From Adineta ricciae (lineage: Eukaryota; Rotifera; Eurotatoria; Adinetida; Adinetidae): DNA of 64,000 bases. The DNA is taken from positions 1-64,000 of the forward strand of contig CAJNOJ010000167.1 in the NCBI GenBank assembly GCA_905250025.1, written 5' to 3'. The notes under the pieces were generated by a model. That model saw only the letters and a program-made list of their open reading frames with translations. It searched no databases and was not told where the DNA came from. Made by a program: the position numbers and the translations under genes. How positions within the stretch are numbered: the stretch's first letter is position 1; each line of letters begins with the position of its first letter. Below, in pieces: positions 1 to 64,000 of this stretch.

Positions 1-170
1 AACCACATGAAACCGACCGGAATTCACCGGAAAAAGGCGCGAAATTTCCGGTCGGAATACTGCTTCCATGTTCCAGTGATTTCCGGTGCTTTCCTGTGGG
101 ATCTGGTGTTTTTTCCGCGGCTTTCCTGCAGGATCCCAAGGGATCCGGACGCCGTAACGTACGACATGGG
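1..170. repeat. CCGGA-rich MITE, partial copy at window edge
   Basis: The stretch is rich in CCGGA, CCGGT and GGATCC words, unlike the AT-rich surroundings. It ends in CGACATGGG, one mismatch from the CGACCTGGG right terminus of the MITE family at 41697, 44225 and 53350. The left end lies outside the window. Assignment rests on the shared word composition and terminus. Confidence 0.55.
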
Positions 171-1697
171 ATTGAACAGAAGTTCGAATCTATTGCTTTT
201 TTATTATTTTATAGAATATTGCCGGTAAGAATGAGAATAAATGTTGCGAGCAAAGTTATTGATATTTTTATTTTTTATTTGAAAAGCAAACTAGTGCACA
301 TGTGATATTGATGGGTTGTCTCGTTCTGCAAATCTTTGTAAGTAAACGCTATTTAAGGGTATGTTTGGTTTTATGTAAAGGTGTAGTCGGACCAGAAAAA
401 TTCATTAGTTACGTAGATGATGTCATGTTTGAGAACCACCGCAGTGTGACGATTAAATAGAACCGCATAAGCCTTTGCGTATTTTGAAGCGAGATTCTAT
501 AATTTCCAATTGATTTGCACAAATCAGTGAATAAAAGATTCATGTTTTGTTCGGCAAAGTCTGACAATCGGTTGATTTAGTTATGGTGCATGCATTAATC
601 AACTTTTCCTGTTTACATGTAGCATTGCATCAGTATAGTCGACCTAGGTCAAACATGATGCTAGGCGTTCACGAAGCGTGCCGATGGTTTGATTATCAGA
701 GAAATACAAATAGAACTGAGTATACAGTGATAGCTGCTACAGAAAGTTAACCCTAATTGACAGAGTAAACAACTGGTTATATACTCAGTACTGATTTTAG
801 TCAGTCTGCTTTATAGTAAATATATGAATACTTGACTTTTTTTATTAATCATAATGATAATGGTTAAATTCGCGGTAAACATTAATGCGAGATTTTTTCT
901 TGGTTTAATTCATATGGCAGAATAAGAGCCTTTATGTCGTAGTGAGCTTTATTGTCTGTAGGATATAGAGCGAAGCTGTTTGATTTTCTAAATGGTAGAG
1001 TGGAAAAAATGAGAAGTTTTCAGTCACAACGACGCATTGCATCATGTAGTCAGCTATTACCTGTTGGGCATTATAATCAGGATTTGTAATTGCAGAGAGA
1101 ACAGTATGTTGATTTACCTATACGTTTATTTATTTCTTCGTCTGAAAACCGGATGAGATTTAAGCAAAATGCATAGATATATCACTGGACATCCGATTAG
1201 TATGAGCGAAAGAATTCGATGACCAGGTAGTAATAGAAAAGCACAGGAATGCAAAGTGAACAGTAATGGAATGATCGAGCTGACAAGATGGTCACAGTGA
1301 AATATTTGTACAAATTGTTTCAATTGATAGTCATTGTAAATTGCTAGATATGAAACAACTTATTAGGATAAAATAGAAGTAATCTTTATTCGAAGAAATG
1401 ATAAGATCGTAAACAAAGATCCAGTTAGTTTTTTTACAAGGTGATGATTGTATTGGATTCTCAATCATATTGTAAAGCCAGATGGTGTTTCATGCGGATG
1501 GTCCTACTAAGTGAATAAAAATCAAAGTCGGACTGTATTACATGAACGAATACAAATAAACAGTACCTTGTTTGATTTGCTTCTCTTCATTGATTGTTTG
1601 AAAACTATTAATGAAGCCAGTGTGTTGATAAAAAACGAACGGAATATTTACACCAACGAGCAGATTCAAGTTTGCGTTCACATCGACAGAAGCTTTA
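171..1697. other. AT-rich stretch, no gene recognised
   Basis: Only short open frames without recognisable motifs occur here. I see no tRNA, repeat array or conserved domain. Confidence 0.5.
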
Positions 1698-2722
1698 TCA
1701 TTTTTTTTTCGGTTGAACAATATCGTTCAAAAACGTCGATATTGTATCTGTTGTTGCTTTAAGATTGTACTCTTCATTAGTAAATGTGAATATTTTTAGT
1801 TTCACATAAAAATCTTCTACGTTCCGTTCTTTTGATAGCCGACAACGACAATCATTGCATGAGAACAGATTTTCGGTCTCGGTAATGTTCATGCCACCAC
1901 AACCTTGACATTTGTATTCATCATTGATTGATTCAACCGAGACGATTTGACCTTTATTGGCTTTCGATAAATTTCCATGATGACCGACTTCTTCAACAAC
2001 ATCACAAAGATCATCGATCTTCAGAAATCTGAAAACATTGGAAAATATCCTAATATATTCTATAAATGACGACGAGATACAGACGATGTATCAGACGTAG
2101 CATTCAATGAAACTTGATCGTTGAAACACGGATTTTCAATAAGCGAATATGATAAGAATTTCCGAGAACTATTTCGTTGAAGTTGTTTTCCCACAATGTC
2201 AATTCTAACGCTCCAGTAGAGTCACCTATGATGGCAGTTTTTTTTCATTTTTTGTGTACGTTTGAATTCGTTCTGGTCAACGATAATTGGAATTGGATCA
2301 GTAAGATGACAAATCTTTGCTTCGACTGTGCACATATGATTATCAATAGCTGTTTGTAAAGTACAAATATTTGCCGTTCTAATACATTCTGGTCGAAAAT
2401 CTAAATGTTTCTCTACTATTTTGGTTGAAACTGTACATGCATACTGGCCATTCTGCTCTCGTAAACATGTAATTGATGCACCGTTGCCGGTTCGAAAAGA
2501 CTGTTTCAACTGATTGAATAACGAGCATGAGGCAATTTTTCCAAGGTACTTGACAACTCGAACAGTCGATTGATCCTCGAGACATATGATAAATGAATAA
2601 TGATGATTATCATTCGAAGCATTCTTCGTTATATTGTTGATATGGATTACATATCCATTCAGAGATAGCAACGACGAAGATGCTGATGGAACAGAAGCAG
2701 CACAGGCTATGTTACGTTTCAT
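1698..2722 (-). CDS. RPA1-like single-stranded DNA-binding protein, possibly Helitron-encoded
   Basis: Reading leftwards from ATG at 2722, exon 1 (about 160 residues) looks like an OB fold (SLNGYVIHIN, then YSFIICLEDQSTVRVVKYLG). After a short intron (about 2252 to 2222) a second OB-like strand set follows: GDSTGALELTLWENNF, then VLGNSYHIRLLKIR. Further on, CQGC and CNDC form a four-cysteine zinc site (about 1840-1905) as in the RPA1 C-terminal DNA-binding domain, and the frame ends at 1698. RPA1 binds single-stranded DNA in replication, and RPA-like proteins are known from some Helitrons. It is divergent from Helitron copy 1, about 860 bp away. A one-base frame problem near 2110 suggests decay or an unseen intron. 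Copy 2 has no such gene upstream, so a host or unrelated origin is possible. Confidence 0.6.
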
Positions 2723-3466
2723 TGAACAAACTGTATTTGAAACAAAACTGAGATGATCAACAAAATGAAAAATGAAAATGCGCGTTTTTTCAACTACAAT
2801 CAGTCGAAATAAATTTCAGATGTTTGCTTCTAAGAAAAGACAAAGTCGAATTGAGTACGCGATGCTCGATCTAGCTTTTTCGTCGACAATATAAAATAAT
2901 GGGTGGAGATCTTAGGTACTAATCATACAAGTCACCTTCATTTGTTTGCTCGACAAAATCTGTTGCTGAGGGGTAGCAAGACGATGAGCGGATGTTTCTG
3001 ATTCCGTTTTTTTGTTTAAAATAAGAAACGTTTGCATGAAAGTATAAGCATATCGCAAGCGATTGTATTTAGATTTTTATAGAATGAATCTCTTTCTACA
3101 CTCGTGTTTTGAATACAATGATCAACGGCAAGAGAATGATTATGCAGAAATATGCTTTGTAGGCAATGACGTTTTTCGTTTGTTTTTGCAACGACGCAGA
3201 AAATTTATTTCTCACTGATGCAATCGCATAGTAAATATGATTCTTATATGAAGCAAATGTGAAATGGACTTCAAAGACGGGAAATGGGCAAATGAAAGCG
3301 AATACCACGTGATGGATTCGGTGACTATCTATTTTATATTTGAATTACTACCGTCAATGTCCAACAAAATTCTGGCGGTGATGAGAATGTCACACAGATA
3401 TGAATATATATAAGTAATTAATAAATTAGGTGAGTGCGAATTTGACCTACTTCAATCGAAGCGTTT
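2723..3466. other. Intergenic region between RPA-like gene and Helitron gene
   Basis: No coding signal is evident. It may hold the two divergent promoters. Sequence shared with the leader of Helitron copy 2 starts only near 3465, at CACAAAAAGGCGCAT. Confidence 0.45.
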
Positions 3467-4488
3467 GTCACAAAAAGGCGCATATTTATATGAATTTAAG
3501 ATCTAATTCTTGATTAATATCTTGAATTTCTGTTGTAGTTGTTTTTTGTTTATAAAGAATTTCTGTTAGTTTTCAAAAAATGGCAGAAGAAGACGACGAG
3601 AATAACGATTTTGAGTTAGAGCATTGTCTAACCTCAGAAAACTTGGTAACCGAACCAAATATGCAATCTGCTTCCAATCTAGGTGTTACAAAGATATTGA
3701 AAGCAAATCGGAATTCAAAGCCTTCGCAAAAATGCAAAGCAAATCGGAATTCACAGCCTTCACAAAAATGCAAACCAAATCGGAATTCGAAGCCTTCGCG
3801 CAAACAGAAAGCTAATCGAACTTCAAAGCCTTCTCAGAAACGCAAAGCAAATCGAAATTCAAAACCTTCGCGAAAACGGAAAGCTAATCGTTACTCGAAA
3901 ATGTCAAACACGAACTATAAAGAGAAAAATGCACAAGTATCAGAATCAGATGAAATGAATGAACATGTAAAAGTTTTGAAAAAAAGTATTCAAAATCGTA
4001 ATGAGAGAAGTTTATGTGAACAAGAAGATGCGTGTAGGTTTGATCTAGTTATTGGGACACATGATCGAACTAGTATCGATTTAGATTGGTTGACTGATAC
4101 AGGTTACACGGAAGAAAATTTAGAAGCAGAGACTATATACAACGTACTGAACGAAAGGTTTTCCGTTTTCTCAGTTCTTGCATCTACTAGAGAGAAAATT
4201 TATTGCTCAGATATTTTTCAACTATTCTTCAACGGTGGCTGGCGTGTTCTTGTTGTCGATCATTAAATCCTGAGAGTCAGTTCGAAAGAGCAACGCATAA
4301 ACACATAATGCAACACGATGTTAAGGAAGGAGATTTGTTGTGTAAGAAATGCATTCGATTTATAGCATCAGAAGATCGTCCTTATTGTTTGTTTGGACGA
4401 TCGAAAAACAAATTGGAAATATGTACAATTCCGGATGAATTGAACTTGGGTTTCATGGAACAACGTGCTATTAGTTTATCACACGTGT

Positions 4489-4730
4489 TGTGACGAAGGA
4501 TATTTCCGTAGTCAGAAAAGATCGCTATATGAAGACCTCTGGTTTATTAGATGAAAAACGTTACATATATATGTGCAAAAACGGTTGTCAGGATAACAAG
4601 GATTGGGAGAGATCCAAGTGATGTCATGCATACATGTGAGAGAACGAACATATACGTATGACGTCACGAACATATGATATGAGAGAANTATAAACAATAA
4701 GCCATCAGTAGGGTCGAGAAGAATTTGCCA
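4489..4730 (-). repeat. 3' LTR of the Ty3/gypsy element (left copy)
   Basis: Positions 4489-4687 match 9255-9453 with no difference that I can see. After the 'n' at 4688 the sequence departs from the other LTR and probably ends at 4730 (...TTGCCA). A purine-rich tract on the element strand (AAGAGGAAGG, 4731-4740) serves as polypurine-tract candidate. The departure suggests that the left part was assembled from another copy. Confidence 0.75.
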
Positions 4731-4740
4731 CCTTCCTCTT
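4731..4740 (-). promoter_or_regulatory. Polypurine tract candidate
   Basis: AAGAGGAAGG on the element strand directly abuts the inferred inner edge of the 3' LTR, the expected place for plus-strand priming. Confidence 0.5.
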
Positions 4741-4778
4741 ATTTGACACTACCATCGGATGGGTGAACTAGTTGGAAT

Positions 4779-7700
4779 TTAGTTGATAAGACGGATTCGT
4801 GAGACATGCACCTTTTCGACATGACCATCATTGACATGTTTGACTAAATAGTTGAGACGACCGATTTGACGTAGCACTGCAAAAGGGCCATAATATTTTG
4901 GTGAAAATTTCTTCAGATGCTTAGGCATCATTTGTTTGAGAAAAACTAATTGATTCGGTTGAAGTGGGGAGAGATCTTTCCGTCCAGTATCGTAGGTTCG
5001 TTTATAGATATCTTGTTGTTGTTTGATTCTGTACCATGCTGTGGATTTCGCTTGTTGCAGAAATCTAATCAGTTGGTTATAATAATCGCTAGCCACAGGT
5101 AAGTTCGAAATTGAAGAGTTGACATCGAATGGAAGAATAGCATCACGACCATACATCAATTTGAAAGGTTCCATTTGAATAGTTGCTTGTTTGGCTGTGT
5201 TATATGCGAAAGTGACAAATGGTAAGTAGCAGTCCCAATCGCTTTGTTGTTGATTGACGTAGGTTCCCATGGAGTCGACCAAAGTGGAATTGAACCTTTC
5301 AGTGAGTCCATTGCATTGTGGGTGATACGTGGTAGTAGTTATGTGATTGATACCGCACCTTGAAGCAATGGCTTCGAATACGTGTGACATGAAATGTGAG
5401 CCTCGATCAGTTAGAAGCTGTCTAGGAACCCCAAAACGTAAAATAACCTGCTCAACTAAAAACTTAGCTGCTGTTTCTGCTGTACAATTCTTTGTAGCCT
5501 GGGTAATAGCATATCGTGAGAGATAATCCGTACATACTAAAATGTACTTGTTTCCACTCGAGGACGAAGGAATTGGTCCCACAAAGTCTAGACCCATCAT
5601 ATCTAAAACGCCATTCGGTGGTTCGATCGGTTGTAATTTACCGACTGCTTTTGTTCGCGATGTTTTGAAATGATTGCATTGAGTACAGGATGAAATATAC
5701 TTTTTAATTTGGTTATACATACCGGGCCAGAAATATCTATCACGAATTTTGTGCCAGGTTTTGTGGATACCCAAATGACCAGCTGTAGGATTATCGTGAT
5801 ACGCCTCAAGTAGAGGATTAATCATAGATGGAGGTATATATGGTACGGTCAAGGTGATGTTTCCAGGACGATGGATAATCTTAAACAGAACCTCCTTTTC
5901 TATTGAATATGATTGTTTGTATTTGCCACGTAGAACTTCCTCATATAAGCTGTGAATGAAAGTATCTTGCCGTTGCTCTTCTTTGATTTTTGAGGAATCA
6001 AACGTTGGCAAAATAGCCATTATTTCGTGACCAAGTTGGCCATGCATTAGTTGTTGTTGTTCATCGACGAGATTATCGGGAGTTTCGGTTGGATAGCGTG
6101 ACAAACAATCGGCAACACAGTTAGAGGATCCCGAGGTGTATTTAATATTGAACGTATATTCCTGGAGTTGTAATGACCAGCGATCTAGGCGCCCATTTTT
6201 AGAGGATTGTTTATTGAGCCAACACAATGGATGATGATCGGTGATGAGAGTGAAGTCACGACCATATAGATATGGCCGAAGTTTACTGATACACCAGACC
6301 ATCGCCAGACACTCTTTCTCAATGACTGAGTATTTCTGTTCTTGTTTAGATAATGATCTCGATAAGTACTGAATAGGTTGCAAGTGACCATCGGCTGTAA
6401 CTTGGTGAAGAACGCCACCGATACCCGCATTCGATGCATCCGTGTTGATTTTCAATTTCAATGGTGATTGACCATCGAAAAAGGCAAGTAAAGGATATTG
6501 AGATAGTTTTTGTTTCAAAATATCAAATGATCTCTGACATTCCGTTGTCCAAAGGAATTTAGCATTCTTAATCTTGAATCTATTCAGGGGAGCGGCAATG
6601 CTAGCAAAGTCCTTGATAAAGCGGCGATAAAATTGAGCCATCTGGACGAAAGAGTAGGCAGCTTTGGCAGTTGTCGGGATGGGAAAATCAATGGTCTTTT
6701 TGACATTCGCAGTGGTCGGTTTAATACCGTCTTGTGTAATACGAAATCCTAAGTAATCTAACTGTTTGCGAGCTAGAGAACATTTCTTCGAATTCAGCTT
6801 GACATTTGCTTTGTGTAATGCGCAAAGCACTTGGTCCAGATGTTGAATGTGTTGATCAAACGAAGGTGAGTAGACGATAGTGTCGTCTAAATACACCAGC
6901 GTGATATCCCATCTAAGCGAACCCAAGACAGAGTTGATTGTGCGCTGAAACGTGGCAGGTGCGTTGGATAACCCAAAGGGCAGCACGTTGAATTCGTATA
7001 AACCATCAGTGGTAATAAACGCCGTTTTCTTTTTATCTTCTTCGGCAATAGGTATTTGCCAGTACCCTGCCTTGAGGTCAAAAGTCGTAAAATAGCGCGA
7101 ACCGGCTAATTTATCTAGAATATCATCAATTCTGGGTAGTGGATAGACATCTCGTTCTGTGATCAAATTAAGTCGGCGATAGTCAACGCAAAAGCGTGGA
7201 CTACCGTCTTTCTTCTTGATAATGACCACCGGCGAAGACCAAGGACTAGTACTTGGACGGATGATATGACTATCCAGCATTTCGGTTACTTGCTCATTGA
7301 TGATTGTTGTTTCCTTAACTGATTTTCGGTATGGATATGATTGAATAGGTTGATGGTGTGGTTGAACTGGAATGCGATGGTGTACATTATTGGTTTTCAT
7401 AAGAGAAGGGGCTGTTGTATCAAAAACGGATTGATATTTCTGCAATATCGGCAAGATCTGTTTTTGTTGATATTGAGGTAAATGCGAAATCATATTAGGA
7501 ATGTGCGTGACTGTACTTGTCTTGGTGGAACTCATATCTGTTGCAATTGTCGAAATAGATTGGTGGTCGTGAACGGTAAGAGGCTGAATGTAATGGCAAC
7601 TACTATCAGAGCAATAACTGACAAAACCAAGTTTGGTTCCTTTTTTGATTGTTTGAGTACTGGGGGATGGAGTCATTAGAGTTAGCGTGGTTTGACTATT

Positions 7701-8363
7701 GTCAATTGATACCAACGCATGTGGTGCAATGATCATTTGTCGGTTCAGGATCTTTGAAGACGGAGTGAATATCGCTGTTGACCATGGGGCCGACGTTGAA
7801 GCTATTACGACTCGTCCTGAGAGTGGTGGGATTGTAATATCATATAGAGTATTGATGTTACAAACTTGGGATTTGTTAGAGGGATTCAGAAAACTCACTT
7901 TCGTATATTGATGTTCCGTTTTTATTGATAAAGTTCTTTTATGGGAATCAATGCGCGCTTTGAATAGGTTACAAAAATCGTTTCCTAACAATAGTTCAGT
8001 GCAAAGATTCTCAATGATGAAAACGTTGATGGGCACTTGGATGTTATTGATTGTTATTGGTAGCACCACCCGTCCAATTGTCGACAATTGAGTATTATTC
8101 GCTGTTTTGCATGATGTTGTAGATGAGTATACTGTATAGTTGTGGTTTAATTTGCGGAAATAATCTTGATTAATAGCCGAAATTGTAGATCCTGTATCGA
8201 CCATAGCTCGAGCGTCAATAGAGTCAATACTGATCGGAATATAAATAAGTTGTGATGGATTTGGTGGGGTACGGGTGACACTACCATCCTGCGGCACCCT
8301 GATTAGTTTAAATGACTTGGACATTGAGAAGCATAATGTCCAATGCCATGACAAGTATAGCAA
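4779..8363 (-). CDS. pol: Ty3/gypsy Pol polyprotein (protease, RT, RNase H, integrase)
   Basis: The open frame is 1,194 codons and has no internal stop. Domains in order: aspartic protease (MVDTGSTISAI, about residue 55), reverse transcriptase (YLDD, near 520; preceded by FCVDYRRLN), RNase H (NTDASNAG; EKECLAMVW; ITDHHPL), integrase zinc finger (HLGIH...CTQC) and catalytic core with D, D, E in GLDFVGP, LLTDRG and GLTERFN. A C-terminal GPF/Y-type module (KYYGPFAVL) follows. The frame is -1 relative to gag and overlaps it by 61 bases. The ATG at 8363 is probably not used; entry by frameshifting at 8306-8312 is more likely, so the true Pol begins near K-L-I-R-V-P. The protein copies the RNA genome and integrates the DNA copy. 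Confidence 0.95.
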   Translation of the reverse strand: MLYLSWHWTLCFSMSKSFKLIRVPQDGSVTRTPPNPSQLIYIPISIDSIDARAMVDTGSTISAINQDYFRKLNHNYTVYSSTTSCKTANNTQLSTIGRVVLPITINNIQVPINVFIIENLCTELLLGNDFCNLFKARIDSHKRTLSIKTEHQYTKVSFLNPSNKSQVCNINTLYDITIPPLSGRVVIASTSAPWSTAIFTPSSKILNRQMIIAPHALVSIDNSQTTLTLMTPSPSTQTIKKGTKLGFVSYCSDSSCHYIQPLTVHDHQSISTIATDMSSTKTSTVTHIPNMISHLPQYQQKQILPILQKYQSVFDTTAPSLMKTNNVHHRIPVQPHHQPIQSYPYRKSVKETTIINEQVTEMLDSHIIRPSTSPWSSPVVIIKKKDGSPRFCVDYRRLNLITERDVYPLPRIDDILDKLAGSRYFTTFDLKAGYWQIPIAEEDKKKTAFITTDGLYEFNVLPFGLSNAPATFQRTINSVLGSLRWDITLVYLDDTIVYSPSFDQHIQHLDQVLCALHKANVKLNSKKCSLARKQLDYLGFRITQDGIKPTTANVKKTIDFPIPTTAKAAYSFVQMAQFYRRFIKDFASIAAPLNRFKIKNAKFLWTTECQRSFDILKQKLSQYPLLAFFDGQSPLKLKINTDASNAGIGGVLHQVTADGHLQPIQYLSRSLSKQEQKYSVIEKECLAMVWCISKLRPYLYGRDFTLITDHHPLCWLNKQSSKNGRLDRWSLQLQEYTFNIKYTSGSSNCVADCLSRYPTETPDNLVDEQQQLMHGQLGHEIMAILPTFDSSKIKEEQRQDTFIHSLYEEVLRGKYKQSYSIEKEVLFKIIHRPGNITLTVPYIPPSMINPLLEAYHDNPTAGHLGIHKTWHKIRDRYFWPGMYNQIKKYISSCTQCNHFKTSRTKAVGKLQPIEPPNGVLDMMGLDFVGPIPSSSSGNKYILVCTDYLSRYAITQATKNCTAETAAKFLVEQVILRFGVPRQLLTDRGSHFMSHVFEAIASRCGINHITTTTYHPQCNGLTERFNSTLVDSMGTYVNQQQSDWDCYLPFVTFAYNTAKQATIQMEPFKLMYGRDAILPFDVNSSISNLPVASDYYNQLIRFLQQAKSTAWYRIKQQQDIYKRTYDTGRKDLSPLQPNQLVFLKQMMPKHLKKFSPKYYGPFAVLRQIGRLNYLVKHVNDGHVEKVHVSRIRLIN

Positions 8364-9175
8364 ACCAATTGAGATCCCTGATTTCGTGGTTTCCGATAAG
8401 TCGAATTAGTATATCCATATTGATTCCATCTAGGATAGGAAGAGTATCGTTTGTTTTCATTATTGGATCTGACTTGGCGATGGGTGTTGTTGATAGAGGT
8501 CTGTCGAAGTGCCGCTGTGGTTTCGTCGATATCTGCCTGTGAAGGCGGGGATGGTAAAACAGGTTGACTCATTTTTGTGGCTGCTTCTGTTCTTTTCGCG
8601 TGCTCAAATAGATCCTGACATGTCTTTGGATTGTTCAATATAACATGTTGTTGGATTGATGGTTTTAGACCGCGAACAAGATATAAAATCTTTTCGTCTT
8701 CGGTCATAGTTGGATTGTAACGGGCACACATGGCGAGCATATCGAAATGATAAGCTTGTACCGATTCATCCGCGCCTTGACGTCGATTCATTAATTTAGT
8801 TGCAATTTGTAGTTGTTGGACTGATGAAGTAAATGTGGTAATAAAATCCTTCTTAAATTCATCATAGTCCTCGTTGTGATTTTCACTACGAAACCACTTC
8901 TTGACATCTTCACCGAAATACATCGGAAGGAATAGACGTCGATCCGCTTTCGAAATTTTGATCGCATCGAATAGTTCGTCGATAGATTGTAACCAAGTAG
9001 TTGGATCTTGGTCATCTGATCCTTTGAATAGTTCGATGGTTTGAATGCTTTTTAACAACAACTGCGTTGGTAAGTGAGATGCCATAATACGTTTCGCCTG
9101 ATTTGTTTGAAGTTTTGCTTGATATTGCGCAAGATTAGCTTGTGCTTGGTCGTCGGTTGTATTACGTGTTTCCAC
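8303..9175 (-). CDS. gag: Gag protein of the Ty3/gypsy element
   Basis: The product has 290 residues. The central part resembles the Ty3/gypsy retrotransposon gag capsid region (WLQSIDELFDAIKI, KKWFRSEN, RYNPTMTEDEKILYLVRGLK). The C-terminus has one CCHC zinc knuckle, CYTCHGIGHYASQC, directly before the stop codon at 8303-8305. Gag would form the virus-like particle and package RNA. The start at 9175 lies 80 bp inside the 5' LTR edge, after the primer-binding site. Confidence 0.9.
   Translation of the reverse strand: METRNTTDDQAQANLAQYQAKLQTNQAKRIMASHLPTQLLLKSIQTIELFKGSDDQDPTTWLQSIDELFDAIKISKADRRLFLPMYFGEDVKKWFRSENHNEDYDEFKKDFITTFTSSVQQLQIATKLMNRRQGADESVQAYHFDMLAMCARYNPTMTEDEKILYLVRGLKPSIQQHVILNNPKTCQDLFEHAKRTEAATKMSQPVLPSPPSQADIDETTAALRQTSINNTHRQVRSNNENKRYSSYPRWNQYGYTNSTYRKPRNQGSQLVCYTCHGIGHYASQCPSHLN
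8306..8312 (-). promoter_or_regulatory. -1 ribosomal frameshift site TTTAAAC
   Basis: On the element strand the gag frame reads T TTA AAC TAA, a canonical X XXY YYZ slippery heptamer directly before the gag stop. Slipping back one base gives TTT AAA CTA, which is exactly the pol frame. A possible short stem (GGGTG pairing with CACCC) begins six bases downstream of the heptamer. I infer that Gag-Pol is made by -1 frameshifting here. Confidence 0.8.
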
Positions 9176-9235
9176 CAGTCTGGAGATTTGCTAATCCGAA
9201 GTCAGCGAAGCTGTTTGTGATGATGAATTGACAAA

Positions 9236-9253
9236 CGCTTGGCCAGTGCACCA
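9236..9253 (-). other. Primer-binding site of the Ty3/gypsy element
   Basis: One base inside the 5' LTR, the element strand reads TGGTGCACTGGCCAAGCG. It begins with TGG, complementary to a tRNA 3' CCA end. I cannot name the primer tRNA. Confidence 0.55.
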
Positions 9254-9254
9254 A

Positions 9255-9536
9255 TGTGACGAAGGATATTTCCGTAGTCAGAAAAGATCGCTATATGAAG
9301 ACCTCTGGTTTATTAGATGAAAAACGTTACATATATATGTGCAAAAACGGTTGTCAGGATAACAAGGATTGGGAGAGATCCAAGTGATGTCATGCATACA
9401 TGTGAGAGAACGAACATATACGTATGACGTCACGAACATATGATATGAGAGAATGGACAAATCCATGTATATATATATGTGACGTCATGTGAATGAACCA
9501 ACATCTGCTATCAGCTGTTTGACCGACATCCTAACA
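9255..9536 (-). repeat. 5' LTR of the Ty3/gypsy element (right copy)
   Basis: This 282-bp LTR begins TGTGACGAAGG and ends CCTAACA on the plus strand. It matches the left LTR over its first 199 bp. The target duplicate GTGT follows at 9537-9540. Confidence 0.88.
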
Positions 9537-12500
9537 GTGTACATGAGTATTATTCTTGTCCGTGGTCACCAAGCAGCATTAAAAGGACAAGTGGTTCATT
9601 TCCATGTTGACACGGATGTGGTAGTTGAACAAATATTACCGTTTCCTCGTTGTTACGAATTCTTAGCAGTTGTTCAAGAAAAACCAATGAAGAATGACCA
9701 AATTACTACGACTGTCACATATTCTTTTAGTCCTGTACAAGTACTGCAAGCATTGAACTATTTGAAGGAACATAATCATTTGTACTGCGAAAAGCAGATA
9801 ATGACAAAAGATGAAATAGAGAAGTTGTTTAAATGTCAAGCTGAAAACATTGTACCGATTAAAATAATCGATAGTTATGCATATAATAGTTCGACAACAA
9901 TAGCACCGATTATAAATTCCGGCGATCTTTTATGTGGTCCAAAGTAGCTTGTGACATCTCGTAATGCACTTTCATCATATATTTTTGGCGTACCATGTTG
10001 TGTGCAAAAGATGCTGTATGGCAGATTGAGCCATATTTAGAAGAACGGGCGTATCCTTGGCTATATCCATTGGGAAAAGGTGGTGAAGCTGATCCTGAGC
10101 GACCTATAGCGTTGAATTTACGAGAATACTATAAGCTGAGATTGAAATCGGATGATAATCGTTGGCAAAAAGATCCAACGTGGATTTTTAGAGCACTTAA
10201 TGTGTTACAACGAGAAGATTTGCGTAGATCAGTTAATTTTCATGCAAAGAAAAGTTACTTGAACGGGAAAATGTGTTATTTAATATATCCAGGTATGTTA
10301 ATTCGTATTTAGCACGAATTAAATAAGAATTTCTTGATGTGCCAATAAAGAAGTTTATCATTGTAAATTTTGCAGATATCGGTGTAGTTATTCGGGGATC
10401 TTCTGCATTTTGGAGTAAAGCAAGAAGGCATCTAAGAGCAATGTATGCTACTTTGGGGAAGCCGTTCATTTTTCTCTCCATTAACTTGCAAAATGATACC
10501 GAATTTTTAACCAACATTGACCCTGAGAAATTCGGCACACCAAATATTCCAAATTGGGATGCAATTAATGCTCTGAGTAGTGATGAATACTTGACACTGG
10601 TAAACGAAAATGCAGGCTTAGTCGCACGAATGTGTAAACGTCGAATGGCCGCTTTTGAAGAATACATCAAGAATAAAGAGCATCCTTTTCTTATTGATTA
10701 TATTGTGTCGAATTATTTTTTTAAAACTAAATTTCAGCGAGATGGGCTGCCACATTTACATGCGCTGATATGGGTAGAAAGTCCGCCGTCGGCTGAAACA
10801 GTTGAAGGTCGTGAAATAATAATTAAGTTTGTTGACAAGCTACTAACAACGGAATTACCAGATAAGAATCTTCAGCCCGTGTTGTATCACTTAGTTGTAA
10901 AGAATCAACTTCATATGCATACATTCACTTGTCATACAGGTAAAAGGTTTAAAATTGAGTCGTGATTATTATTTTCATCATTGCAATGAGAAGAACCTAT
11001 AGTAAAAATTCGACGTGGAAAAAAACGATTAAACAGTAATAAACAGGCAAATGCAGAAAAACTTAAAGAAAATCTGTGTAATTATAATCGGGATCATGAA
11101 GATGACCTTTACGAAAAAGTCAATGCAGATGAAGATGTTGATATGATTCGTACAGCGGTGGAGAGAAAAGAATTTTTTGAACGGGCAGGCTGTCGATTTT
11201 CGAAACCTGAGGGATTGGCTTTGGAGACTCATTTTCGAACGTATCAAGAAGCAAGAATTTTGACTCGCGGTGACCGGGACATTATTATGAAGAGAACAAC
11301 TGAGGCAGTAAAAGTTTTTAATCGTGTTTATACAAATTTTTGAAAAAGTATTTAGTCTCGTCGGATTGTTCCTTACAACGTTAATTTGCTCAAAACGTTC
11401 AGATGCAATCATGACATCCAGATTGTCACTGATCCATGGGCGGCAGCTGAGTACCTTTTCTCATATGTTAGTAAAGAAGCACGTATGGAGAAAGATCTTG
11501 TATATAAACTAGCTGGGTGTACATGCTCTACGTTGGAAGAAGCACGAAAAGTCCTGTTAAAAGCTGGCAATGCTGTTCTCTCACATAGACAAATAGGGAA
11601 AATTGAAGCTTCTTGGCTAATTCTAGGTAAAAAATTGACGTTTGTTATGTTTTGATTTGTTTTTGATGGACAGGCATACCTCTCTATCGATGTTCAATGG
11701 CCACTGTTCATATATATATATCTTTACCATGTGATGAGGATCGTTTATTAAAGAATAAAAGTATCGATGCTAATTGTATTAGCGAAGATGATTTTGTAAA
11801 AACAATCATACAACGATACTCACAGCGACCTTCAGAACCCTCTGCGATTGGTAATATGACGTTATTTGAATTCGCAACTTGGTTCACCAGTGAGTATGTT
11901 GATTCACAAGATGAAAGTGCTGATTATGAGGAATTGGAATGTAATCACTTATGGCGAACTAATTATAATGAACCACCTCTTGTTAAAAGATCAAGACGTT
12001 TGCCGCGTATTATTCTTACATCTGGTTATAAAATGCGGCAACATGAACATCCGAAATGTGTGACATTTACTTGTTTACATGATAATCCAGTTCAATCAAT
12101 ATATTGTATTTTGTGTTTAAATATTCCGCATCGAAATCCAATAAATGAGTTTCTGGCTGGCAAACAAGGTTTGAATTAAAATTGGAACATGAAGATTGGA
12201 CGAACATTTTTCTTGTAGAACCTAATGTTGAAGAATTATACCAACTTCTCCTGTGTCGTAAATCGGAAATAACAAGCAATATTTTAAGACTTCCTGAAAG
12301 CTGCAGAATACAACTACGGAACCTCGTTGATCATCTGATGAATATCAACACCAACGATTTCAAAATTGATTATAAAGAGTCTTATATATTTACCAATCCG
12401 AACGAAATGGATCTGGAGCATGATGACACAGACAGAATGAAATCAAAATGTGATGATAGTTCGGAAAATGTAATAATAAATGATGGGTTCGATACCTTTG

Positions 12501-14474
12501 AGGAAAACCGTGGTGAGATAACGCCAAAATCAGGATCGTTAAAACAGCTTCGTGATTCGACAAATCCGCAGCAAAAATATTTACTTGATTTTATTCAAAA
12601 CTATTTTGACTGTGTATTGAAGCACGTTAGACGTCCAACACAAGCTATCAAACCAAAACCATTTCACATTGTTGTTAATGGTCTTGCTGGCTCTGGTAAA
12701 TCGTATGTTATTACAATAATTGAAAAGATGATGAAAGAATATTGTATTGCTGAATCTGCTGGAATTTCACGTGCTCGTAAGAACTTTGGCCTGTTGAAAA
12801 TGGCTCATACTGGTAAAGCTGCGTTGAATATTCAGGGATATACAATTCATTCTGCTTTATCCATTGTATGCTAGTATTTGTCCTCTAATCAGTTTGTAAC
12901 AAACAGTTTTTAGTGTCCGGATGGTAATTCATCTCCAAATAGTTTGAATTCGTTCAAATTATATACACTACGGAACCGATTAAGCGGTTTATTATTGATT
13001 ATTATAGATGAAATTTCGCTGGTGTCGCATGGGTTATTTCAAAAAATCAACAAGCGATTGAATGAGATATTTATGACATCAGATCAATCTGACGTTTACT
13101 TTGGCGGAATTTCGGTTATCGTTTTCGGAGATATGGCTCAAATAGAACCTGTAGCTGCAAAGCAGGTATTTTTTCGTCCGAAAGGTGAAATTGTGTCTTT
13201 ATGGCATGATTTATTTCGTGCTATAAATTTTGATATTAATATGAGACAAGGAGATGATCGAATTTTTTTCGATTCCTTATGTCGCATGCGCAAAGGTATG
13301 CAAAATTATGATTATTCGTTTTGCAAAAACTTATTCGACTATTCATAGGATGCTTGGATGAGCAAACTGAAGCGTTGATTAAATCAAGAAGCGTTCGTAA
13401 AGAAGATAATCCTGATAGTTATCACGAAAGGCTTGAAGAGCTACATTCGAGCGAATTCAAAGATGCTATACATGTTTATGGTACTCGTAGATTGACAAAT
13501 TCAAGAAACTTTGAAAGATTAAAAGAACACATGAGAGAAACAAAATATCCAGTTTTTATGGTAAATGGAGTAGATGTATGTGATCTCTATTTTTTTTGCT
13601 CGTATTAATTGACTGTGAATCGATTGTACAGAGGGTTGCAATGGTCGATAATTCGTTTTACAAAGTCAATAATGCAAGTAACAAAACTTGCAAAATAAAA
13701 CTAAAACCGTCAAGTGATGAAAATAAATGTGGGTCGTTATACGTTCGTTTTCCGATATGTGTTGGTGCACGAGTTCTGATCAGACGGAACATCGACCAAG
13801 AACATTATATTGTAAACGGAACCGATGGTATCATCAAAGAAATTGTATGGGAAGATGCCAGAAACTTTCTTTCACCAGCACTCATGATAGATGACATATT
13901 TTCTTCGTTAAACAATGTGATTCACACAAAATTACCGAAACATGTAGTAGTTGGTAATATGGATAACTCAATAAGGTTTGGATTGTACACATCAGTTTCT
14001 ATTAAGAATTAGAGAATGGTCGAGAATATAAAATCAAACCTGAAGAAACCCGGTTCAAAGACATGAATAATGTGAATATGACTCGTTTACAATTGCCATT
14101 TGCTTTGGGTTATGCTATTACAATACATCGAACTCAATGCATGACATATCCCAAAATGGTGGTTGATTTAGCAGGCAAATATTGGAAACCCGGAATGTTT
14201 TATACAGTTTTAAGTAGAACTCGACGTATAACGGACATTATTTTATTGGCTTACGATAGGAAATCTTTCAAAGTGATGCATTTTCTAATTGGACGTTAAC
14301 AGTAATTAAATTTGTCATAGGTATCCGGAGAAGGCTTACAAGAAATTGTACGATTACAAAAAAAAACAAGAAGAAGATCCTATCAAAATTGATGACTACG
14401 TTCATAACGTATTAGAAGAACATAAGTTTTTCTCAAATAGACCTATTTTATCTGCGTAGATAACTGATCATCGT

Positions 14475-15277
14475 TTGAACGTCGATTATGCAAATCAGGC
14501 ATTTTCTGTGCAGGAAGAGAATCACAAAAGAAAATGTGATCAGCTTTTTGACGCTGAAGACAATGAACGCTCTAAAATAGTGGCAAACTTAGATATGGGT
14601 GAATCGGATCATCACCTCTATATCGATTTTATTCCGGAAGATTTCATCGTTTGCGAAAAACAGCAAAGACTTTTCTGTGGTCGTCATGCGCTGCGAGCAC
14701 TTTGCAGAATATCACAATATTTGATGATCAACTTTTGCAGAGTTTAGGCGAAGAGTTAGCAGCACATGAGTCAATCATACGAAATGATATCTATACGACA
14801 GATGATCAATATTACAATACTCATAGTGGATATTATAATATTCAAGTTATCCAAGAAGCTCTAATTAGGCAGTGTAATATAGAGTTGATACAATGGAATG
14901 GATTAAACAGAAGTTCATCGCCGGTTTACGAAAAGATTATTAACAATATTGAATTTATACAAGGCCTATTCATTTATCAACGAGAGCATTACTTTTGTCT
15001 GAGACGATTTGACAATACACCAGACTATTTTTTTATTATTAATTCTTTGAAACCTAAGTGTCATCAGATCATCAAAAAAAACCAAATTCAAGAATATATA
15101 AAGTATATACATGAAGATGGTGGCTCTATTTATATACCTGTTTCGCGTGATATTGTGCATTTGCAAACGATGTCTGCTGATCTGATTCTCTCGTTAATCC
15201 ATCCATTACCACCATCAGAAGCGGACAAAATTAGTTTTAAAATAGATGAGACAAGATTTTTCCTTTCAAAACCCTAA
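14475..15277 (+). CDS. Josephin-type cysteine protease domain at the C-terminus of Helitron copy 1
   Basis: The motif EKQQRLFC (about 14655) matches the Josephin signature EKQ-x4-C, with Gln and catalytic Cys five residues apart as Q9 and C14 in ataxin-3. Then come YYNIQVIQEAL (compare the SIQVISNAL region), REHYFCLRR with the catalytic His, and FFIINSLKP with the catalytic Asn. Josephin proteins are deubiquitinases. The domain lies downstream of the helicase, after a linker and the intron at 14409-14459. A one-base deletion near 14702, just after the catalytic Cys, splits the frame, and an extra A near 14358 separates it from the helicase. Either may be real decay or sequence error. The copy at 28820-29450 is independent support. 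Confidence 0.8.
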
Positions 15278-16262
15278 ACTGTGACGATAAATATGAAATT
15301 TAAAACGAATATGACTTTTAGTTCCGATTGGAGTATTAGTGAGAATCGATTATGAATATCTATATGGAATAGTATTTTGAATTGTAGAACATTGAAGCGT
15401 TTTGTTTATTTCATTGATTTCGTCTTGTTATGAACAATTTTAGTTTTCGTACGGTATATGAACAGACACAGCTTTATTATATCTGAGAATCGTTTCCGTA
15501 GCTTTGTCATAAATGATTCTCAAGTGAATTATTGTGTTTTAACGTCTTAGTTATAGTTTAACTGTTCGCTACTTATACTGATTATTTTCATGTCATCAAG
15601 GTATCATCTCAATACGGTGGGACTAGTAGACCAATATAGCTATGGTCGAATCATGTTTCTGTTGTTTTTAGTGTTCAACAGTGGAATAATTGTTACGATA
15701 TCACATTTGTAATATGTACGCAATACAAGAAAGATATTTTAATTAAGTTTCCATTAAAAAGCTTTTAGTATATTCGATAGCGACTTTAAAAAATAGGAAA
15801 CAGGACGGTGTGGCTGTGAGGGTGAGCGTATCTGAGAATGGGCCAAAACTTCTCGACTTAGAATTTGTCTGCACTTATTTTTGTTGAAATAGGTTTCAGC
15901 ACCGTCGTTTTCACCCTAAAATGTGCTATTGCCATAATTGGGTTAAAAAAAAAGAAACTATGGTTTAATATGCAATATTTAGGGATTTAATTTACTTTCA
16001 AATTCGCAGTATCAAGATGATAGGGTTTGTGTTATTCAAAACAGACACAAGCAGTTGGTTGAAATGAATAATTAAACATACCATTGGCTGTTCAGTTAGT
16101 TTTATGAAAATATTAAATTAGAAATATCCAGGATTTTAAACTACGTCAGACTATGATGGATAAATTGCACACCCAAGAGTTGCTCGATGAATTAGATAAC
16201 AAACAATTAAAATGAAATCGGTACACTGCACATATTCAATAGCGTCATTACTGGTATAGATG
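15278..16262. other. AT-rich spacer, no gene seen
   Basis: No recognisable coding sequence. The Helitron 3' end may lie here, but I could not place a CTRR terminus with a hairpin. The spacer ends at the CACTG terminus at 16263. Confidence 0.5.
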
Positions 16263-16838
16263 CACTGAAAAAAAAATCCGTCGAATAATCTACCCTTGTA
16301 CTGGTAATTTTTGACGATAAACTCTTGGAGGATATATGCACGTGTGATAAAGCCTTTTAGGGTTTATTGAATATACCGTTCATCAATTAAAGGGTATCGG
16401 GAAATTCTATGGGTATATGTAAGTTATGAAGGAGTTTTTAAGAAGATACTTCAGTGAAAGCATATAGTACTAGCTGATTAACCATTTATCACTGCCTTGC
16501 ATCGACGCAATGATACATCACACTACGATTTGAGGTTTATCATTTTACTTTTCCTGCGGAACCTTTATCACTCTACTAACAAAAGGTTTATTCATATTCC
16601 TTGCGTTAATTAGTATATTATTCCACGGATAAATGTTGATCTTTCTCTCCATGGACGTGCAAGGTTGATTATCCTGCGTGGAAAACTAGTAGCTCGCTTG
16701 CTCCTCTTTGAAGGGTTTATCACAATACGGTTCAGAATTGATGTATTCCTACAATCCAACAGAGGGTTTATCATTTTACGGATGATGGTTGATCACCATC
16801 AGTCTCATGGTCATATGTTTATCATTGCACGAATGTGA

Positions 16839-17146
16839 GTTTATCATGGTCTCCCTTCTCACCATGGGTTTATCATTGCACGGATGGCGGGTTGATCATG
16901 GTCTCCCTCGTGACCATGGGTTTATCATTGCACGGATGTGAGTTTATCATGGTCTCCCTCGTGACCATGGATTTATCATTGCACGGATGTGAGTTTATCA
17001 TGGTCTCCCTCCTGACCATGGGTTTATCATTGCATGGATGTGAGTTTATCATGGTCTTCCTCGTGACCATGGGTTTATCATTGCACGGATGGCGGGTTGA
17101 TCATGGTCTTCCTCGTGACCATAGGTTTATCATTGCATGTATATAA
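16839..17146 (+). repeat. 51-bp minisatellite, six units (copy A)
   Basis: Unit starts are 16839, 16891, 16942, 16993, 17044 and 17096, so units are 51 or 52 bp. Each unit holds two GTTTATCA-like words and a CATGGTC...GACCATG inverted repeat. The array lies in the subterminal zone of the CACTA-like element. It translates without stops because 51 is divisible by three; I do not take it as coding. Confidence 0.9.
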
Positions 17147-17641
17147 AGGTTAATCGTCTTGTGCGAGACTTATTTATGAACGCGTCAAAACTGTTTTATT
17201 CTGGAGGATTTATTCATAGCTCAGCGTTTATAAATTTTCTGTCTGCTATTGGAAGAAAGCTTACAAGAAATCTCTAGTGCACAACGACGTACCGAGTTAA
17301 AATTTGTATTAGCAATGATCAGTATATTGTGCGAAAACAATCTAATGGAGTATGTGACACATTTAGTTTTAACATGTGACATCTTTCATGAAAAAGTTAT
17401 AGTATTCATTTGTTACACGTTTACTACTTCCACATGAAGATATCACCACCTATCGAACATCCCTATTATTAGATAAAACATCTGTGATTAATATAATGTG
17501 GACGGACTAGACACAGTCGAGGTCGAGGACGAAAACAAATAGTAACATCCTTCGTTGCGCACTTCTTTTGTATAATCATAATGAACCTTTCATCGCGTAC
17601 AGACAACATTTCTATTTTTAGATATTGCATATCTTTTTATC

Positions 17642-17720
17642 ATGAACTGGTCCTGTGAACAAGTAGTTGCTTGGTGCAAGTCATTTATCGATGATCATTC
17701 AATTTTATCAAGATTCGAAG
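17642..17720 (+). CDS. SAM-domain gene, first exon, copy A (fragment)
   Basis: ATG then WSCEQVVAWCKSFIDDHSIL, the N-terminal helices of a sterile alpha motif. The exon ends GATTCGAAG followed by GTCAGT, a plausible donor. It is identical to the exon at 31062-31140, where the rest of the gene exists. Here the element is cut by the 'n' at 17784, so no further exon follows. Confidence 0.65.
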
Positions 17721-17784
17721 GTCAGTCAGCTTTTGTTTATCGCGCAGAGGCATGCATATCTTGCTAAAGAAAAGCTCGTTTTAN

Positions 17785-18000
17785 CCTCAATTCTGGCGCA
17801 TATTTTCCTTCGTTCCTTGAGATCTATCAATCCTGAAAGTTTCAAACCTCTTGGATGAACCATTCGCGAGATATTGAGAAAAAATTAGGTCTCGGAAGTG
17901 GAGTTCGCAAAACTCATTTTTTATGTAAAAGATTGGCAAATTGTGAAGCGGCTTGTATGCGTCCCAAGTTTTCTTCTATGGCAGGTTGTAGACCTAGGTG
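17785..18000. other. Segment between 'n' and copy B terminus
   Basis: This 216-bp piece shares nothing I recognise with its neighbours. It ends GACCTAGGTG directly before the CACTG terminus and is probably flanking DNA of copy B. Confidence 0.4.
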
Positions 18001-18576
18001 CACTGAAAAAAAAATCCGTCGAATAATCTACCCTTGTACTGGTAATTTTTGACGATAAACTCTTGGAGGATATATGCACGTGTGATAAAGCCTTTTAGGG
18101 TTTATTGCATATACCGTTCATCAATTAAAGGGTATCGGGAAATTCTATGGGTACATGTAAGTTATGAAGGAGTTTTTAAGAAGGTACTTCAGTGAAAGCA
18201 TATAGTACTAGCTGATTAACCATTTATCACTGCCTTGCATCGACGCAATGATACATCACACTACGATTTGAGGTTTATCATTTTACTTTTCCTGCGGAAA
18301 CCTTTATCACTCTACTAACAAAGGTTTATTCATATTCCTTGCGTTAATTAGTATATTATTCTACGGATAAATGTTGATCTTTCTCTCCATGGATGTGCAA
18401 GGTTGATTATCCTGCGTGGAAAACTAGTAACTCGCTTGCTCTTTTTTGAAGGGTTTATTATAATACGGTTCAGAATTGATGTATTCCTACAATCCAACAG
18501 AGGGTTTATCATTTTACGGATGATGGTTGATCACCATAAGCCTCATGGTCATATGTTTATCATCGCGCTGATGGGG

Positions 18577-18831
18577 GTTGATCATGGTCTCCCTCCTGAC
18601 CATGCGTTTACCATTGCACGCATGTGAGTTTATCATAGTCTCCCTCGTGACCATGGGTTTATCATTGCACGGATGTGAGTTTATCATAGTCTCCCTCGTG
18701 ACCATGGGTTTATCATTGCACGGATGTGAGTTTATCATAGTCTTCCTCGTGACCATAGGTTTATCATTGCACGGATGTGAGTTTATCATGGTCTCCCTCG
18801 TGACCATGGGTTTATCATTGCATGTGTATAA
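18577..18831 (+). repeat. 51-bp minisatellite, five units (copy B)
   Basis: Unit starts are 18577, 18628, 18679, 18730 and 18781, exactly 51 bp apart. Sequence is as in copy A, with five units instead of six. Confidence 0.9.
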
Positions 18832-19333
18832 AGGTTAATCGTCTTGCGCGAGACTTATTTATGAACGCGTCAAAACTGTTTTATTCTGGAGGATTTATTC
18901 ATAGCTCAGCGTTTATAAATTTTCTGTCTGCTATTGGAAGGAAGCTTACAAGAAATCTCTAGTGCACAACGACGTACCGAGTTAAAATTTGTATTAGCAA
19001 TGATCAGTACATTGTGCGAAAAGAATCTAATGGAGTATGTGACACATTTAGTTTTAACATGTGACATCTTTCATGAAAAAGTTATAGTATTCATTTTGTT
19101 ACACGTTTACTACCTCCACATGAAGATATCACCACCTATCGAACATCCCTATTATTAGATAAAACATCTGTGATTAATATAATGTGGACGGACTAGACAC
19201 AGTCGAGGTCGAGGCCGAGAACGAAAACAAATAGTAACATCCTTCGTTGCGCAATTCTTTTGTATAATCATAATGAACCTTTCATCGCGTACAGACAACA
19301 TTTCTATTTTTAGATATTGCATATCTTTTTATC

Positions 19334-19412
19334 ATGAACTGGTCCTGTGAACAAGTAGTTGCTTGGTGCAAGTCATTTATCGATGATCATTCAATTTTAT
19401 CAAGATTCGAAG
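19334..19412 (+). CDS. SAM-domain gene, first exon, copy B (fragment)
   Basis: Same exon as at 17642 and 31062, ending at a GTCAGT donor. The downstream exons are missing because the segment stops at the 'n' at 19476. Confidence 0.65.
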
Positions 19413-19476
19413 GTCAGTCAGCTTTTGTTTATCGCGCAGAGGCATGCATATCTTGCTAAAGAAAAGCTCGTTTTAN

Positions 19477-20331
19477 TTATCTGTGAAGGTTCCGTATTTG
19501 GAAAAGTAGTGCAAACTAAAACCCTTTTGGGTGTACCAAACCATTTAGTTTTCTTAAATAGTTTTTTAAATTGTCGAAAACCTTTTGATCAGTGAGGAAT
19601 AATGAGAACGATACGACGTTTTCAGCTTGTTGGGTAATGGTGCTGACCTGTGTTAGGACGCTACAATAAAACGGAACACGGTCAAAGATTGACTACTGCG
19701 GATGAATCTAGACTTTGAGTGATTTGTCTGGTGGAACGTTTCTGCTGTTAGGTACACTTTTTTGTTGATAAAAGCATGATTCATTCTCTTTTTTTCCATT
19801 TAAGATGCTCAAATCGCGTGCAAATTTCAAATTTGAAGATTGCTTTCTATATGACATGAACACTTTTCTCGCATTGAAGATGCTGCGAGTTTCAATTCTT
19901 ATAGATAGTATTAATAAAGTCAGTGGTGGTGACTAGCCGTATAGATACAAAATCGTATAGATGTATGAATTTGTTTATTCTATGTTAATTTGCCGTCACA
20001 AATCAACCGGTCGGATTGTAATGAGACGGCACAAAAAATGTACGGTTGCAAATGTGTATTCTATATTAAATTGAATTATAAATGTTGATTTTTTGTGGGA
20101 TTTAGATAGAAAAACTGTTAGAATGATTTTTTTGTGGCAAGATTTTGTACGATGAGATATCATTAGCTTTGAGTTATTTAATTTCACAGATTTTGCGCTC
20201 AACTTTATATTCAGTTTGATTGTTCAATTCGTATTGTGAAAAGAAGTTTCATTTGTTTGGTTATTTGTTGAAAAGTATTTGATTGATTTTTGAACACAAA
20301 TATCTGAAAACAGATAAGGATTGTATAATTG
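19477..20331. other. Spacer with a short partial reading frame
   Basis: Right after the 'n' an open stretch (about 19477-19595; GSVFGKVVQTKTLLGVPNH) ends in a stop. It may be the end of a truncated gene, which I do not recognise. The rest is AT-rich with no features seen. Confidence 0.4.
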
Positions 20332-21911
20332 ATGGCCTCACAAGAAATGGTGTATGACAGTGCACACTCTATCGATGATGTACCGGCCAATTTCCGAGAA
20401 TTCGTTAGTCGTCAAAAGAATATTACTTTGTTAAGAGAAATCAATGAATTGATCCGATTAGAACCGAAGCGCTTTCAATATGCAGATGGTGTTTTTTCAA
20501 TGTCAAATTCTTCTATTAAATGGGCCTCTTTCATTTACGGTGGTTTCTCTTCGGCGTGCTTGCAAGCGTCGATTAAATTTTGTAAAGAACAGGAATGTGA
20601 AGTTTTTTTTCGTCTTATCTCATACAATCCGCCAATTTATTCGACACGGCAGCCATTGTTTGATGTTTTCAAAAGCAACGATTTACTTTTGGCACGAAAA
20701 TTACATTATTTGGAGTTGGAATTGTTTAATATTCGTCCGATACTGACAGAAGAGCCGTCATTTGTTAAGTCGTTCGATCAGTTCTTGAACAATATGGATC
20801 AAAAGTTTTGTTTAAGTCGGTATGTATGTGGGTATGGGCACAGATGAAATATTACTTATGTAGCAGTCTCGAGAATGAGCATATGTTCGAACAGATTTAT
20901 TGAGTGAGGTTTTTTTTATGTATGGCGGTATGATTCTTTCAAGATGCATGACATATAGAATATGTGTGAATCACAAATATTAATGTGAAAACAACAAAGG
21001 GATGTTTTCTCCAACGAACGAGCATCGAAAAAAATGTGCGGTATCAGTATTTAGATTCTTGTTTTGTAGATGGTCCCATTTGATTGACTATTCGAAATTC
21101 CATATTGCTGGCGGATGTTTATTGACGAGTTTACGAAACAATTTATTTACGTCATCAGGTCAAGATATTGATTTATTTTACAAAGGTCCATCATACAGCG
21201 ATTATCTGGAGTGTATTGTAAGTTGAGTTTATTTCTGTCGTTTTAATGATTTAGCGGACAACTTTCAATTGTTAGAATCAGATCGAAGAAAAACTCTGTC
21301 AATATTTTTATGTGAAACGAAACATTTGCGTTGGAAAAAAAATCATTAACATGCGATTGTTCACAAATAGTTATATTAGTAATCTGATGCAGCAGCCCGA
21401 TTTTATTGATTTACAGTTTGTTTTCATCAAAAATGATTATGCTCCAGATGAGTTGTTAACAAAATTTGATATCGATATCAGCCAATTTTCATTCGATGGT
21501 AAAAGATTATACTGTACGATGGCTGCTGCCCAAGGAATTCGAACAGGAACTATGATTCATTATGGTCTTCATGACGACGATATCGATTTTGCGTCAATTG
21601 CCATTCGAATTGGAAAGTACATGAGACGCGGTTTTCGACTGTTATATCCGGTGCAATTTAACATCAAACGATTCGATATGACTCCATTATACATTAGCAA
21701 CAAATGCTTTCCGTTACGTATTCAACGAACTGGAAACGCTGAGAACGAACTTTCTGCGGACTTATTGAATCATAATTCAAATTCTATTAACGACTATCAG
21801 TACCCCAGTCTGACGTGGAGTCGTAACTACGACTATTTTCATATTCAACAAAAATTTCGATTTAAACTTTTGTTTGGTTTCGAACAGTCGGATATGTTCG
21901 ATTATTTTTGA
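20332..21911 (+). CDS. Nucleotidyltransferase-like protein (polymerase-beta-like fold), three exons
   Basis: Exons: 20332-20819, 21070-21217, 21276-21911. Joins are in frame: LSR-WSHLIDYS and ECI-NQIEEKL. ATG at 20332 follows an in-frame TTG. Residues around 175-200 read FHIAGGCLLTSL and later SSGQDIDLFY, the G-G...D-x-D pattern of nucleotidyltransferase-like proteins of eukaryotes and large DNA viruses. FDIDISQFSFDGKRLYCT in exon 3 fits the third strand of that family (F-D-[IL]-D...DG). The N-terminal 160 residues are not recognised. It lies between the CACTA-like left ends and Helitron copy 2, so it may be a host gene or a passenger. Substrate is unknown. Confidence 0.6.
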
Positions 21912-22684
21912 CAGTTTCATGAAATGAAATAGATTCTATTTCGATGCTTCGCCGAAATAAATAGTTTATCTGTAAATTCAACAAATTATGCATACATTGT
22001 TAAGTCATTTCTTCAATTTAGCAGTTCAAATACTTTTCTTTGTGCTGTAATTGAGATGTTTTGACTAAACGTAGAGTTGAATTCTTAGAGGTATATATTG
22101 ATCAATTGCGCACATGCTTATGACTTGTATTGATTTGCTGAGTGTCACTTAATCGGCGTGGGAGTTATAAAAGCATTGCCTCAGATGTTTTTTATGATTG
22201 TCGCGAGAATCAGACGATATCGGATTGTTTGTTAATAATTTACAAGTTGATGAAATTGTTAAATATTAGATTTCTCAATTCATGCTTATCATCGCCAAGC
22301 AGAAGCAGCTATTCGACGTTCGAATGTTGCCGGAAGCAACAATGAGCTTTATCCCAGGTGATACAAGTTGATCGAAATTTATCAAAAATGGTTATCCTGT
22401 TGCACTATTCAGATTATTAGATTTTGCGATATATGAGGATTTCCTTTCGCATTGATGGACAAGAGTTTTTCGAACGATTTGCACATAATGAGTGGTCGAA
22501 TGCGATACGTTGAATTTTAGATGCCTTGTTAGAATACAAATTTGATGTGTGAGGTAAAGCACTGTTGAAGTTAAGAAGATGACAGATTGAATTTGAGGAT
22601 TTATGTAATGATCTGATTGATGACATTCCGTTGAGTCGTGATTCATCTCGATATGATTTTGAGTAGTTTATCGGAAACATTTGT
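21912..22684. other. Spacer with weak coding traces
   Basis: About 22280-22340 could encode a short stretch (YHRQAEAAIRRSNVAG) reminiscent of TPR/kinesin-light-chain-like proteins, but it has no supported exons. No RPA-like gene is present at this place upstream of Helitron copy 2. Confidence 0.35.
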
Positions 22685-24858
22685 AACAAAAAGGCGCATG
22701 TACAGAATAATTTGACTTTAGTTCACTTTTTGATATCTGTACTTCTAGTTATTGATTTTGCATCTTTTTTAAAAGACATATAATACGTTGGCAAATATGG
22801 AAGAAACAGAGATGAAAGATGATGAATGTCAACTGAAAAATTCTAATAGTTCGCAAACTTCCGTTAATCAAATGATTCAAATAGGTGCTTCGAATACGGA
22901 AAGTGTCAAGAAAAGAAAAGGAAACCGCAATTCGAAGCCATCAAAGAAACTCAAATGTAATCGAAATTCCAAAGCATCTGCGAGGCAGAAAGCTAATCGC
23001 AATTCCAGACCATCACAGAAACACAAAGTTAATCGAAATTCGAAACCTTGTAAGAAACAGAAAGCTAATCGAAATTGCAAACCTTCAAGAAAGAATCGAA
23101 AGAAAAGTGGACCAACGTTGAATTGCACGAACGCCGAAAACGTCGAAGACGGTGAATCAAATTCATATGAATTTGAAGACATTTGTAAAATTTGCTTGTT
23201 CATTGAGATGGATGATATCATTGAAAATATTTAGATTCTATGAATATTAAAATGAATCTGGAAGAACATTTAGAAAGTGCCGATATATACAATGCATTAA
23301 ATGAAAGGTTTGTTTGCTTTTATCGATTGTTGTTTTCGTTAAAAAAAGGTATGCTTGTTAGATACTTTTCAACGATTCTTCAATTATGGGTGCCTTGTTC
23401 TTGTTGTGGATCATTACATGCTGAAAGTCAGCTACAGAAAGCATCGAGCAAGCACGAATTAGAACATGATGTGGTTGAAGGAGATTTGTTATGTAAAAAG
23501 TGTATTGGTTTCACGGCATCAGAGTATCGTCCTCATTGTTTGTTTGCCCGCGTAAAGAATAAGCTACACATTTGTATGACTCCGGATGAACTAAAATTAG
23601 GTTTTATGGAACAGCGAGCAGTTACACTATCTCATGTGTATATGAGCATTATTGTTGTTCGTGGCCATCAAGCTGCATTAAAAGGACAATAGTCCACTTT
23701 CATGTCGACTCAGATGCAGTAGTAGATCAATTGTTACCATTCCCTCGATGTCATGAATTCTTGGCAGTTGTCCAGGAGAAACCGACGAAGAGCGAAGAAA
23801 TCAGCACGACAGTTACATATTCATTCAGTCCCGTACAAGTTTTAAAGGCACTACTCTATTTGAAACAATATAATCATTTGTATTTCGAAAAACAGATAAT
23901 GACTGTAGAGCAAATGCAACTATTGTTTAAATGTCAAAGTGAAAATATTACTCCGATTAAAATAATCGATAGTTATGCGTATAATAATTCTACAACTACA
24001 GTTCCGTTCATAAACTCATATGATGTTTTGTGTGGTCCGAAGTAATTTAATTTACGCTGCATGATAATTCATTTCCATCAAATATTTTAGACGAGTTATG
24101 TCATGTGCAAAAGATGCAATATGGCAAGTTGAGCCATATTTGGAAGAGCGTTCATATCCTTGGTTATATCCACATGGTAAAGGTGGTGAAGGTGATCCTG
24201 AACGACCTTTAAAAATGAATTTACGAGAGTATTATAAACTGAGATTGAAATCTGTTGATAATCGATGGCAAAAAGATCCAACATGGATTTTTCGAGCACT
24301 TAATATTTTGCAAAGAGATGATTTACGCAAGTCAGTTAATTTTCATGCGAAAAAACGGTTTCAAAACGGGAAAATGTGTTATTTGATATATCCAGGTATG
24401 TTCATTGTTGTTTAACAAAAATTACACAAAGATTTGATTTTACACAAACAAAATGATAGAGAATCATTTGATATAGATATTGGTGGAGTTATTCGTGGTT
24501 CATCTGCATTTTGGAATAAGGCACGTAGACATTTGAGAGCGATGTATGCAACATTGGGAAAACCATTCATTTTTCTTTCTATCAACTTGCAAAATGACAT
24601 CGAATTTTTAACCTATATCGATCCTCAAAAGTTTGGTACAGCAGAAAATCCAGAATGGGATGCGATTTATAATTTATCTAAGGATGAATATTTACTGCTA
24701 GCAAATGAAAATGCGGCACTTGTAGCGCGTATGTGCAAACGTCGAATCGCAGCATTTGAAGAATACATCAAGGACAAGAAACATCCATTTCTCATTGATT
24801 ATGTTGTATCGAACTATTTTATCAAAATCGAATTTCAAAGAGATGGGTTACCTCATTT

Positions 24859-25028
24859 ACCTTGTTTTCCGCCTAAAAATTCATCAATTGCATTTCGATG
24901 AGGAACGTTCAAACATAAAAGAGAATAAATCGATTGAGCAGTATTATCGTGCAAACAAGTGAAAGTAACACATTTCGGATATTGATGCTGACGCATTACA
25001 TGACCCGACGAAAGAACAATACGTGGCA
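24859..25028 (-). other. Inverted fragment of a diverged Helitron helicase-region exon
   Basis: This piece is the reverse complement of a stretch matching about 26180-26343 of the same Helitron, with roughly one difference in ten bases. It stands where the HUH motif should be and ends at the 'n' at 25029. It is either a rearrangement using a third copy or a false join in the assembly. Confidence 0.8.
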
Positions 25029-28000
25029 NAACGACTGAATTACCTGATAAAAATGTTAATCCACTCCTTTTTCAATTAGTTCGAATGTTTCAATGGCATA
25101 TACATACATTCAGTTGCGATAAAAGTAATACTGAAATCGCTATGATTTTGCTTTTGAATTCTTTTATAAGATCATTCATTTGTGAAAATCCGAAGATCAA
25201 AGAAAGAATTCAAAAATTACAAACAGCATAAAGGAAAAGAAGAAACAGGGAATTCCTGTAATTTTAATCGAGACCATGAAGATGAAATTTATGAGAGAGT
25301 TAATCCAGATCATGACATTGATATAATTCAGGCGAATCTGGATAGAAAAGACTTTTTTGAACGTGCGGGATGTCGATACGGGAAACCTGAACCATTGGCT
25401 TCTGGAACTCATTTTCGAACATATAAAGAAGCGAAGATTTTAACTCGAGGTGATCGAGATATTATCTTAAGACGAATAACTGAGGAAGTAATCATTTTCA
25501 GTTTCTGAGTACGATTGTTTTTATTGATGCTGTTAGTCGCGTCGTATCGTACCGTACAATGTTAACTTACTTAAAACATTCAAGTGCAATCAGGACATTC
25601 AAATTGTCACGGATCCATGGGCGGCAGCAGAGTATCTTTTTTCATATGTTAGCAAAGAAGCACATATGGAGAGAGATCTTGTCCAAAAACTAGCTGGATG
25701 TACATGTTCTACAATCGACGAAGCTAAAAAAATTCTATTAAAGGCTGGCAATGCTGTTTTATCGCATAGGCAAATTGGGAAAATTGAAGCTGCATGGATA
25801 GTTTTAGGTAATATTGTCAACTTTTGGAATCTTGTATTTTTTTCGATTGGTAGGCATTCCGTTGTATCGATGTTCAATGGCAACTGTTCATATTTATTTA
25901 TCTTTGCCATGTGATGAAGATCGATTATTGAAAGATAAAAATATTGATACTGCCGTTCTCAGTGATAATGATTTCGTGAAGACAATAGTGGATCGATATT
26001 CAGAACGACCTTTGCAACCAGATACTATTCGTGATCTTACTTTGTTTGAATTTGCAACTTGGTTTTCCATCGAGTACGGTGAATCCGAAAGTGAAAATGA
26101 TGAGTTGAAAAGCAATCCGTTATGGCGAAAAGATTATAATGAATCACCTTTACTCAGAACATATAAACGATTGCCACGGATTGCTCTTTCCTCCGGTCAT
26201 GTAATGCGACAGCATCAACATCCAAAATGTGTTACTTTTACGTGTTTGCACGATAATGCCGCTCAATCAATTTATTCTATTTTATGTTTGAACGTTCCTC
26301 ATCGAAATGCAATTGATGAATTTTTAGGCGGAAAACAAGGTTTGAGACAAAGTTTGACAATAAGGGTAAATGTCTACACAATTTTAGAACCAAGTACATT
26401 TGATTTATACCAATCGCTCGTTCATCATAAAGCAGAGATATGTAAACGAATTGTATCTCTTCCAGAGAGCTATCGGATTCAATTGCAGAATCTCGTAGAC
26501 CATCTAATTAGTATTAATAATGAAAACTTCGCAATTAATTATCGAGAGTCTTATATATTTACCAATCCTAGTGAATTTGAAAGTGAACATGGTGATAATT
26601 CGGTATCAGAAGGTAAACTTGGAGATAAGGTGGAAAATCGGCCAATTAATGATGCATTGGCTGCCGTTGACAATAGCGATGGTAATACATTTGAAGACTT
26701 TAGAGCGTTAAATCGATTGCGTGACTCAGCAAATTCACAGCAGAAATATTTACTCGATTTTATCCAAAATTATTTTGATTGTGTATTAAAACACGTTCGA
26801 CGTCCAAGAGAAGTTCGACAACCAAAACCATTTCATATTGTCGTTAACGGACTTGCTGGCTCCGGTAAATCTTATGTGATTGATATAATTGAGAAAATGA
26901 TGAAAGAGTATTGTATTGCCGAATCCTCTGGAATTTCACGTGCGCGAAAGAATTTTGGTTTACTCAAAATGGCTCATACTGGTAAAGCCGCACTGAATAT
27001 TGGTGGATCGACAATACATTCAGCTTTAGCAATTGTGAGTATATGGTTTATTGTATAAACGTGTAAAGATTATTGTTTAGTGCCCAGACGGTAACTCATC
27101 ACCGAATAATCTAAATTCGTTTAAACTGTATACGTTGCGCAATCGATTATGTGGTTTATTATTAATTATCATCGATGAGATTTCACTTGTTTCGCACTGT
27201 TTACTACAAAAGGTCAACAAACGTTTGAATGAAATTTTTGTGGCGTCGAGTGAATCTGATGTCTATTTCGGCGGGATTTCTGTCCTTGTTTTTGGTGATA
27301 TGGCTCAAATAGAACCTGTTGCTGCGAAACAAGTGTTTTTTCGTCCAAAAGGAGAATTATTTTCGCTGTGGCATGATTTGTTTCGACCTCTCAATTTCGA
27401 TATCAATATGAGACAAGGAGATGATCGATTGTTCTTCGATTGTTTATGTCGTATGCGTATCGGTATGTCATCTGTCAAAATGATTTTTTTTCGTATATAA
27501 ATAATTATTAATCGGTAGGTTGTTTGGATGAACAGATTGAAGCCCTGATAAAGTCTAGGAGTATTCGTAAGGAAGATAATCCATACAGTTTTGAACAACG
27601 ATTGCAAGAGTTACATTCCGTCGAATATAAGGACGCTATATACGCGTATGGTGCTCTTCGGTTGACAAATGCGAGAAATTTACAAATGCTAAAAGAACAC
27701 TGCAGACAGACCAAACATCCAATTTTCATGATAAATGCGTTGGATGTAATGTAGTCGTTTTATCTTTTTTCGTGTAGATAATTGTCCTTGGTTTGTATAG
27801 AAAGTTCCAATGATCGATACGTCATTTTATAAAGTTACGAATGCAAGCAATAAGATTTGTAAAGTAAAATTGAAACCGTCAAATGATGAAAATAAGTGTA
27901 GCTCTCTATATCCTCGTTTACCATTATGTGTTGGAGCACGAGTTCTAATTCGACGAAATATCGACCAAGAGAATTATGTTGTCAATGGAAGTGACGCAAT

Positions 28001-28819
28001 TGTAAAAGAGATTGTATGGGAAGATCCAAAGAATTTTCTTTCACCGCCTATAGCATTAGATGATATCTTTAATTCATTGAATAATGTTATTAATACAAAG
28101 CTACCGAAATATGTCATAGTCGGTGAGAGAAACATTTGTATACGTGTAAATATTTGAGGTCATTTTTCATTCAGAGTTAGATAACGGATTAGAATATAAG
28201 ATAGAACCTCAAGAAACGCGATTCAAAGATATGAACAATGTTAACATGACTCGTTTACAGTTGCCATTTGCTTTGGGCTACGCGATTACGATACATCGAA
28301 CTCAATGTATGACATATCCGAGAATGGTGATAGATTTAGGAGGCAAATACTGGAAGGCAGGGATGTTTTATACAGTTTTGAGTAGAGCTCGACGGATAAC
28401 GAATATCATTCTATTGGCTTATGATCGAAATTCTTTTAAAGTAATTTTGTGTTGATACTGCCATTCGACTGACAAGTAGTTTATTGTTAGGTTTCGAAAG
28501 ATGGGTTGCAAGAAATTGAACGGCTAAAAAAGATAGAAAAGGACAATGCAGTCAGAGTTGGTGATTATTTAGAATGTAAAGTATGTGCAAGTTAACATTC
28601 CCGGGATGATGGTAATTTGTTTTTTGTAATTATAGAGATACGATACCGATCTGAATGCTTCTTGTTACGCTGATACGAATTATGTACATCACAAACATGA
28701 AAAAAGAAAGTATGATTTGAGCAATGATATCGAACAAACTAAGCGATGTAAAGAGACATCAAATGTGGTGCGAAATTGCAGCGATATCCGTTTGAACAAC
28801 AATTTTATCCCAGAAGATT

Positions 28820-29450
28820 TCATTGTTTGTGAAAAAAAGAACGATTATTCTGTGGTCGTCATGATCTTCGTGCAATGCTACAAAATATGGCATTGTTCGA
28901 TGATCAATTCTTGCAAACGTTGGGACGGCAGTTAGCAACGGATGAATTATTGATTCGACAAGACGTACACGCAGTAGATAATTATTATTTTAATATGTAT
29001 ACCGGTTATTACAATATTCAAGTTATACAAGAAGCTCTTAAGAGGCAATGCAATATAGAACTAATACAATGGAATAATTCAGATAGAATTTCCTCGTTTG
29101 TTTATCAAGAAATCATGAATAATATCGAATTTGTGCAAGCTTTATTCGTTCATCTAGCAGAGCATTATTTTTGTGCAAGGAAATTTGATAGTACTCCAAA
29201 TTACTTCTTTATTATTGATTCTCTAAAACCAGGTCTACATAAGACCATTAAGCAAAAAGAAATTCGACAATACATTAATTATTTACATGAGCATAATGGC
29301 TCTATTTATATACCTGTCTCTGGTAGCATTTTACACATGGAAACCATTTCATCCGAACTCGTTTCTTCTCTCATTCATCCACTACCAATATCAGAAGCAG
29401 ACAAAATAACTTTCAAATTGAATGAGAACCGGACTTTCTTGTTTTCATAG
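28820..29450 (+). CDS. Josephin-type domain at the C-terminus of Helitron copy 2
   Basis: CEKK, then (after a one-base slip in an A-rich run near 28835) LFCGRH with the catalytic Cys. Then YYNIQVIQEALKRQCNIEL, AEHYFCARKF with the catalytic His, and FFIIDSLKP, where the Asn of copy 1 is Asp, as I recall for some other Josephin proteins. Copies 1 and 2 differ at many codons yet keep every Josephin landmark, which fits past selection on the domain. The domain ends at the stop at 29450. Confidence 0.8.
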
Positions 29451-30657
29451 TGAACTAATCACAGAATAAGTACAGTCAACAATGAAGCATTTGTTTTGAA
29501 CTGATAGAGTAGTAGTATAACTCCATGGTTGCTAGTTATTTAGATCAATATTTTAATGCTTTACATTTACATTTACCAGTTATCGTACGATCGATATGTG
29601 GAGTATAGGCGGTATTGAGGTTATCATCGGTATACTAAGCATAAGGAGTATTGCGGTCAGGGCTAATATTTACGTATGTCAAAAGCATAATTTCAATCTA
29701 AACTCAGTTTATGTACGAATACGTAGTATAGAAGTATAGATCATTGGTGTGTTTGAACTGAAATTGTTCATTTTAATCATTTTGGTGCAGAAATAAATTA
29801 TTAATGAGGTTGTCCATAAATGTCCTTGGATTGGATTGTATTGATATCTAGTGCCTTAGCTTTTTCATGACAAATACCACAATTTCAACTGCCTCACTAA
29901 GATACTTAAACTTTTACGTTTCGTCTATGCTGAATGCATCGTATGCTGGATATTTTGAGAATTTGAGCACTAGCCCATGCAGTGTGTAAACTTAAGAGGT
30001 CTGAAACTCGCTATAGAGTGGATGGTGCGAGCATCGTTATTGCAGCAGTCGCGGTTGTGGTCCTAAGAGTTCTATTGGTGGTTATATGTCCCGTACTATG
30101 TATAATGGTACTAGCTTCTATATCGAATATCCATGATTTATGGCTCATATGCCGTAATATCTCATATGATATCACCAGACTGTGTAGTTCTTGTTGATCA
30201 ATATAGTTGCATTGGCTCACATAGGGCTAGAAATCGCAATATACACGGGACCAGAGTTGTCGATGTACTGGCAATAGCACTATTCATGCGTATATAGAGC
30301 ATTGTTTGTATATAGCTAATAGCTGGAATGCTTTTTGTAATCTGTGCAGCATGTGTAGTGCGTATAGGTTGCGCACCATGTATAGCTTGTATATCGCTTA
30401 TAGCCTCTGGAGTTTCAGTAGGCTTTAAAGACCTTATATAGTAGCATGTTGTAGCCTTTATAGCCTCTGTAGACTGCTCCCTGTAGCCTAGTCCATCTAG
30501 CTTACATAGTGTATGTAGAGTACTTGAGCTCGTAATGGGTCTAGTGTTTATGGCTAGAATAGGTTCCTTTGACCCTTGGGGGGGGGGGGGGGTCCAACGA
30601 TCGTCGATATAGAACTTACACTCACTATTTTTCTTCGAAAAATAATGTGAGTTCCAC
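29451..30657. other. Spacer with degenerate repeats, G-run and hairpin
   Basis: From about 29950 to 30560 the sequence is made of drifting TATAG/GTAG/TAGC words without a clean unit. A run of about 15 G occurs near 30578. A hairpin with 14-bp arms (ACTCAC-TATTTTTC) lies at 30620-30652. No gene is seen. Confidence 0.5.
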
Positions 30658-30951
30658 AAAAGCAACTGCACCATATACAAATAGTTATCAATCTTCAACA
30701 TCTGCATTACCGAAACGAAATCAAAAAGTTATTGAAATTCATCAATTAAATGAAACATTAAATGATTTGTCTGATACAATCGAAGCGGTTTCTAAAAACA
30801 ATTATCAATTCATGAAAAACTGTGAGAAATACTTCGGATTGATTTCGCCGGAACAAGTGGTTTTATCATTGCCTGGCAAAAGTGTCGAACTTGGTTATTT
30901 TATTCCGATTGATCGAACAATATCAGCAATGTTGAAATCTCAACCACTTCT
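30658..30951 (+). repeat. Partial second copy of a transposase exon segment
   Basis: The 294 bp match 32042-32335 with about 2 percent difference, inside the transposase gene. The copy stops at the 'n' at 30952. It is probably a second allele or copy joined here by the assembler. Confidence 0.85.
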
Positions 30952-31061
30952 NAAACAAATAGTAACATCCTTCGTTGCGCACTTCTTTTGTATAATCATA
31001 ATGAACCTTTCATCGCGTACAGACAACATTTCTATTTTTAGATATTGCATATCTTTTTATC

Positions 31062-34000
31062 ATGAACTGGTCCTGTGAACAAGTAGTTGCTTGGTGCAAG
31101 TCATTTATCGATGATCATTCAATTTTATCAAGATTCGAAGGTCAGTCAGCTTTTGTTTATCGCGCAGAGGCATGCATATCTTGCTAAAGAAAAGCTCGTT
31201 TTACGTTTATGTTAACGAATAGATTATTGTTGTGCATGTTGTAAATTTTTCGTATTAATATACCTTTAGACTAGTTGTCTCCTTACGTTTGCTTAGCAGA
31301 ATAGACCTATGCGCTTGTATAGAAGAAACAAATTGAGTTGTTTGTTATTTCGTGATCCGAGCATTTGCAGTCACGCTTTCCCTATTCATCGATGCATTTC
31401 ACAAATTTGTAGATAAATAAGTTTCTTCGTATCCTTATTGCAAATATATAATTCACTCGATACCGATCACTCGTCTATATCAAAACCAGGATGTCATCAT
31501 TCAGCTGTCCACTTTGTCTAACACATCGGCGTTTCGATAGTTTTGCCAGAATGTTTCAACACATAACATTGTATCATCAAAACGAACCAAATTTCAGTAT
31601 CACATGCGATTTGCATAATGCTTGCGGAGTTTTGTACCGAACATATTCTGCGTATAAAGCCCATGTTTACCGACAACACATATCTGAACTTCATTTGAAA
31701 AACAAACCGAACGACAATCGACAACAAGAAAATATAAATAGTTCAACTGTGAATTCCGAAGTAATCAACAATGGTGATGATACATTTTACTCCGTTTATG
31801 GCACTTTCGAAGAAAATCCTGTTGATGACGATTTGGACGCAAATTTTTGTAATACTGGATCGTTCTTTCCTTCGACTAATGTTGATGAAAGTGTCTCTGA
31901 ATTGCTGTCGATTATTAAACGATCGTACTTGTTGTTCATCTTGGAATTACGCGAAGAATATTTACTGCCACAGGGTGTGACAAATATTATCTCGACGTAT
32001 ATTGTAACACTCCTCCGTCACCTGGAAATTTTACTGAATAAAAAAGCAACTGCACCATATACAAATAGTTATCAATCTTCAACATCTGCATTACCGAAAC
32101 GAAATCAAAAAGTTATTGAAATTCATCAATTAAATGAAACATTAAATGATTTGTCTGATACAATCGAAGCGGTTTCTAAAAACAATTATCAATTCATGAA
32201 AAACTGTGAGAAATACTTCGGTTTGATTTCGCCGGAACAAGTGGTTTTATCATCGCCTGGTGAAAGTGTCGAACTTGGTTATTTTATTCCGATTGATCGA
32301 ACAATATCATCAATGTTGAAATCTCAACCACTTCTCATTGAGATTTTAGAAAATATTCATCAACAGCGAATCACTGTTGATAATGATCCAGATCTGATGT
32401 TTTCAGTGAGAGATGGAATGTATGGTAGTCGATTTGATGAAGAAAGTCTGTTAATCCAATTATATTTGGACGATATTGGTCTCACTAATCCGCTCGGTGC
32501 TAAACGTGATAGACATAAAATGACAATGATTTATTTTTCTTTGGAAGACATGCCAGACAAATATCGTTCGAAACTCGATTTCATTCAGTTAGTTGCTGTT
32601 TGTGAGAGCAAGCAACTAAAGGTAAATTTTTCTAATAAAAATGGAATATGTACTGAGTTGGCAACTGAGTTACAAAGACTCGTTCTAATAGTATCCATGG
32701 AAACAATATCATTCTATATTATTTCTCATTTCTTTTTTGAGAATAATGACAAAGCTCAGCGCTTCTTTGCGCCAATTGTGGAAAATTTGAACAAGTTGCA
32801 ATTGAATGGTATTTCAATCAACGGCGTCCATCTTACATTTTCTTTTTCTACAGTAGTAGCTGACAATTTGGCATCTCATTTTATAGGTGCTTTTCAGTCT
32901 TGTTTTAATGGTGGTTATTTTTGCAGAAGATGTTATATTACTTATCCAGAGAAGAATTTACCAATTTCATTAGAAAAAATTCAAACTCGGTCAATGACTG
33001 ATCACGATAGTCTCGTTGATGAGATCACCAACGATCCTACTGGCACACCGTTGAAGGGTGTCATGGGACCAAGTCCATTACGAGAACTAATTGGTTTTCA
33101 TGCGACGACATCATTACCCCGCGATCTTATGCATGACTACCTTGAAGGAATATGTCCAATGATCATAATGTCGTTACTCAAGCAAGCATCTGCGTTACGA
33201 ATTTTAACATACAGTGAGAATGTTTTTGCCATTTTCAATCCAATTCCGACAGATTTTCTTGCATGAATAGACAGGCATACAACTTTGACATGCAGTGCGA
33301 AATTTTTCCTGAAAATTGCATTTATCTTCTCGTTCGCTTTTTGTCTATCTCGATACTGAAACCAGGGATTGTGTAGACATTAGGATAATTTCAATAAACA
33401 CATTTTATCCGATTTTTAATGAGCTAAGTGTTGAAGAATTAATCTCATTAGCTGAAGATGTGAAATCTGTTTATTCTTTGAGGAACAGCAAGTTTTTGTT
33501 GAAAACCTCAGTAAACCATATTTTTATTGTTCGTTTGAGAAGTACGTTCATACTCATCTTGCTCATGTATACTTTTCGCATTTGAAGTTCGCATACAAGA
33601 ACGTATGGAAGACTTCCAATACGGAAAATTTGATTCCAGCAATCAACCACCTCCATTGCTCGTAAAACATCTTCAAAACGATATTATGGTTGCGACTGCC
33701 TCACAAAAATTATGTTTCTTTCGACTATTTCCGATTATTTTTCATGATATAGTTGATCAACTGCCTTCATTTATAGTATACAAAGTATTACGAGAAATAG
33801 TTGATCTGATATTGTCGTGCCCATTTCGTAGAAAATGGTTGCATACACTCGGTGAATTATGTGAAACTTTCCACGAAATGATGCTGAGCCATTTTCCAGA
33901 TAAAATGACTCCCAAGGTGCATTTTATTAGAGAATATAAGCACACGATTAGTGATTTTGGTCCAGCAGTTAAACAATGGTGCTTTCGATACGAAGGAAAG

Positions 34001-35291
34001 CACTCATACTTCAAGAAGATCACAGTTCGAACCAATAATTTCAAAAATATTCCAAAAATGCTAGTCACTCGTTATCTTCTCAAACAATGTTTAACATTCG
34101 GTCATTTGGCTCGATTGCAATCATCTCAATATCCTGTTGGTATCAAAAAAGTTCGAAGCACTTCGTTTGATTTGCAAATGAAGGACATTCTATTGGCGCA
34201 TTTCAATCATATTGATTTTGACAACGATTTATCGCAATGCAATACATTGATTTGTGGTAATGTTGAATATCGTCGATGTGGAGTGCATGTCATAGGTTTG
34301 AAACCATCGCATGAACAGCCGGTATTCGCTCAGATTATCATGATTATCAAAAAGAATGAGAAATGGTGGTTATTCGTCGATATACTGGACACAGTTTGTT
34401 ATGATGAAAAATTGTCGGCATGGCAAATACAATCTAGAGCTCAGCACACTCTGATTGATCCAAACGACTTAGTGCATTATCACAAAGGACTGGATATTTA
34501 CATAGTAAACAGTTTGAGTTTTATTTCATTTGCATCACGTTTGACATTGCATTAAGCATAGAACAGACAGAAAATGCTTCAAACAAGTATCGTCATATAT
34601 ATTTTGCTATGATTTCCTTTTTAACCTTTCGTTAATCGCTTTTAATTGTTCATACTCATACACCTGACCCTATATCCAGTCTTATTCAATAATAGTGGGA
34701 CGATCTGTTTCACTGATACATGTTCAGATTCATGATCAAAGTGATCACTCATCTGAACTGACAACAATTTTTGATTTGATTTCGTTTTGACATTTTCGGA
34801 GCACCATGATTTTACATTGGTTAATAGTATTCTTTCACGCTGCATGACTTTTCTACATGAAAACACATACTAATCCAATTCTCGAACCTAGTCGAGTATG
34901 TCTTTTAAAAAAGTTTTATTCCTATTATTTCATTTAAACATACAGTTTCATTAATTTCCAGAACATGACGTGGATGGCTCGATGCTCAAGATGCTGAATA
35001 GTGTCGAACGAATATCACAAATAATACCGAAATTGAAACAACAGCTACTTTTCTTGGAAGAGCGAGAGAAATTATTTCGACAAATTGAAGATGGTTCAAT
35101 TTCATGTGATGGTTCATTATCTAATACATCTGTTATATCTAAAACATCAGCATTGAGTTTACTAAATGCTCAAGCACCATCTGGTCTTTCAATTAGTTCA
35201 CAATCATCACCTTCTGCTCATCTATCAAATGCAAATCTTGCGGCAACAATGTCTACAAATAGTTCAATGGTTGATCAAACTATCGCTGCTG

Positions 35292-35334
<43 letters not shown>

Positions 35335-37814
35335 AGATGCACTGCCATCTTTTCCAGATACGTATGAAATACCAGCATTACCGAAAGCTTTGTTGAAAGA
35401 CATCGAAGTTGGAAATCTTAAAACTTTTGGGCCGCATTGTCAGGGTCGACAGATACTAATCGATGCAGTGGTTCACGATCTCATTGAAAATTATGACTTA
35501 CTGTAAGTATTTCTTTCACTGAAACACGCGTAATTGTCATTCTCTTTTATATCTTCTCAGTTGATTTGTTCGTACAGTTTTCCTATAACTTTTCTCGAAA
35601 ATGCCCGCTATTGACTGTTGTAATCGATCGCATTGCTGATTGCTTTTATTTGAATACATATGAGGAAACGAAACGTGAACTGAAATAATTTTCTCTTTAC
35701 TGGGAAACCATCAATTAACAACTATTCTGATATTGGATCAAATCTCTGACTATGTTCCAAAGTTGAACTACCCGCATGAAGCTATCCTTTTTCTCGGAAA
35801 GAGCCGTTTCATCTACTGTTGAACTTCATTTCCATTCTGATCGTTGTTTTTTACTAGTTATTTATCGAAAACACAATACAATACTGTTGGTTCTGCTGTT
35901 GTGCGATGTTTGAGATTACCTTTAACACCGGAGAATGTAGTAAGTATAGACTTACAAATTACAGAATAATTTCTTTTGTTCAATTTGAGGCGATTTGGAA
36001 AGACGCATTACAAACCAAATTCAAACGAACACGTTCTGATCATTCAAACAACAGCCTTGTTCAAGAATTTCGATTGAAATATGCAAATCCGGGGTCAGGT
36101 CGTCCAGTGAAACAGAAAATTGGCTCAGTTGCTGAACGTGATCGACATAAACAGGTATCAAGTCAGTAGGTCTTACTAATCACTCTGTACTTTCTTCTAG
36201 ATGGTGATTATGCATGGTGACAATGAAATATCCGATGAGATTCAGTTGAAGGCGGTACAGTTGTGTGATTTTGATCGATTGGATGTCGATACAAAATTAC
36301 GTTTATGGAGAGAGACATTCGGTTTTCGTCGACAAGCTGTGCGTGATCAGTCGACGAGCGATATTATGAAGAAATTTCCTGCCTACAATGAACCTCATCT
36401 GGTAAATTTGCTCCTCGAGATCATCTCTTTCTATCAAATGGATTATTTTTCATCATAGGTTTTTGAAGAAATAAAAATGTTGGTGGACCTAGATTTAAGA
36501 AAAGAAGTTCGACGGCAAGTTCCCATTCTACTGGATAAATTAGTCGAAACTAATTCATTTATTGCTGGTAAATAAAATGAGTGATAATTGTTCATAAAGG
36601 GCAAATTACTGGTTTTAGATGTACCACCTATTCGATTGATTAAAATCTTATGTCGAAAATTTGGTGAAACCATTCAACATATATTTTGCGAAAAGGTAAA
36701 ATACATCTTCTCCGTGTTAATACTTTTGCTGCAAAACAATTGTGATTTGAACTGAATTAATCTCAATTAGTTAATGACTTATCTAATTGATGAAACACTC
36801 ATAAGCGAGATTTCTACCTGCAGCTTTAAAGAAAGATCTTCACATTATTAGTGATGCTATACCTTCTCTTTGGTCAGTCTGTCTCTTCCGTATGCTCAAT
36901 GACCTGCATTGATTGAAACATGTTCATGTTGAACATTTGCATCATAATGATTTATTTATGACTGATTTTTCTCAACTATAAGTCTCGAATATAAGACGGT
37001 TTTATATCATATCGGCACAAGAAAGTGATCTATGATCGCATGATTCTATTCATTTTTATAGGAGGCACCGACACCGTATCCTACATTAGTCTCAATTGAC
37101 GACGTCATTCACATTTATGTTGATTTCTGTCCGATTCTTTCTACACATTCACCTGATGACGCTCTCGGGCTTCTAATTGGAATGTATTCTGTGTTTGAAC
37201 TTTCATTCGACAAAAAGAGCAGAACAATTCGATTTTTATATTGTGTTTTGCACGGCGATAAACAATTTCTCTCTAATTCAATTCGGGTGTTAATAAAAGA
37301 GAAGAATATTGAGATTCATCGAGAACGTCTTCAACCGCCATCTGTCTCGCCTCATTCTATCTCGACCAATGCGACAATACTTAGCACGGAATCTCAAATT
37401 CAATCACGAATCGTTACGAATTCATCGAGTCAATCCACTGATGAACATAATTCTGCTTTGATTGATCAATCAACGGAACCGGACATTTCGACTCATTCTC
37501 ATTCAATTGTAGACGTTGCCTGTGTCACAGATGAGTAAGTTAGATTTCTTCAGTTCATTAATTTCTCCAACATATTTTCATATAGATTCAATCATAATAA
37601 TGACGATGTGATGCGGTCTGATTGCAGTTCCAAACTTCAAGGAAGAAAGAGACGTAAACGAAAACAAGTTTCGAATGAAGAAGAACAAGATGCGACATTG
37701 ATGAGCAATGCTGGTCAGAAACCTGTTGAATCTTCTCAAAGTCGTCTTCCACTTGCGAATATGACAAATTCATCTGTTACATTAAGACAATCAAAACGTA
37801 GACGACAAATTTAA
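31062..37814 (+). CDS. SAM-domain accessory protein of the CACTA-like element (SAMD3-like)
   Basis: Exon 1 is 31062-31140 and exon 2 starts at 34962. The join reads SRFEE-HDVDGSMLKMLN, restoring a SAM core in frame. Exon 2 (to 35502) continues with IIPKLKQQLLFLEEREKL (coiled coil), an Ala run of about 15 from a GCT repeat, and LPKALLKDIEVGNLKTFGPH. Later exons are approximate: near 35970-36155 (WKDALQTKFKRTR), 36201-36400, 36460-36566, 36620-36695, 37063-37534 and 37587-37814. The C-terminus is basic (GRKRRKRKQ, SKRRRQI) like a nuclear signal. The part after the SAM domain resembles the SAMD3-like proteins common in fish genomes. By analogy to En/Spm TNPA it may bind the subterminal repeats. 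The whole transposase gene sits in intron 1. The exon after 35502 is uncertain. Confidence 0.65.
31491..34555 (+). CDS. C2H2-finger transposase of CACTA type (Transposase_21/tnp2-like)
   Basis: ATG at 31491. The N-terminus has two C2H2-like fingers (CPLCLTHRRFDSFARMFQH..., then CGVLYRTYSAYKAHVYRQH). The middle has LYLDDIGLTNPLGAKRD, comparable to the DGFNPFG block of tnp2 transposases, then FFAPIVENLNKL, VVADNLASHF, YFCRRCYI and LMHDYLEGI, comparable to the D-x-MH-x3-E block. After one or more introns between about 33224 and 33600, the second part has MEDFQYGKFD and GPAVKQWCFRYEGKHSYFK...NNFKNIP, typical of the animal relatives. It would cut and join the transposon ends in the nucleus. It lies wholly inside intron 1 of the SAM gene, same strand. 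A 294-bp piece is duplicated at 30658-30951. Catalytic residues are inferred by position only. Confidence 0.7.
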
Positions 37815-40184
37815 TCTCTGGCTAATTTTATTCGAGAAGCCGATCCAATCATTTTACTCGTTCTTTCTTCTTCTTCTTCTCAATCGACCTTTTTTCTCAT
37901 GATTGGTTTCTTTCATTATTCATATTTTCACTATTTTCTTCGTCTCAGTTACTGGATTGTGTTACATTCGTTCAAAATATAATCAAATCTATAGATGGAT
38001 AGTCGAACTGAGTTTAAATTCATGCAAAGCCATCACATGAGAGAAACCACTTACTCATATATGTAATGTGATGAAGCTCAAGAAATTTCGATTTCCGTTT
38101 GCTTTTCGAATTCTCAATTCTTGCTTTCATCGTTTCAACTATTTACTCGCTTTGGATGCTCAACAAGCATGAATAATGTAACTATCTATTCTTCATCAGC
38201 CAATTCACGAATTCTGTTATGCTCTCTTACTCTGTATCTGCAATAACAATGTCAAAATTTCCAGCATTCCAAATTTTTATAATTGCAGAATCCATCAATT
38301 TCTTCAGATGGAACTCAAGCAATGGTATCATCTGAATAATATAACGTTGGCATCTAACTTTGTCAGCTCTATTATCTTCGTCAGCACTATTAATCCAGTG
38401 TTGACTCGATCACAAAATGAACCGCCGCTATCGTCAATAATGGCTCTCCATCCTTAGCCAATTTGTGCACGTCAACGAGATCGGATATTAAACGATGTCT
38501 CGAATCAATGAAGAATCATTTACTTGTGTTCATGCAAAACAAGAAACAACACGGTAAGTGATGCATATTCTCTGAATTTTCTTCCTTTCTTTTTATATTT
38601 AGTCAAGCTGCTTGACTGAAGCAGTTGATTACGTATGATCTCACATCTCTCGTTTTTGCTGTAAGTTTTGAAAAATACAGTACAGATGATTTGGCGGGTG
38701 GCGAACAGAACAATCAACTATTTATTTCGATTAACTTCAAGCAAAAAAATATTTTGGTGAGTGACATATTGCTTTTTAATTCTCTTTCTTTCTTTTCATA
38801 TTTAGTTTCTGTACGCGCACAATGTCATCAATGGAATCATATGATACTGCGATCATCNGATCTCACATCTCTCGTTTTTGCTGTAAGTTTTGAAAAATAC
38901 AGTACAGATGATTTGGCGGGTGGCGAACAGAACAATCAACTATTTATTTCGATTAACTTCAAGCAAAAAAATATTTTGGTGAGTGACATATTGCTTTTTA
39001 ATTCTCTTTCTTTCTTTTCATATTTAGTTTCTGTACGCGCACAATGTCATCAATGGAATCATATGATACTGCGATCATCCTGGTGACTTTGAGTTATATC
39101 AATTACAATTATTTACTTTTATCGATTCGATATCAACTACATAAGATGGTGACACTCATGGTAAGTGAAGCTCTTCGTTTTCATTTCTTTCGTAAATCTA
39201 TTAATTTATCCGTCGTCTTCACATTATCGCGCGATATAATGGTTTAGTTATTTCAAACATGATTTCTTTTATTCTTCGATGAGTTACCAAACTTTCAATT
39301 CAGTACGTTGACCCATTCATGCAACATTGACTCACTCTCTTACTTTTGTCCACATAAGTTTATCCTTTTTGGCCAGTTAACTTCTGTCTTTGCGATACTT
39401 AATCAAGCATTGTGTGAAATATTCCTCTTGAACAAAGCGAAAGGAACTTCCTTCTTATCTTTCCCTAATGTGCCGTATTCTAATTATTGGCCGCCTTTAT
39501 TAACATAGAATATTCCTTCTCTTCTATGAAATCAGTGAGCGATAGTCGATGTTCTTCCTATAAATATTTCTCAAAATGAAATAGCCACCGTTATTCTAGC
39601 TCTTTTAAGTTGCTGAGACCGCATTTTCTTTCATCATTTCAATCTTACATGATTTCCTTCGCCTCATTCATGTCCAGTACATCACTGAGTACGATCATAC
39701 TAACGTCCGACCGTATACTGACCTGCGCTAATAATTTCCGTTAACCTTCTCTCCTTTATTCTTATGCATTCTATGTGCTCCGAATCTGTCACAACAAACA
39801 TCACGAGCGCGCCTGCGCCATAGATATATTCTTTCTTACAAACACATCTGACCGAACGTTGAATGCCGCAGCATCTTCTCTTGGAATCATGGTCTCAGTA
39901 TTTAGGTTGTCAAAGCCGTGAGAGAATACTATTCGTCTCAGCTCCTCTGTGTTTCTATCATCATCTATCATCCTTCTTTTCATACCATAAATATGCCGGA
40001 CACGCTTTCCTAGTCGCACTCATCCTAGCTTAAGATATGTGGCAGTCAGCGATAATAGCTTACCAGACAAAACACATTATGAACAGAGTTTTTTTATTCC
40101 AAAAGGCGCTTCGTGTCTAAATATGATGTTGACAAACTTCATGATAGTTGATCAACTAATTGCAATACTGTTTTATCTACTTTC
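37815..40184. other. 3' region of the CACTA-like element, no clear gene
   Basis: No convincing gene. Short open stretches with GTAAGT-like donors occur around 38650-39180 but match nothing I know. The region contains the 221-bp duplication at the 'n' at 38858. Confidence 0.45.
38637..39079. repeat. 221-bp exact direct repeat around an 'n'
   Basis: 38637-38857 and 38859-39079 appear identical and are separated only by the 'n' at 38858. This is the signature of overlapping contig ends that were joined without merging, so the true sequence probably has one copy. Confidence 0.9.
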
Positions 40185-40288
40185 AGGTAGTTGATGGACG
40201 TGATGAACCAAATGGAATACTTTTCCGTCAACCTCTAGGTAGTTGATGGAGGTGATGAACCAAATGGAATATCCTTCCATGAACCTTT
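40185..40288. repeat. 52-bp tandem repeat, two units
   Basis: Units 40185-40236 and 40237-40288 both begin AGGTAGTTGATGGA and carry GATGAACCAAATGGAATA. They lie near the right end of the CACTA-like element. Confidence 0.85.
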
Positions 40289-40641
40289 GAGTCGTTGATT
40301 CAGTTGCTAAACGTTTGAGACTAAGTTTAATATTATAGTGCAAAGATATTTTACGAGAATATACGCATTTATAAACGAATAGGTCTATTTAAAAAAAACA
40401 GTTCTTCATTTTGTTCTACCCTTGAAAAAGGTTTATCAGAGTGCAACGTGTGACAATCCCTTAAAAGTTTTTCAAAGAGATAATCGTTTAAATAAACCTT
40501 TTGATGTACGATTAGTTGGTCTGATAAACGGAATTTGCGACTGAATCAAAGGGTATTTATAGGAGTTTATCATGCTCCGAAAAACGTTTAAAAGGGTTTG
40601 TGACCCGTTGCACTCTGATCAACTTTTTAAGGGTACATCAA

Positions 40642-40663
40642 TCGACGAATTTTTTTTTCAGTG
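40642..40663. repeat. Right terminal inverted repeat of the CACTA-like element
   Basis: Its reverse complement, beginning CACTGAAAAAAAAATTC, matches the left termini at 16263 and 18001 in 21 of 22 bases. The outermost bases are CACTG. Confidence 0.8.
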
Positions 40664-40845
40664 TGGGGTCTTCAAAGCTGGATAGGAGATTTAAAAAGTT
40701 AGGTGATTTCCTGGGAGAAAACTAAGGTCGAAAATCGTTATTTTTGAAAAATTTCATTTATGTTTCACTTGTTCTACACGAATGCTTTGCTCTAAAGGGC
40801 TGAAATTTATAGGATATATAGATGGTACTAGGATGTACTTTTGTT

Positions 40846-40916
40846 GNNNNAGTGTTTCAGTGGTAGAATGTTCGCTTAGGGAGCGAGCGACCCAGGTTCG
40901 ATTCCTGGCTGGGCCC
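40846..40916 (+). tRNA. tRNA-Pro (AGG)
   Basis: The anticodon stem TTCGC/GCGAG encloses the loop TTAGGGA, anticodon AGG at 40878-40880. T arm: CCAGG-TTCGATT-CCTGG. The 3' acceptor strand CTGGGCC needs 5' GGCCCAG; the sequence shows G, nnnn, AG, so the four masked bases fall in the acceptor stem. Discriminator is C, usual for eukaryotic tRNA-Pro. No intron. Confidence 0.9.
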
Positions 40917-41298
40917 CATTTTTTTTACTCGTATCCTTTTGCAGTGTACATACAGTAAACATTGATTGCTAGATGATCAACAGCCTTTTTTTTCTATCCG
41001 ATTAAGCGTTATAATAGGGCACCTGAATTTTTGGAAAACAATACGATAAAAATTTTCCACAGAGGCGCAATTCACTATATAGAATAGTAAACTATTCTAC
41101 AGAAAGATAAAATTTAAAAGGAACCATAGTTACTTGCTTTCTCTCATTGAAATATGACTCATTTCTTTGCGTTATTGCATCATAAGAGAACGGTAGAATG
41201 TGAAATGCTATATGCTATTTGATGAATAGGATGCATTTTAGAAAAAAGTGGAAAAAAGATGTCGATTGTAGAAAAAGAAATGAGAGAGAAAAAAAACT

Positions 41299-41369
41299 GG
41301 GCCCAGCCAGGAATCGAACCTGGGTCGCTCGCTTCCGAAGCGAACATTCTGCCACTGAAACACTAAGCC
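41299..41369 (-). tRNA. tRNA-Pro (CGG)
   Basis: On the minus strand the acceptor GGCTTAG pairs with CTGGGCC (with G-T pairs). The anticodon loop TTCGGAA gives anticodon CGG (41335-41337), and the T arm is the same as in the tRNA at 40846. The two genes converge, 382 bp apart, and differ mainly in the anticodon loop and acceptor 5' strand, so they are a local inverted duplication. Confidence 0.92.
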
Positions 41370-41696
41370 TTAGACATTGAAAAAATATTAATTATTCATA
41401 GGCTCTAAATTTAGATTTGAGATTCGAATAAAATATGTTTTTTCTTCTTGATTTGATTTCTTTACAACAACGATGTAAAAATGTTGATTAATGATATAAA
41501 GACTCAGAAGAAAATGGTCGTCGAAATAATTGACAGATGACACATCATTTGTACAATTTAATTTGCCATAGTTTTACTCGATATGATTAAAAAATGATTT
41601 TGTTTGTACGTCTTTTTAATGAATAGCCAGTTTGGTATGAGTATTTTATTTTTTGATTCAAATCATTGCTTGCAGTTTCTTTCTATTTCATGAATG

Positions 41697-42028
41697 CCCA
41701 GGTCAACAAATCCTATGCTGGATCCGATCGGATCTGACCGGATCCGACCATCCGACAAAATTCGATCGTATTTCGGGAAACGGAATTGCATTGGAATCCG
41801 ACTAGAAAAATCCCGTCGGTTGTTGCAAATTTTATGAGCGATCTTTCTAGCTATGTTCTATGATGACCTTTAGCAAATCCAGGAAATCCATGTTTCGGAT
41901 CCGACACCGTCGGAATCGGATGGGATTCCGTTACCAGGATTTCATCGGATCCGTCGAATTCCTGTAGGATCTGATAGAATCCTATATTGGATCCGATGGG
42001 ATCCGAGTATGGAATTGTTCGACCTGGG
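41697..42028. mobile_element. MITE with CCCAGGTC termini, in the 3' end of a TPR-like gene
   Basis: The 332-bp element starts CCCAGGTC and ends GACCTGGG. The interior is rich in GGATCCGA words, in contrast to the AT-rich flank. TG on both sides may be a 2-bp target duplicate. It has no coding capacity. The TPR-like gene on the minus strand runs straight into it and lacks its own stop. Confidence 0.8.
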
Positions 42029-43533
42029 TGGTATTTTTGTCCTTATCAAGTCGTTTCATAAAAAATATTGCCTTTTTAAACATATTTTCAGCAGGTTTAC
42101 ATCCTTCTATAACTGAATTCTCACTGTTTTTCTGTTTTAACATATAATCACCTATTTTTTCATAAGTTGTAATTAAATGATCGAAAAGTGAATTGAGTTC
42201 ATTCTCTGGATGTTTCATCGCATCGAGAATTTCATCAAATGTTGAATAATAATCATGAACAAGTGATAGAACTTATTGGGATTTATCCAATTCAACTTGT
42301 TCAATGATAGATTTCCAATATTTTTCAGCACTTCCTCGATCACCGCATTCCATTAGATAGCAACCAATTTTGAGTTTATCATTCGTTTTCAATAGTTTAA
42401 TAAGAGAATCTTTGACAAGTTTTTCTAATTGTCTATAAATCTTTGTCTCACAAAAATCTTGACTGTTATCATACTCTTTCACAAATCGACATGCCAAATC
42501 AAGCAATAAATGTTGATCAATTGCACTCAATTCAGGTAATAAACTGATCATACTTTCAACATCAGCTTCTCCTTTGTCACCGTCAAGAATAAAATCCTTA
42601 TAAAGACATAAAATATTATAATAACAAGTTGCTTTTGTTAACATATTTTTTGAAATATTTAAACATTTTCGATACCACTCTAAAGCAATGCACCGAGATT
42701 CATTACTTGTATCACCATCACCATCAATATCAGCAACGTCGGCTATTTTATTGTCACGATACATTGTCGTCATCTGTAAACACATTTGACTTATATTATC
42801 TTCCGATAATGATAATTGCTGAGCAATTTTGAGAATCATTTCAGGCGAAAGGTCATTTGCAGTATACATATCGAGTATGTTTCCTCGAAGTCTCTTTAAT
42901 ATATCAGTATTCCCTTTTGAATGGGTAAAATACAAGTCAAAAGCTGAAATATAAGCGAGACTGCTTTTGAGATATAATGATTGTTTATTATACAAAATTT
43001 CACATTGAAAATATGAGTCTGCTATTTCCAATATGTCTAAATAGTCTATATAATCTTCGCGAAATCTTTTCACTAGTGAATAAAGTAATTTAGTAGAAAA
43101 ATTGACATGCTTTTTTGTTCGTATGTGTATGCATATTGTCTTTAATTGTACTATAATAAGCTCTGAAAACAGTCAAATTTGAATAATTTTCTGCATGGTT
43201 TTTAATCTATTTCTGATAAAATTCGAGTGCTTTTTCTATGTGATTAAGTTCAGCATAAGCCTTTGCTTTAACTCTATCTGAAGAATTATCTAAATTGATA
43301 GAAAGAAAACGTATATTAGATAAATTAATAATATCAATTTGAAACTGACTTTTATTTTCCTTTTTCTTTTCCAAATCGTTGTCGTTTTCTTGTTGCACAG
43401 CTTTTGGGATACTCGCTTCTTCTCTAAATACTTGTGCTATGAAATCCGAAAATGTAACATTTAAGAGACGGTCCGCCAGAAGGGTGTGGGTGTGGATGCA
43501 AATTTCTGCCCTTAAACACTTCAAAACTTTCAT
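42029..43533 (-). CDS. TPR-like helical-repeat protein, 3' truncated
   Basis: Minus-strand exons: about 43533-43207 (ends NHIEKALEFYQK), 43073-42273 and 42218-42029. The text is helical with TPR-like spacing (ALEWYRKCLNI, CYYNILCLYKDF, AEKYWKSII, AENMFKKAI). Similar tetratricopeptide proteins are numerous in bdelloids and act as protein-binding scaffolds; no enzyme motif is visible. The last exon enters the MITE at 42028, so the natural C-terminus is lost or altered. The true start lies upstream of 43533, near the pogo-like MITE at 43621, and was not found. Confidence 0.55.
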
Positions 43534-43620
43534 GCAAATCGTGTTTCACAAAAATGTATAATTGGAAAAAAGCAATAGAACGGCGAGTTGGTGAAACACG
43601 TCGATTAGAACTTTTAAATA

Positions 43621-44169
43621 CAGTAAAACCTCGATTACTCAATACTCTCCGATCTCTCCGAGCAAATTTTGCTGGGTTTGACCCTCTATTAACTGATCCC
43701 CTTGCGATTCTGACTATGAATGTTTCTTTCCAGTCCCAATCGTATAGATCACCTCAACAATGGGAACGAATGTTGATAGCATCATCTATGTCGTCGCCAA
43801 CAAAATTCATCTGATTGCTGTGTCTTTTATTTATTGTAAAGACAAAGAGAGAGAGAGAGAGAAAGAATCAATTAATCATTCAATTAGAATTCAAAGTGAC
43901 TAATGATCTACTAGATTCCAATTCGTCAAGAGAAAAATCGGTTTTTTGACTACTTCAAAACTTCATCTGCATAATAACCATCGAATCTTCGGGAATGATG
44001 AAATATTTTGGCGAATCATGAATGTGTATACATTATCAATCTGAATAAATGTCTGAAGAATAAATAAAAGAGTCACAGCAAACTTTTTTGTAGTTTTTCT
44101 CATTAATCCTCTCCTAACTGAGCGATTTGGGTCAGTCCCGATGATGTTCACATTAGAGAGGTTTTACTG
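43621..44169. mobile_element. pogo-like MITE
   Basis: Perfect 12-bp terminal inverted repeats CAGTAAAACCTC / GAGGTTTTACTG bound 549 bp. The terminus fits the CAGTaaAACCTCg type seen in pogo/Tigger Tc1-mariner elements. TA precedes the left end, while the right flank is AA. No transposase is encoded. A (GA)n tract of about 17 bp lies inside (43846-43862). Confidence 0.65.
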
Positions 44170-44224
44170 AATTCGAATTCTTCCACTATACTCCCAATTC
44201 TTTCTTAAAAGAAAAAAGAATGTA

Positions 44225-44533
44225 CCCAGGTCGATAATTCCGGCGACTGGATCCGTTGAAATCTGAGTCGGTTCCGGTACAGCTCTTCTCGATTCCGACA
44301 CAGTTTTCGCCGATTCCAGCAAGTTCCGACAGGTTCCTTGCCGCCGGATTCCGGCCGGAATTGCACAGAAGATATCCGATCAGTTCCTGACCGTTTCCAG
44401 CTCGAAGTTTGCAGGAAACGGTCGGGAAATGACTGGAACCTACGTTTGAACTTCCAGCCGGAATCCGGCGGCAAGGAAATGGTCGGAAAACGAACCTAAC
44501 CGGGCGGAACCGACTGTGCCATAATCACCTGGG
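44225..44533. mobile_element. MITE with CCCAGGT termini
   Basis: 309 bp from CCCAGGTCG to ACCTGGG, flanked on both sides by TA (44223-44224 and 44534-44535). The interior is full of CCGGAA/TTCCGG words like the copies at 1, 41697 and 53350. Confidence 0.85.
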
Positions 44534-44941
44534 TACTTTCTTGTAGAAATGACCTTAAAAATTTGTTTTAGATATGACATATATTCAATATTCTCAAGTA
44601 TAGAAACTTTTTTTCATTTTCAAACGTTTCAAAGATGATGCACTTCTATGTAATATGCTAATTGACACAAATAATAAAAAGCATTATTGTATAATAAAAT
44701 GTCACTAAAAAGGTTTTATACATAATGATACTTAGAAGAAAAATCTTATAAGTGAGTACAATCCATTTACTTCAAATATACGTCATAGAAATGTATTGCG
44801 CATACCATATGTGAAGTGTTTAATTCGTATATTTTTTTCACTTACGTGCATCTATATAAACAAAAGAATTTTCTTACTTTTATTTGAAAAATATTAAACG
44901 CAGTTTAATTATGATGAGAATGTTATTAAGTAATATCCAAT
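44534..44941. other. AT-rich upstream region of the NHL gene
   Basis: Strongly AT-rich, with no feature recognised. Promoter function for the gene starting at 44942 is possible but not visible. Confidence 0.4.
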
Positions 44942-46769
44942 ATGATCTCTTTTTTAGATATTCTTTTATTGTTTGATAGAATGTTTTATTTACATTATAA
45001 TTCTTGGTCTTTTTATGTTAATCTTTGTCAATGGTTCCTTTTTCTTTCAAATTGGAAATTGGTTCATTTACAAAATACTTTTACGGCTACAATAATTCTT
45101 AAACAACCAGGTACACAATTTATTCCTATTAGTATGTCAATTCAATTACTTTCAGTTAATCTTGTTGAATCAATCATGAAATGTAGTATGTTATGTACTA
45201 ATAATTTTCTATGTGGTGTTTATGATTATGAAGTATCTGTACCAAGGCAATGTCGACTTTTTGAAGGTAATGCAAATAATATGGGTTATATTGCTCCGTC
45301 ATCGTATATTCAATCAAATGTTGGTATTGTTCAATTGACATCAGATCTTTTTGAAGAATATGGACAAAGATGTGTATCTTCTTGTTATCAAAGTCGATAT
45401 CTACGATGTAACAATAATTCTAAATGTGATTGCATGCCACATAGTTATTGGAATTCATCAATATCAATGTGCGTTCCACAATTGGTAAAACGCGGTTCGC
45501 CTTGTCAACAGAATATGAATATGTGTCGAGAAGATCTTAATTATACATGTTTACAATTTAATCAATGTGGTCGTAAGTTATATAATAATTGTTTTATTTG
45601 CTTTGTTATGAGATGAATTAAGAATTCAAAATGAAAATTGTCTCACATCTTTTGATGACTAGATATTGTTATAAATGATAAAGAAAAGCTTTTCATCGCA
45701 TTGACAGAAAATAATCAAAATACAAATTTACATTTGTTTCATCTATCCTTTAAGTTAATAAATTGTTTTATAGAAAAATTAAATATAATTATATTTTCTT
45801 TTAGCAATATCAATACTTTCTGGTACAACAATAATCAACAGTTATACAGTAATTAATGGAAGTTCAACTATTGGTCTAAATAGACCTATTGGAATCAGTG
45901 TATTTTCAACAAATGTTGATTCATTAGTTATCGCAGATTCCAATAATAATCGTATCATTGGTGTATGGGATGCTAATAAAATGGGTCAAAATATTTCAGT
46001 AATAGCCACTGAATGGTCATCTGGACATTCATTATGTAATCCTTTTGATGTTTATGTCGACAATAGTAATACATATAATCTATATGTCAGTGATTTTTGT
46101 AATTCTCAAGTCGTACGATATACAAATATGCAAACTATTAATCCGCCTCCGCTTATTGTAGCAGGTTATCAACAAAGTACTGGAACAGGACTTCGATATT
46201 TAAATGGACCATTTGGAATAGCTGCCGATAGCCATAATAATGTCATAGTAGCTTCTTTAGCAGATAGTCGAGTCCTATTTTGGCGACCGAATGCTACAAA
46301 TGGTACAATAATGGTTGATTCTAGCACAATTGGTAATAGTTTGATGAGTAACCAAGGACCATGTGGTATTGCATTTGATGAACAGAACTCGTTATTATAT
46401 GTTGCTGACACCTTCAATCACAGAATTAGACGTTATTCAATAAATAATAGTTGGCCTTGTAATGGAACAACAGTGGCTGGTGGAAATGGACCAGGTAGCA
46501 GAAGTAATCAGTTATATTATCCTAATGATGTATGGGTATCAAAGAAGACAGGAACTCTGTATATAGCAGACTCAGCTAATAATAGAATTCAACGATGGGA
46601 AAAAGGAGCAACCGAAGGTGTTACAATTGCAGGAGATCCCTATGGTAATAGAGGTACCAGTTCTACTTTGTTCGATGATCCAGTTAGTATAACTATCAAT
46701 GCTAACGAAACATATATGTATGTCACCGATATGTTCAACAATCGTATACAAAGATTTGAGCTTATCTAA
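44942..46769 (+). CDS. Secreted or membrane-anchored apple/PAN-like and NHL-repeat protein
   Basis: Exon 1 44942-45572 and exon 2 45805-46769, joined in frame as NQCG-PISILSG. Near the N-terminus lie hydrophobic stretches (SFLDILLLFDRMFYL, FLFLSNWKLV) that may be signal or anchor; the exact start is uncertain. Residues about 70-125 carry apple/PAN-type cysteines (MKCSMLCTNNFLCGVYDY), followed by a Cys-rich EGF-like part (CNNNSKCDCMPHSYW). Exon 2 is an NHL beta-propeller with repeated blades: IADSNNNRI, VADTFNHRIRRY, IADSANNRIQRW, VTDMFNNRIQRF. Such NHL proteins are strongly expanded in bdelloid rotifers. The ligand is unknown. The intron is 232 bp with GTAAGT donor. Confidence 0.8.
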
Positions 46770-49700
46770 ACTAATGACAATATATACATGAGCTAATTGC
46801 AAAATTATTATATCGTCATATTTTTCAACATAAAATTTCAATGTCTCCAGTTCTATTCAGTCAATCCTTGTGATTTTTTTTTATTATATATACTACATAA
46901 GGACTCCTCACTACCATTGAAAAGATCACATTGTTATCATGAACCAGTGTCGAGTAATAGGTCATACAAGGTCTAGAAGTAGGGATGCATCAAATCCAAT
47001 TCTAGATTTGGATTTGACTAAATATGACTGGAGTTCAAGTTTTGCAATTAAATAATTGGCACCTACAGCAAGCTGAGCGAAAGTATATGTTGCCTATTTG
47101 TGTTCGACCATTTATATTCTTTATAAGACGGATATAATTCATCTATATTGACTAAATGCATTCGAACTGTACGTAATGTGTACGAAAATCACTTAAAATA
47201 GTCTTTTGTATCATTAAATATCATAATCAGACTACTGCCTTTCATAAGATGTGATTCATTTCTACACTCTATAATACAAATGAGAGTGAGTTATTAATGA
47301 ATCAATTATCATGATACCTGACAATTGTTGAAAATTATGTTTGGTATGGGATGGCATGGAAATATCTGTTTCCATACGCGAATCGATGACGACAATTCTT
47401 TAATAATTTCAGTCTATATATTCTATTAGCTGTTTTGATTTAGATTACGAAGAGGATTGGTTTTCATGAACTCAATAATTACGTTCAGGATACTTCTTAA
47501 AAATAAAATGATGACATTTCTTTCCTAACTCATCTCCTTGTGCTTTGCATTTATTCAGTATCACTTAGGTCTATAGTTGTCTTCATAAGAAAGCGAGATG
47601 AAAGCATAAATATATCCGAAGTCGAAAAATCCGACCTGGTGACAAATTTTTTCTGTACATTCCATGGAAACAGGATTCCAGATTGGATTCAACAGGTTTA
47701 AATCCGTGGACATCCCGCAGTAACCAAACTGAACTCCCGTAACACTCCGGTGCACCATAACTCTTGGAAACTACGAAAACCGAATTAATCCAAAATACTC
47801 AGTAAACACATTTGTCGAGCGAAAATAAAAGATATGACCGTATGTCAACAAAAACACACGAACCGATGCTATTCGAATCAGCAAACAGGCAAAGTAGTAC
47901 ACACCTTCCGAGGATTTGAAACTAGTTACACGTGAATAACATAATAAAACGTACTACTGACGGTTGAACTACACTTCGATCGCAGAATTACACGTCGGAT
48001 TAGCAATCCTGAAAAATAACTTGTAAATTTAGAATTGACCTTTTTTTCGGTTAGGATTGCAATCGGATTACGAATTCAAGGGAGGATTTGCGCATTTAGA
48101 ATTGAATGTTGCTGCATTTACATTCGTCATGAAAGATCACAATTTCTTTTGGGATGCTGCTGGAAATTGTTCCAAAATCTTATTTGCTTTTAGTTTTTCG
48201 TTTCGTTTTCAGTTTTTATTGTTATTGAGAATTCGTTATATTTTGGAATCCATGTGAAGTTAGCACCGTTTAACAAACAACCAATCAGGAACCATCCATA
48301 AAATACCTCTCATATCCATATTTTACTATCTCGTCAACCGTTAGTTACTAACAAAACTATCTCAATCAACCTTGAAATCCAACTCTCATATCCTACAAAC
48401 TTCGCGCAAAACCATAAACACAATGTTTTCCAACAGAAATACTCTGCCCCATCCGAATATCCCATCAAAGCTTTATCCAACGAAACACCAGCACGCGCCA
48501 TAAGACACACACTTGCCCGCGATGCACCAAATACCGGCCTAACTTCTTCCAAGCAGCGTTTACGGGTACTCCGAAGGTATTACAATCGATGCAGAATCGA
48601 ATTCTGAATCAAATACTGCTATTCCGAAAGACAGAAAAATGTTTTGGAAGGAGATGCGCTCTCCTAATTCATCTTTGTGGTTAGGTTGATTGATGCATAT
48701 ATGCTTAGATGGTTATGTCTATTTTTTCTCTCGTTATCGAGGGAAAGATCGAGAATGTGTGGCTGTCAGGTATGTAGTTGTCTTGTATTGTTCGGTTTTT
48801 TTTTGGGGGAATTGTAGAGTTTTGTGTCCGGATACCAATCATATTGCTGATTGGCTTGTGTTCTGGTAGTGTGGAATGGAACGTATATGGTCGGTCGGGC
48901 ATAATTGTTGAAAGGAGATGATCGCTGAATGAGGGTGTGGGTGAGGGTGTGGGTGAGGGAGTGGGTGTTCAAGTTGGTAGTGGTGGTGGCTAATGTATTT
49001 TGTTCCTGTTGGTGTGGAATTAGATGCATACGAAATGGCTGCAGTTGTAAAGTATGTTCGTTTCTGTTTCTTAATATTTTTTTATTTGAGTTTTTTCTTT
49101 AGAGAGCTTGGTTTACTCCAAAGTCGATGGAGGAATATCGTCGTCGAAAGGAAAGATTTTGTTACTTATACATATATATTGAAAAGGTTTTCTTTTATAA
49201 GAAGCATTTGAAATTAAAATGGGCTTTGGACAACAGCGAGAATGAAAGAGTTAGTTTTTCTCTGTAAATAGTTTTCTTTTTCTTCTAAATTAATAAATTA
49301 TTCGAAAACCTGAACCCATTCGTTTATTGACTTGATCAATGAATCAACGGGAAAAAGAAAGGCTATTTCAAAGTTCAACGCACGACAGTTATGTGCAATA
49401 ATCTGCTTTAGATTGATATAAATGTGTATATGAGTATCATTTCTCTTGCTGAGTTCGACTAGACGACTTTTTTTTGTTTATATAATACATGTGTAGAGAA
49501 ATGAACATGTTATTCTATTGAAAAAGCTCGAAAGAGAAATATAATGATATGAGAAAATGTTATGTGTGCGTTTTAGAATATCGAACATATACATCCTTAT
49601 GAGGATCGGATGCTACTGACGAAGTAAATCTATGTATAACTACACAAAAGCATATCTCTACATTATGTTCGTAAAAATTATTATAATGCAGTGTTAAACG

Positions 49701-50464
49701 TGTATGGAATCTCTCTCTAATCGATTCAGTCGCTTTTGCAATATCGTCGTTTTGCTTAGCTTCTTTACGTTTGTAAATCTTCAAGATTGGCAATATAACA
49801 GTGGATAACAGCAGAGAGAGAGAGTAACAATGCAAATAGATTACCAAATTCTTCGTATAATTTTTGCATAGATGATCGTTCCGAATCTACGTATATCCTG
49901 TTTAATATTTGCAAGAGTAAGTTTAGATGCAGTTTTGTGTATACAAACAAGTCTAGTAGTAATTTCAGAAAGTGGAATGATAGAGATGATTTGTTGTCTT
50001 TTGTATCGATTTTGTTTAGGTTTCAATATGATATTAATATCAAATACATTTTGTTGGTGCCAACCGAATAGTCGAGCATTGCATTGGTCGCCCGCAAGGC
50101 AACTGTACAATTAATGGATATGTAGTGAATTGTTTATCTGTTGATGACGATAGAAATGAATGCATATGACAATTAAATAATTCTCTTGCTCATAGAGAAG
50201 AGTCTTAGAAACATAAATTGTTTGTTTGTGTGTCTGCACTTCACTGATTGGTCGAAAAAACAGATGAAACTAATAATCTAAATCTCTTTCTGAAAAGTAT
50301 GGCCTAGGGTTTTTTGGGCCGAGGAATTCGAATCTGAGATTAGTAACATTTAGTATAAATCTCTAGTCTACACTGAAAACAAATTAATATACACAATAAT
50401 ATCTAAAAAAATGTAATATCTGAAAGCAATATTTCTACGAGAAAGAGTTGAGCGAGTCGCTAGA
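46770..50464. other. 3.7 kb without recognisable gene
   Basis: Many short frames, none with motifs. About 48926-48970 is a TGTGGG-like repeat. A GC-richer piece near 47610-47760 (CCGACCTGG at one end) could be a degraded CCCAGGTC MITE, but termini are not convincing. Confidence 0.5.
48926..48970 (+). repeat. TGTGGG/GAGGG-type interstitial telomere-like repeat
   Basis: GAGGGTGTGGGTGAGGGTGT and the following bases alternate TGTGGG and TGAGGG words. The telomere repeat reported for the bdelloid Adineta vaga is TGTGGG, so this may be an interstitial remnant. A simple G/T-rich microsatellite is the alternative. Confidence 0.5.
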
Positions 50465-51072
50465 CGAGCGTTACTTGTATCATATACTTTATTCAATTAT
50501 GTTACATTTATTGGTTCTTCAACATCATTTCTTTGAATCGATCCAATCGTAAATATTTCAATTAATTCTTGTTTCTGTCGTTTATTAAAATTATCTATTG
50601 AGACAGGTATTATTAACGTCCACAAATAATCGGGTCCTAATATATTTTCTTCAATAGTTTGCTTTAATATCTTTTAAGGATTACATTCCATAATATTGAT
50701 GATCTGTAATTATATCGTTGAAACAATAATGTTATACCTAATATGATGTTTTCAGCTGATGAAATGTCACGATAGAAACCAGCAATATCAATAATGGATG
50801 GAGCAGGACTTGTAGCTGAATATGAAATACTTGTGATTCCTAATCGATTAAAAAATGATGAAATAAAACGTACTTCTCTTCAATAAGCTGGACCACCAAA
50901 CCCATCAAATGTTGTAACTTCGTCATAACTAAGTAATTCTTTTTGAAAAGTTATATTCTGTTGTTGAGACAAGTGAATAGCTGCCCGGAACATTGAACGA
51001 CATTGAATAGACCACACGTAATCTATAGTTGTATTTTCTGTTTGTTGAAGAGAAAGGCCTAATAGTTTCATA
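50465..51072 (-). pseudogene. Ligand-binding-domain fragment of a family C GPCR/ANF-type receptor
   Basis: The minus strand from 51071 reads DYVWSIQCRSMFRAAIHLSQ ... TFDGFGGPAY, then a stop at 50883. The frame goes on with REVRFISSFFNRLGITSISY, ATSPAPSIIDIAGFYRDIS and, after a frame change, ILGPDYLWTLIIPVS. This order (S-Y-x-A-T-x-P block, then FYRD) is that of extracellular ANF-receptor-like ligand-binding domains of metabotropic glutamate/GABA-B type receptors. Signal peptide and seven-helix part are missing. It is a decayed fragment. Confidence 0.6.
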
Positions 51073-52005
51073 GTGGATAAACTAACAGGCCAATGTTTTC
51101 TTTATGTTATTTGTGCTTTTACTTTACCTAGTATTAAAAAAGTAATATGGATAGTAAACCTGTCAAGTGCTGTATATTGTTTCTAATATTGCTGAATAAC
51201 CGATCGATTTGGTTTTGCAGAAAATAATGATCGTTATGCACGATAACATATACATGCATGCATCTAATAAAAGAAGGGAAAAACCTTAGACACACTTGTT
51301 TGATTCAGATAATTAACAGGAACCAAATAAGCAACCGTTATTACTTATTCTATTTAAAAAAAACCATTCCAACAGTCATAATATCTATCTAGAGATCGCA
51401 ATTAAACTAAAAGTGGTAAACCGAATGTCTGATCTTTTTGGCTTTCGGCAATTAAATTCTGCTCTTTAAGTATTGTATTGTCATTTTTCGTTGTTTTCTT
51501 TTGTTAATGTTGTTATTTGGATTAGAATGGAGAGAAACTATTTACACCCTTCATTAATTTTGCTGAGAATATCCTAATGAAAACTACTAATGAGAAGTCT
51601 ATCATAGATTTCGATCAAAATCTCCTTAAATTGATCGATGTTTCTTCTGTACGATTTGTTTTCATCGAATGACATTTGCAAAATCTTTTAGTTTCAAATA
51701 ATTTACATAATTTGATGTGCGACAGAAAGAGACCACAATAGATCTTATCTCTACCATATATGAAAAAAATATCCTAAACAAGTTAAACGTAATAGTGATG
51801 TAATATAAAAAAGAAACATTATAAGAGCACAAACTTCAGAATATTGTTGTAAAGAACACATCAAGCTAGAAGATACATTTTTATCGGTTTGTTTTGTTTA
51901 TCTTATCAACTGTTCGTTTTCATCTCAAAAACAAAACTATGTGAAATATATGATAACAATACACTTGCAAACAGTTTAGTTGTGTTGTAAGAGATAGTCA
52001 GAGAC
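51073..52005. other. AT-rich upstream region of the GH3 gene
   Basis: No coding sequence recognised. It presumably contains the promoter of the GH3 gene that starts at 52006. Confidence 0.4.
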
Positions 52006-53349
52006 ATGAAGATCATTCTATTCGTTCTTGTGTTACTACAAATTTCTATTTCATCAGCACGCACAAATAAATGTGAATTAATATCAAATGATAATATTCA
52101 ATTAACAGAAAATAAATTGACTCAGTCACGAAAGTTATGCAACCCATCAGAGTTTCCAATGAACAATATTCGACAAATATCAATTACCGGTCGTTTAGTA
52201 GATTATACAACAAATTGCCAAAAAAGTATAAACAATGCAACTATTGAAATTATTTACGTACACTTAAATCGTCGATATAAATGTTCTAAACTTCATTATC
52301 CAAATGTTTACGGTTCTTTTAATTCATCAAATTTAAAAATACATTCGGATGAAGAAATTTTCATACGAATAACAGCACCGGGATATGAAATCGTTGACAA
52401 GAAAATTGAAATACCATTATCATATCAACAATTCAACGAGATTAATTTCTATTGGCAAATTGGTTTAACAACAGCTAAAATACAAACTGAATCAACACAG
52501 AATCAACGTATGAAATCTATTGTTGATGATCTTTTAGCTGAGATGACATTAGGTGAAAAAATTGGCCAATTAAATTTAGAAGGTTTCAGTTTTAATGATG
52601 ATGGTCCAATTATTACTGATGATCAGCGGAGAAAAATCTCTCGTGGTGAAATCGGCGCTGTGTTGAATATTTTCACCCCAAAAGCTATTCGTCCATTACA
52701 AGAACTTGCAATCAATAGCAGTCGTCTTAAAGTACCTTTTATGTTTGGTTTAGATGTGATTCATGGATATAAAACGATCTTTCCAGTGCCATTAGCTATG
52801 AGTTCAACATGGAACATAACATTAATTCAACAAAGTGCACGTATTGCAGTTCGAGAAGCGACTGCTGATGCTATTAACTGGGTGTTTTCACCTATGGTTG
52901 ACATAGCACATGATCCACGTTGGGGAAGAATTATGGAAGGTTCCGGAGAGGATCCTTGGTTAGGTAGTCAAGTCGCAGCAGCAATGGTACGTGGTTATCA
53001 AGGAGGTAATTTAAGTGACGTGGATACAGTCATGGCTTGCTTTAAACATTTTGGTTTATATGGTGCCGCCGAGGGTGGCAGAGACTACAATACGGTTGAT
53101 ATGAGTCCTATAGGAATGTATGAATTTTATCTTCCGCCTTATCGTGCTGCTGTTGAAGCGGGTGCTGAAAGTGTGATGACTTCATTTAATGATATCAATG
53201 GTATTCCATCAACAGCTAATCAATGGTTGTTAAATGATTTACTTCGTCAACAATGGAATTTTACTGGATTTGTGGTAACAGATGCTGGATCAATTGGTGA
53301 GTTGATTCGTCATGGTTTAGGTGACTTACAAGAAGTAAGTGCACATCTA

Positions 53350-53664
53350 CCCAGGACGAACGTTCCGGCCTCCGGATCCGAAAGGAACCTGCCGGAAATC
53401 CCGCTTTTCCGAGGATATTCCGGATGGTTCCAGCTAGCTCCAAAAGGTTCCAACCGAAAAACAAAGGAGAGTGGAAGCGGTATTCCGATCGAAATTTCTC
53501 GGACTGTTCTGGTGAATTCCAGTTGTTTTCCGACTGGAACTTACTGGAAAATAGTCAGAAGCGAGTGGAAAAGTCCGAAAATATCCGGGTCGGAATCCTG
53601 CTTCCATGAAATGACCGGAATTTTCTGGTTCCGGCCGGAGCCGGCTCAGATTTTTCGACCTGGG
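53350..53664. mobile_element. MITE with CCCAGG termini inside the GH3 gene
   Basis: 315 bp from CCCAGGACGA to TCGACCTGGG, with CCGGAA/TTCCGG-rich interior. It begins 16 bases after the GTAAGT that follows GH3 codon LQE, so it lies in what may have been an intron. TA precedes it. Confidence 0.82.
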
Positions 53665-53845
53665 ATACTCCAGCACCGTAAAATTAGCATCTTATTAAAC
53701 AAATAATATCATAACTTTTCTTTCCATTCATTAACCAAACAGTTGGTTTAGATTGTGCTTCATGTTTCTTTAATATATATGTTTATTCTATATGAAAATA
53801 GTTCTTAGTGAACTATTTTAAACAAGAAACAGTTACGAACAAAAG

Positions 53846-54740
53846 TTATTTATATTTAAACAAATCTTTATCTGTTACTAGGACTACGTATATTTTTCGA
53901 CAACTATTATCCAGTTGTTCGTCCATGCTTCTCTCTTGATCTTGTCCGTGTTTACATGGCTTGATGTTTGTCACAGTATCAACTCCAGCGCTGTTGCGAT
54001 AAATTTGTAAAATTATTCCGAAACAGTATCTTCGCGACATGTTGAGTTCTCTTGTTTCGATACGTAGATGTTTTGTTCTTAAGCACCCGTACGTATCACA
54101 AAGATGCGAACCTAAAAAAATTGTAAACTCTTTTAAGGACCGATTTATATAAAATCTTACATTGATTTCCGCCTTGATTTGTAGACAGTAATGGAAGTTC
54201 TTCCTTTTCTTTTCCACGTAAAGCAATCAGATGACGGCTAACTGTAAGATTTTCCACAGAATTCGCTTTGCAAAATTCAATATAATCTTCTGCCACAGAG
54301 AACCACGATGATTTAGATGGAGTAATTGCTATTTCTGGATGCCTTTTCGCATTTTTTAGATGTTTTGGTGTAATTTTACATTCCATCCAATCTTTGAAAA
54401 ATGTTCCTAGAATAATCAAGATTGAATTATGTTGACAACCTAAAAATCTGTTACCATTATGATGTGTAATGCTTGTTAAGGCTTTCAGTTGATCAATAGT
54501 GAGTTCTGGTGGTAAATGACGGTCATTGATTAAATCTTCATATTCGTGCTGTTTGATGATTTCTTCTGTCCATGCTTTTGCTTTGGCAGGTGATAAAAAA
54601 TTAAGAAACTTTTGACTACGAGGAAAATCTTCTTTTTTTGATCGTTGTAATCTTTTAATCTCTTTCTGTGCTTTTCGTGACATGCTGAATACTTTGAAAC
54701 GAATGAAGGGGGAATTCCCAATCATCTCGCTCTTATACAA
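53846..54740 (-). CDS. His-Me-finger (HNH-type) endonuclease-like protein A
   Basis: Minus-strand exons about 54740-54161 and 54111-53846, joined over a 49-bp intron with GTAAG donor. The N-terminal part is basic (SRKAQKEIKRLQRSKK). The middle has a helical region (LPPELTIDQLKALTSITHHN) similar in place to gene B. The C-terminus is GSHLCDTYGCLRTKHLRIET, then N-x-SR, PCKHGQDQ and NSCRKIY. Paired Cys and His in HLC-x3-GC-x4-HL...C-x-HG...C fit the zinc-binding loop of homing-endonuclease-like His-Me-finger proteins. Paralogous to gene B at 56094. Role unknown; a DNA nuclease tied to mobility is one possibility. Confidence 0.6.
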
Positions 54741-56093
54741 TGATGGAAATCATCAAATTAATTAGACATTGATTAAATTACAACAATATAGATCAATTAG
54801 CAATTCTTTAAATTGAAAATGAGAAAACTAATTAATCATACATCAAATTGTGAGGATACTGATGATGACGTTATCAATTTCCTTTAGTCATCTACTTTTT
54901 CACAAACTTAATCTACATTTTAAGAATGTTAGCTTCAATTTTTCTGAATCTCTCCGACTTCCCTGAAATCTCAAGTCTTCGAAAATACTGATGTGAAACT
55001 AGCACGACGAAAAAAAAAACCAAATCACATCGCGTCAATAATTTACTACCATGACCCGTAAAATATCATATAAAGTACTACTTACCATAATAACCAGCTT
55101 TATCTTCTCACATCTCACCATTTAAAACCATATCATCTACCAACAAAGTTTCGAATACTCACATAAATTCTATTACCAAGACCAATATCCTGATCATCGA
55201 CTCAATCCAGTTTTAATTTCAACAAAAAAAAACGTACTTCGACAACTACTATCGTTTTCCTGTCCGACAGAGCACCACCATTCGATAGAGAATTCAATTC
55301 TGAATTGAATCCACTTAGTCCGATTCATGGAAGAAATTTTGAAAATGAAAAAAAAAGGGGTCCCAACATCAAAAGTCACGTTTTTCAGTTATACAGGTGA
55401 ATTTCAAGTAACAACTTTTTTCTTTAGAAATATCTCCCATTGATGGTTCCATTAATGGACCAACTAGAGCAATAGTTAGATTTGGTCGTGCTAATGGTAA
55501 TATTTACTTATCATTTTTCAAAAGAACAAAAGAACGACGTGCAAAATCTCTTGCTGCTAAAGGATTTTCTTTGGTAAATATATCTGTATGTGCACGGGTT
55601 TCATTTATATAACGAAATAAATATGCTGAACAAATGTTAAATGAGTTTTTTCAACATTTTCATTGAGCTTATCATGGGATTGCTTACATAATGTATAAAT
55701 CTTCCATCTAAAATAAAAATAATATTAAGTATAATAAAAAAACTGCTTTATTTCCCTGAATCTGTATGGATTTGTTGAAAAGAAAATTGTTCGAGAACGA
55801 TATTTTGATTGACGATATTGTTGTGTAAAATACCATTGTTGTTTGATCCAAAATGGAGATGAGAACTGATTTACTGAGTTAATTGTTGTTATTGATGCTT
55901 GATTACTGTGATCAGCAGTGGTGTAAGTGGGTGTGTAGTGTTTCGTTCCATGATTCAACTCTCACCGGCACTTACCCATGCACAGCAGAATGATTAATCG
56001 AATAAAATTCGGAACATTCTTTTACATCAAAACTCATGGTTCTGATTATTGAAGTTTTATTTACAAAGAATAATTATATACAAAAACAAAGAA
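54741..56093. other. Spacer between the two endonuclease-like genes
   Basis: Plus-strand bases about 55427-55560, after a TTCTTTAG acceptor, are open (PIDGSINGPTRAIVRFGRAN) but not recognised. Minus strand 55958-55725 is open for 77 residues without motifs. The rest is AT-rich. Confidence 0.4.
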
Positions 56094-57282
56094 TCAAAAA
56101 AGACTTTGATAATAATTGGTTGCTGCTCCATGTTGTTGTAGAAACGTGATTTTTCGACATGTGTATTTTAAGGGATCGTCATGTGCCTTGCTGTTATTTT
56201 GTCCATGTACACAAGGATAATATTCTATAATATGTTTTTCTCTTAATATCATTATTAAACCAGGACATTTAATTCTTGATTGATTTGCTCTTATGGTTTC
56301 CGTTGTTAGATGTTCTTTTCGTAAACAATATTTTGTATCACACAAATGTGATGCTAAAAAATATAAATTGAATTAGATTATTTAATTTTTCTTTCTTTCT
56401 TTCTTACCACATTCAGGTCCATATTGAGAAAGGGCTTTAAAATCTTCATCCGATGTAATACTACGAAGAACTATGTGATGCGTTTGTATGACAAACACAT
56501 TACTTTTATTCTCCAAAAGAAAATTACGCAATTTAGGTTGGATAAATTCAAAATTTTTGCTTTTTTTCCGAAGCTCAGTACTTGGATAGCGAGTAGGTGG
56601 ATTTTGTAAATTGGCATAAGTACAATAACATTTTAACCAGTCGAAAAAAAACTTTCCTATAATAAAAACATGGTTATATGAAGAAATTGCATTAGTGACT
56701 TTTACCATCTTTAGCTGTATTACTCGTCAAACAGTGAATTTCTTCTGGTCTGATTTCTTTACCCATTCGAGCTGGATTAATGAAATAATCTAGTTTAATT
56801 AATTTTTCTATAACGGCGAACATAAGACCTGCCTCATGTTGTTTGATTTTTCGTAAGAATAACATTGGCAATGAAATGACAGATGATTCTTCTTCTTCCG
56901 ATGAACCTATTTCTAATAATGATACCGGTTGTTCAGCAGATTTTGATTTCTTTTTTTCATTTTTTCTCATGTTGCGTAGAGATTTCTAAACCAAAATATA
57001 AATTAAATTATCTATTTTAATATGTTATCTTACTTTTAGTTGCTGCTCGCTGCAACCTAGTTGGTTTACAAATTGATCAATCTGACATGGATTGGGGTAT
57101 GGATTCTTTTTAAATATGGCTCGAATATATTTCTTTCCAAGAAAGGTGAATGCATTTTTGGTCGAATTATAATATAATGCAGGATCGTTAGAAGCCATGA
57201 GTAGAGAATGTTTGCTGCGAGATAAAAATTCATTCAATTTATATATTAAGACAATTTCTAACAAACGTACTCGAATTATCAA
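56094..57282 (-). CDS. Homeodomain-like plus His-Me-finger endonuclease-like protein B
   Basis: Minus-strand exons about 57282-57037, 56985-56703, 56690-56410 and 56356-56094. Across the first intron the text reads FKKNPYPNPCQIDQFVNQLG, then CSEQQLK-KSLRNMRKNEKKKSK, like helices 1 to 3 of a homeodomain. A central region (EIHCLTSNTAKDG, FFDWLKCYCTYANLQ) corresponds to gene A. The C-terminus ASHLCDTKYCLRKEHLTTET ... N-x-SR ... YYPCVHGQ ... YTCRKI repeats the zinc-binding-loop motif of gene A. A DNA-binding head and a nuclease-like tail would suit a site-specific nuclease. Function is not known. Confidence 0.58.
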
Positions 57283-57779
57283 ATCAATTAATATATTTAG
57301 GATATATAATATAATTGATTCATTTCTTAATTAATGAGCAGTAGTCATTGTCGAACAATTCAACAATCGATACGACGAACAATTACAGAATACCCGAGCT
57401 TCTTTCAGATATGAAGTGCAATGAATTTATTATTTTATTTCAATTAAATAATGAATAGACATATGCTTCTTAATATGTATACAAAAATTAGTAAATATCA
57501 TTCGTTCTGTATGATAAGTTTAAGAAAAAGAGAAAAAACTATATATACTCAAATTGTTAAAAAGAATATCTGTTTTCTTTCATAATCTTTGTGTATTTTT
57601 ACGACAAATTTTATATTACTTTCAGGCTATGAATTTACGTAGATTGATGGAAAATCGTCAGTAGAAAAATATGAAAAATAGAGAGAATATGTACTCATGA
57701 CAAAAAAAACAACACGTAATATTAGAAGTAACATTTGGATTTATTCGAAGAAGAATAAGAAGAAGATATTACAACATAC

Positions 57780-58680
57780 CAATTTGAATAACAAAAATTT
57801 CATGTATACGATAAATAAATATTCCATTTTCAAATGAATATGATGTTATTTTTGGATTTGGTCCATCTGAATAATTGAATGGTATATAAATATGACATTT
57901 ATTTGATAAAGATATATGATCTGATAATGTTTGAATTATTTCATAAATGTTAACACGAATAAGAAATCTTCTATGTATTTTAGGTATTTGATATAATAAA
58001 ATAATAATTGATAAAAAAATTGACTAATACATTCTATATTCAATTTCAGTAAATAGAATAACAATTATACTGATAGAAAACATAAAAAATTCTAAAGGAT
58101 TTATCTCCCAATATTGTTCGAAACTCTATGGTTTAATAATAAGATGACTTATTGGATGAAAAATAACAGCAGCTAAATTTGCTTCTGATATTCAATAAAA
58201 TACCAATGAAAGAATGTAAATAGCAGAAACAACTAAAGATCCTGTTATAACACTTGTTAATGGTGTACGAATCCCTGCAGTTGCATTAATTGCTGTTCTC
58301 GAAAACGAACCTATTGTTCGAGTAGCACCAAGAAAAGGAGCAAAGATATTTGCAAGTTCAACAGCAATAAATTCTCGATTTGAAACAATTCTATAGTGGT
58401 TTATACCGGAAAATGATTTTGCAACTGATATATGATCAATTAAAATAATAATTACAGTTGCTGGTAAGTGCGTTGAAACTATTGAAAGTAAATTGTATAA
58501 AGTTTTCGTAAAGTTTTCGTGTACTAAAATGTTGTGAGCCTTTTGGAATATTTCCAAGAATACTTGCACTTTCACGACGACGATGAATTAACCATGATGT
58601 GAATAAAAACAGTAAAATAACAAAGACAGAACGAAAAGAATGAAGAAAGAAAAGATTTTTTCATATTTCCTTGAATTGCT
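57780..58680 (-). pseudogene. SulP/SLC26-type sulfate permease fragment
   Basis: The minus strand contains HISVAKSFSGINHYRIVSNR, ELANIFAPFLGATRTIGSFS, RTAINATAGIRTPLTSVITG and AIYILSLVFY, the conserved C-half membrane region of SulP anion transporters. After a stop at 58192 it continues (ISEANLAAVIFHPISHLI), then another stop and traces of a STAS-like end. Upstream coding (GNIPKGSQHF) is in another frame. A decayed fragment within the segment that splits the GH3 gene. Confidence 0.7.
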
Positions 58681-60258
58681 GTAAAAAGCTTGAAAAAGAA
58701 TCGACATCGATTGAATACTCAAGTTAAATGAAAATTTTGAATACCGAAATATAAATTAGGTTTACTTGATGATCCCTTTCATTATGTCAATGAATCACGC
58801 TCACATACGGATATCTTCACAAAGGAGAATCGTTTAGCTGCAAGAGATGCTGCCCATCGTTCTTTTGTTCTTTTGAAAAATGATAAACAAATTTTACCAT
58901 TAGCAAGATCGAATCTAACTATGACTTTAGTTGGTCCATTAGCTGATGATCATAGAAATTTACTCGGTTCGTGGAGTGCAGCTGGTGATTTTAATCAAGC
59001 AGTGAGTGTTCTCGAAGGTATTAATCAATTAATTGGAAACAATATTCAAGTTTTACATGTTAAGGGATCGAATCTTCTTGAAGATCCGGATTTACTTAAA
59101 TTATTAAATGCATACGGTGGTGACATCATCTTAGATAATCGAACAGCTACACAAATGATCGATGAGGCACTTGCCGCTGCACAAAAATCTGATGTTATTG
59201 TTGCTGTTGTTGGTGAATCGCAAGGTATGACGGGTGAAGCAGCAAGTAAAGCGGATATTGGACTACCTTTGTGTCAACAACGTTTACTTCAAGCATTATT
59301 TCAAACTGGCAAACCTATTATTATTGTAGTAATGAATGGACGACCATTGACATTAACAATTGAAAATCAATACGCAACAGCAATTTTAGAAACATGGTTT
59401 GCTGGAACGGAGGCAGGAAATGCTATCGCTGAAGTTCTTTTTGGATTTTATAATCCAGCGGGTAAATTAACAGCAACATTTCCACGTTCTGTTGGGCAAA
59501 TACCCCTTCATTATAACCACAAGAGCACAGGACGTCCGTACAATTCAAGTGATTTTCTCAATCGATTCGAAGTAAAAATATTTTGATCAATTCTTTTTTC
59601 TTATGTAAGGAAAGCTAGTACCAGATTCGTTTGAGATCTTCAGTTGAATCTAAGCATGGTTGTGTTCGGTGCAAAATAAAATTTTCTTTCGGATAATGAT
59701 ATCTTTGAAGGGTGTTATCGAAAGAAAAAAATCATCATACTCTCACCCTCAACATAAGTTCTCAAGCGAATAGGGTACTAAGTTTCCTTATGTTTTTTTT
59801 TCATTGTGTTGTGAAACAATTTTATCTTTCTTTTTTAGACTCGTTATATAGATATAACCAGTGATCCACTGTATCCGTTCGGCTATGGTCTTAGTTACAC
59901 AGCGTTTAGTTTGGGTCCATTAAATGCAGATAAAACTGAACTTCATGGTGATTCAGATCGTTTAAATATCAGTGTTGTATTGAGCAACGATGGAAAATAT
60001 GATGGAGAAGAAGTGGTACAATTATACATTGGTGATCCTGTTGCAAGTGTGACACGAGCTGTACGAGAATTGAAAGATTTCAAAAGAATTTTTCTTTCAA
60101 CTCAACAACGTGAAGAAATTTCATTTGTTGTGACAACTGAACAATTGAAATTTTTCGATGCAAATCTTAATTATGTTTGGGAAGAAGGACTTTTCAATAT
60201 TTATATTGGTCTGGATTCAGTCAATACTAAAACACTACAAATTTATTGGTATAAGTAA

Positions 60259-61356
60259 AATAAACAACATAAATATTTCTATTTTTATACGCATTAGTAA
60301 CCAATAATAAAGATTCTTTCGATTATAATCACTCTTGAGGGGTGAGGGTAAGTACAATAGTGAGAGCTCATTTTATTAGATTTCAAATTCACTGTCAACC
60401 TAACTGATTCGAACAGATGTATGCTCAGTTCTCATTCTGATTTTGTAATTTTCTAAAACAAGTTTAGCGTACACTCAAAAAAAGGAAGGAGTTTTACCGA
60501 ACCTAAAAGGTTTCCTATACTTCGACTGAACGATTTTAAGCTCAGAAAAACGAAAAATGTTCTGTGCTTGAACTGCCGAACTATTTTAAGTTCCGTAGCG
60601 TCGAGAAGGTTCGGCAATTGGTAGCAAAAACCATCCACAGGTTTTTAATGCGGTATGCGAAACCATTCGCAGTTCTGTAACATGTGTACAGAACCATCAG
60701 CGGTTTAGGAGTGTGATGCGACGTTTCGTCAATTTTCTACGAAACTATTCCTAGTTTCGCAGGCAAGTTGATGGACCAGACGATTTCACGCCGACGCATC
60801 GATGGTTCGTCAGTTTTCGGAAAGTTTAGAACATTTTAAACTAAGCTAGACTTGGCTTCGTGTGGAATGGTCGAAACCAATAACGAGTTTGTAAATTCTT
60901 AAAAAGCTCAGTACATTCAATACAAACCCCTGCGAGGTTTCGTACGTCTATCAAAGGTTCAGTATATTCAGTACTGATCCGCTCTGAGTTTCGCATAGCA
61001 TGTACGAATCTTTATAAATTCCGAAATTAACAAAAAGTTCTGCATGTCTCGTACTCAACCAATGGCATATCATTTATGTCTCAGAAGGTTGAGTATAGTA
61101 CATGCGAAACTTTTCATCATCCAATTGTGTCTTTGAAGACTCGGTTTCATGCACAAAGAACTACTCATAGCTTCGTATAAGTTCATAAAGCTAACCCACG
61201 ACTTATACTGAACGATTAGGGCTTCAGTAAGAAAAAGCAAGGTTTCGCACGCATAATACCAAGCATTTTTGCCTTAGTCAAGTTGGTATTGGTTTTGTGC
61301 GTTTTATACGGAGCAAACCAAAATACTGCCACCTTCGAAACGGTTCCGTACCTTTA
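60259..61356. repeat. Repetitive spacer, possible second CACT-type terminus
   Basis: At about 60474 the sequence CACTCAAAAAAAGGAAGG resembles in layout the CACTG-A(9) terminus of the element at 16263. The following 800 bp are full of GGTTTCG, GTTCGT and CGAAAC words at irregular spacing, as in a subterminal zone. No right terminus is seen before the 'n' at 61357. Confidence 0.4.
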
Positions 61357-61357
61357 N

Positions 61358-63741
61358 TTATTTCTCAGAAATATATTAATGCAATCTATAGTGGAAATGT
61401 TTCATTTATCTCACCTGTTGATGTTCGAACAATTATCAGTTCTTTCTGGCAATTGATACGCTCATTTTGTAATATATCGCAAAACACATGGATTGATGCT
61501 TATAATAATTTCAACGCTACTATACTGATTAGTCCAATGGCACAATCACAATTCCTGATAGAGACTCAAGTTAAAAATTCACTTAATTTTTCACTTACTA
61601 CTGCAGTAAGTAATCTAAAACGAAATTTACTTATGGCTCGTGAAATGACTTTAGCCAATGGTTTGATATCAGGTTTAGCTACAAATTATTATATTGCCTA
61701 TCCTGGTCAAGTAACTTCATCAAAAACTATGGGTATTATTGCGAATGTTTTTGAAGATGGATGTTCTTGTTCGAATGCCGACGGTTGTCTTCGACCCGCT
61801 ATCATCTCTGGATCTAACAATGAAACAATAAATTCAACAAAAGTACCAGGTATAATGTTCAGTTGTTTACCAATGGATGGTACACTTGCTTCAACATTTG
61901 AATGTTATTATGACACAGAGTGTCTATCTCTAATTCAACAATATCTATCAATCGATGACACATTACAACCATTGAATGTATCAAGCCGTTTCTTTTACAA
62001 TGTTACTATAAAAACATTGGTTGATGAATTAATGATTGAAAATTTAACAGTAAAACCTTTATTTTCTCTTTATTATACTATATGCCATCCGAATTATTGC
62101 ACTTATTCATTTTCACGTCGATTTGATATAATATATACTATTACATTAATATTTACTGCTGTCGGTGGAATTTCAGTTGCGTTACGACTCATCAGTTTAT
62201 TGATCATCAAGGTGTTACGTAAAATACGACAAAGATCAATTCGTTCTAACAATGAACAGTCGTTTGTTTGTAATCGTAAGTAAAAATAAGATTGTTTGAT
62301 CTGTGTGAAGTTTTTAAATTTTTATTTGAGCTCGAATATTAGGTATCCGACTCTGTGCATTACTCAATAAGGCTAAAGATTTACTTATTAATCTAAATCT
62401 TTTCAAAAGTTTATCTCGTGATCCTGAAGTTGTACATCGACAACGTATCATTACACGTATATTTATTGTCTGCCTTGGAACAAGTCTTATTATATTCAGT
62501 GTCTATACATTTCTCTCTATTCAAACAAAGGCCATTACAATTCCTAATCCATCAAGAACAGATTATGAATATCTATCAGAATTATATTCTGATACTCTAC
62601 AATGTTCGTGTTCACAAATTGCTATTTCATACTCTTCTTTCATGAAAATGATGCATACATTTCATCAACTTTGTTCAAGTCGACTTACTTCATCTGATTG
62701 GTATAATCGTCTATATAAATCGANTACACCGAATGACACCGTTGGATACAATCGTAATAGATTTAGTTATACATTTGCTTCTCAATATTTTCAAGCACTT
62801 GATGCATGTTGTTCATTATCGGAAAATACGATTAATAATGCGTACCGGCTATTTTCAGCGAATATGTTTATTAACAATCGTGTACTGTCGGAAAGAATTT
62901 TTTCTAAACAAATGAACGCTGCCATTGATACATTTAAAATAGCAACACGTGCGGAATTCAGTCGTATCTTCGCATTTTTTCGTAATAATACTCAAACAGG
63001 TCAATTTTCTACTCGAACAAATTCGAATATGCAATTTTCACTCACTCCGAATGCTGAAGTATTACTGACAATCGCTACTCTTCCGGTTATGTCATCAGAC
63101 TTACCGGCTGGTTATCTTTTTATTTGTTCTTGTTTGAGTCAAAGTAATAGATGTGGTGCGCAAGCATTTGTTTACGATTCATCAGCAGGACTTAGTAATA
63201 TTTATCTTACAGATCTAATTATTAGATGTCTACCAACAGAAACAGCAATTAAATCAACACTCGAATGTTGGTATGATCCTATTTGTTATGACATTGTATA
63301 TAAATCGTTTCTTATAAACGGAGTCGATTTAAACAACAGTATAGTAGTGAATGATAATGTTACAAGCCGATTCTCGATCAATGCGTCTGTTCAAATGATC
63401 GTTGATGAACTTTTACTTGAAAACTGGACTTTGAGTGCTTCGTACGATGATTTTTACAAACAATGTGCACCTACATCATGTATATATACAATTCAACAAC
63501 GTTTCGATTGGTTCTTTGTCTTCATTAATCTTTTAGGTATTTACAGTGGTCTGAGTAGAGGTCTTCGATTGATTGTTCCAATAATCATTCACTTATTCTT
63601 AATTATTATTCGATCAATTCGCGCGCGAAATCATCGTACAAAACCTTCAACATCCAATAGTCAAGAAATTCAATTTCATAACATTCCGGCCTCAAGATTA
63701 TCTTGGCTTAGCAAAATAAAACAATATCTATGTACATTGAA
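61358..63741 (+). CDS. Cysteine-rich multi-pass membrane protein with tandem modules, partial
   Basis: Partial at both sides because of 'n' at 61357 and 63742. Exon one (61358-62275) joins 62343 in frame as FVCN-RIRLCALL. Each module has an N-terminal membrane helix (IITRIFIVCLGTSLIIFSVY in module 2), a Cys-rich extracellular part (CSCSQIAISYSSFMKMMHTF, GYLFICSCL, CWYDPICY) and a second helix (FDWFFVFINLLGIYSGLSRG). Module 1 has matching parts (GCSCSNADGC, CYYDTECL, FDIIYTITLIFTAVGGISVA). N-x-S/T sites are frequent. I recall such proteins as a large expanded family of unknown function in bdelloids. The 'n' at 62724 lies in module 2. Confidence 0.6.
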
Positions 63742-63742
63742 N

Positions 63743-64000
63743 TTATTTCTCAGAAATATATTAATGCAATCTATAGTGGAAATGTTTCATTTATCTCACC
63801 TGTTGATGTTCGAACAATTATCAGTTCTTTCTGGCAATTGATACGCTCATTTTGTAATATATCACAAAACACATGGATTGATGCTTATAATAATTTCAAT
63901 GCTACTATACTGATTAGTCCAATGGCACAATCACAATTCCTGATAGAGACTCAAGTTAAAAGTTCACTTAATTTTTCACTTACCACTGCAGTAAGTAATC
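63743..64000 (+). CDS. Second copy of membrane-protein module 1, partial
   Basis: It repeats 61358-61615 with a few substitutions and runs off the window. It directly follows the 'n' at 63742. It is either the next gene of a tandem array or the other allele placed in tandem. Confidence 0.65.

Follow-up and report, generated by a model that had tools for sequence, protein, structure and literature searches.

Why should a complete transposase gene lie inside the first intron of a gene for a SAM-type protein, and what would the two genes do for each other? The question is raised by a 64,000-nucleotide stretch of the Adineta ricciae genome (assembly GCA_905250025.1, contig CAJNOJ010000167.1, positions 1 to 64,000), here called the window. 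Judged from its sequence features, the element in the window is an autonomous-type transposon of the CACTA (En/Spm, CMC) superfamily, a cut-and-paste element with two interlocked genes, SAM-type and C2H2/tnp2-like transposase, on one strand. Its length is about 10.7-10.9 kb if its left end B joins the body. The features are as follows.

16263-17783, + strand: left end, copy A, cut by a single N at 17784
16817-17137, + strand: left subterminal tandem array, copy A; period 51 bp, 6.3 units, GTTNATC cores
18001-19475, + strand: left end, copy B, comprising the CACTG terminus, a subterminal array and SAM exon 1; a single N at 19476 cuts it
18555-18822, + strand: left subterminal tandem array, copy B; period 51 bp, 5.3 units
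31062-31140, + strand: SAM exon 1 (first 26 codons, phase 1, donor GTCAGT)
31141-34961, + strand: SAM intron 1, 3,821 bp, containing the entire transposase gene
31491-32621, + strand: transposase exon 1 (two N-terminal C2H2-like Cys/His sets; LYLDDIGLTNP)
32742-33213, + strand: transposase exon 2 (ADNLASH, CRRC and MHDYLEG motifs)
33588-34555, + strand: transposase exon 3, through the stop codon
34962-35502, + strand: SAM exon 2 (remaining SAM-like domain, variable linker, start of the conserved middle region)
35858-37814, + strand: SAM exons 3-9, overall span (gene model; relatives have the same intron phases)
35858-35939, 35990-36154, 36201-36401 and 36459-36567, + strand: SAM exons 3-6
36619-36695, 37062-37534 and 37586-37814, + strand: SAM exons 7-9
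40185-40299, - strand: right subterminal tandem array; period 52 bp, GTTNATC cores
40659-40663, - strand: right terminus CAGTG of the terminal inverted repeat; 31 of 35 bases match the left end

The SAM-type gene has nine exons, encodes 651 amino acids and ends at 37814; exons 3-9 encode the conserved middle and C-terminal regions and a basic tail. We infer that splicing joins exons 1 and 2. As the sequence-only reading had stated, exon 1 ends at 31140 before GTCAGT and exon 2 starts at 34962 after TTTCCAG, and the junction reads SRFE-EHDVDGSML in frame; its phase is 1. The same reading called the product a SAM protein, a candidate assignment that shows at the profile level only and falls short of the Pfam cut-off (SAM_Ste50p, 19.4 bits against 21, a weak match in four of six members). 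Against the PDB, a profile of 10 copies matched 26 sequences at E up to 10, with a best E of only 0.017; 24 of these, including all of the top 19, are proteins named for, or known to bear, a SAM domain. Chromatin proteins are among the nearest solved SAM profiles, namely Scm, Atherin/SAMD1, L3MBTL3 and Polyhomeotic-like. The Pfam scan recognised no DNA-binding domain in the SAM-type protein, and its conserved middle region and tail are rich in Lys and Arg.

The transposase gene at 31491-34555 is indeed complete, on the same strand and wholly within SAM intron 1, but it is not a single open reading frame: it has three exons separated by introns at 32622-32741 and 33214-33587, and 856 codons are open once these are removed. 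Its N-terminal Cys/His residues are invariant in all six aligned copies, as are D327, D418 and E512, candidates for the catalytic triad of a DDE fold. When the six copies were compared by hhalign with six of the 20 Transposase_21 matches in the same genome, the profiles aligned with a probability of 92.4 (E 5.2e-7). Because a direct Pfam scan gave no Transposase_21 match in any of the six copies, this relation is visible at the profile level only. The transposase profile had no match in the PDB. Alignments A1, A2 and A3 hold 10, 6 and 6 copies (the C292 row in A2 is cut at 487 aa), and the Transposase_21 alignment A4 holds six of eight fetched loci, two having been omitted before aligning.

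The designation as a CACTA-like transposon is borne out by the CACTG ends, a 2-bp target duplication and the profile match to Transposase_21 members. Paired CACTG terminal inverted repeats, with G and not A as the fifth base, are found in the window element, C708, C779 and C643. The right terminus does end at 40663, as proposed, with CAGTG at 40659-40663; TG at 40664-40665 is the target duplication, as seen against the paralogous empty sites C161 and C749, which the left flank of copy B also matches. TA flanks both sides of C779 and of C643, and no target duplication was seen at the ends of C708. In three distant copies the readable sequence shows neither a terminal inverted repeat nor a 51-52-bp array, and their ends may lie beyond it.

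The left terminus had been placed at 30953, which is instead an assembly join (single N at 30952); two left ends start at 16263 and 18001. These copies, A and B, are 93% identical with unlike flanks before CACTG, and positions 30953-31203 are repeated in them, at 17533-17783 (100%) and 19225-19475 (99.6%). Single-N joins next to repeated sequence occur at several positions in the window, 17784, 19476, 30952 and 38858 among them. An element of 22.7 kb enclosing the Josephin gene (19476 to 30952) was considered and rejected, as 251 bp are repeated at the join and the contiguous relatives measure 10.6-12.4 kb; that the middle piece is misplaced is likelier, though not proven. Two relatives, C708 (10,553 bp) and C779 (12,377 bp), run uninterrupted from CACTG to CACTG without internal N, and C643 has three Ns within the element.

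Is the nesting peculiar to this locus? Transposase exon 3 was found at no fewer than 15 places on at least 14 contigs of the same genome; the queries were exon 3 of the window and of one distant copy, and the counts are lower bounds. The gene order read in the window, in which SAM exons 1 and 2 flank the transposase on its own strand, upstream and downstream respectively, is present at 12 of the 15 places found, divergent copies included, and is retained down to 32-36% identity of the last transposase exon. Both genes lie within one pair of CACTG termini, as had been predicted, in the contiguous C708 and C779. C419b is a deletion derivative that has an internal deletion and both SAM exons, C668 is a decayed, broken fragment with no SAM within the 10 kb examined, and C519 has SAM exon 2 downstream of the transposase, only the downstream side having been read. 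Exon 1 of C292 was found by the spliced-alignment script and by a profile that includes C292 itself, not by tblastn with exon 1 of the window. The acceptor AG is present at all 13 exon-2 starts and the donor GT at 14 of 15 exon-1 ends, being missing in C419b. The phases of the first seven SAM introns (1,2,0,0,0,1,0) are identical in eight copies (C167, C637, C794, C648, C708, C643, C779 and C882). Exons 1 and 2 of C317 and C220 were placed by hand; the script had put spurious introns at the start of C317 and begun too late in C220, and for C292 it returned differing phases. C1013, a candidate for an intact element with the SAM gene only, was rejected for the stops and frame break in its reading. 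No relatives turned up among the stretches that the scan patterns picked out in viral contigs and prokaryote genomes.

Splice sites, open frames and a dN/dS of about 0.2 in both genes support the presence of two functional genes, under purifying selection and diverging together. Between C637 and C794, whose right flanks do not match (479 vs 2,000 bp compared), dN/dS is 0.22 for the SAM gene and 0.21 for the transposase, and the SAM-like domain has a dN of 0.025 with a dS of 0.64. The SAM and transposase distances correlate over 11 copies (Mantel r 0.986) and over the eight close copies (r 0.951, p 0.0006); the two gene trees disagree at some nodes.

Six copies carry subterminal arrays at both ends: the window element, C708 (right array detected in one array search, not listed by TRF), C779, C794, C643 and C637 (left array detected by autocorrelation). 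Nearly all arrays have a 51-52-bp period, yet their sequences differ among copies, and within the window element the right array is unlike the left. In a survey of the window and the sequence around elements, every one of the 15 arrays of 51-52 bp lies within an element end or shortly before exon 1. One subfamily has an array of 42-bp period. A length of 51-52 bp is about five helical turns, and 42 bp about four. The core GTTNATC, chosen after inspection of the arrays, occurs in 13 of 17; it is absent from the four arrays of the C643/C419 subfamily and has the opposite sense in the right array of C779. C648 and C317 yielded no right array.

How might such a pair of genes work? We favor, with a probability of about 0.62, a reading in which the SAM-type protein acts as a TNPA-like partner and the transposase is expressed from a retained intron 1 or an internal start. 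A promoter left of exon 1 would produce a pre-mRNA; removal of intron 1 would yield the SAM-type protein, and retention of the intron, or transcription started inside it, would yield the transposase. The SAM-type protein would then bind the 51-52-bp arrays at the element ends, probably as a multimer held by its SAM-like domain, and pair the ends for the transposase; it may also control its own promoter by binding close by. The architecture gives good grounds for regarding this protein as a putative animal counterpart of TNPA. In the compact relatives C882 and C220, the transposase ATG falls at base 11 of the intron, 2 nt beyond the stop codon at which an unspliced exon 1 frame would end; their transposases contain one and four stops, respectively, and these are therefore old copies. 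In the window clade, 5-10 ATGs follow the donor before that of the transposase is reached; translation of the transposase from a simply retained intron would therefore be poor, and an internal start would then be needed. Poly(A) signals between the transposase and exon 2 number 2 against 6.0 expected, a depletion that is not significant (P 0.077). A more specific proposal is tentative and perhaps doubtful: the copies might represent a new CACTA lineage in which splicing of one intron toggles between the transposase and a SAM-type protein that polymerises on helically phased repeats, with spacing, not sequence, being selected.

The SAM-type protein might instead be a regulator or anti-silencing factor on the ends or the chromatin, dispensable in the cutting-and-joining complex. 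SAM polymers occur in Polycomb-type proteins, and the chromatin proteins among the nearest solved SAM profiles point the same way. Plant elements encode anti-silencing proteins, VANC, according to an excerpt of PMC10398659, and excerpts of PMC2613891 and PMC1636069 give TNPA regulatory roles too. Retention next to the transposase and the parallel divergence, however, suit a transposition partner at least equally, and the two roles are compatible with each other; a purely regulatory role seems to us unlikely. It is rather improbable that the N-terminal C2H2 fingers of the transposase bind the arrays, leaving the SAM-type protein a scaffolding role limited to multimerising the transposase. The fingers could be the array binder, given their invariant Cys/His in the six aligned copies and the failure of Pfam to recognise a DNA-binding domain in the SAM-type protein, but the Lys/Arg-rich middle region and tail of the latter could also contact DNA, and the available part of PMC2613891 has the En/Spm arrays bound by the second protein.

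We regard as very improbable the notion that an ordinary host SAM gene received a transposon in its first intron, or that a host gene was captured as a passenger. The gene does have many introns, and SAM domains are common in animal genes; but it lies within the CACTG ends in contiguous C708 and C779, flanks differ between copies, none of the SAM matches listed in this genome is clearly outside an element, and its dN/dS resembles that of the transposase. The single-N joins beside repeats in the window would leave room for misjoined contigs as the source of the nesting, a prospect we consider negligible, as 31062-37814 contains no N and the order is the same in C708, C779 and C637, likewise free of N.

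The preferred reading, a TNPA-like partner, draws on the likeness to maize En/Spm (tnpA/tnpD), in which, by the excerpts of PMC2613891 and PMC1636069, the transposase coding region lies inside intron 1 of a many-exon second-protein gene; CACT-type ends, nested transposase and subterminal repeats are common to both. The window element differs in having CACTG instead of CACTA ends, a target duplication of 2 bp against 3 bp for plant CACTA (PMC4158355, in part), an array period of 51-52 bp against a 12-bp motif in En-1 (PMC2613891, in part) and a SAM-type second protein. Soybean Tgmt* and Antirrhinum Tam1 similarly derive two kinds of product from one transcription unit; they are plant elements of 20.5 and 17 kb whose second proteins are dissimilar in sequence to each other, and the excerpt of PMC2613891 mentions no SAM-like domain in them. 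SmTRC1 of Schistosoma mansoni, as described in part of PMC1636069, is an animal CACTA element of which 7 of 14 copies show 2-bp duplications; it has alternative transcripts and a second product proposed to be TNPA-like, and it differs in its 4.5 kb length, its ends beginning with CCC and a second product without detected relatives, and the word SAM is absent from the paper (PMC1636069). Transposase_21 elements of the same genome (C618, C246 and others) have a related transposase core, whereas no SAM gene was found in the 8 kb read around each of two of the 20 matches. Vertebrate predicted proteins named 'SAM domain-containing protein 3-like' and animal EnSpm transposases may also be close, as fish gene models presumably share a similar succession of SAM, middle and C-terminal motifs.

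The claim that a SAM-type accessory protein is undescribed for CACTA elements agrees with our search, in which none was found among the matches listed in open-licence PMC papers. Plant CACTA elements, as portrayed in the available parts of that literature, need a second protein that binds the ends, and these proteins differ between families; for animals, the excerpts of the CACTA papers found offer only a candidate second protein, without a known domain. Here an animal family has a second protein that contains a SAM-like domain, comes from a gene of conserved structure and is closely linked to the transposase, and the array spacing is kept while the array sequence changes. This points to a nested, splice-controlled layout that either is old within the superfamily or arose on two occasions. 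How a second protein organises the ends becomes directly testable in the SAM-type CACTA family.

The element in the window carries two genes, one inside the other. The SAM gene, read from the sequence and modelled, encodes a 651-aa product, and its GT-AG introns bear out at sequence level the exon join proposed in the sequence-only reading. Reading and model likewise agree with the earlier claim that the C2H2/tnp2-like transposase gene is nested entirely within SAM intron 1. Its proposed extent (31491-34555) stands, with a structure of three exons that are stop-free and have a coding capacity of 856 aa; the 120-bp transposase intron 1 is an open frame by coincidence.

Features of the element in the window (forward-strand positions)
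16263: left end, copy A
18001: left end, copy B
31062-37814: SAM gene, nine exons
31141-34961: SAM intron 1, containing the entire transposase
31491-32621: transposase exon, gene model
32742-33213: transposase exon, gene model
33588-34555: transposase exon, gene model
40663: right end

This two-gene CACTA family is real and conserved in the genome. Transposase exon 3 and the N-terminal part of SAM were used as queries against the window's own genome (130.5 Mb, 1,033 contigs), and all counts are lower bounds. Exon 3 turned up in at least 15 places on 14 contigs; 12 of the 15 have SAM exon 1 on the upstream side and SAM exon 2 on the downstream side, all on one strand (copies, named by contig: C167, the window's own; C637, C794, C648, C708, C317, C643, C779, C419a, C882, C292 and C220). 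The nested order is not due to chance. Splice acceptors are intact at all 13 SAM exon-2 starts and donors at 14 of 15 exon-1 ends. The layout must be old, since exon 3 of C882, C220 and C292 is just 36, 35 and 32% identical to that of the window. C419b retains SAM exons 1 and 2 and has lost most of the transposase; C519, read on the downstream side, has SAM exon 2 downstream of exon 3; C668 is a broken fragment with no SAM within 10 kb. In C687 and C417 just SAM exon 1 and a 5' stretch of the transposase are present, interrupted by stops in C687 and at the contig end in C417. The deletion derivative at C419:38644-44450 has a CACTG left end, lacks the SAM exon 1 donor, retains a remnant of transposase exon 3, and shows a stop and frame breaks in the SAM exons further on. 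C419:29890-35005 holds about 5 kb of extra sequence within transposase exon 1 of C419a, perhaps another insertion.

Both genes are constrained. For C637 against C794, where 479 bp of right flank from one copy gave no blastn match (E up to 10) to 2,000 bp from the other, dN/dS comes to 0.22 in the SAM gene and 0.21 in the transposase. Within the SAM gene, constraint falls on the middle regions and on the SAM-like domain (dN 0.025, dS 0.64), and the linker (dN 0.23, dS 0.24) and tail (dN 0.22, dS 0.28) are near neutral. Six further gene comparisons with dS below 1, two involving the decayed C419b, gave 0.18-0.32. Protein distances of the two genes are correlated (Mantel r 0.986 for 11 copies; r 0.951, p 0.0006, for eight close copies), and the two trees disagree at some nodes.

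The left ends at 16263 and 18001 start CACTGAAAAAAAAATCCGTCGA, and the right end is their inverse at 31 of 35 bases. Of the span first proposed, 30953..40663, the right end holds and the left does not, since the N at 30952 is an assembly join. The single Ns at four positions (17784, 19476, 30952, 38858) mark joins next to repeated sequence (251 bp or 221 bp), and the window therefore shows two left ends plus one body. The flank points to B as the body's partner; over the 251-bp overlap, the body is 100% identical to A and 99.6% identical to B. The identical stretches beside the Ns reflect joins creating false tandem copies, and C643 contains similar near-exact pairs of 222 bp. Left flank B and the right flank match repeats that are uninterrupted at C161 and C749 (paralogous empty sites, not the same locus), and the comparison reveals a 2-bp TG duplication at the window element. 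The right flank, from 40664 on, belongs to a dispersed repeat that occurs in C565 too and is the source of these empty sites. TA lies on either side of the elements at C779 (4481-16857) and C643 (15858-31514, three Ns within), and no target duplication was found at the ends of that at C708 (10265-20817). C708 and C779 are complete, N-free copies.

Around the left ends, 23636-29427 matches 9537-15251 piecewise at 72-77%; by this similarity the two are an old duplicate pair. The former includes a Josephin (ataxin-3-like) reading frame at 28833-29450 (Pfam E 8.4e-18). Two inverted tRNA-like stretches, 40851-40926 and 41289-41364, are 93% complementary; ARAGORN calls just the second, as tRNA-Pro (cgg), 41299-41369.

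Tandem Repeats Finder, run on 258.8 kb comprising the window and stretches around the copies, found 15 arrays (16 rows) of period 51-52 bp: three in C167, two each in C794, C419 and C779, and one each in C637, C648, C708, C317, C643 and C417. For twelve of them a terminus is identified on the outer side; the remaining three (C648, C317, C794 left) sit upstream of SAM exon 1, where no terminus was identified. A further array was found at the C708 right end, and autocorrelation added one at the C637 left end; a period of 42 occurs in the C643 right array and one C419 array (45.1-45.6 kb). Six copies (window, C637, C708, C794, C779, C643) have arrays at both ends. The search for a right array gave nothing in C648 or C317 and a weak signal only in C687; no array was found in the sequence read from the three distant copies. 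Array sequences are unlike between left and right and between families. The core GTTNATC, picked after inspection of the arrays, occurs in 13 of 17 (expected 0.0-0.8 per array), in the opposite sense in the C779 right array; the four arrays lacking it belong to the C643/C419 subfamily.

A Pfam scan of the transposase gave no Transposase_21 match. A profile of it nevertheless aligns with Transposase_21 members from this genome (E 5.2e-7), including at the motifs LYLDDIG, ADNLAS and CRRC. These members form a second CACTA-type group with at least 20 matches, including C835, C346, C555, C618 and C246. The 8 kb read at each of C618 and C246 contains no SAM gene, so the partner seems to be a feature of the C2H2 clade and not of every CACTA element of the genome. 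The SAM assignment itself scores under the Pfam cut-off; the N-terminal profile found 26 PDB sequences (best E 0.017), 24 of which are named as or known to be SAM proteins.

In C882 and C220, the unspliced exon 1 frame runs into a stop at bases 6-8 of the intron, and the transposase ATG follows at bases 11-13 (TAA AA ATG and TGA CC ATG, respectively); further stops lie down the transposase, one in C882 and four in C220. This layout fits termination followed by reinitiation on unspliced RNA, which would yield the transposase, and the splice would then decide which protein is made. In eight copies belonging to the window's clade, the transposase ATG comes 350-411 nt after the donor, with 5-10 other ATGs in the interval, and an internal start is therefore the more likely source of the transposase.

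According to excerpts of published accounts, tnpA of En/Spm has 11 exons with the transposase reading frame in its intron 1, TNPA binds the subterminal repeats, transposition needs both proteins, and TNPA and TNP1 of Tam1 have little sequence similarity (PMC2613891). A second ORF is usual for full-length CACTA elements (PMC4158355). SmTRC1, an animal element, is transcribed in alternative forms, and its second product, for which no relatives were detected, is suggested to work as TNPA does (PMC1636069). Passages on elements of Capsaspora (CACTA, 3-bp duplications; PMC4007536), red algae (4-5 ORFs, no occurrence of 'SAM domain'; PMC6431247) and Daphnia (CACTA, no occurrence of 'TnpA'; PMC2884549) add no SAM partner, and none is reported among the papers listed, by their titles and abstract openings. 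By analogy with En/Spm, the SAM-type protein likely has a TNPA-like role.
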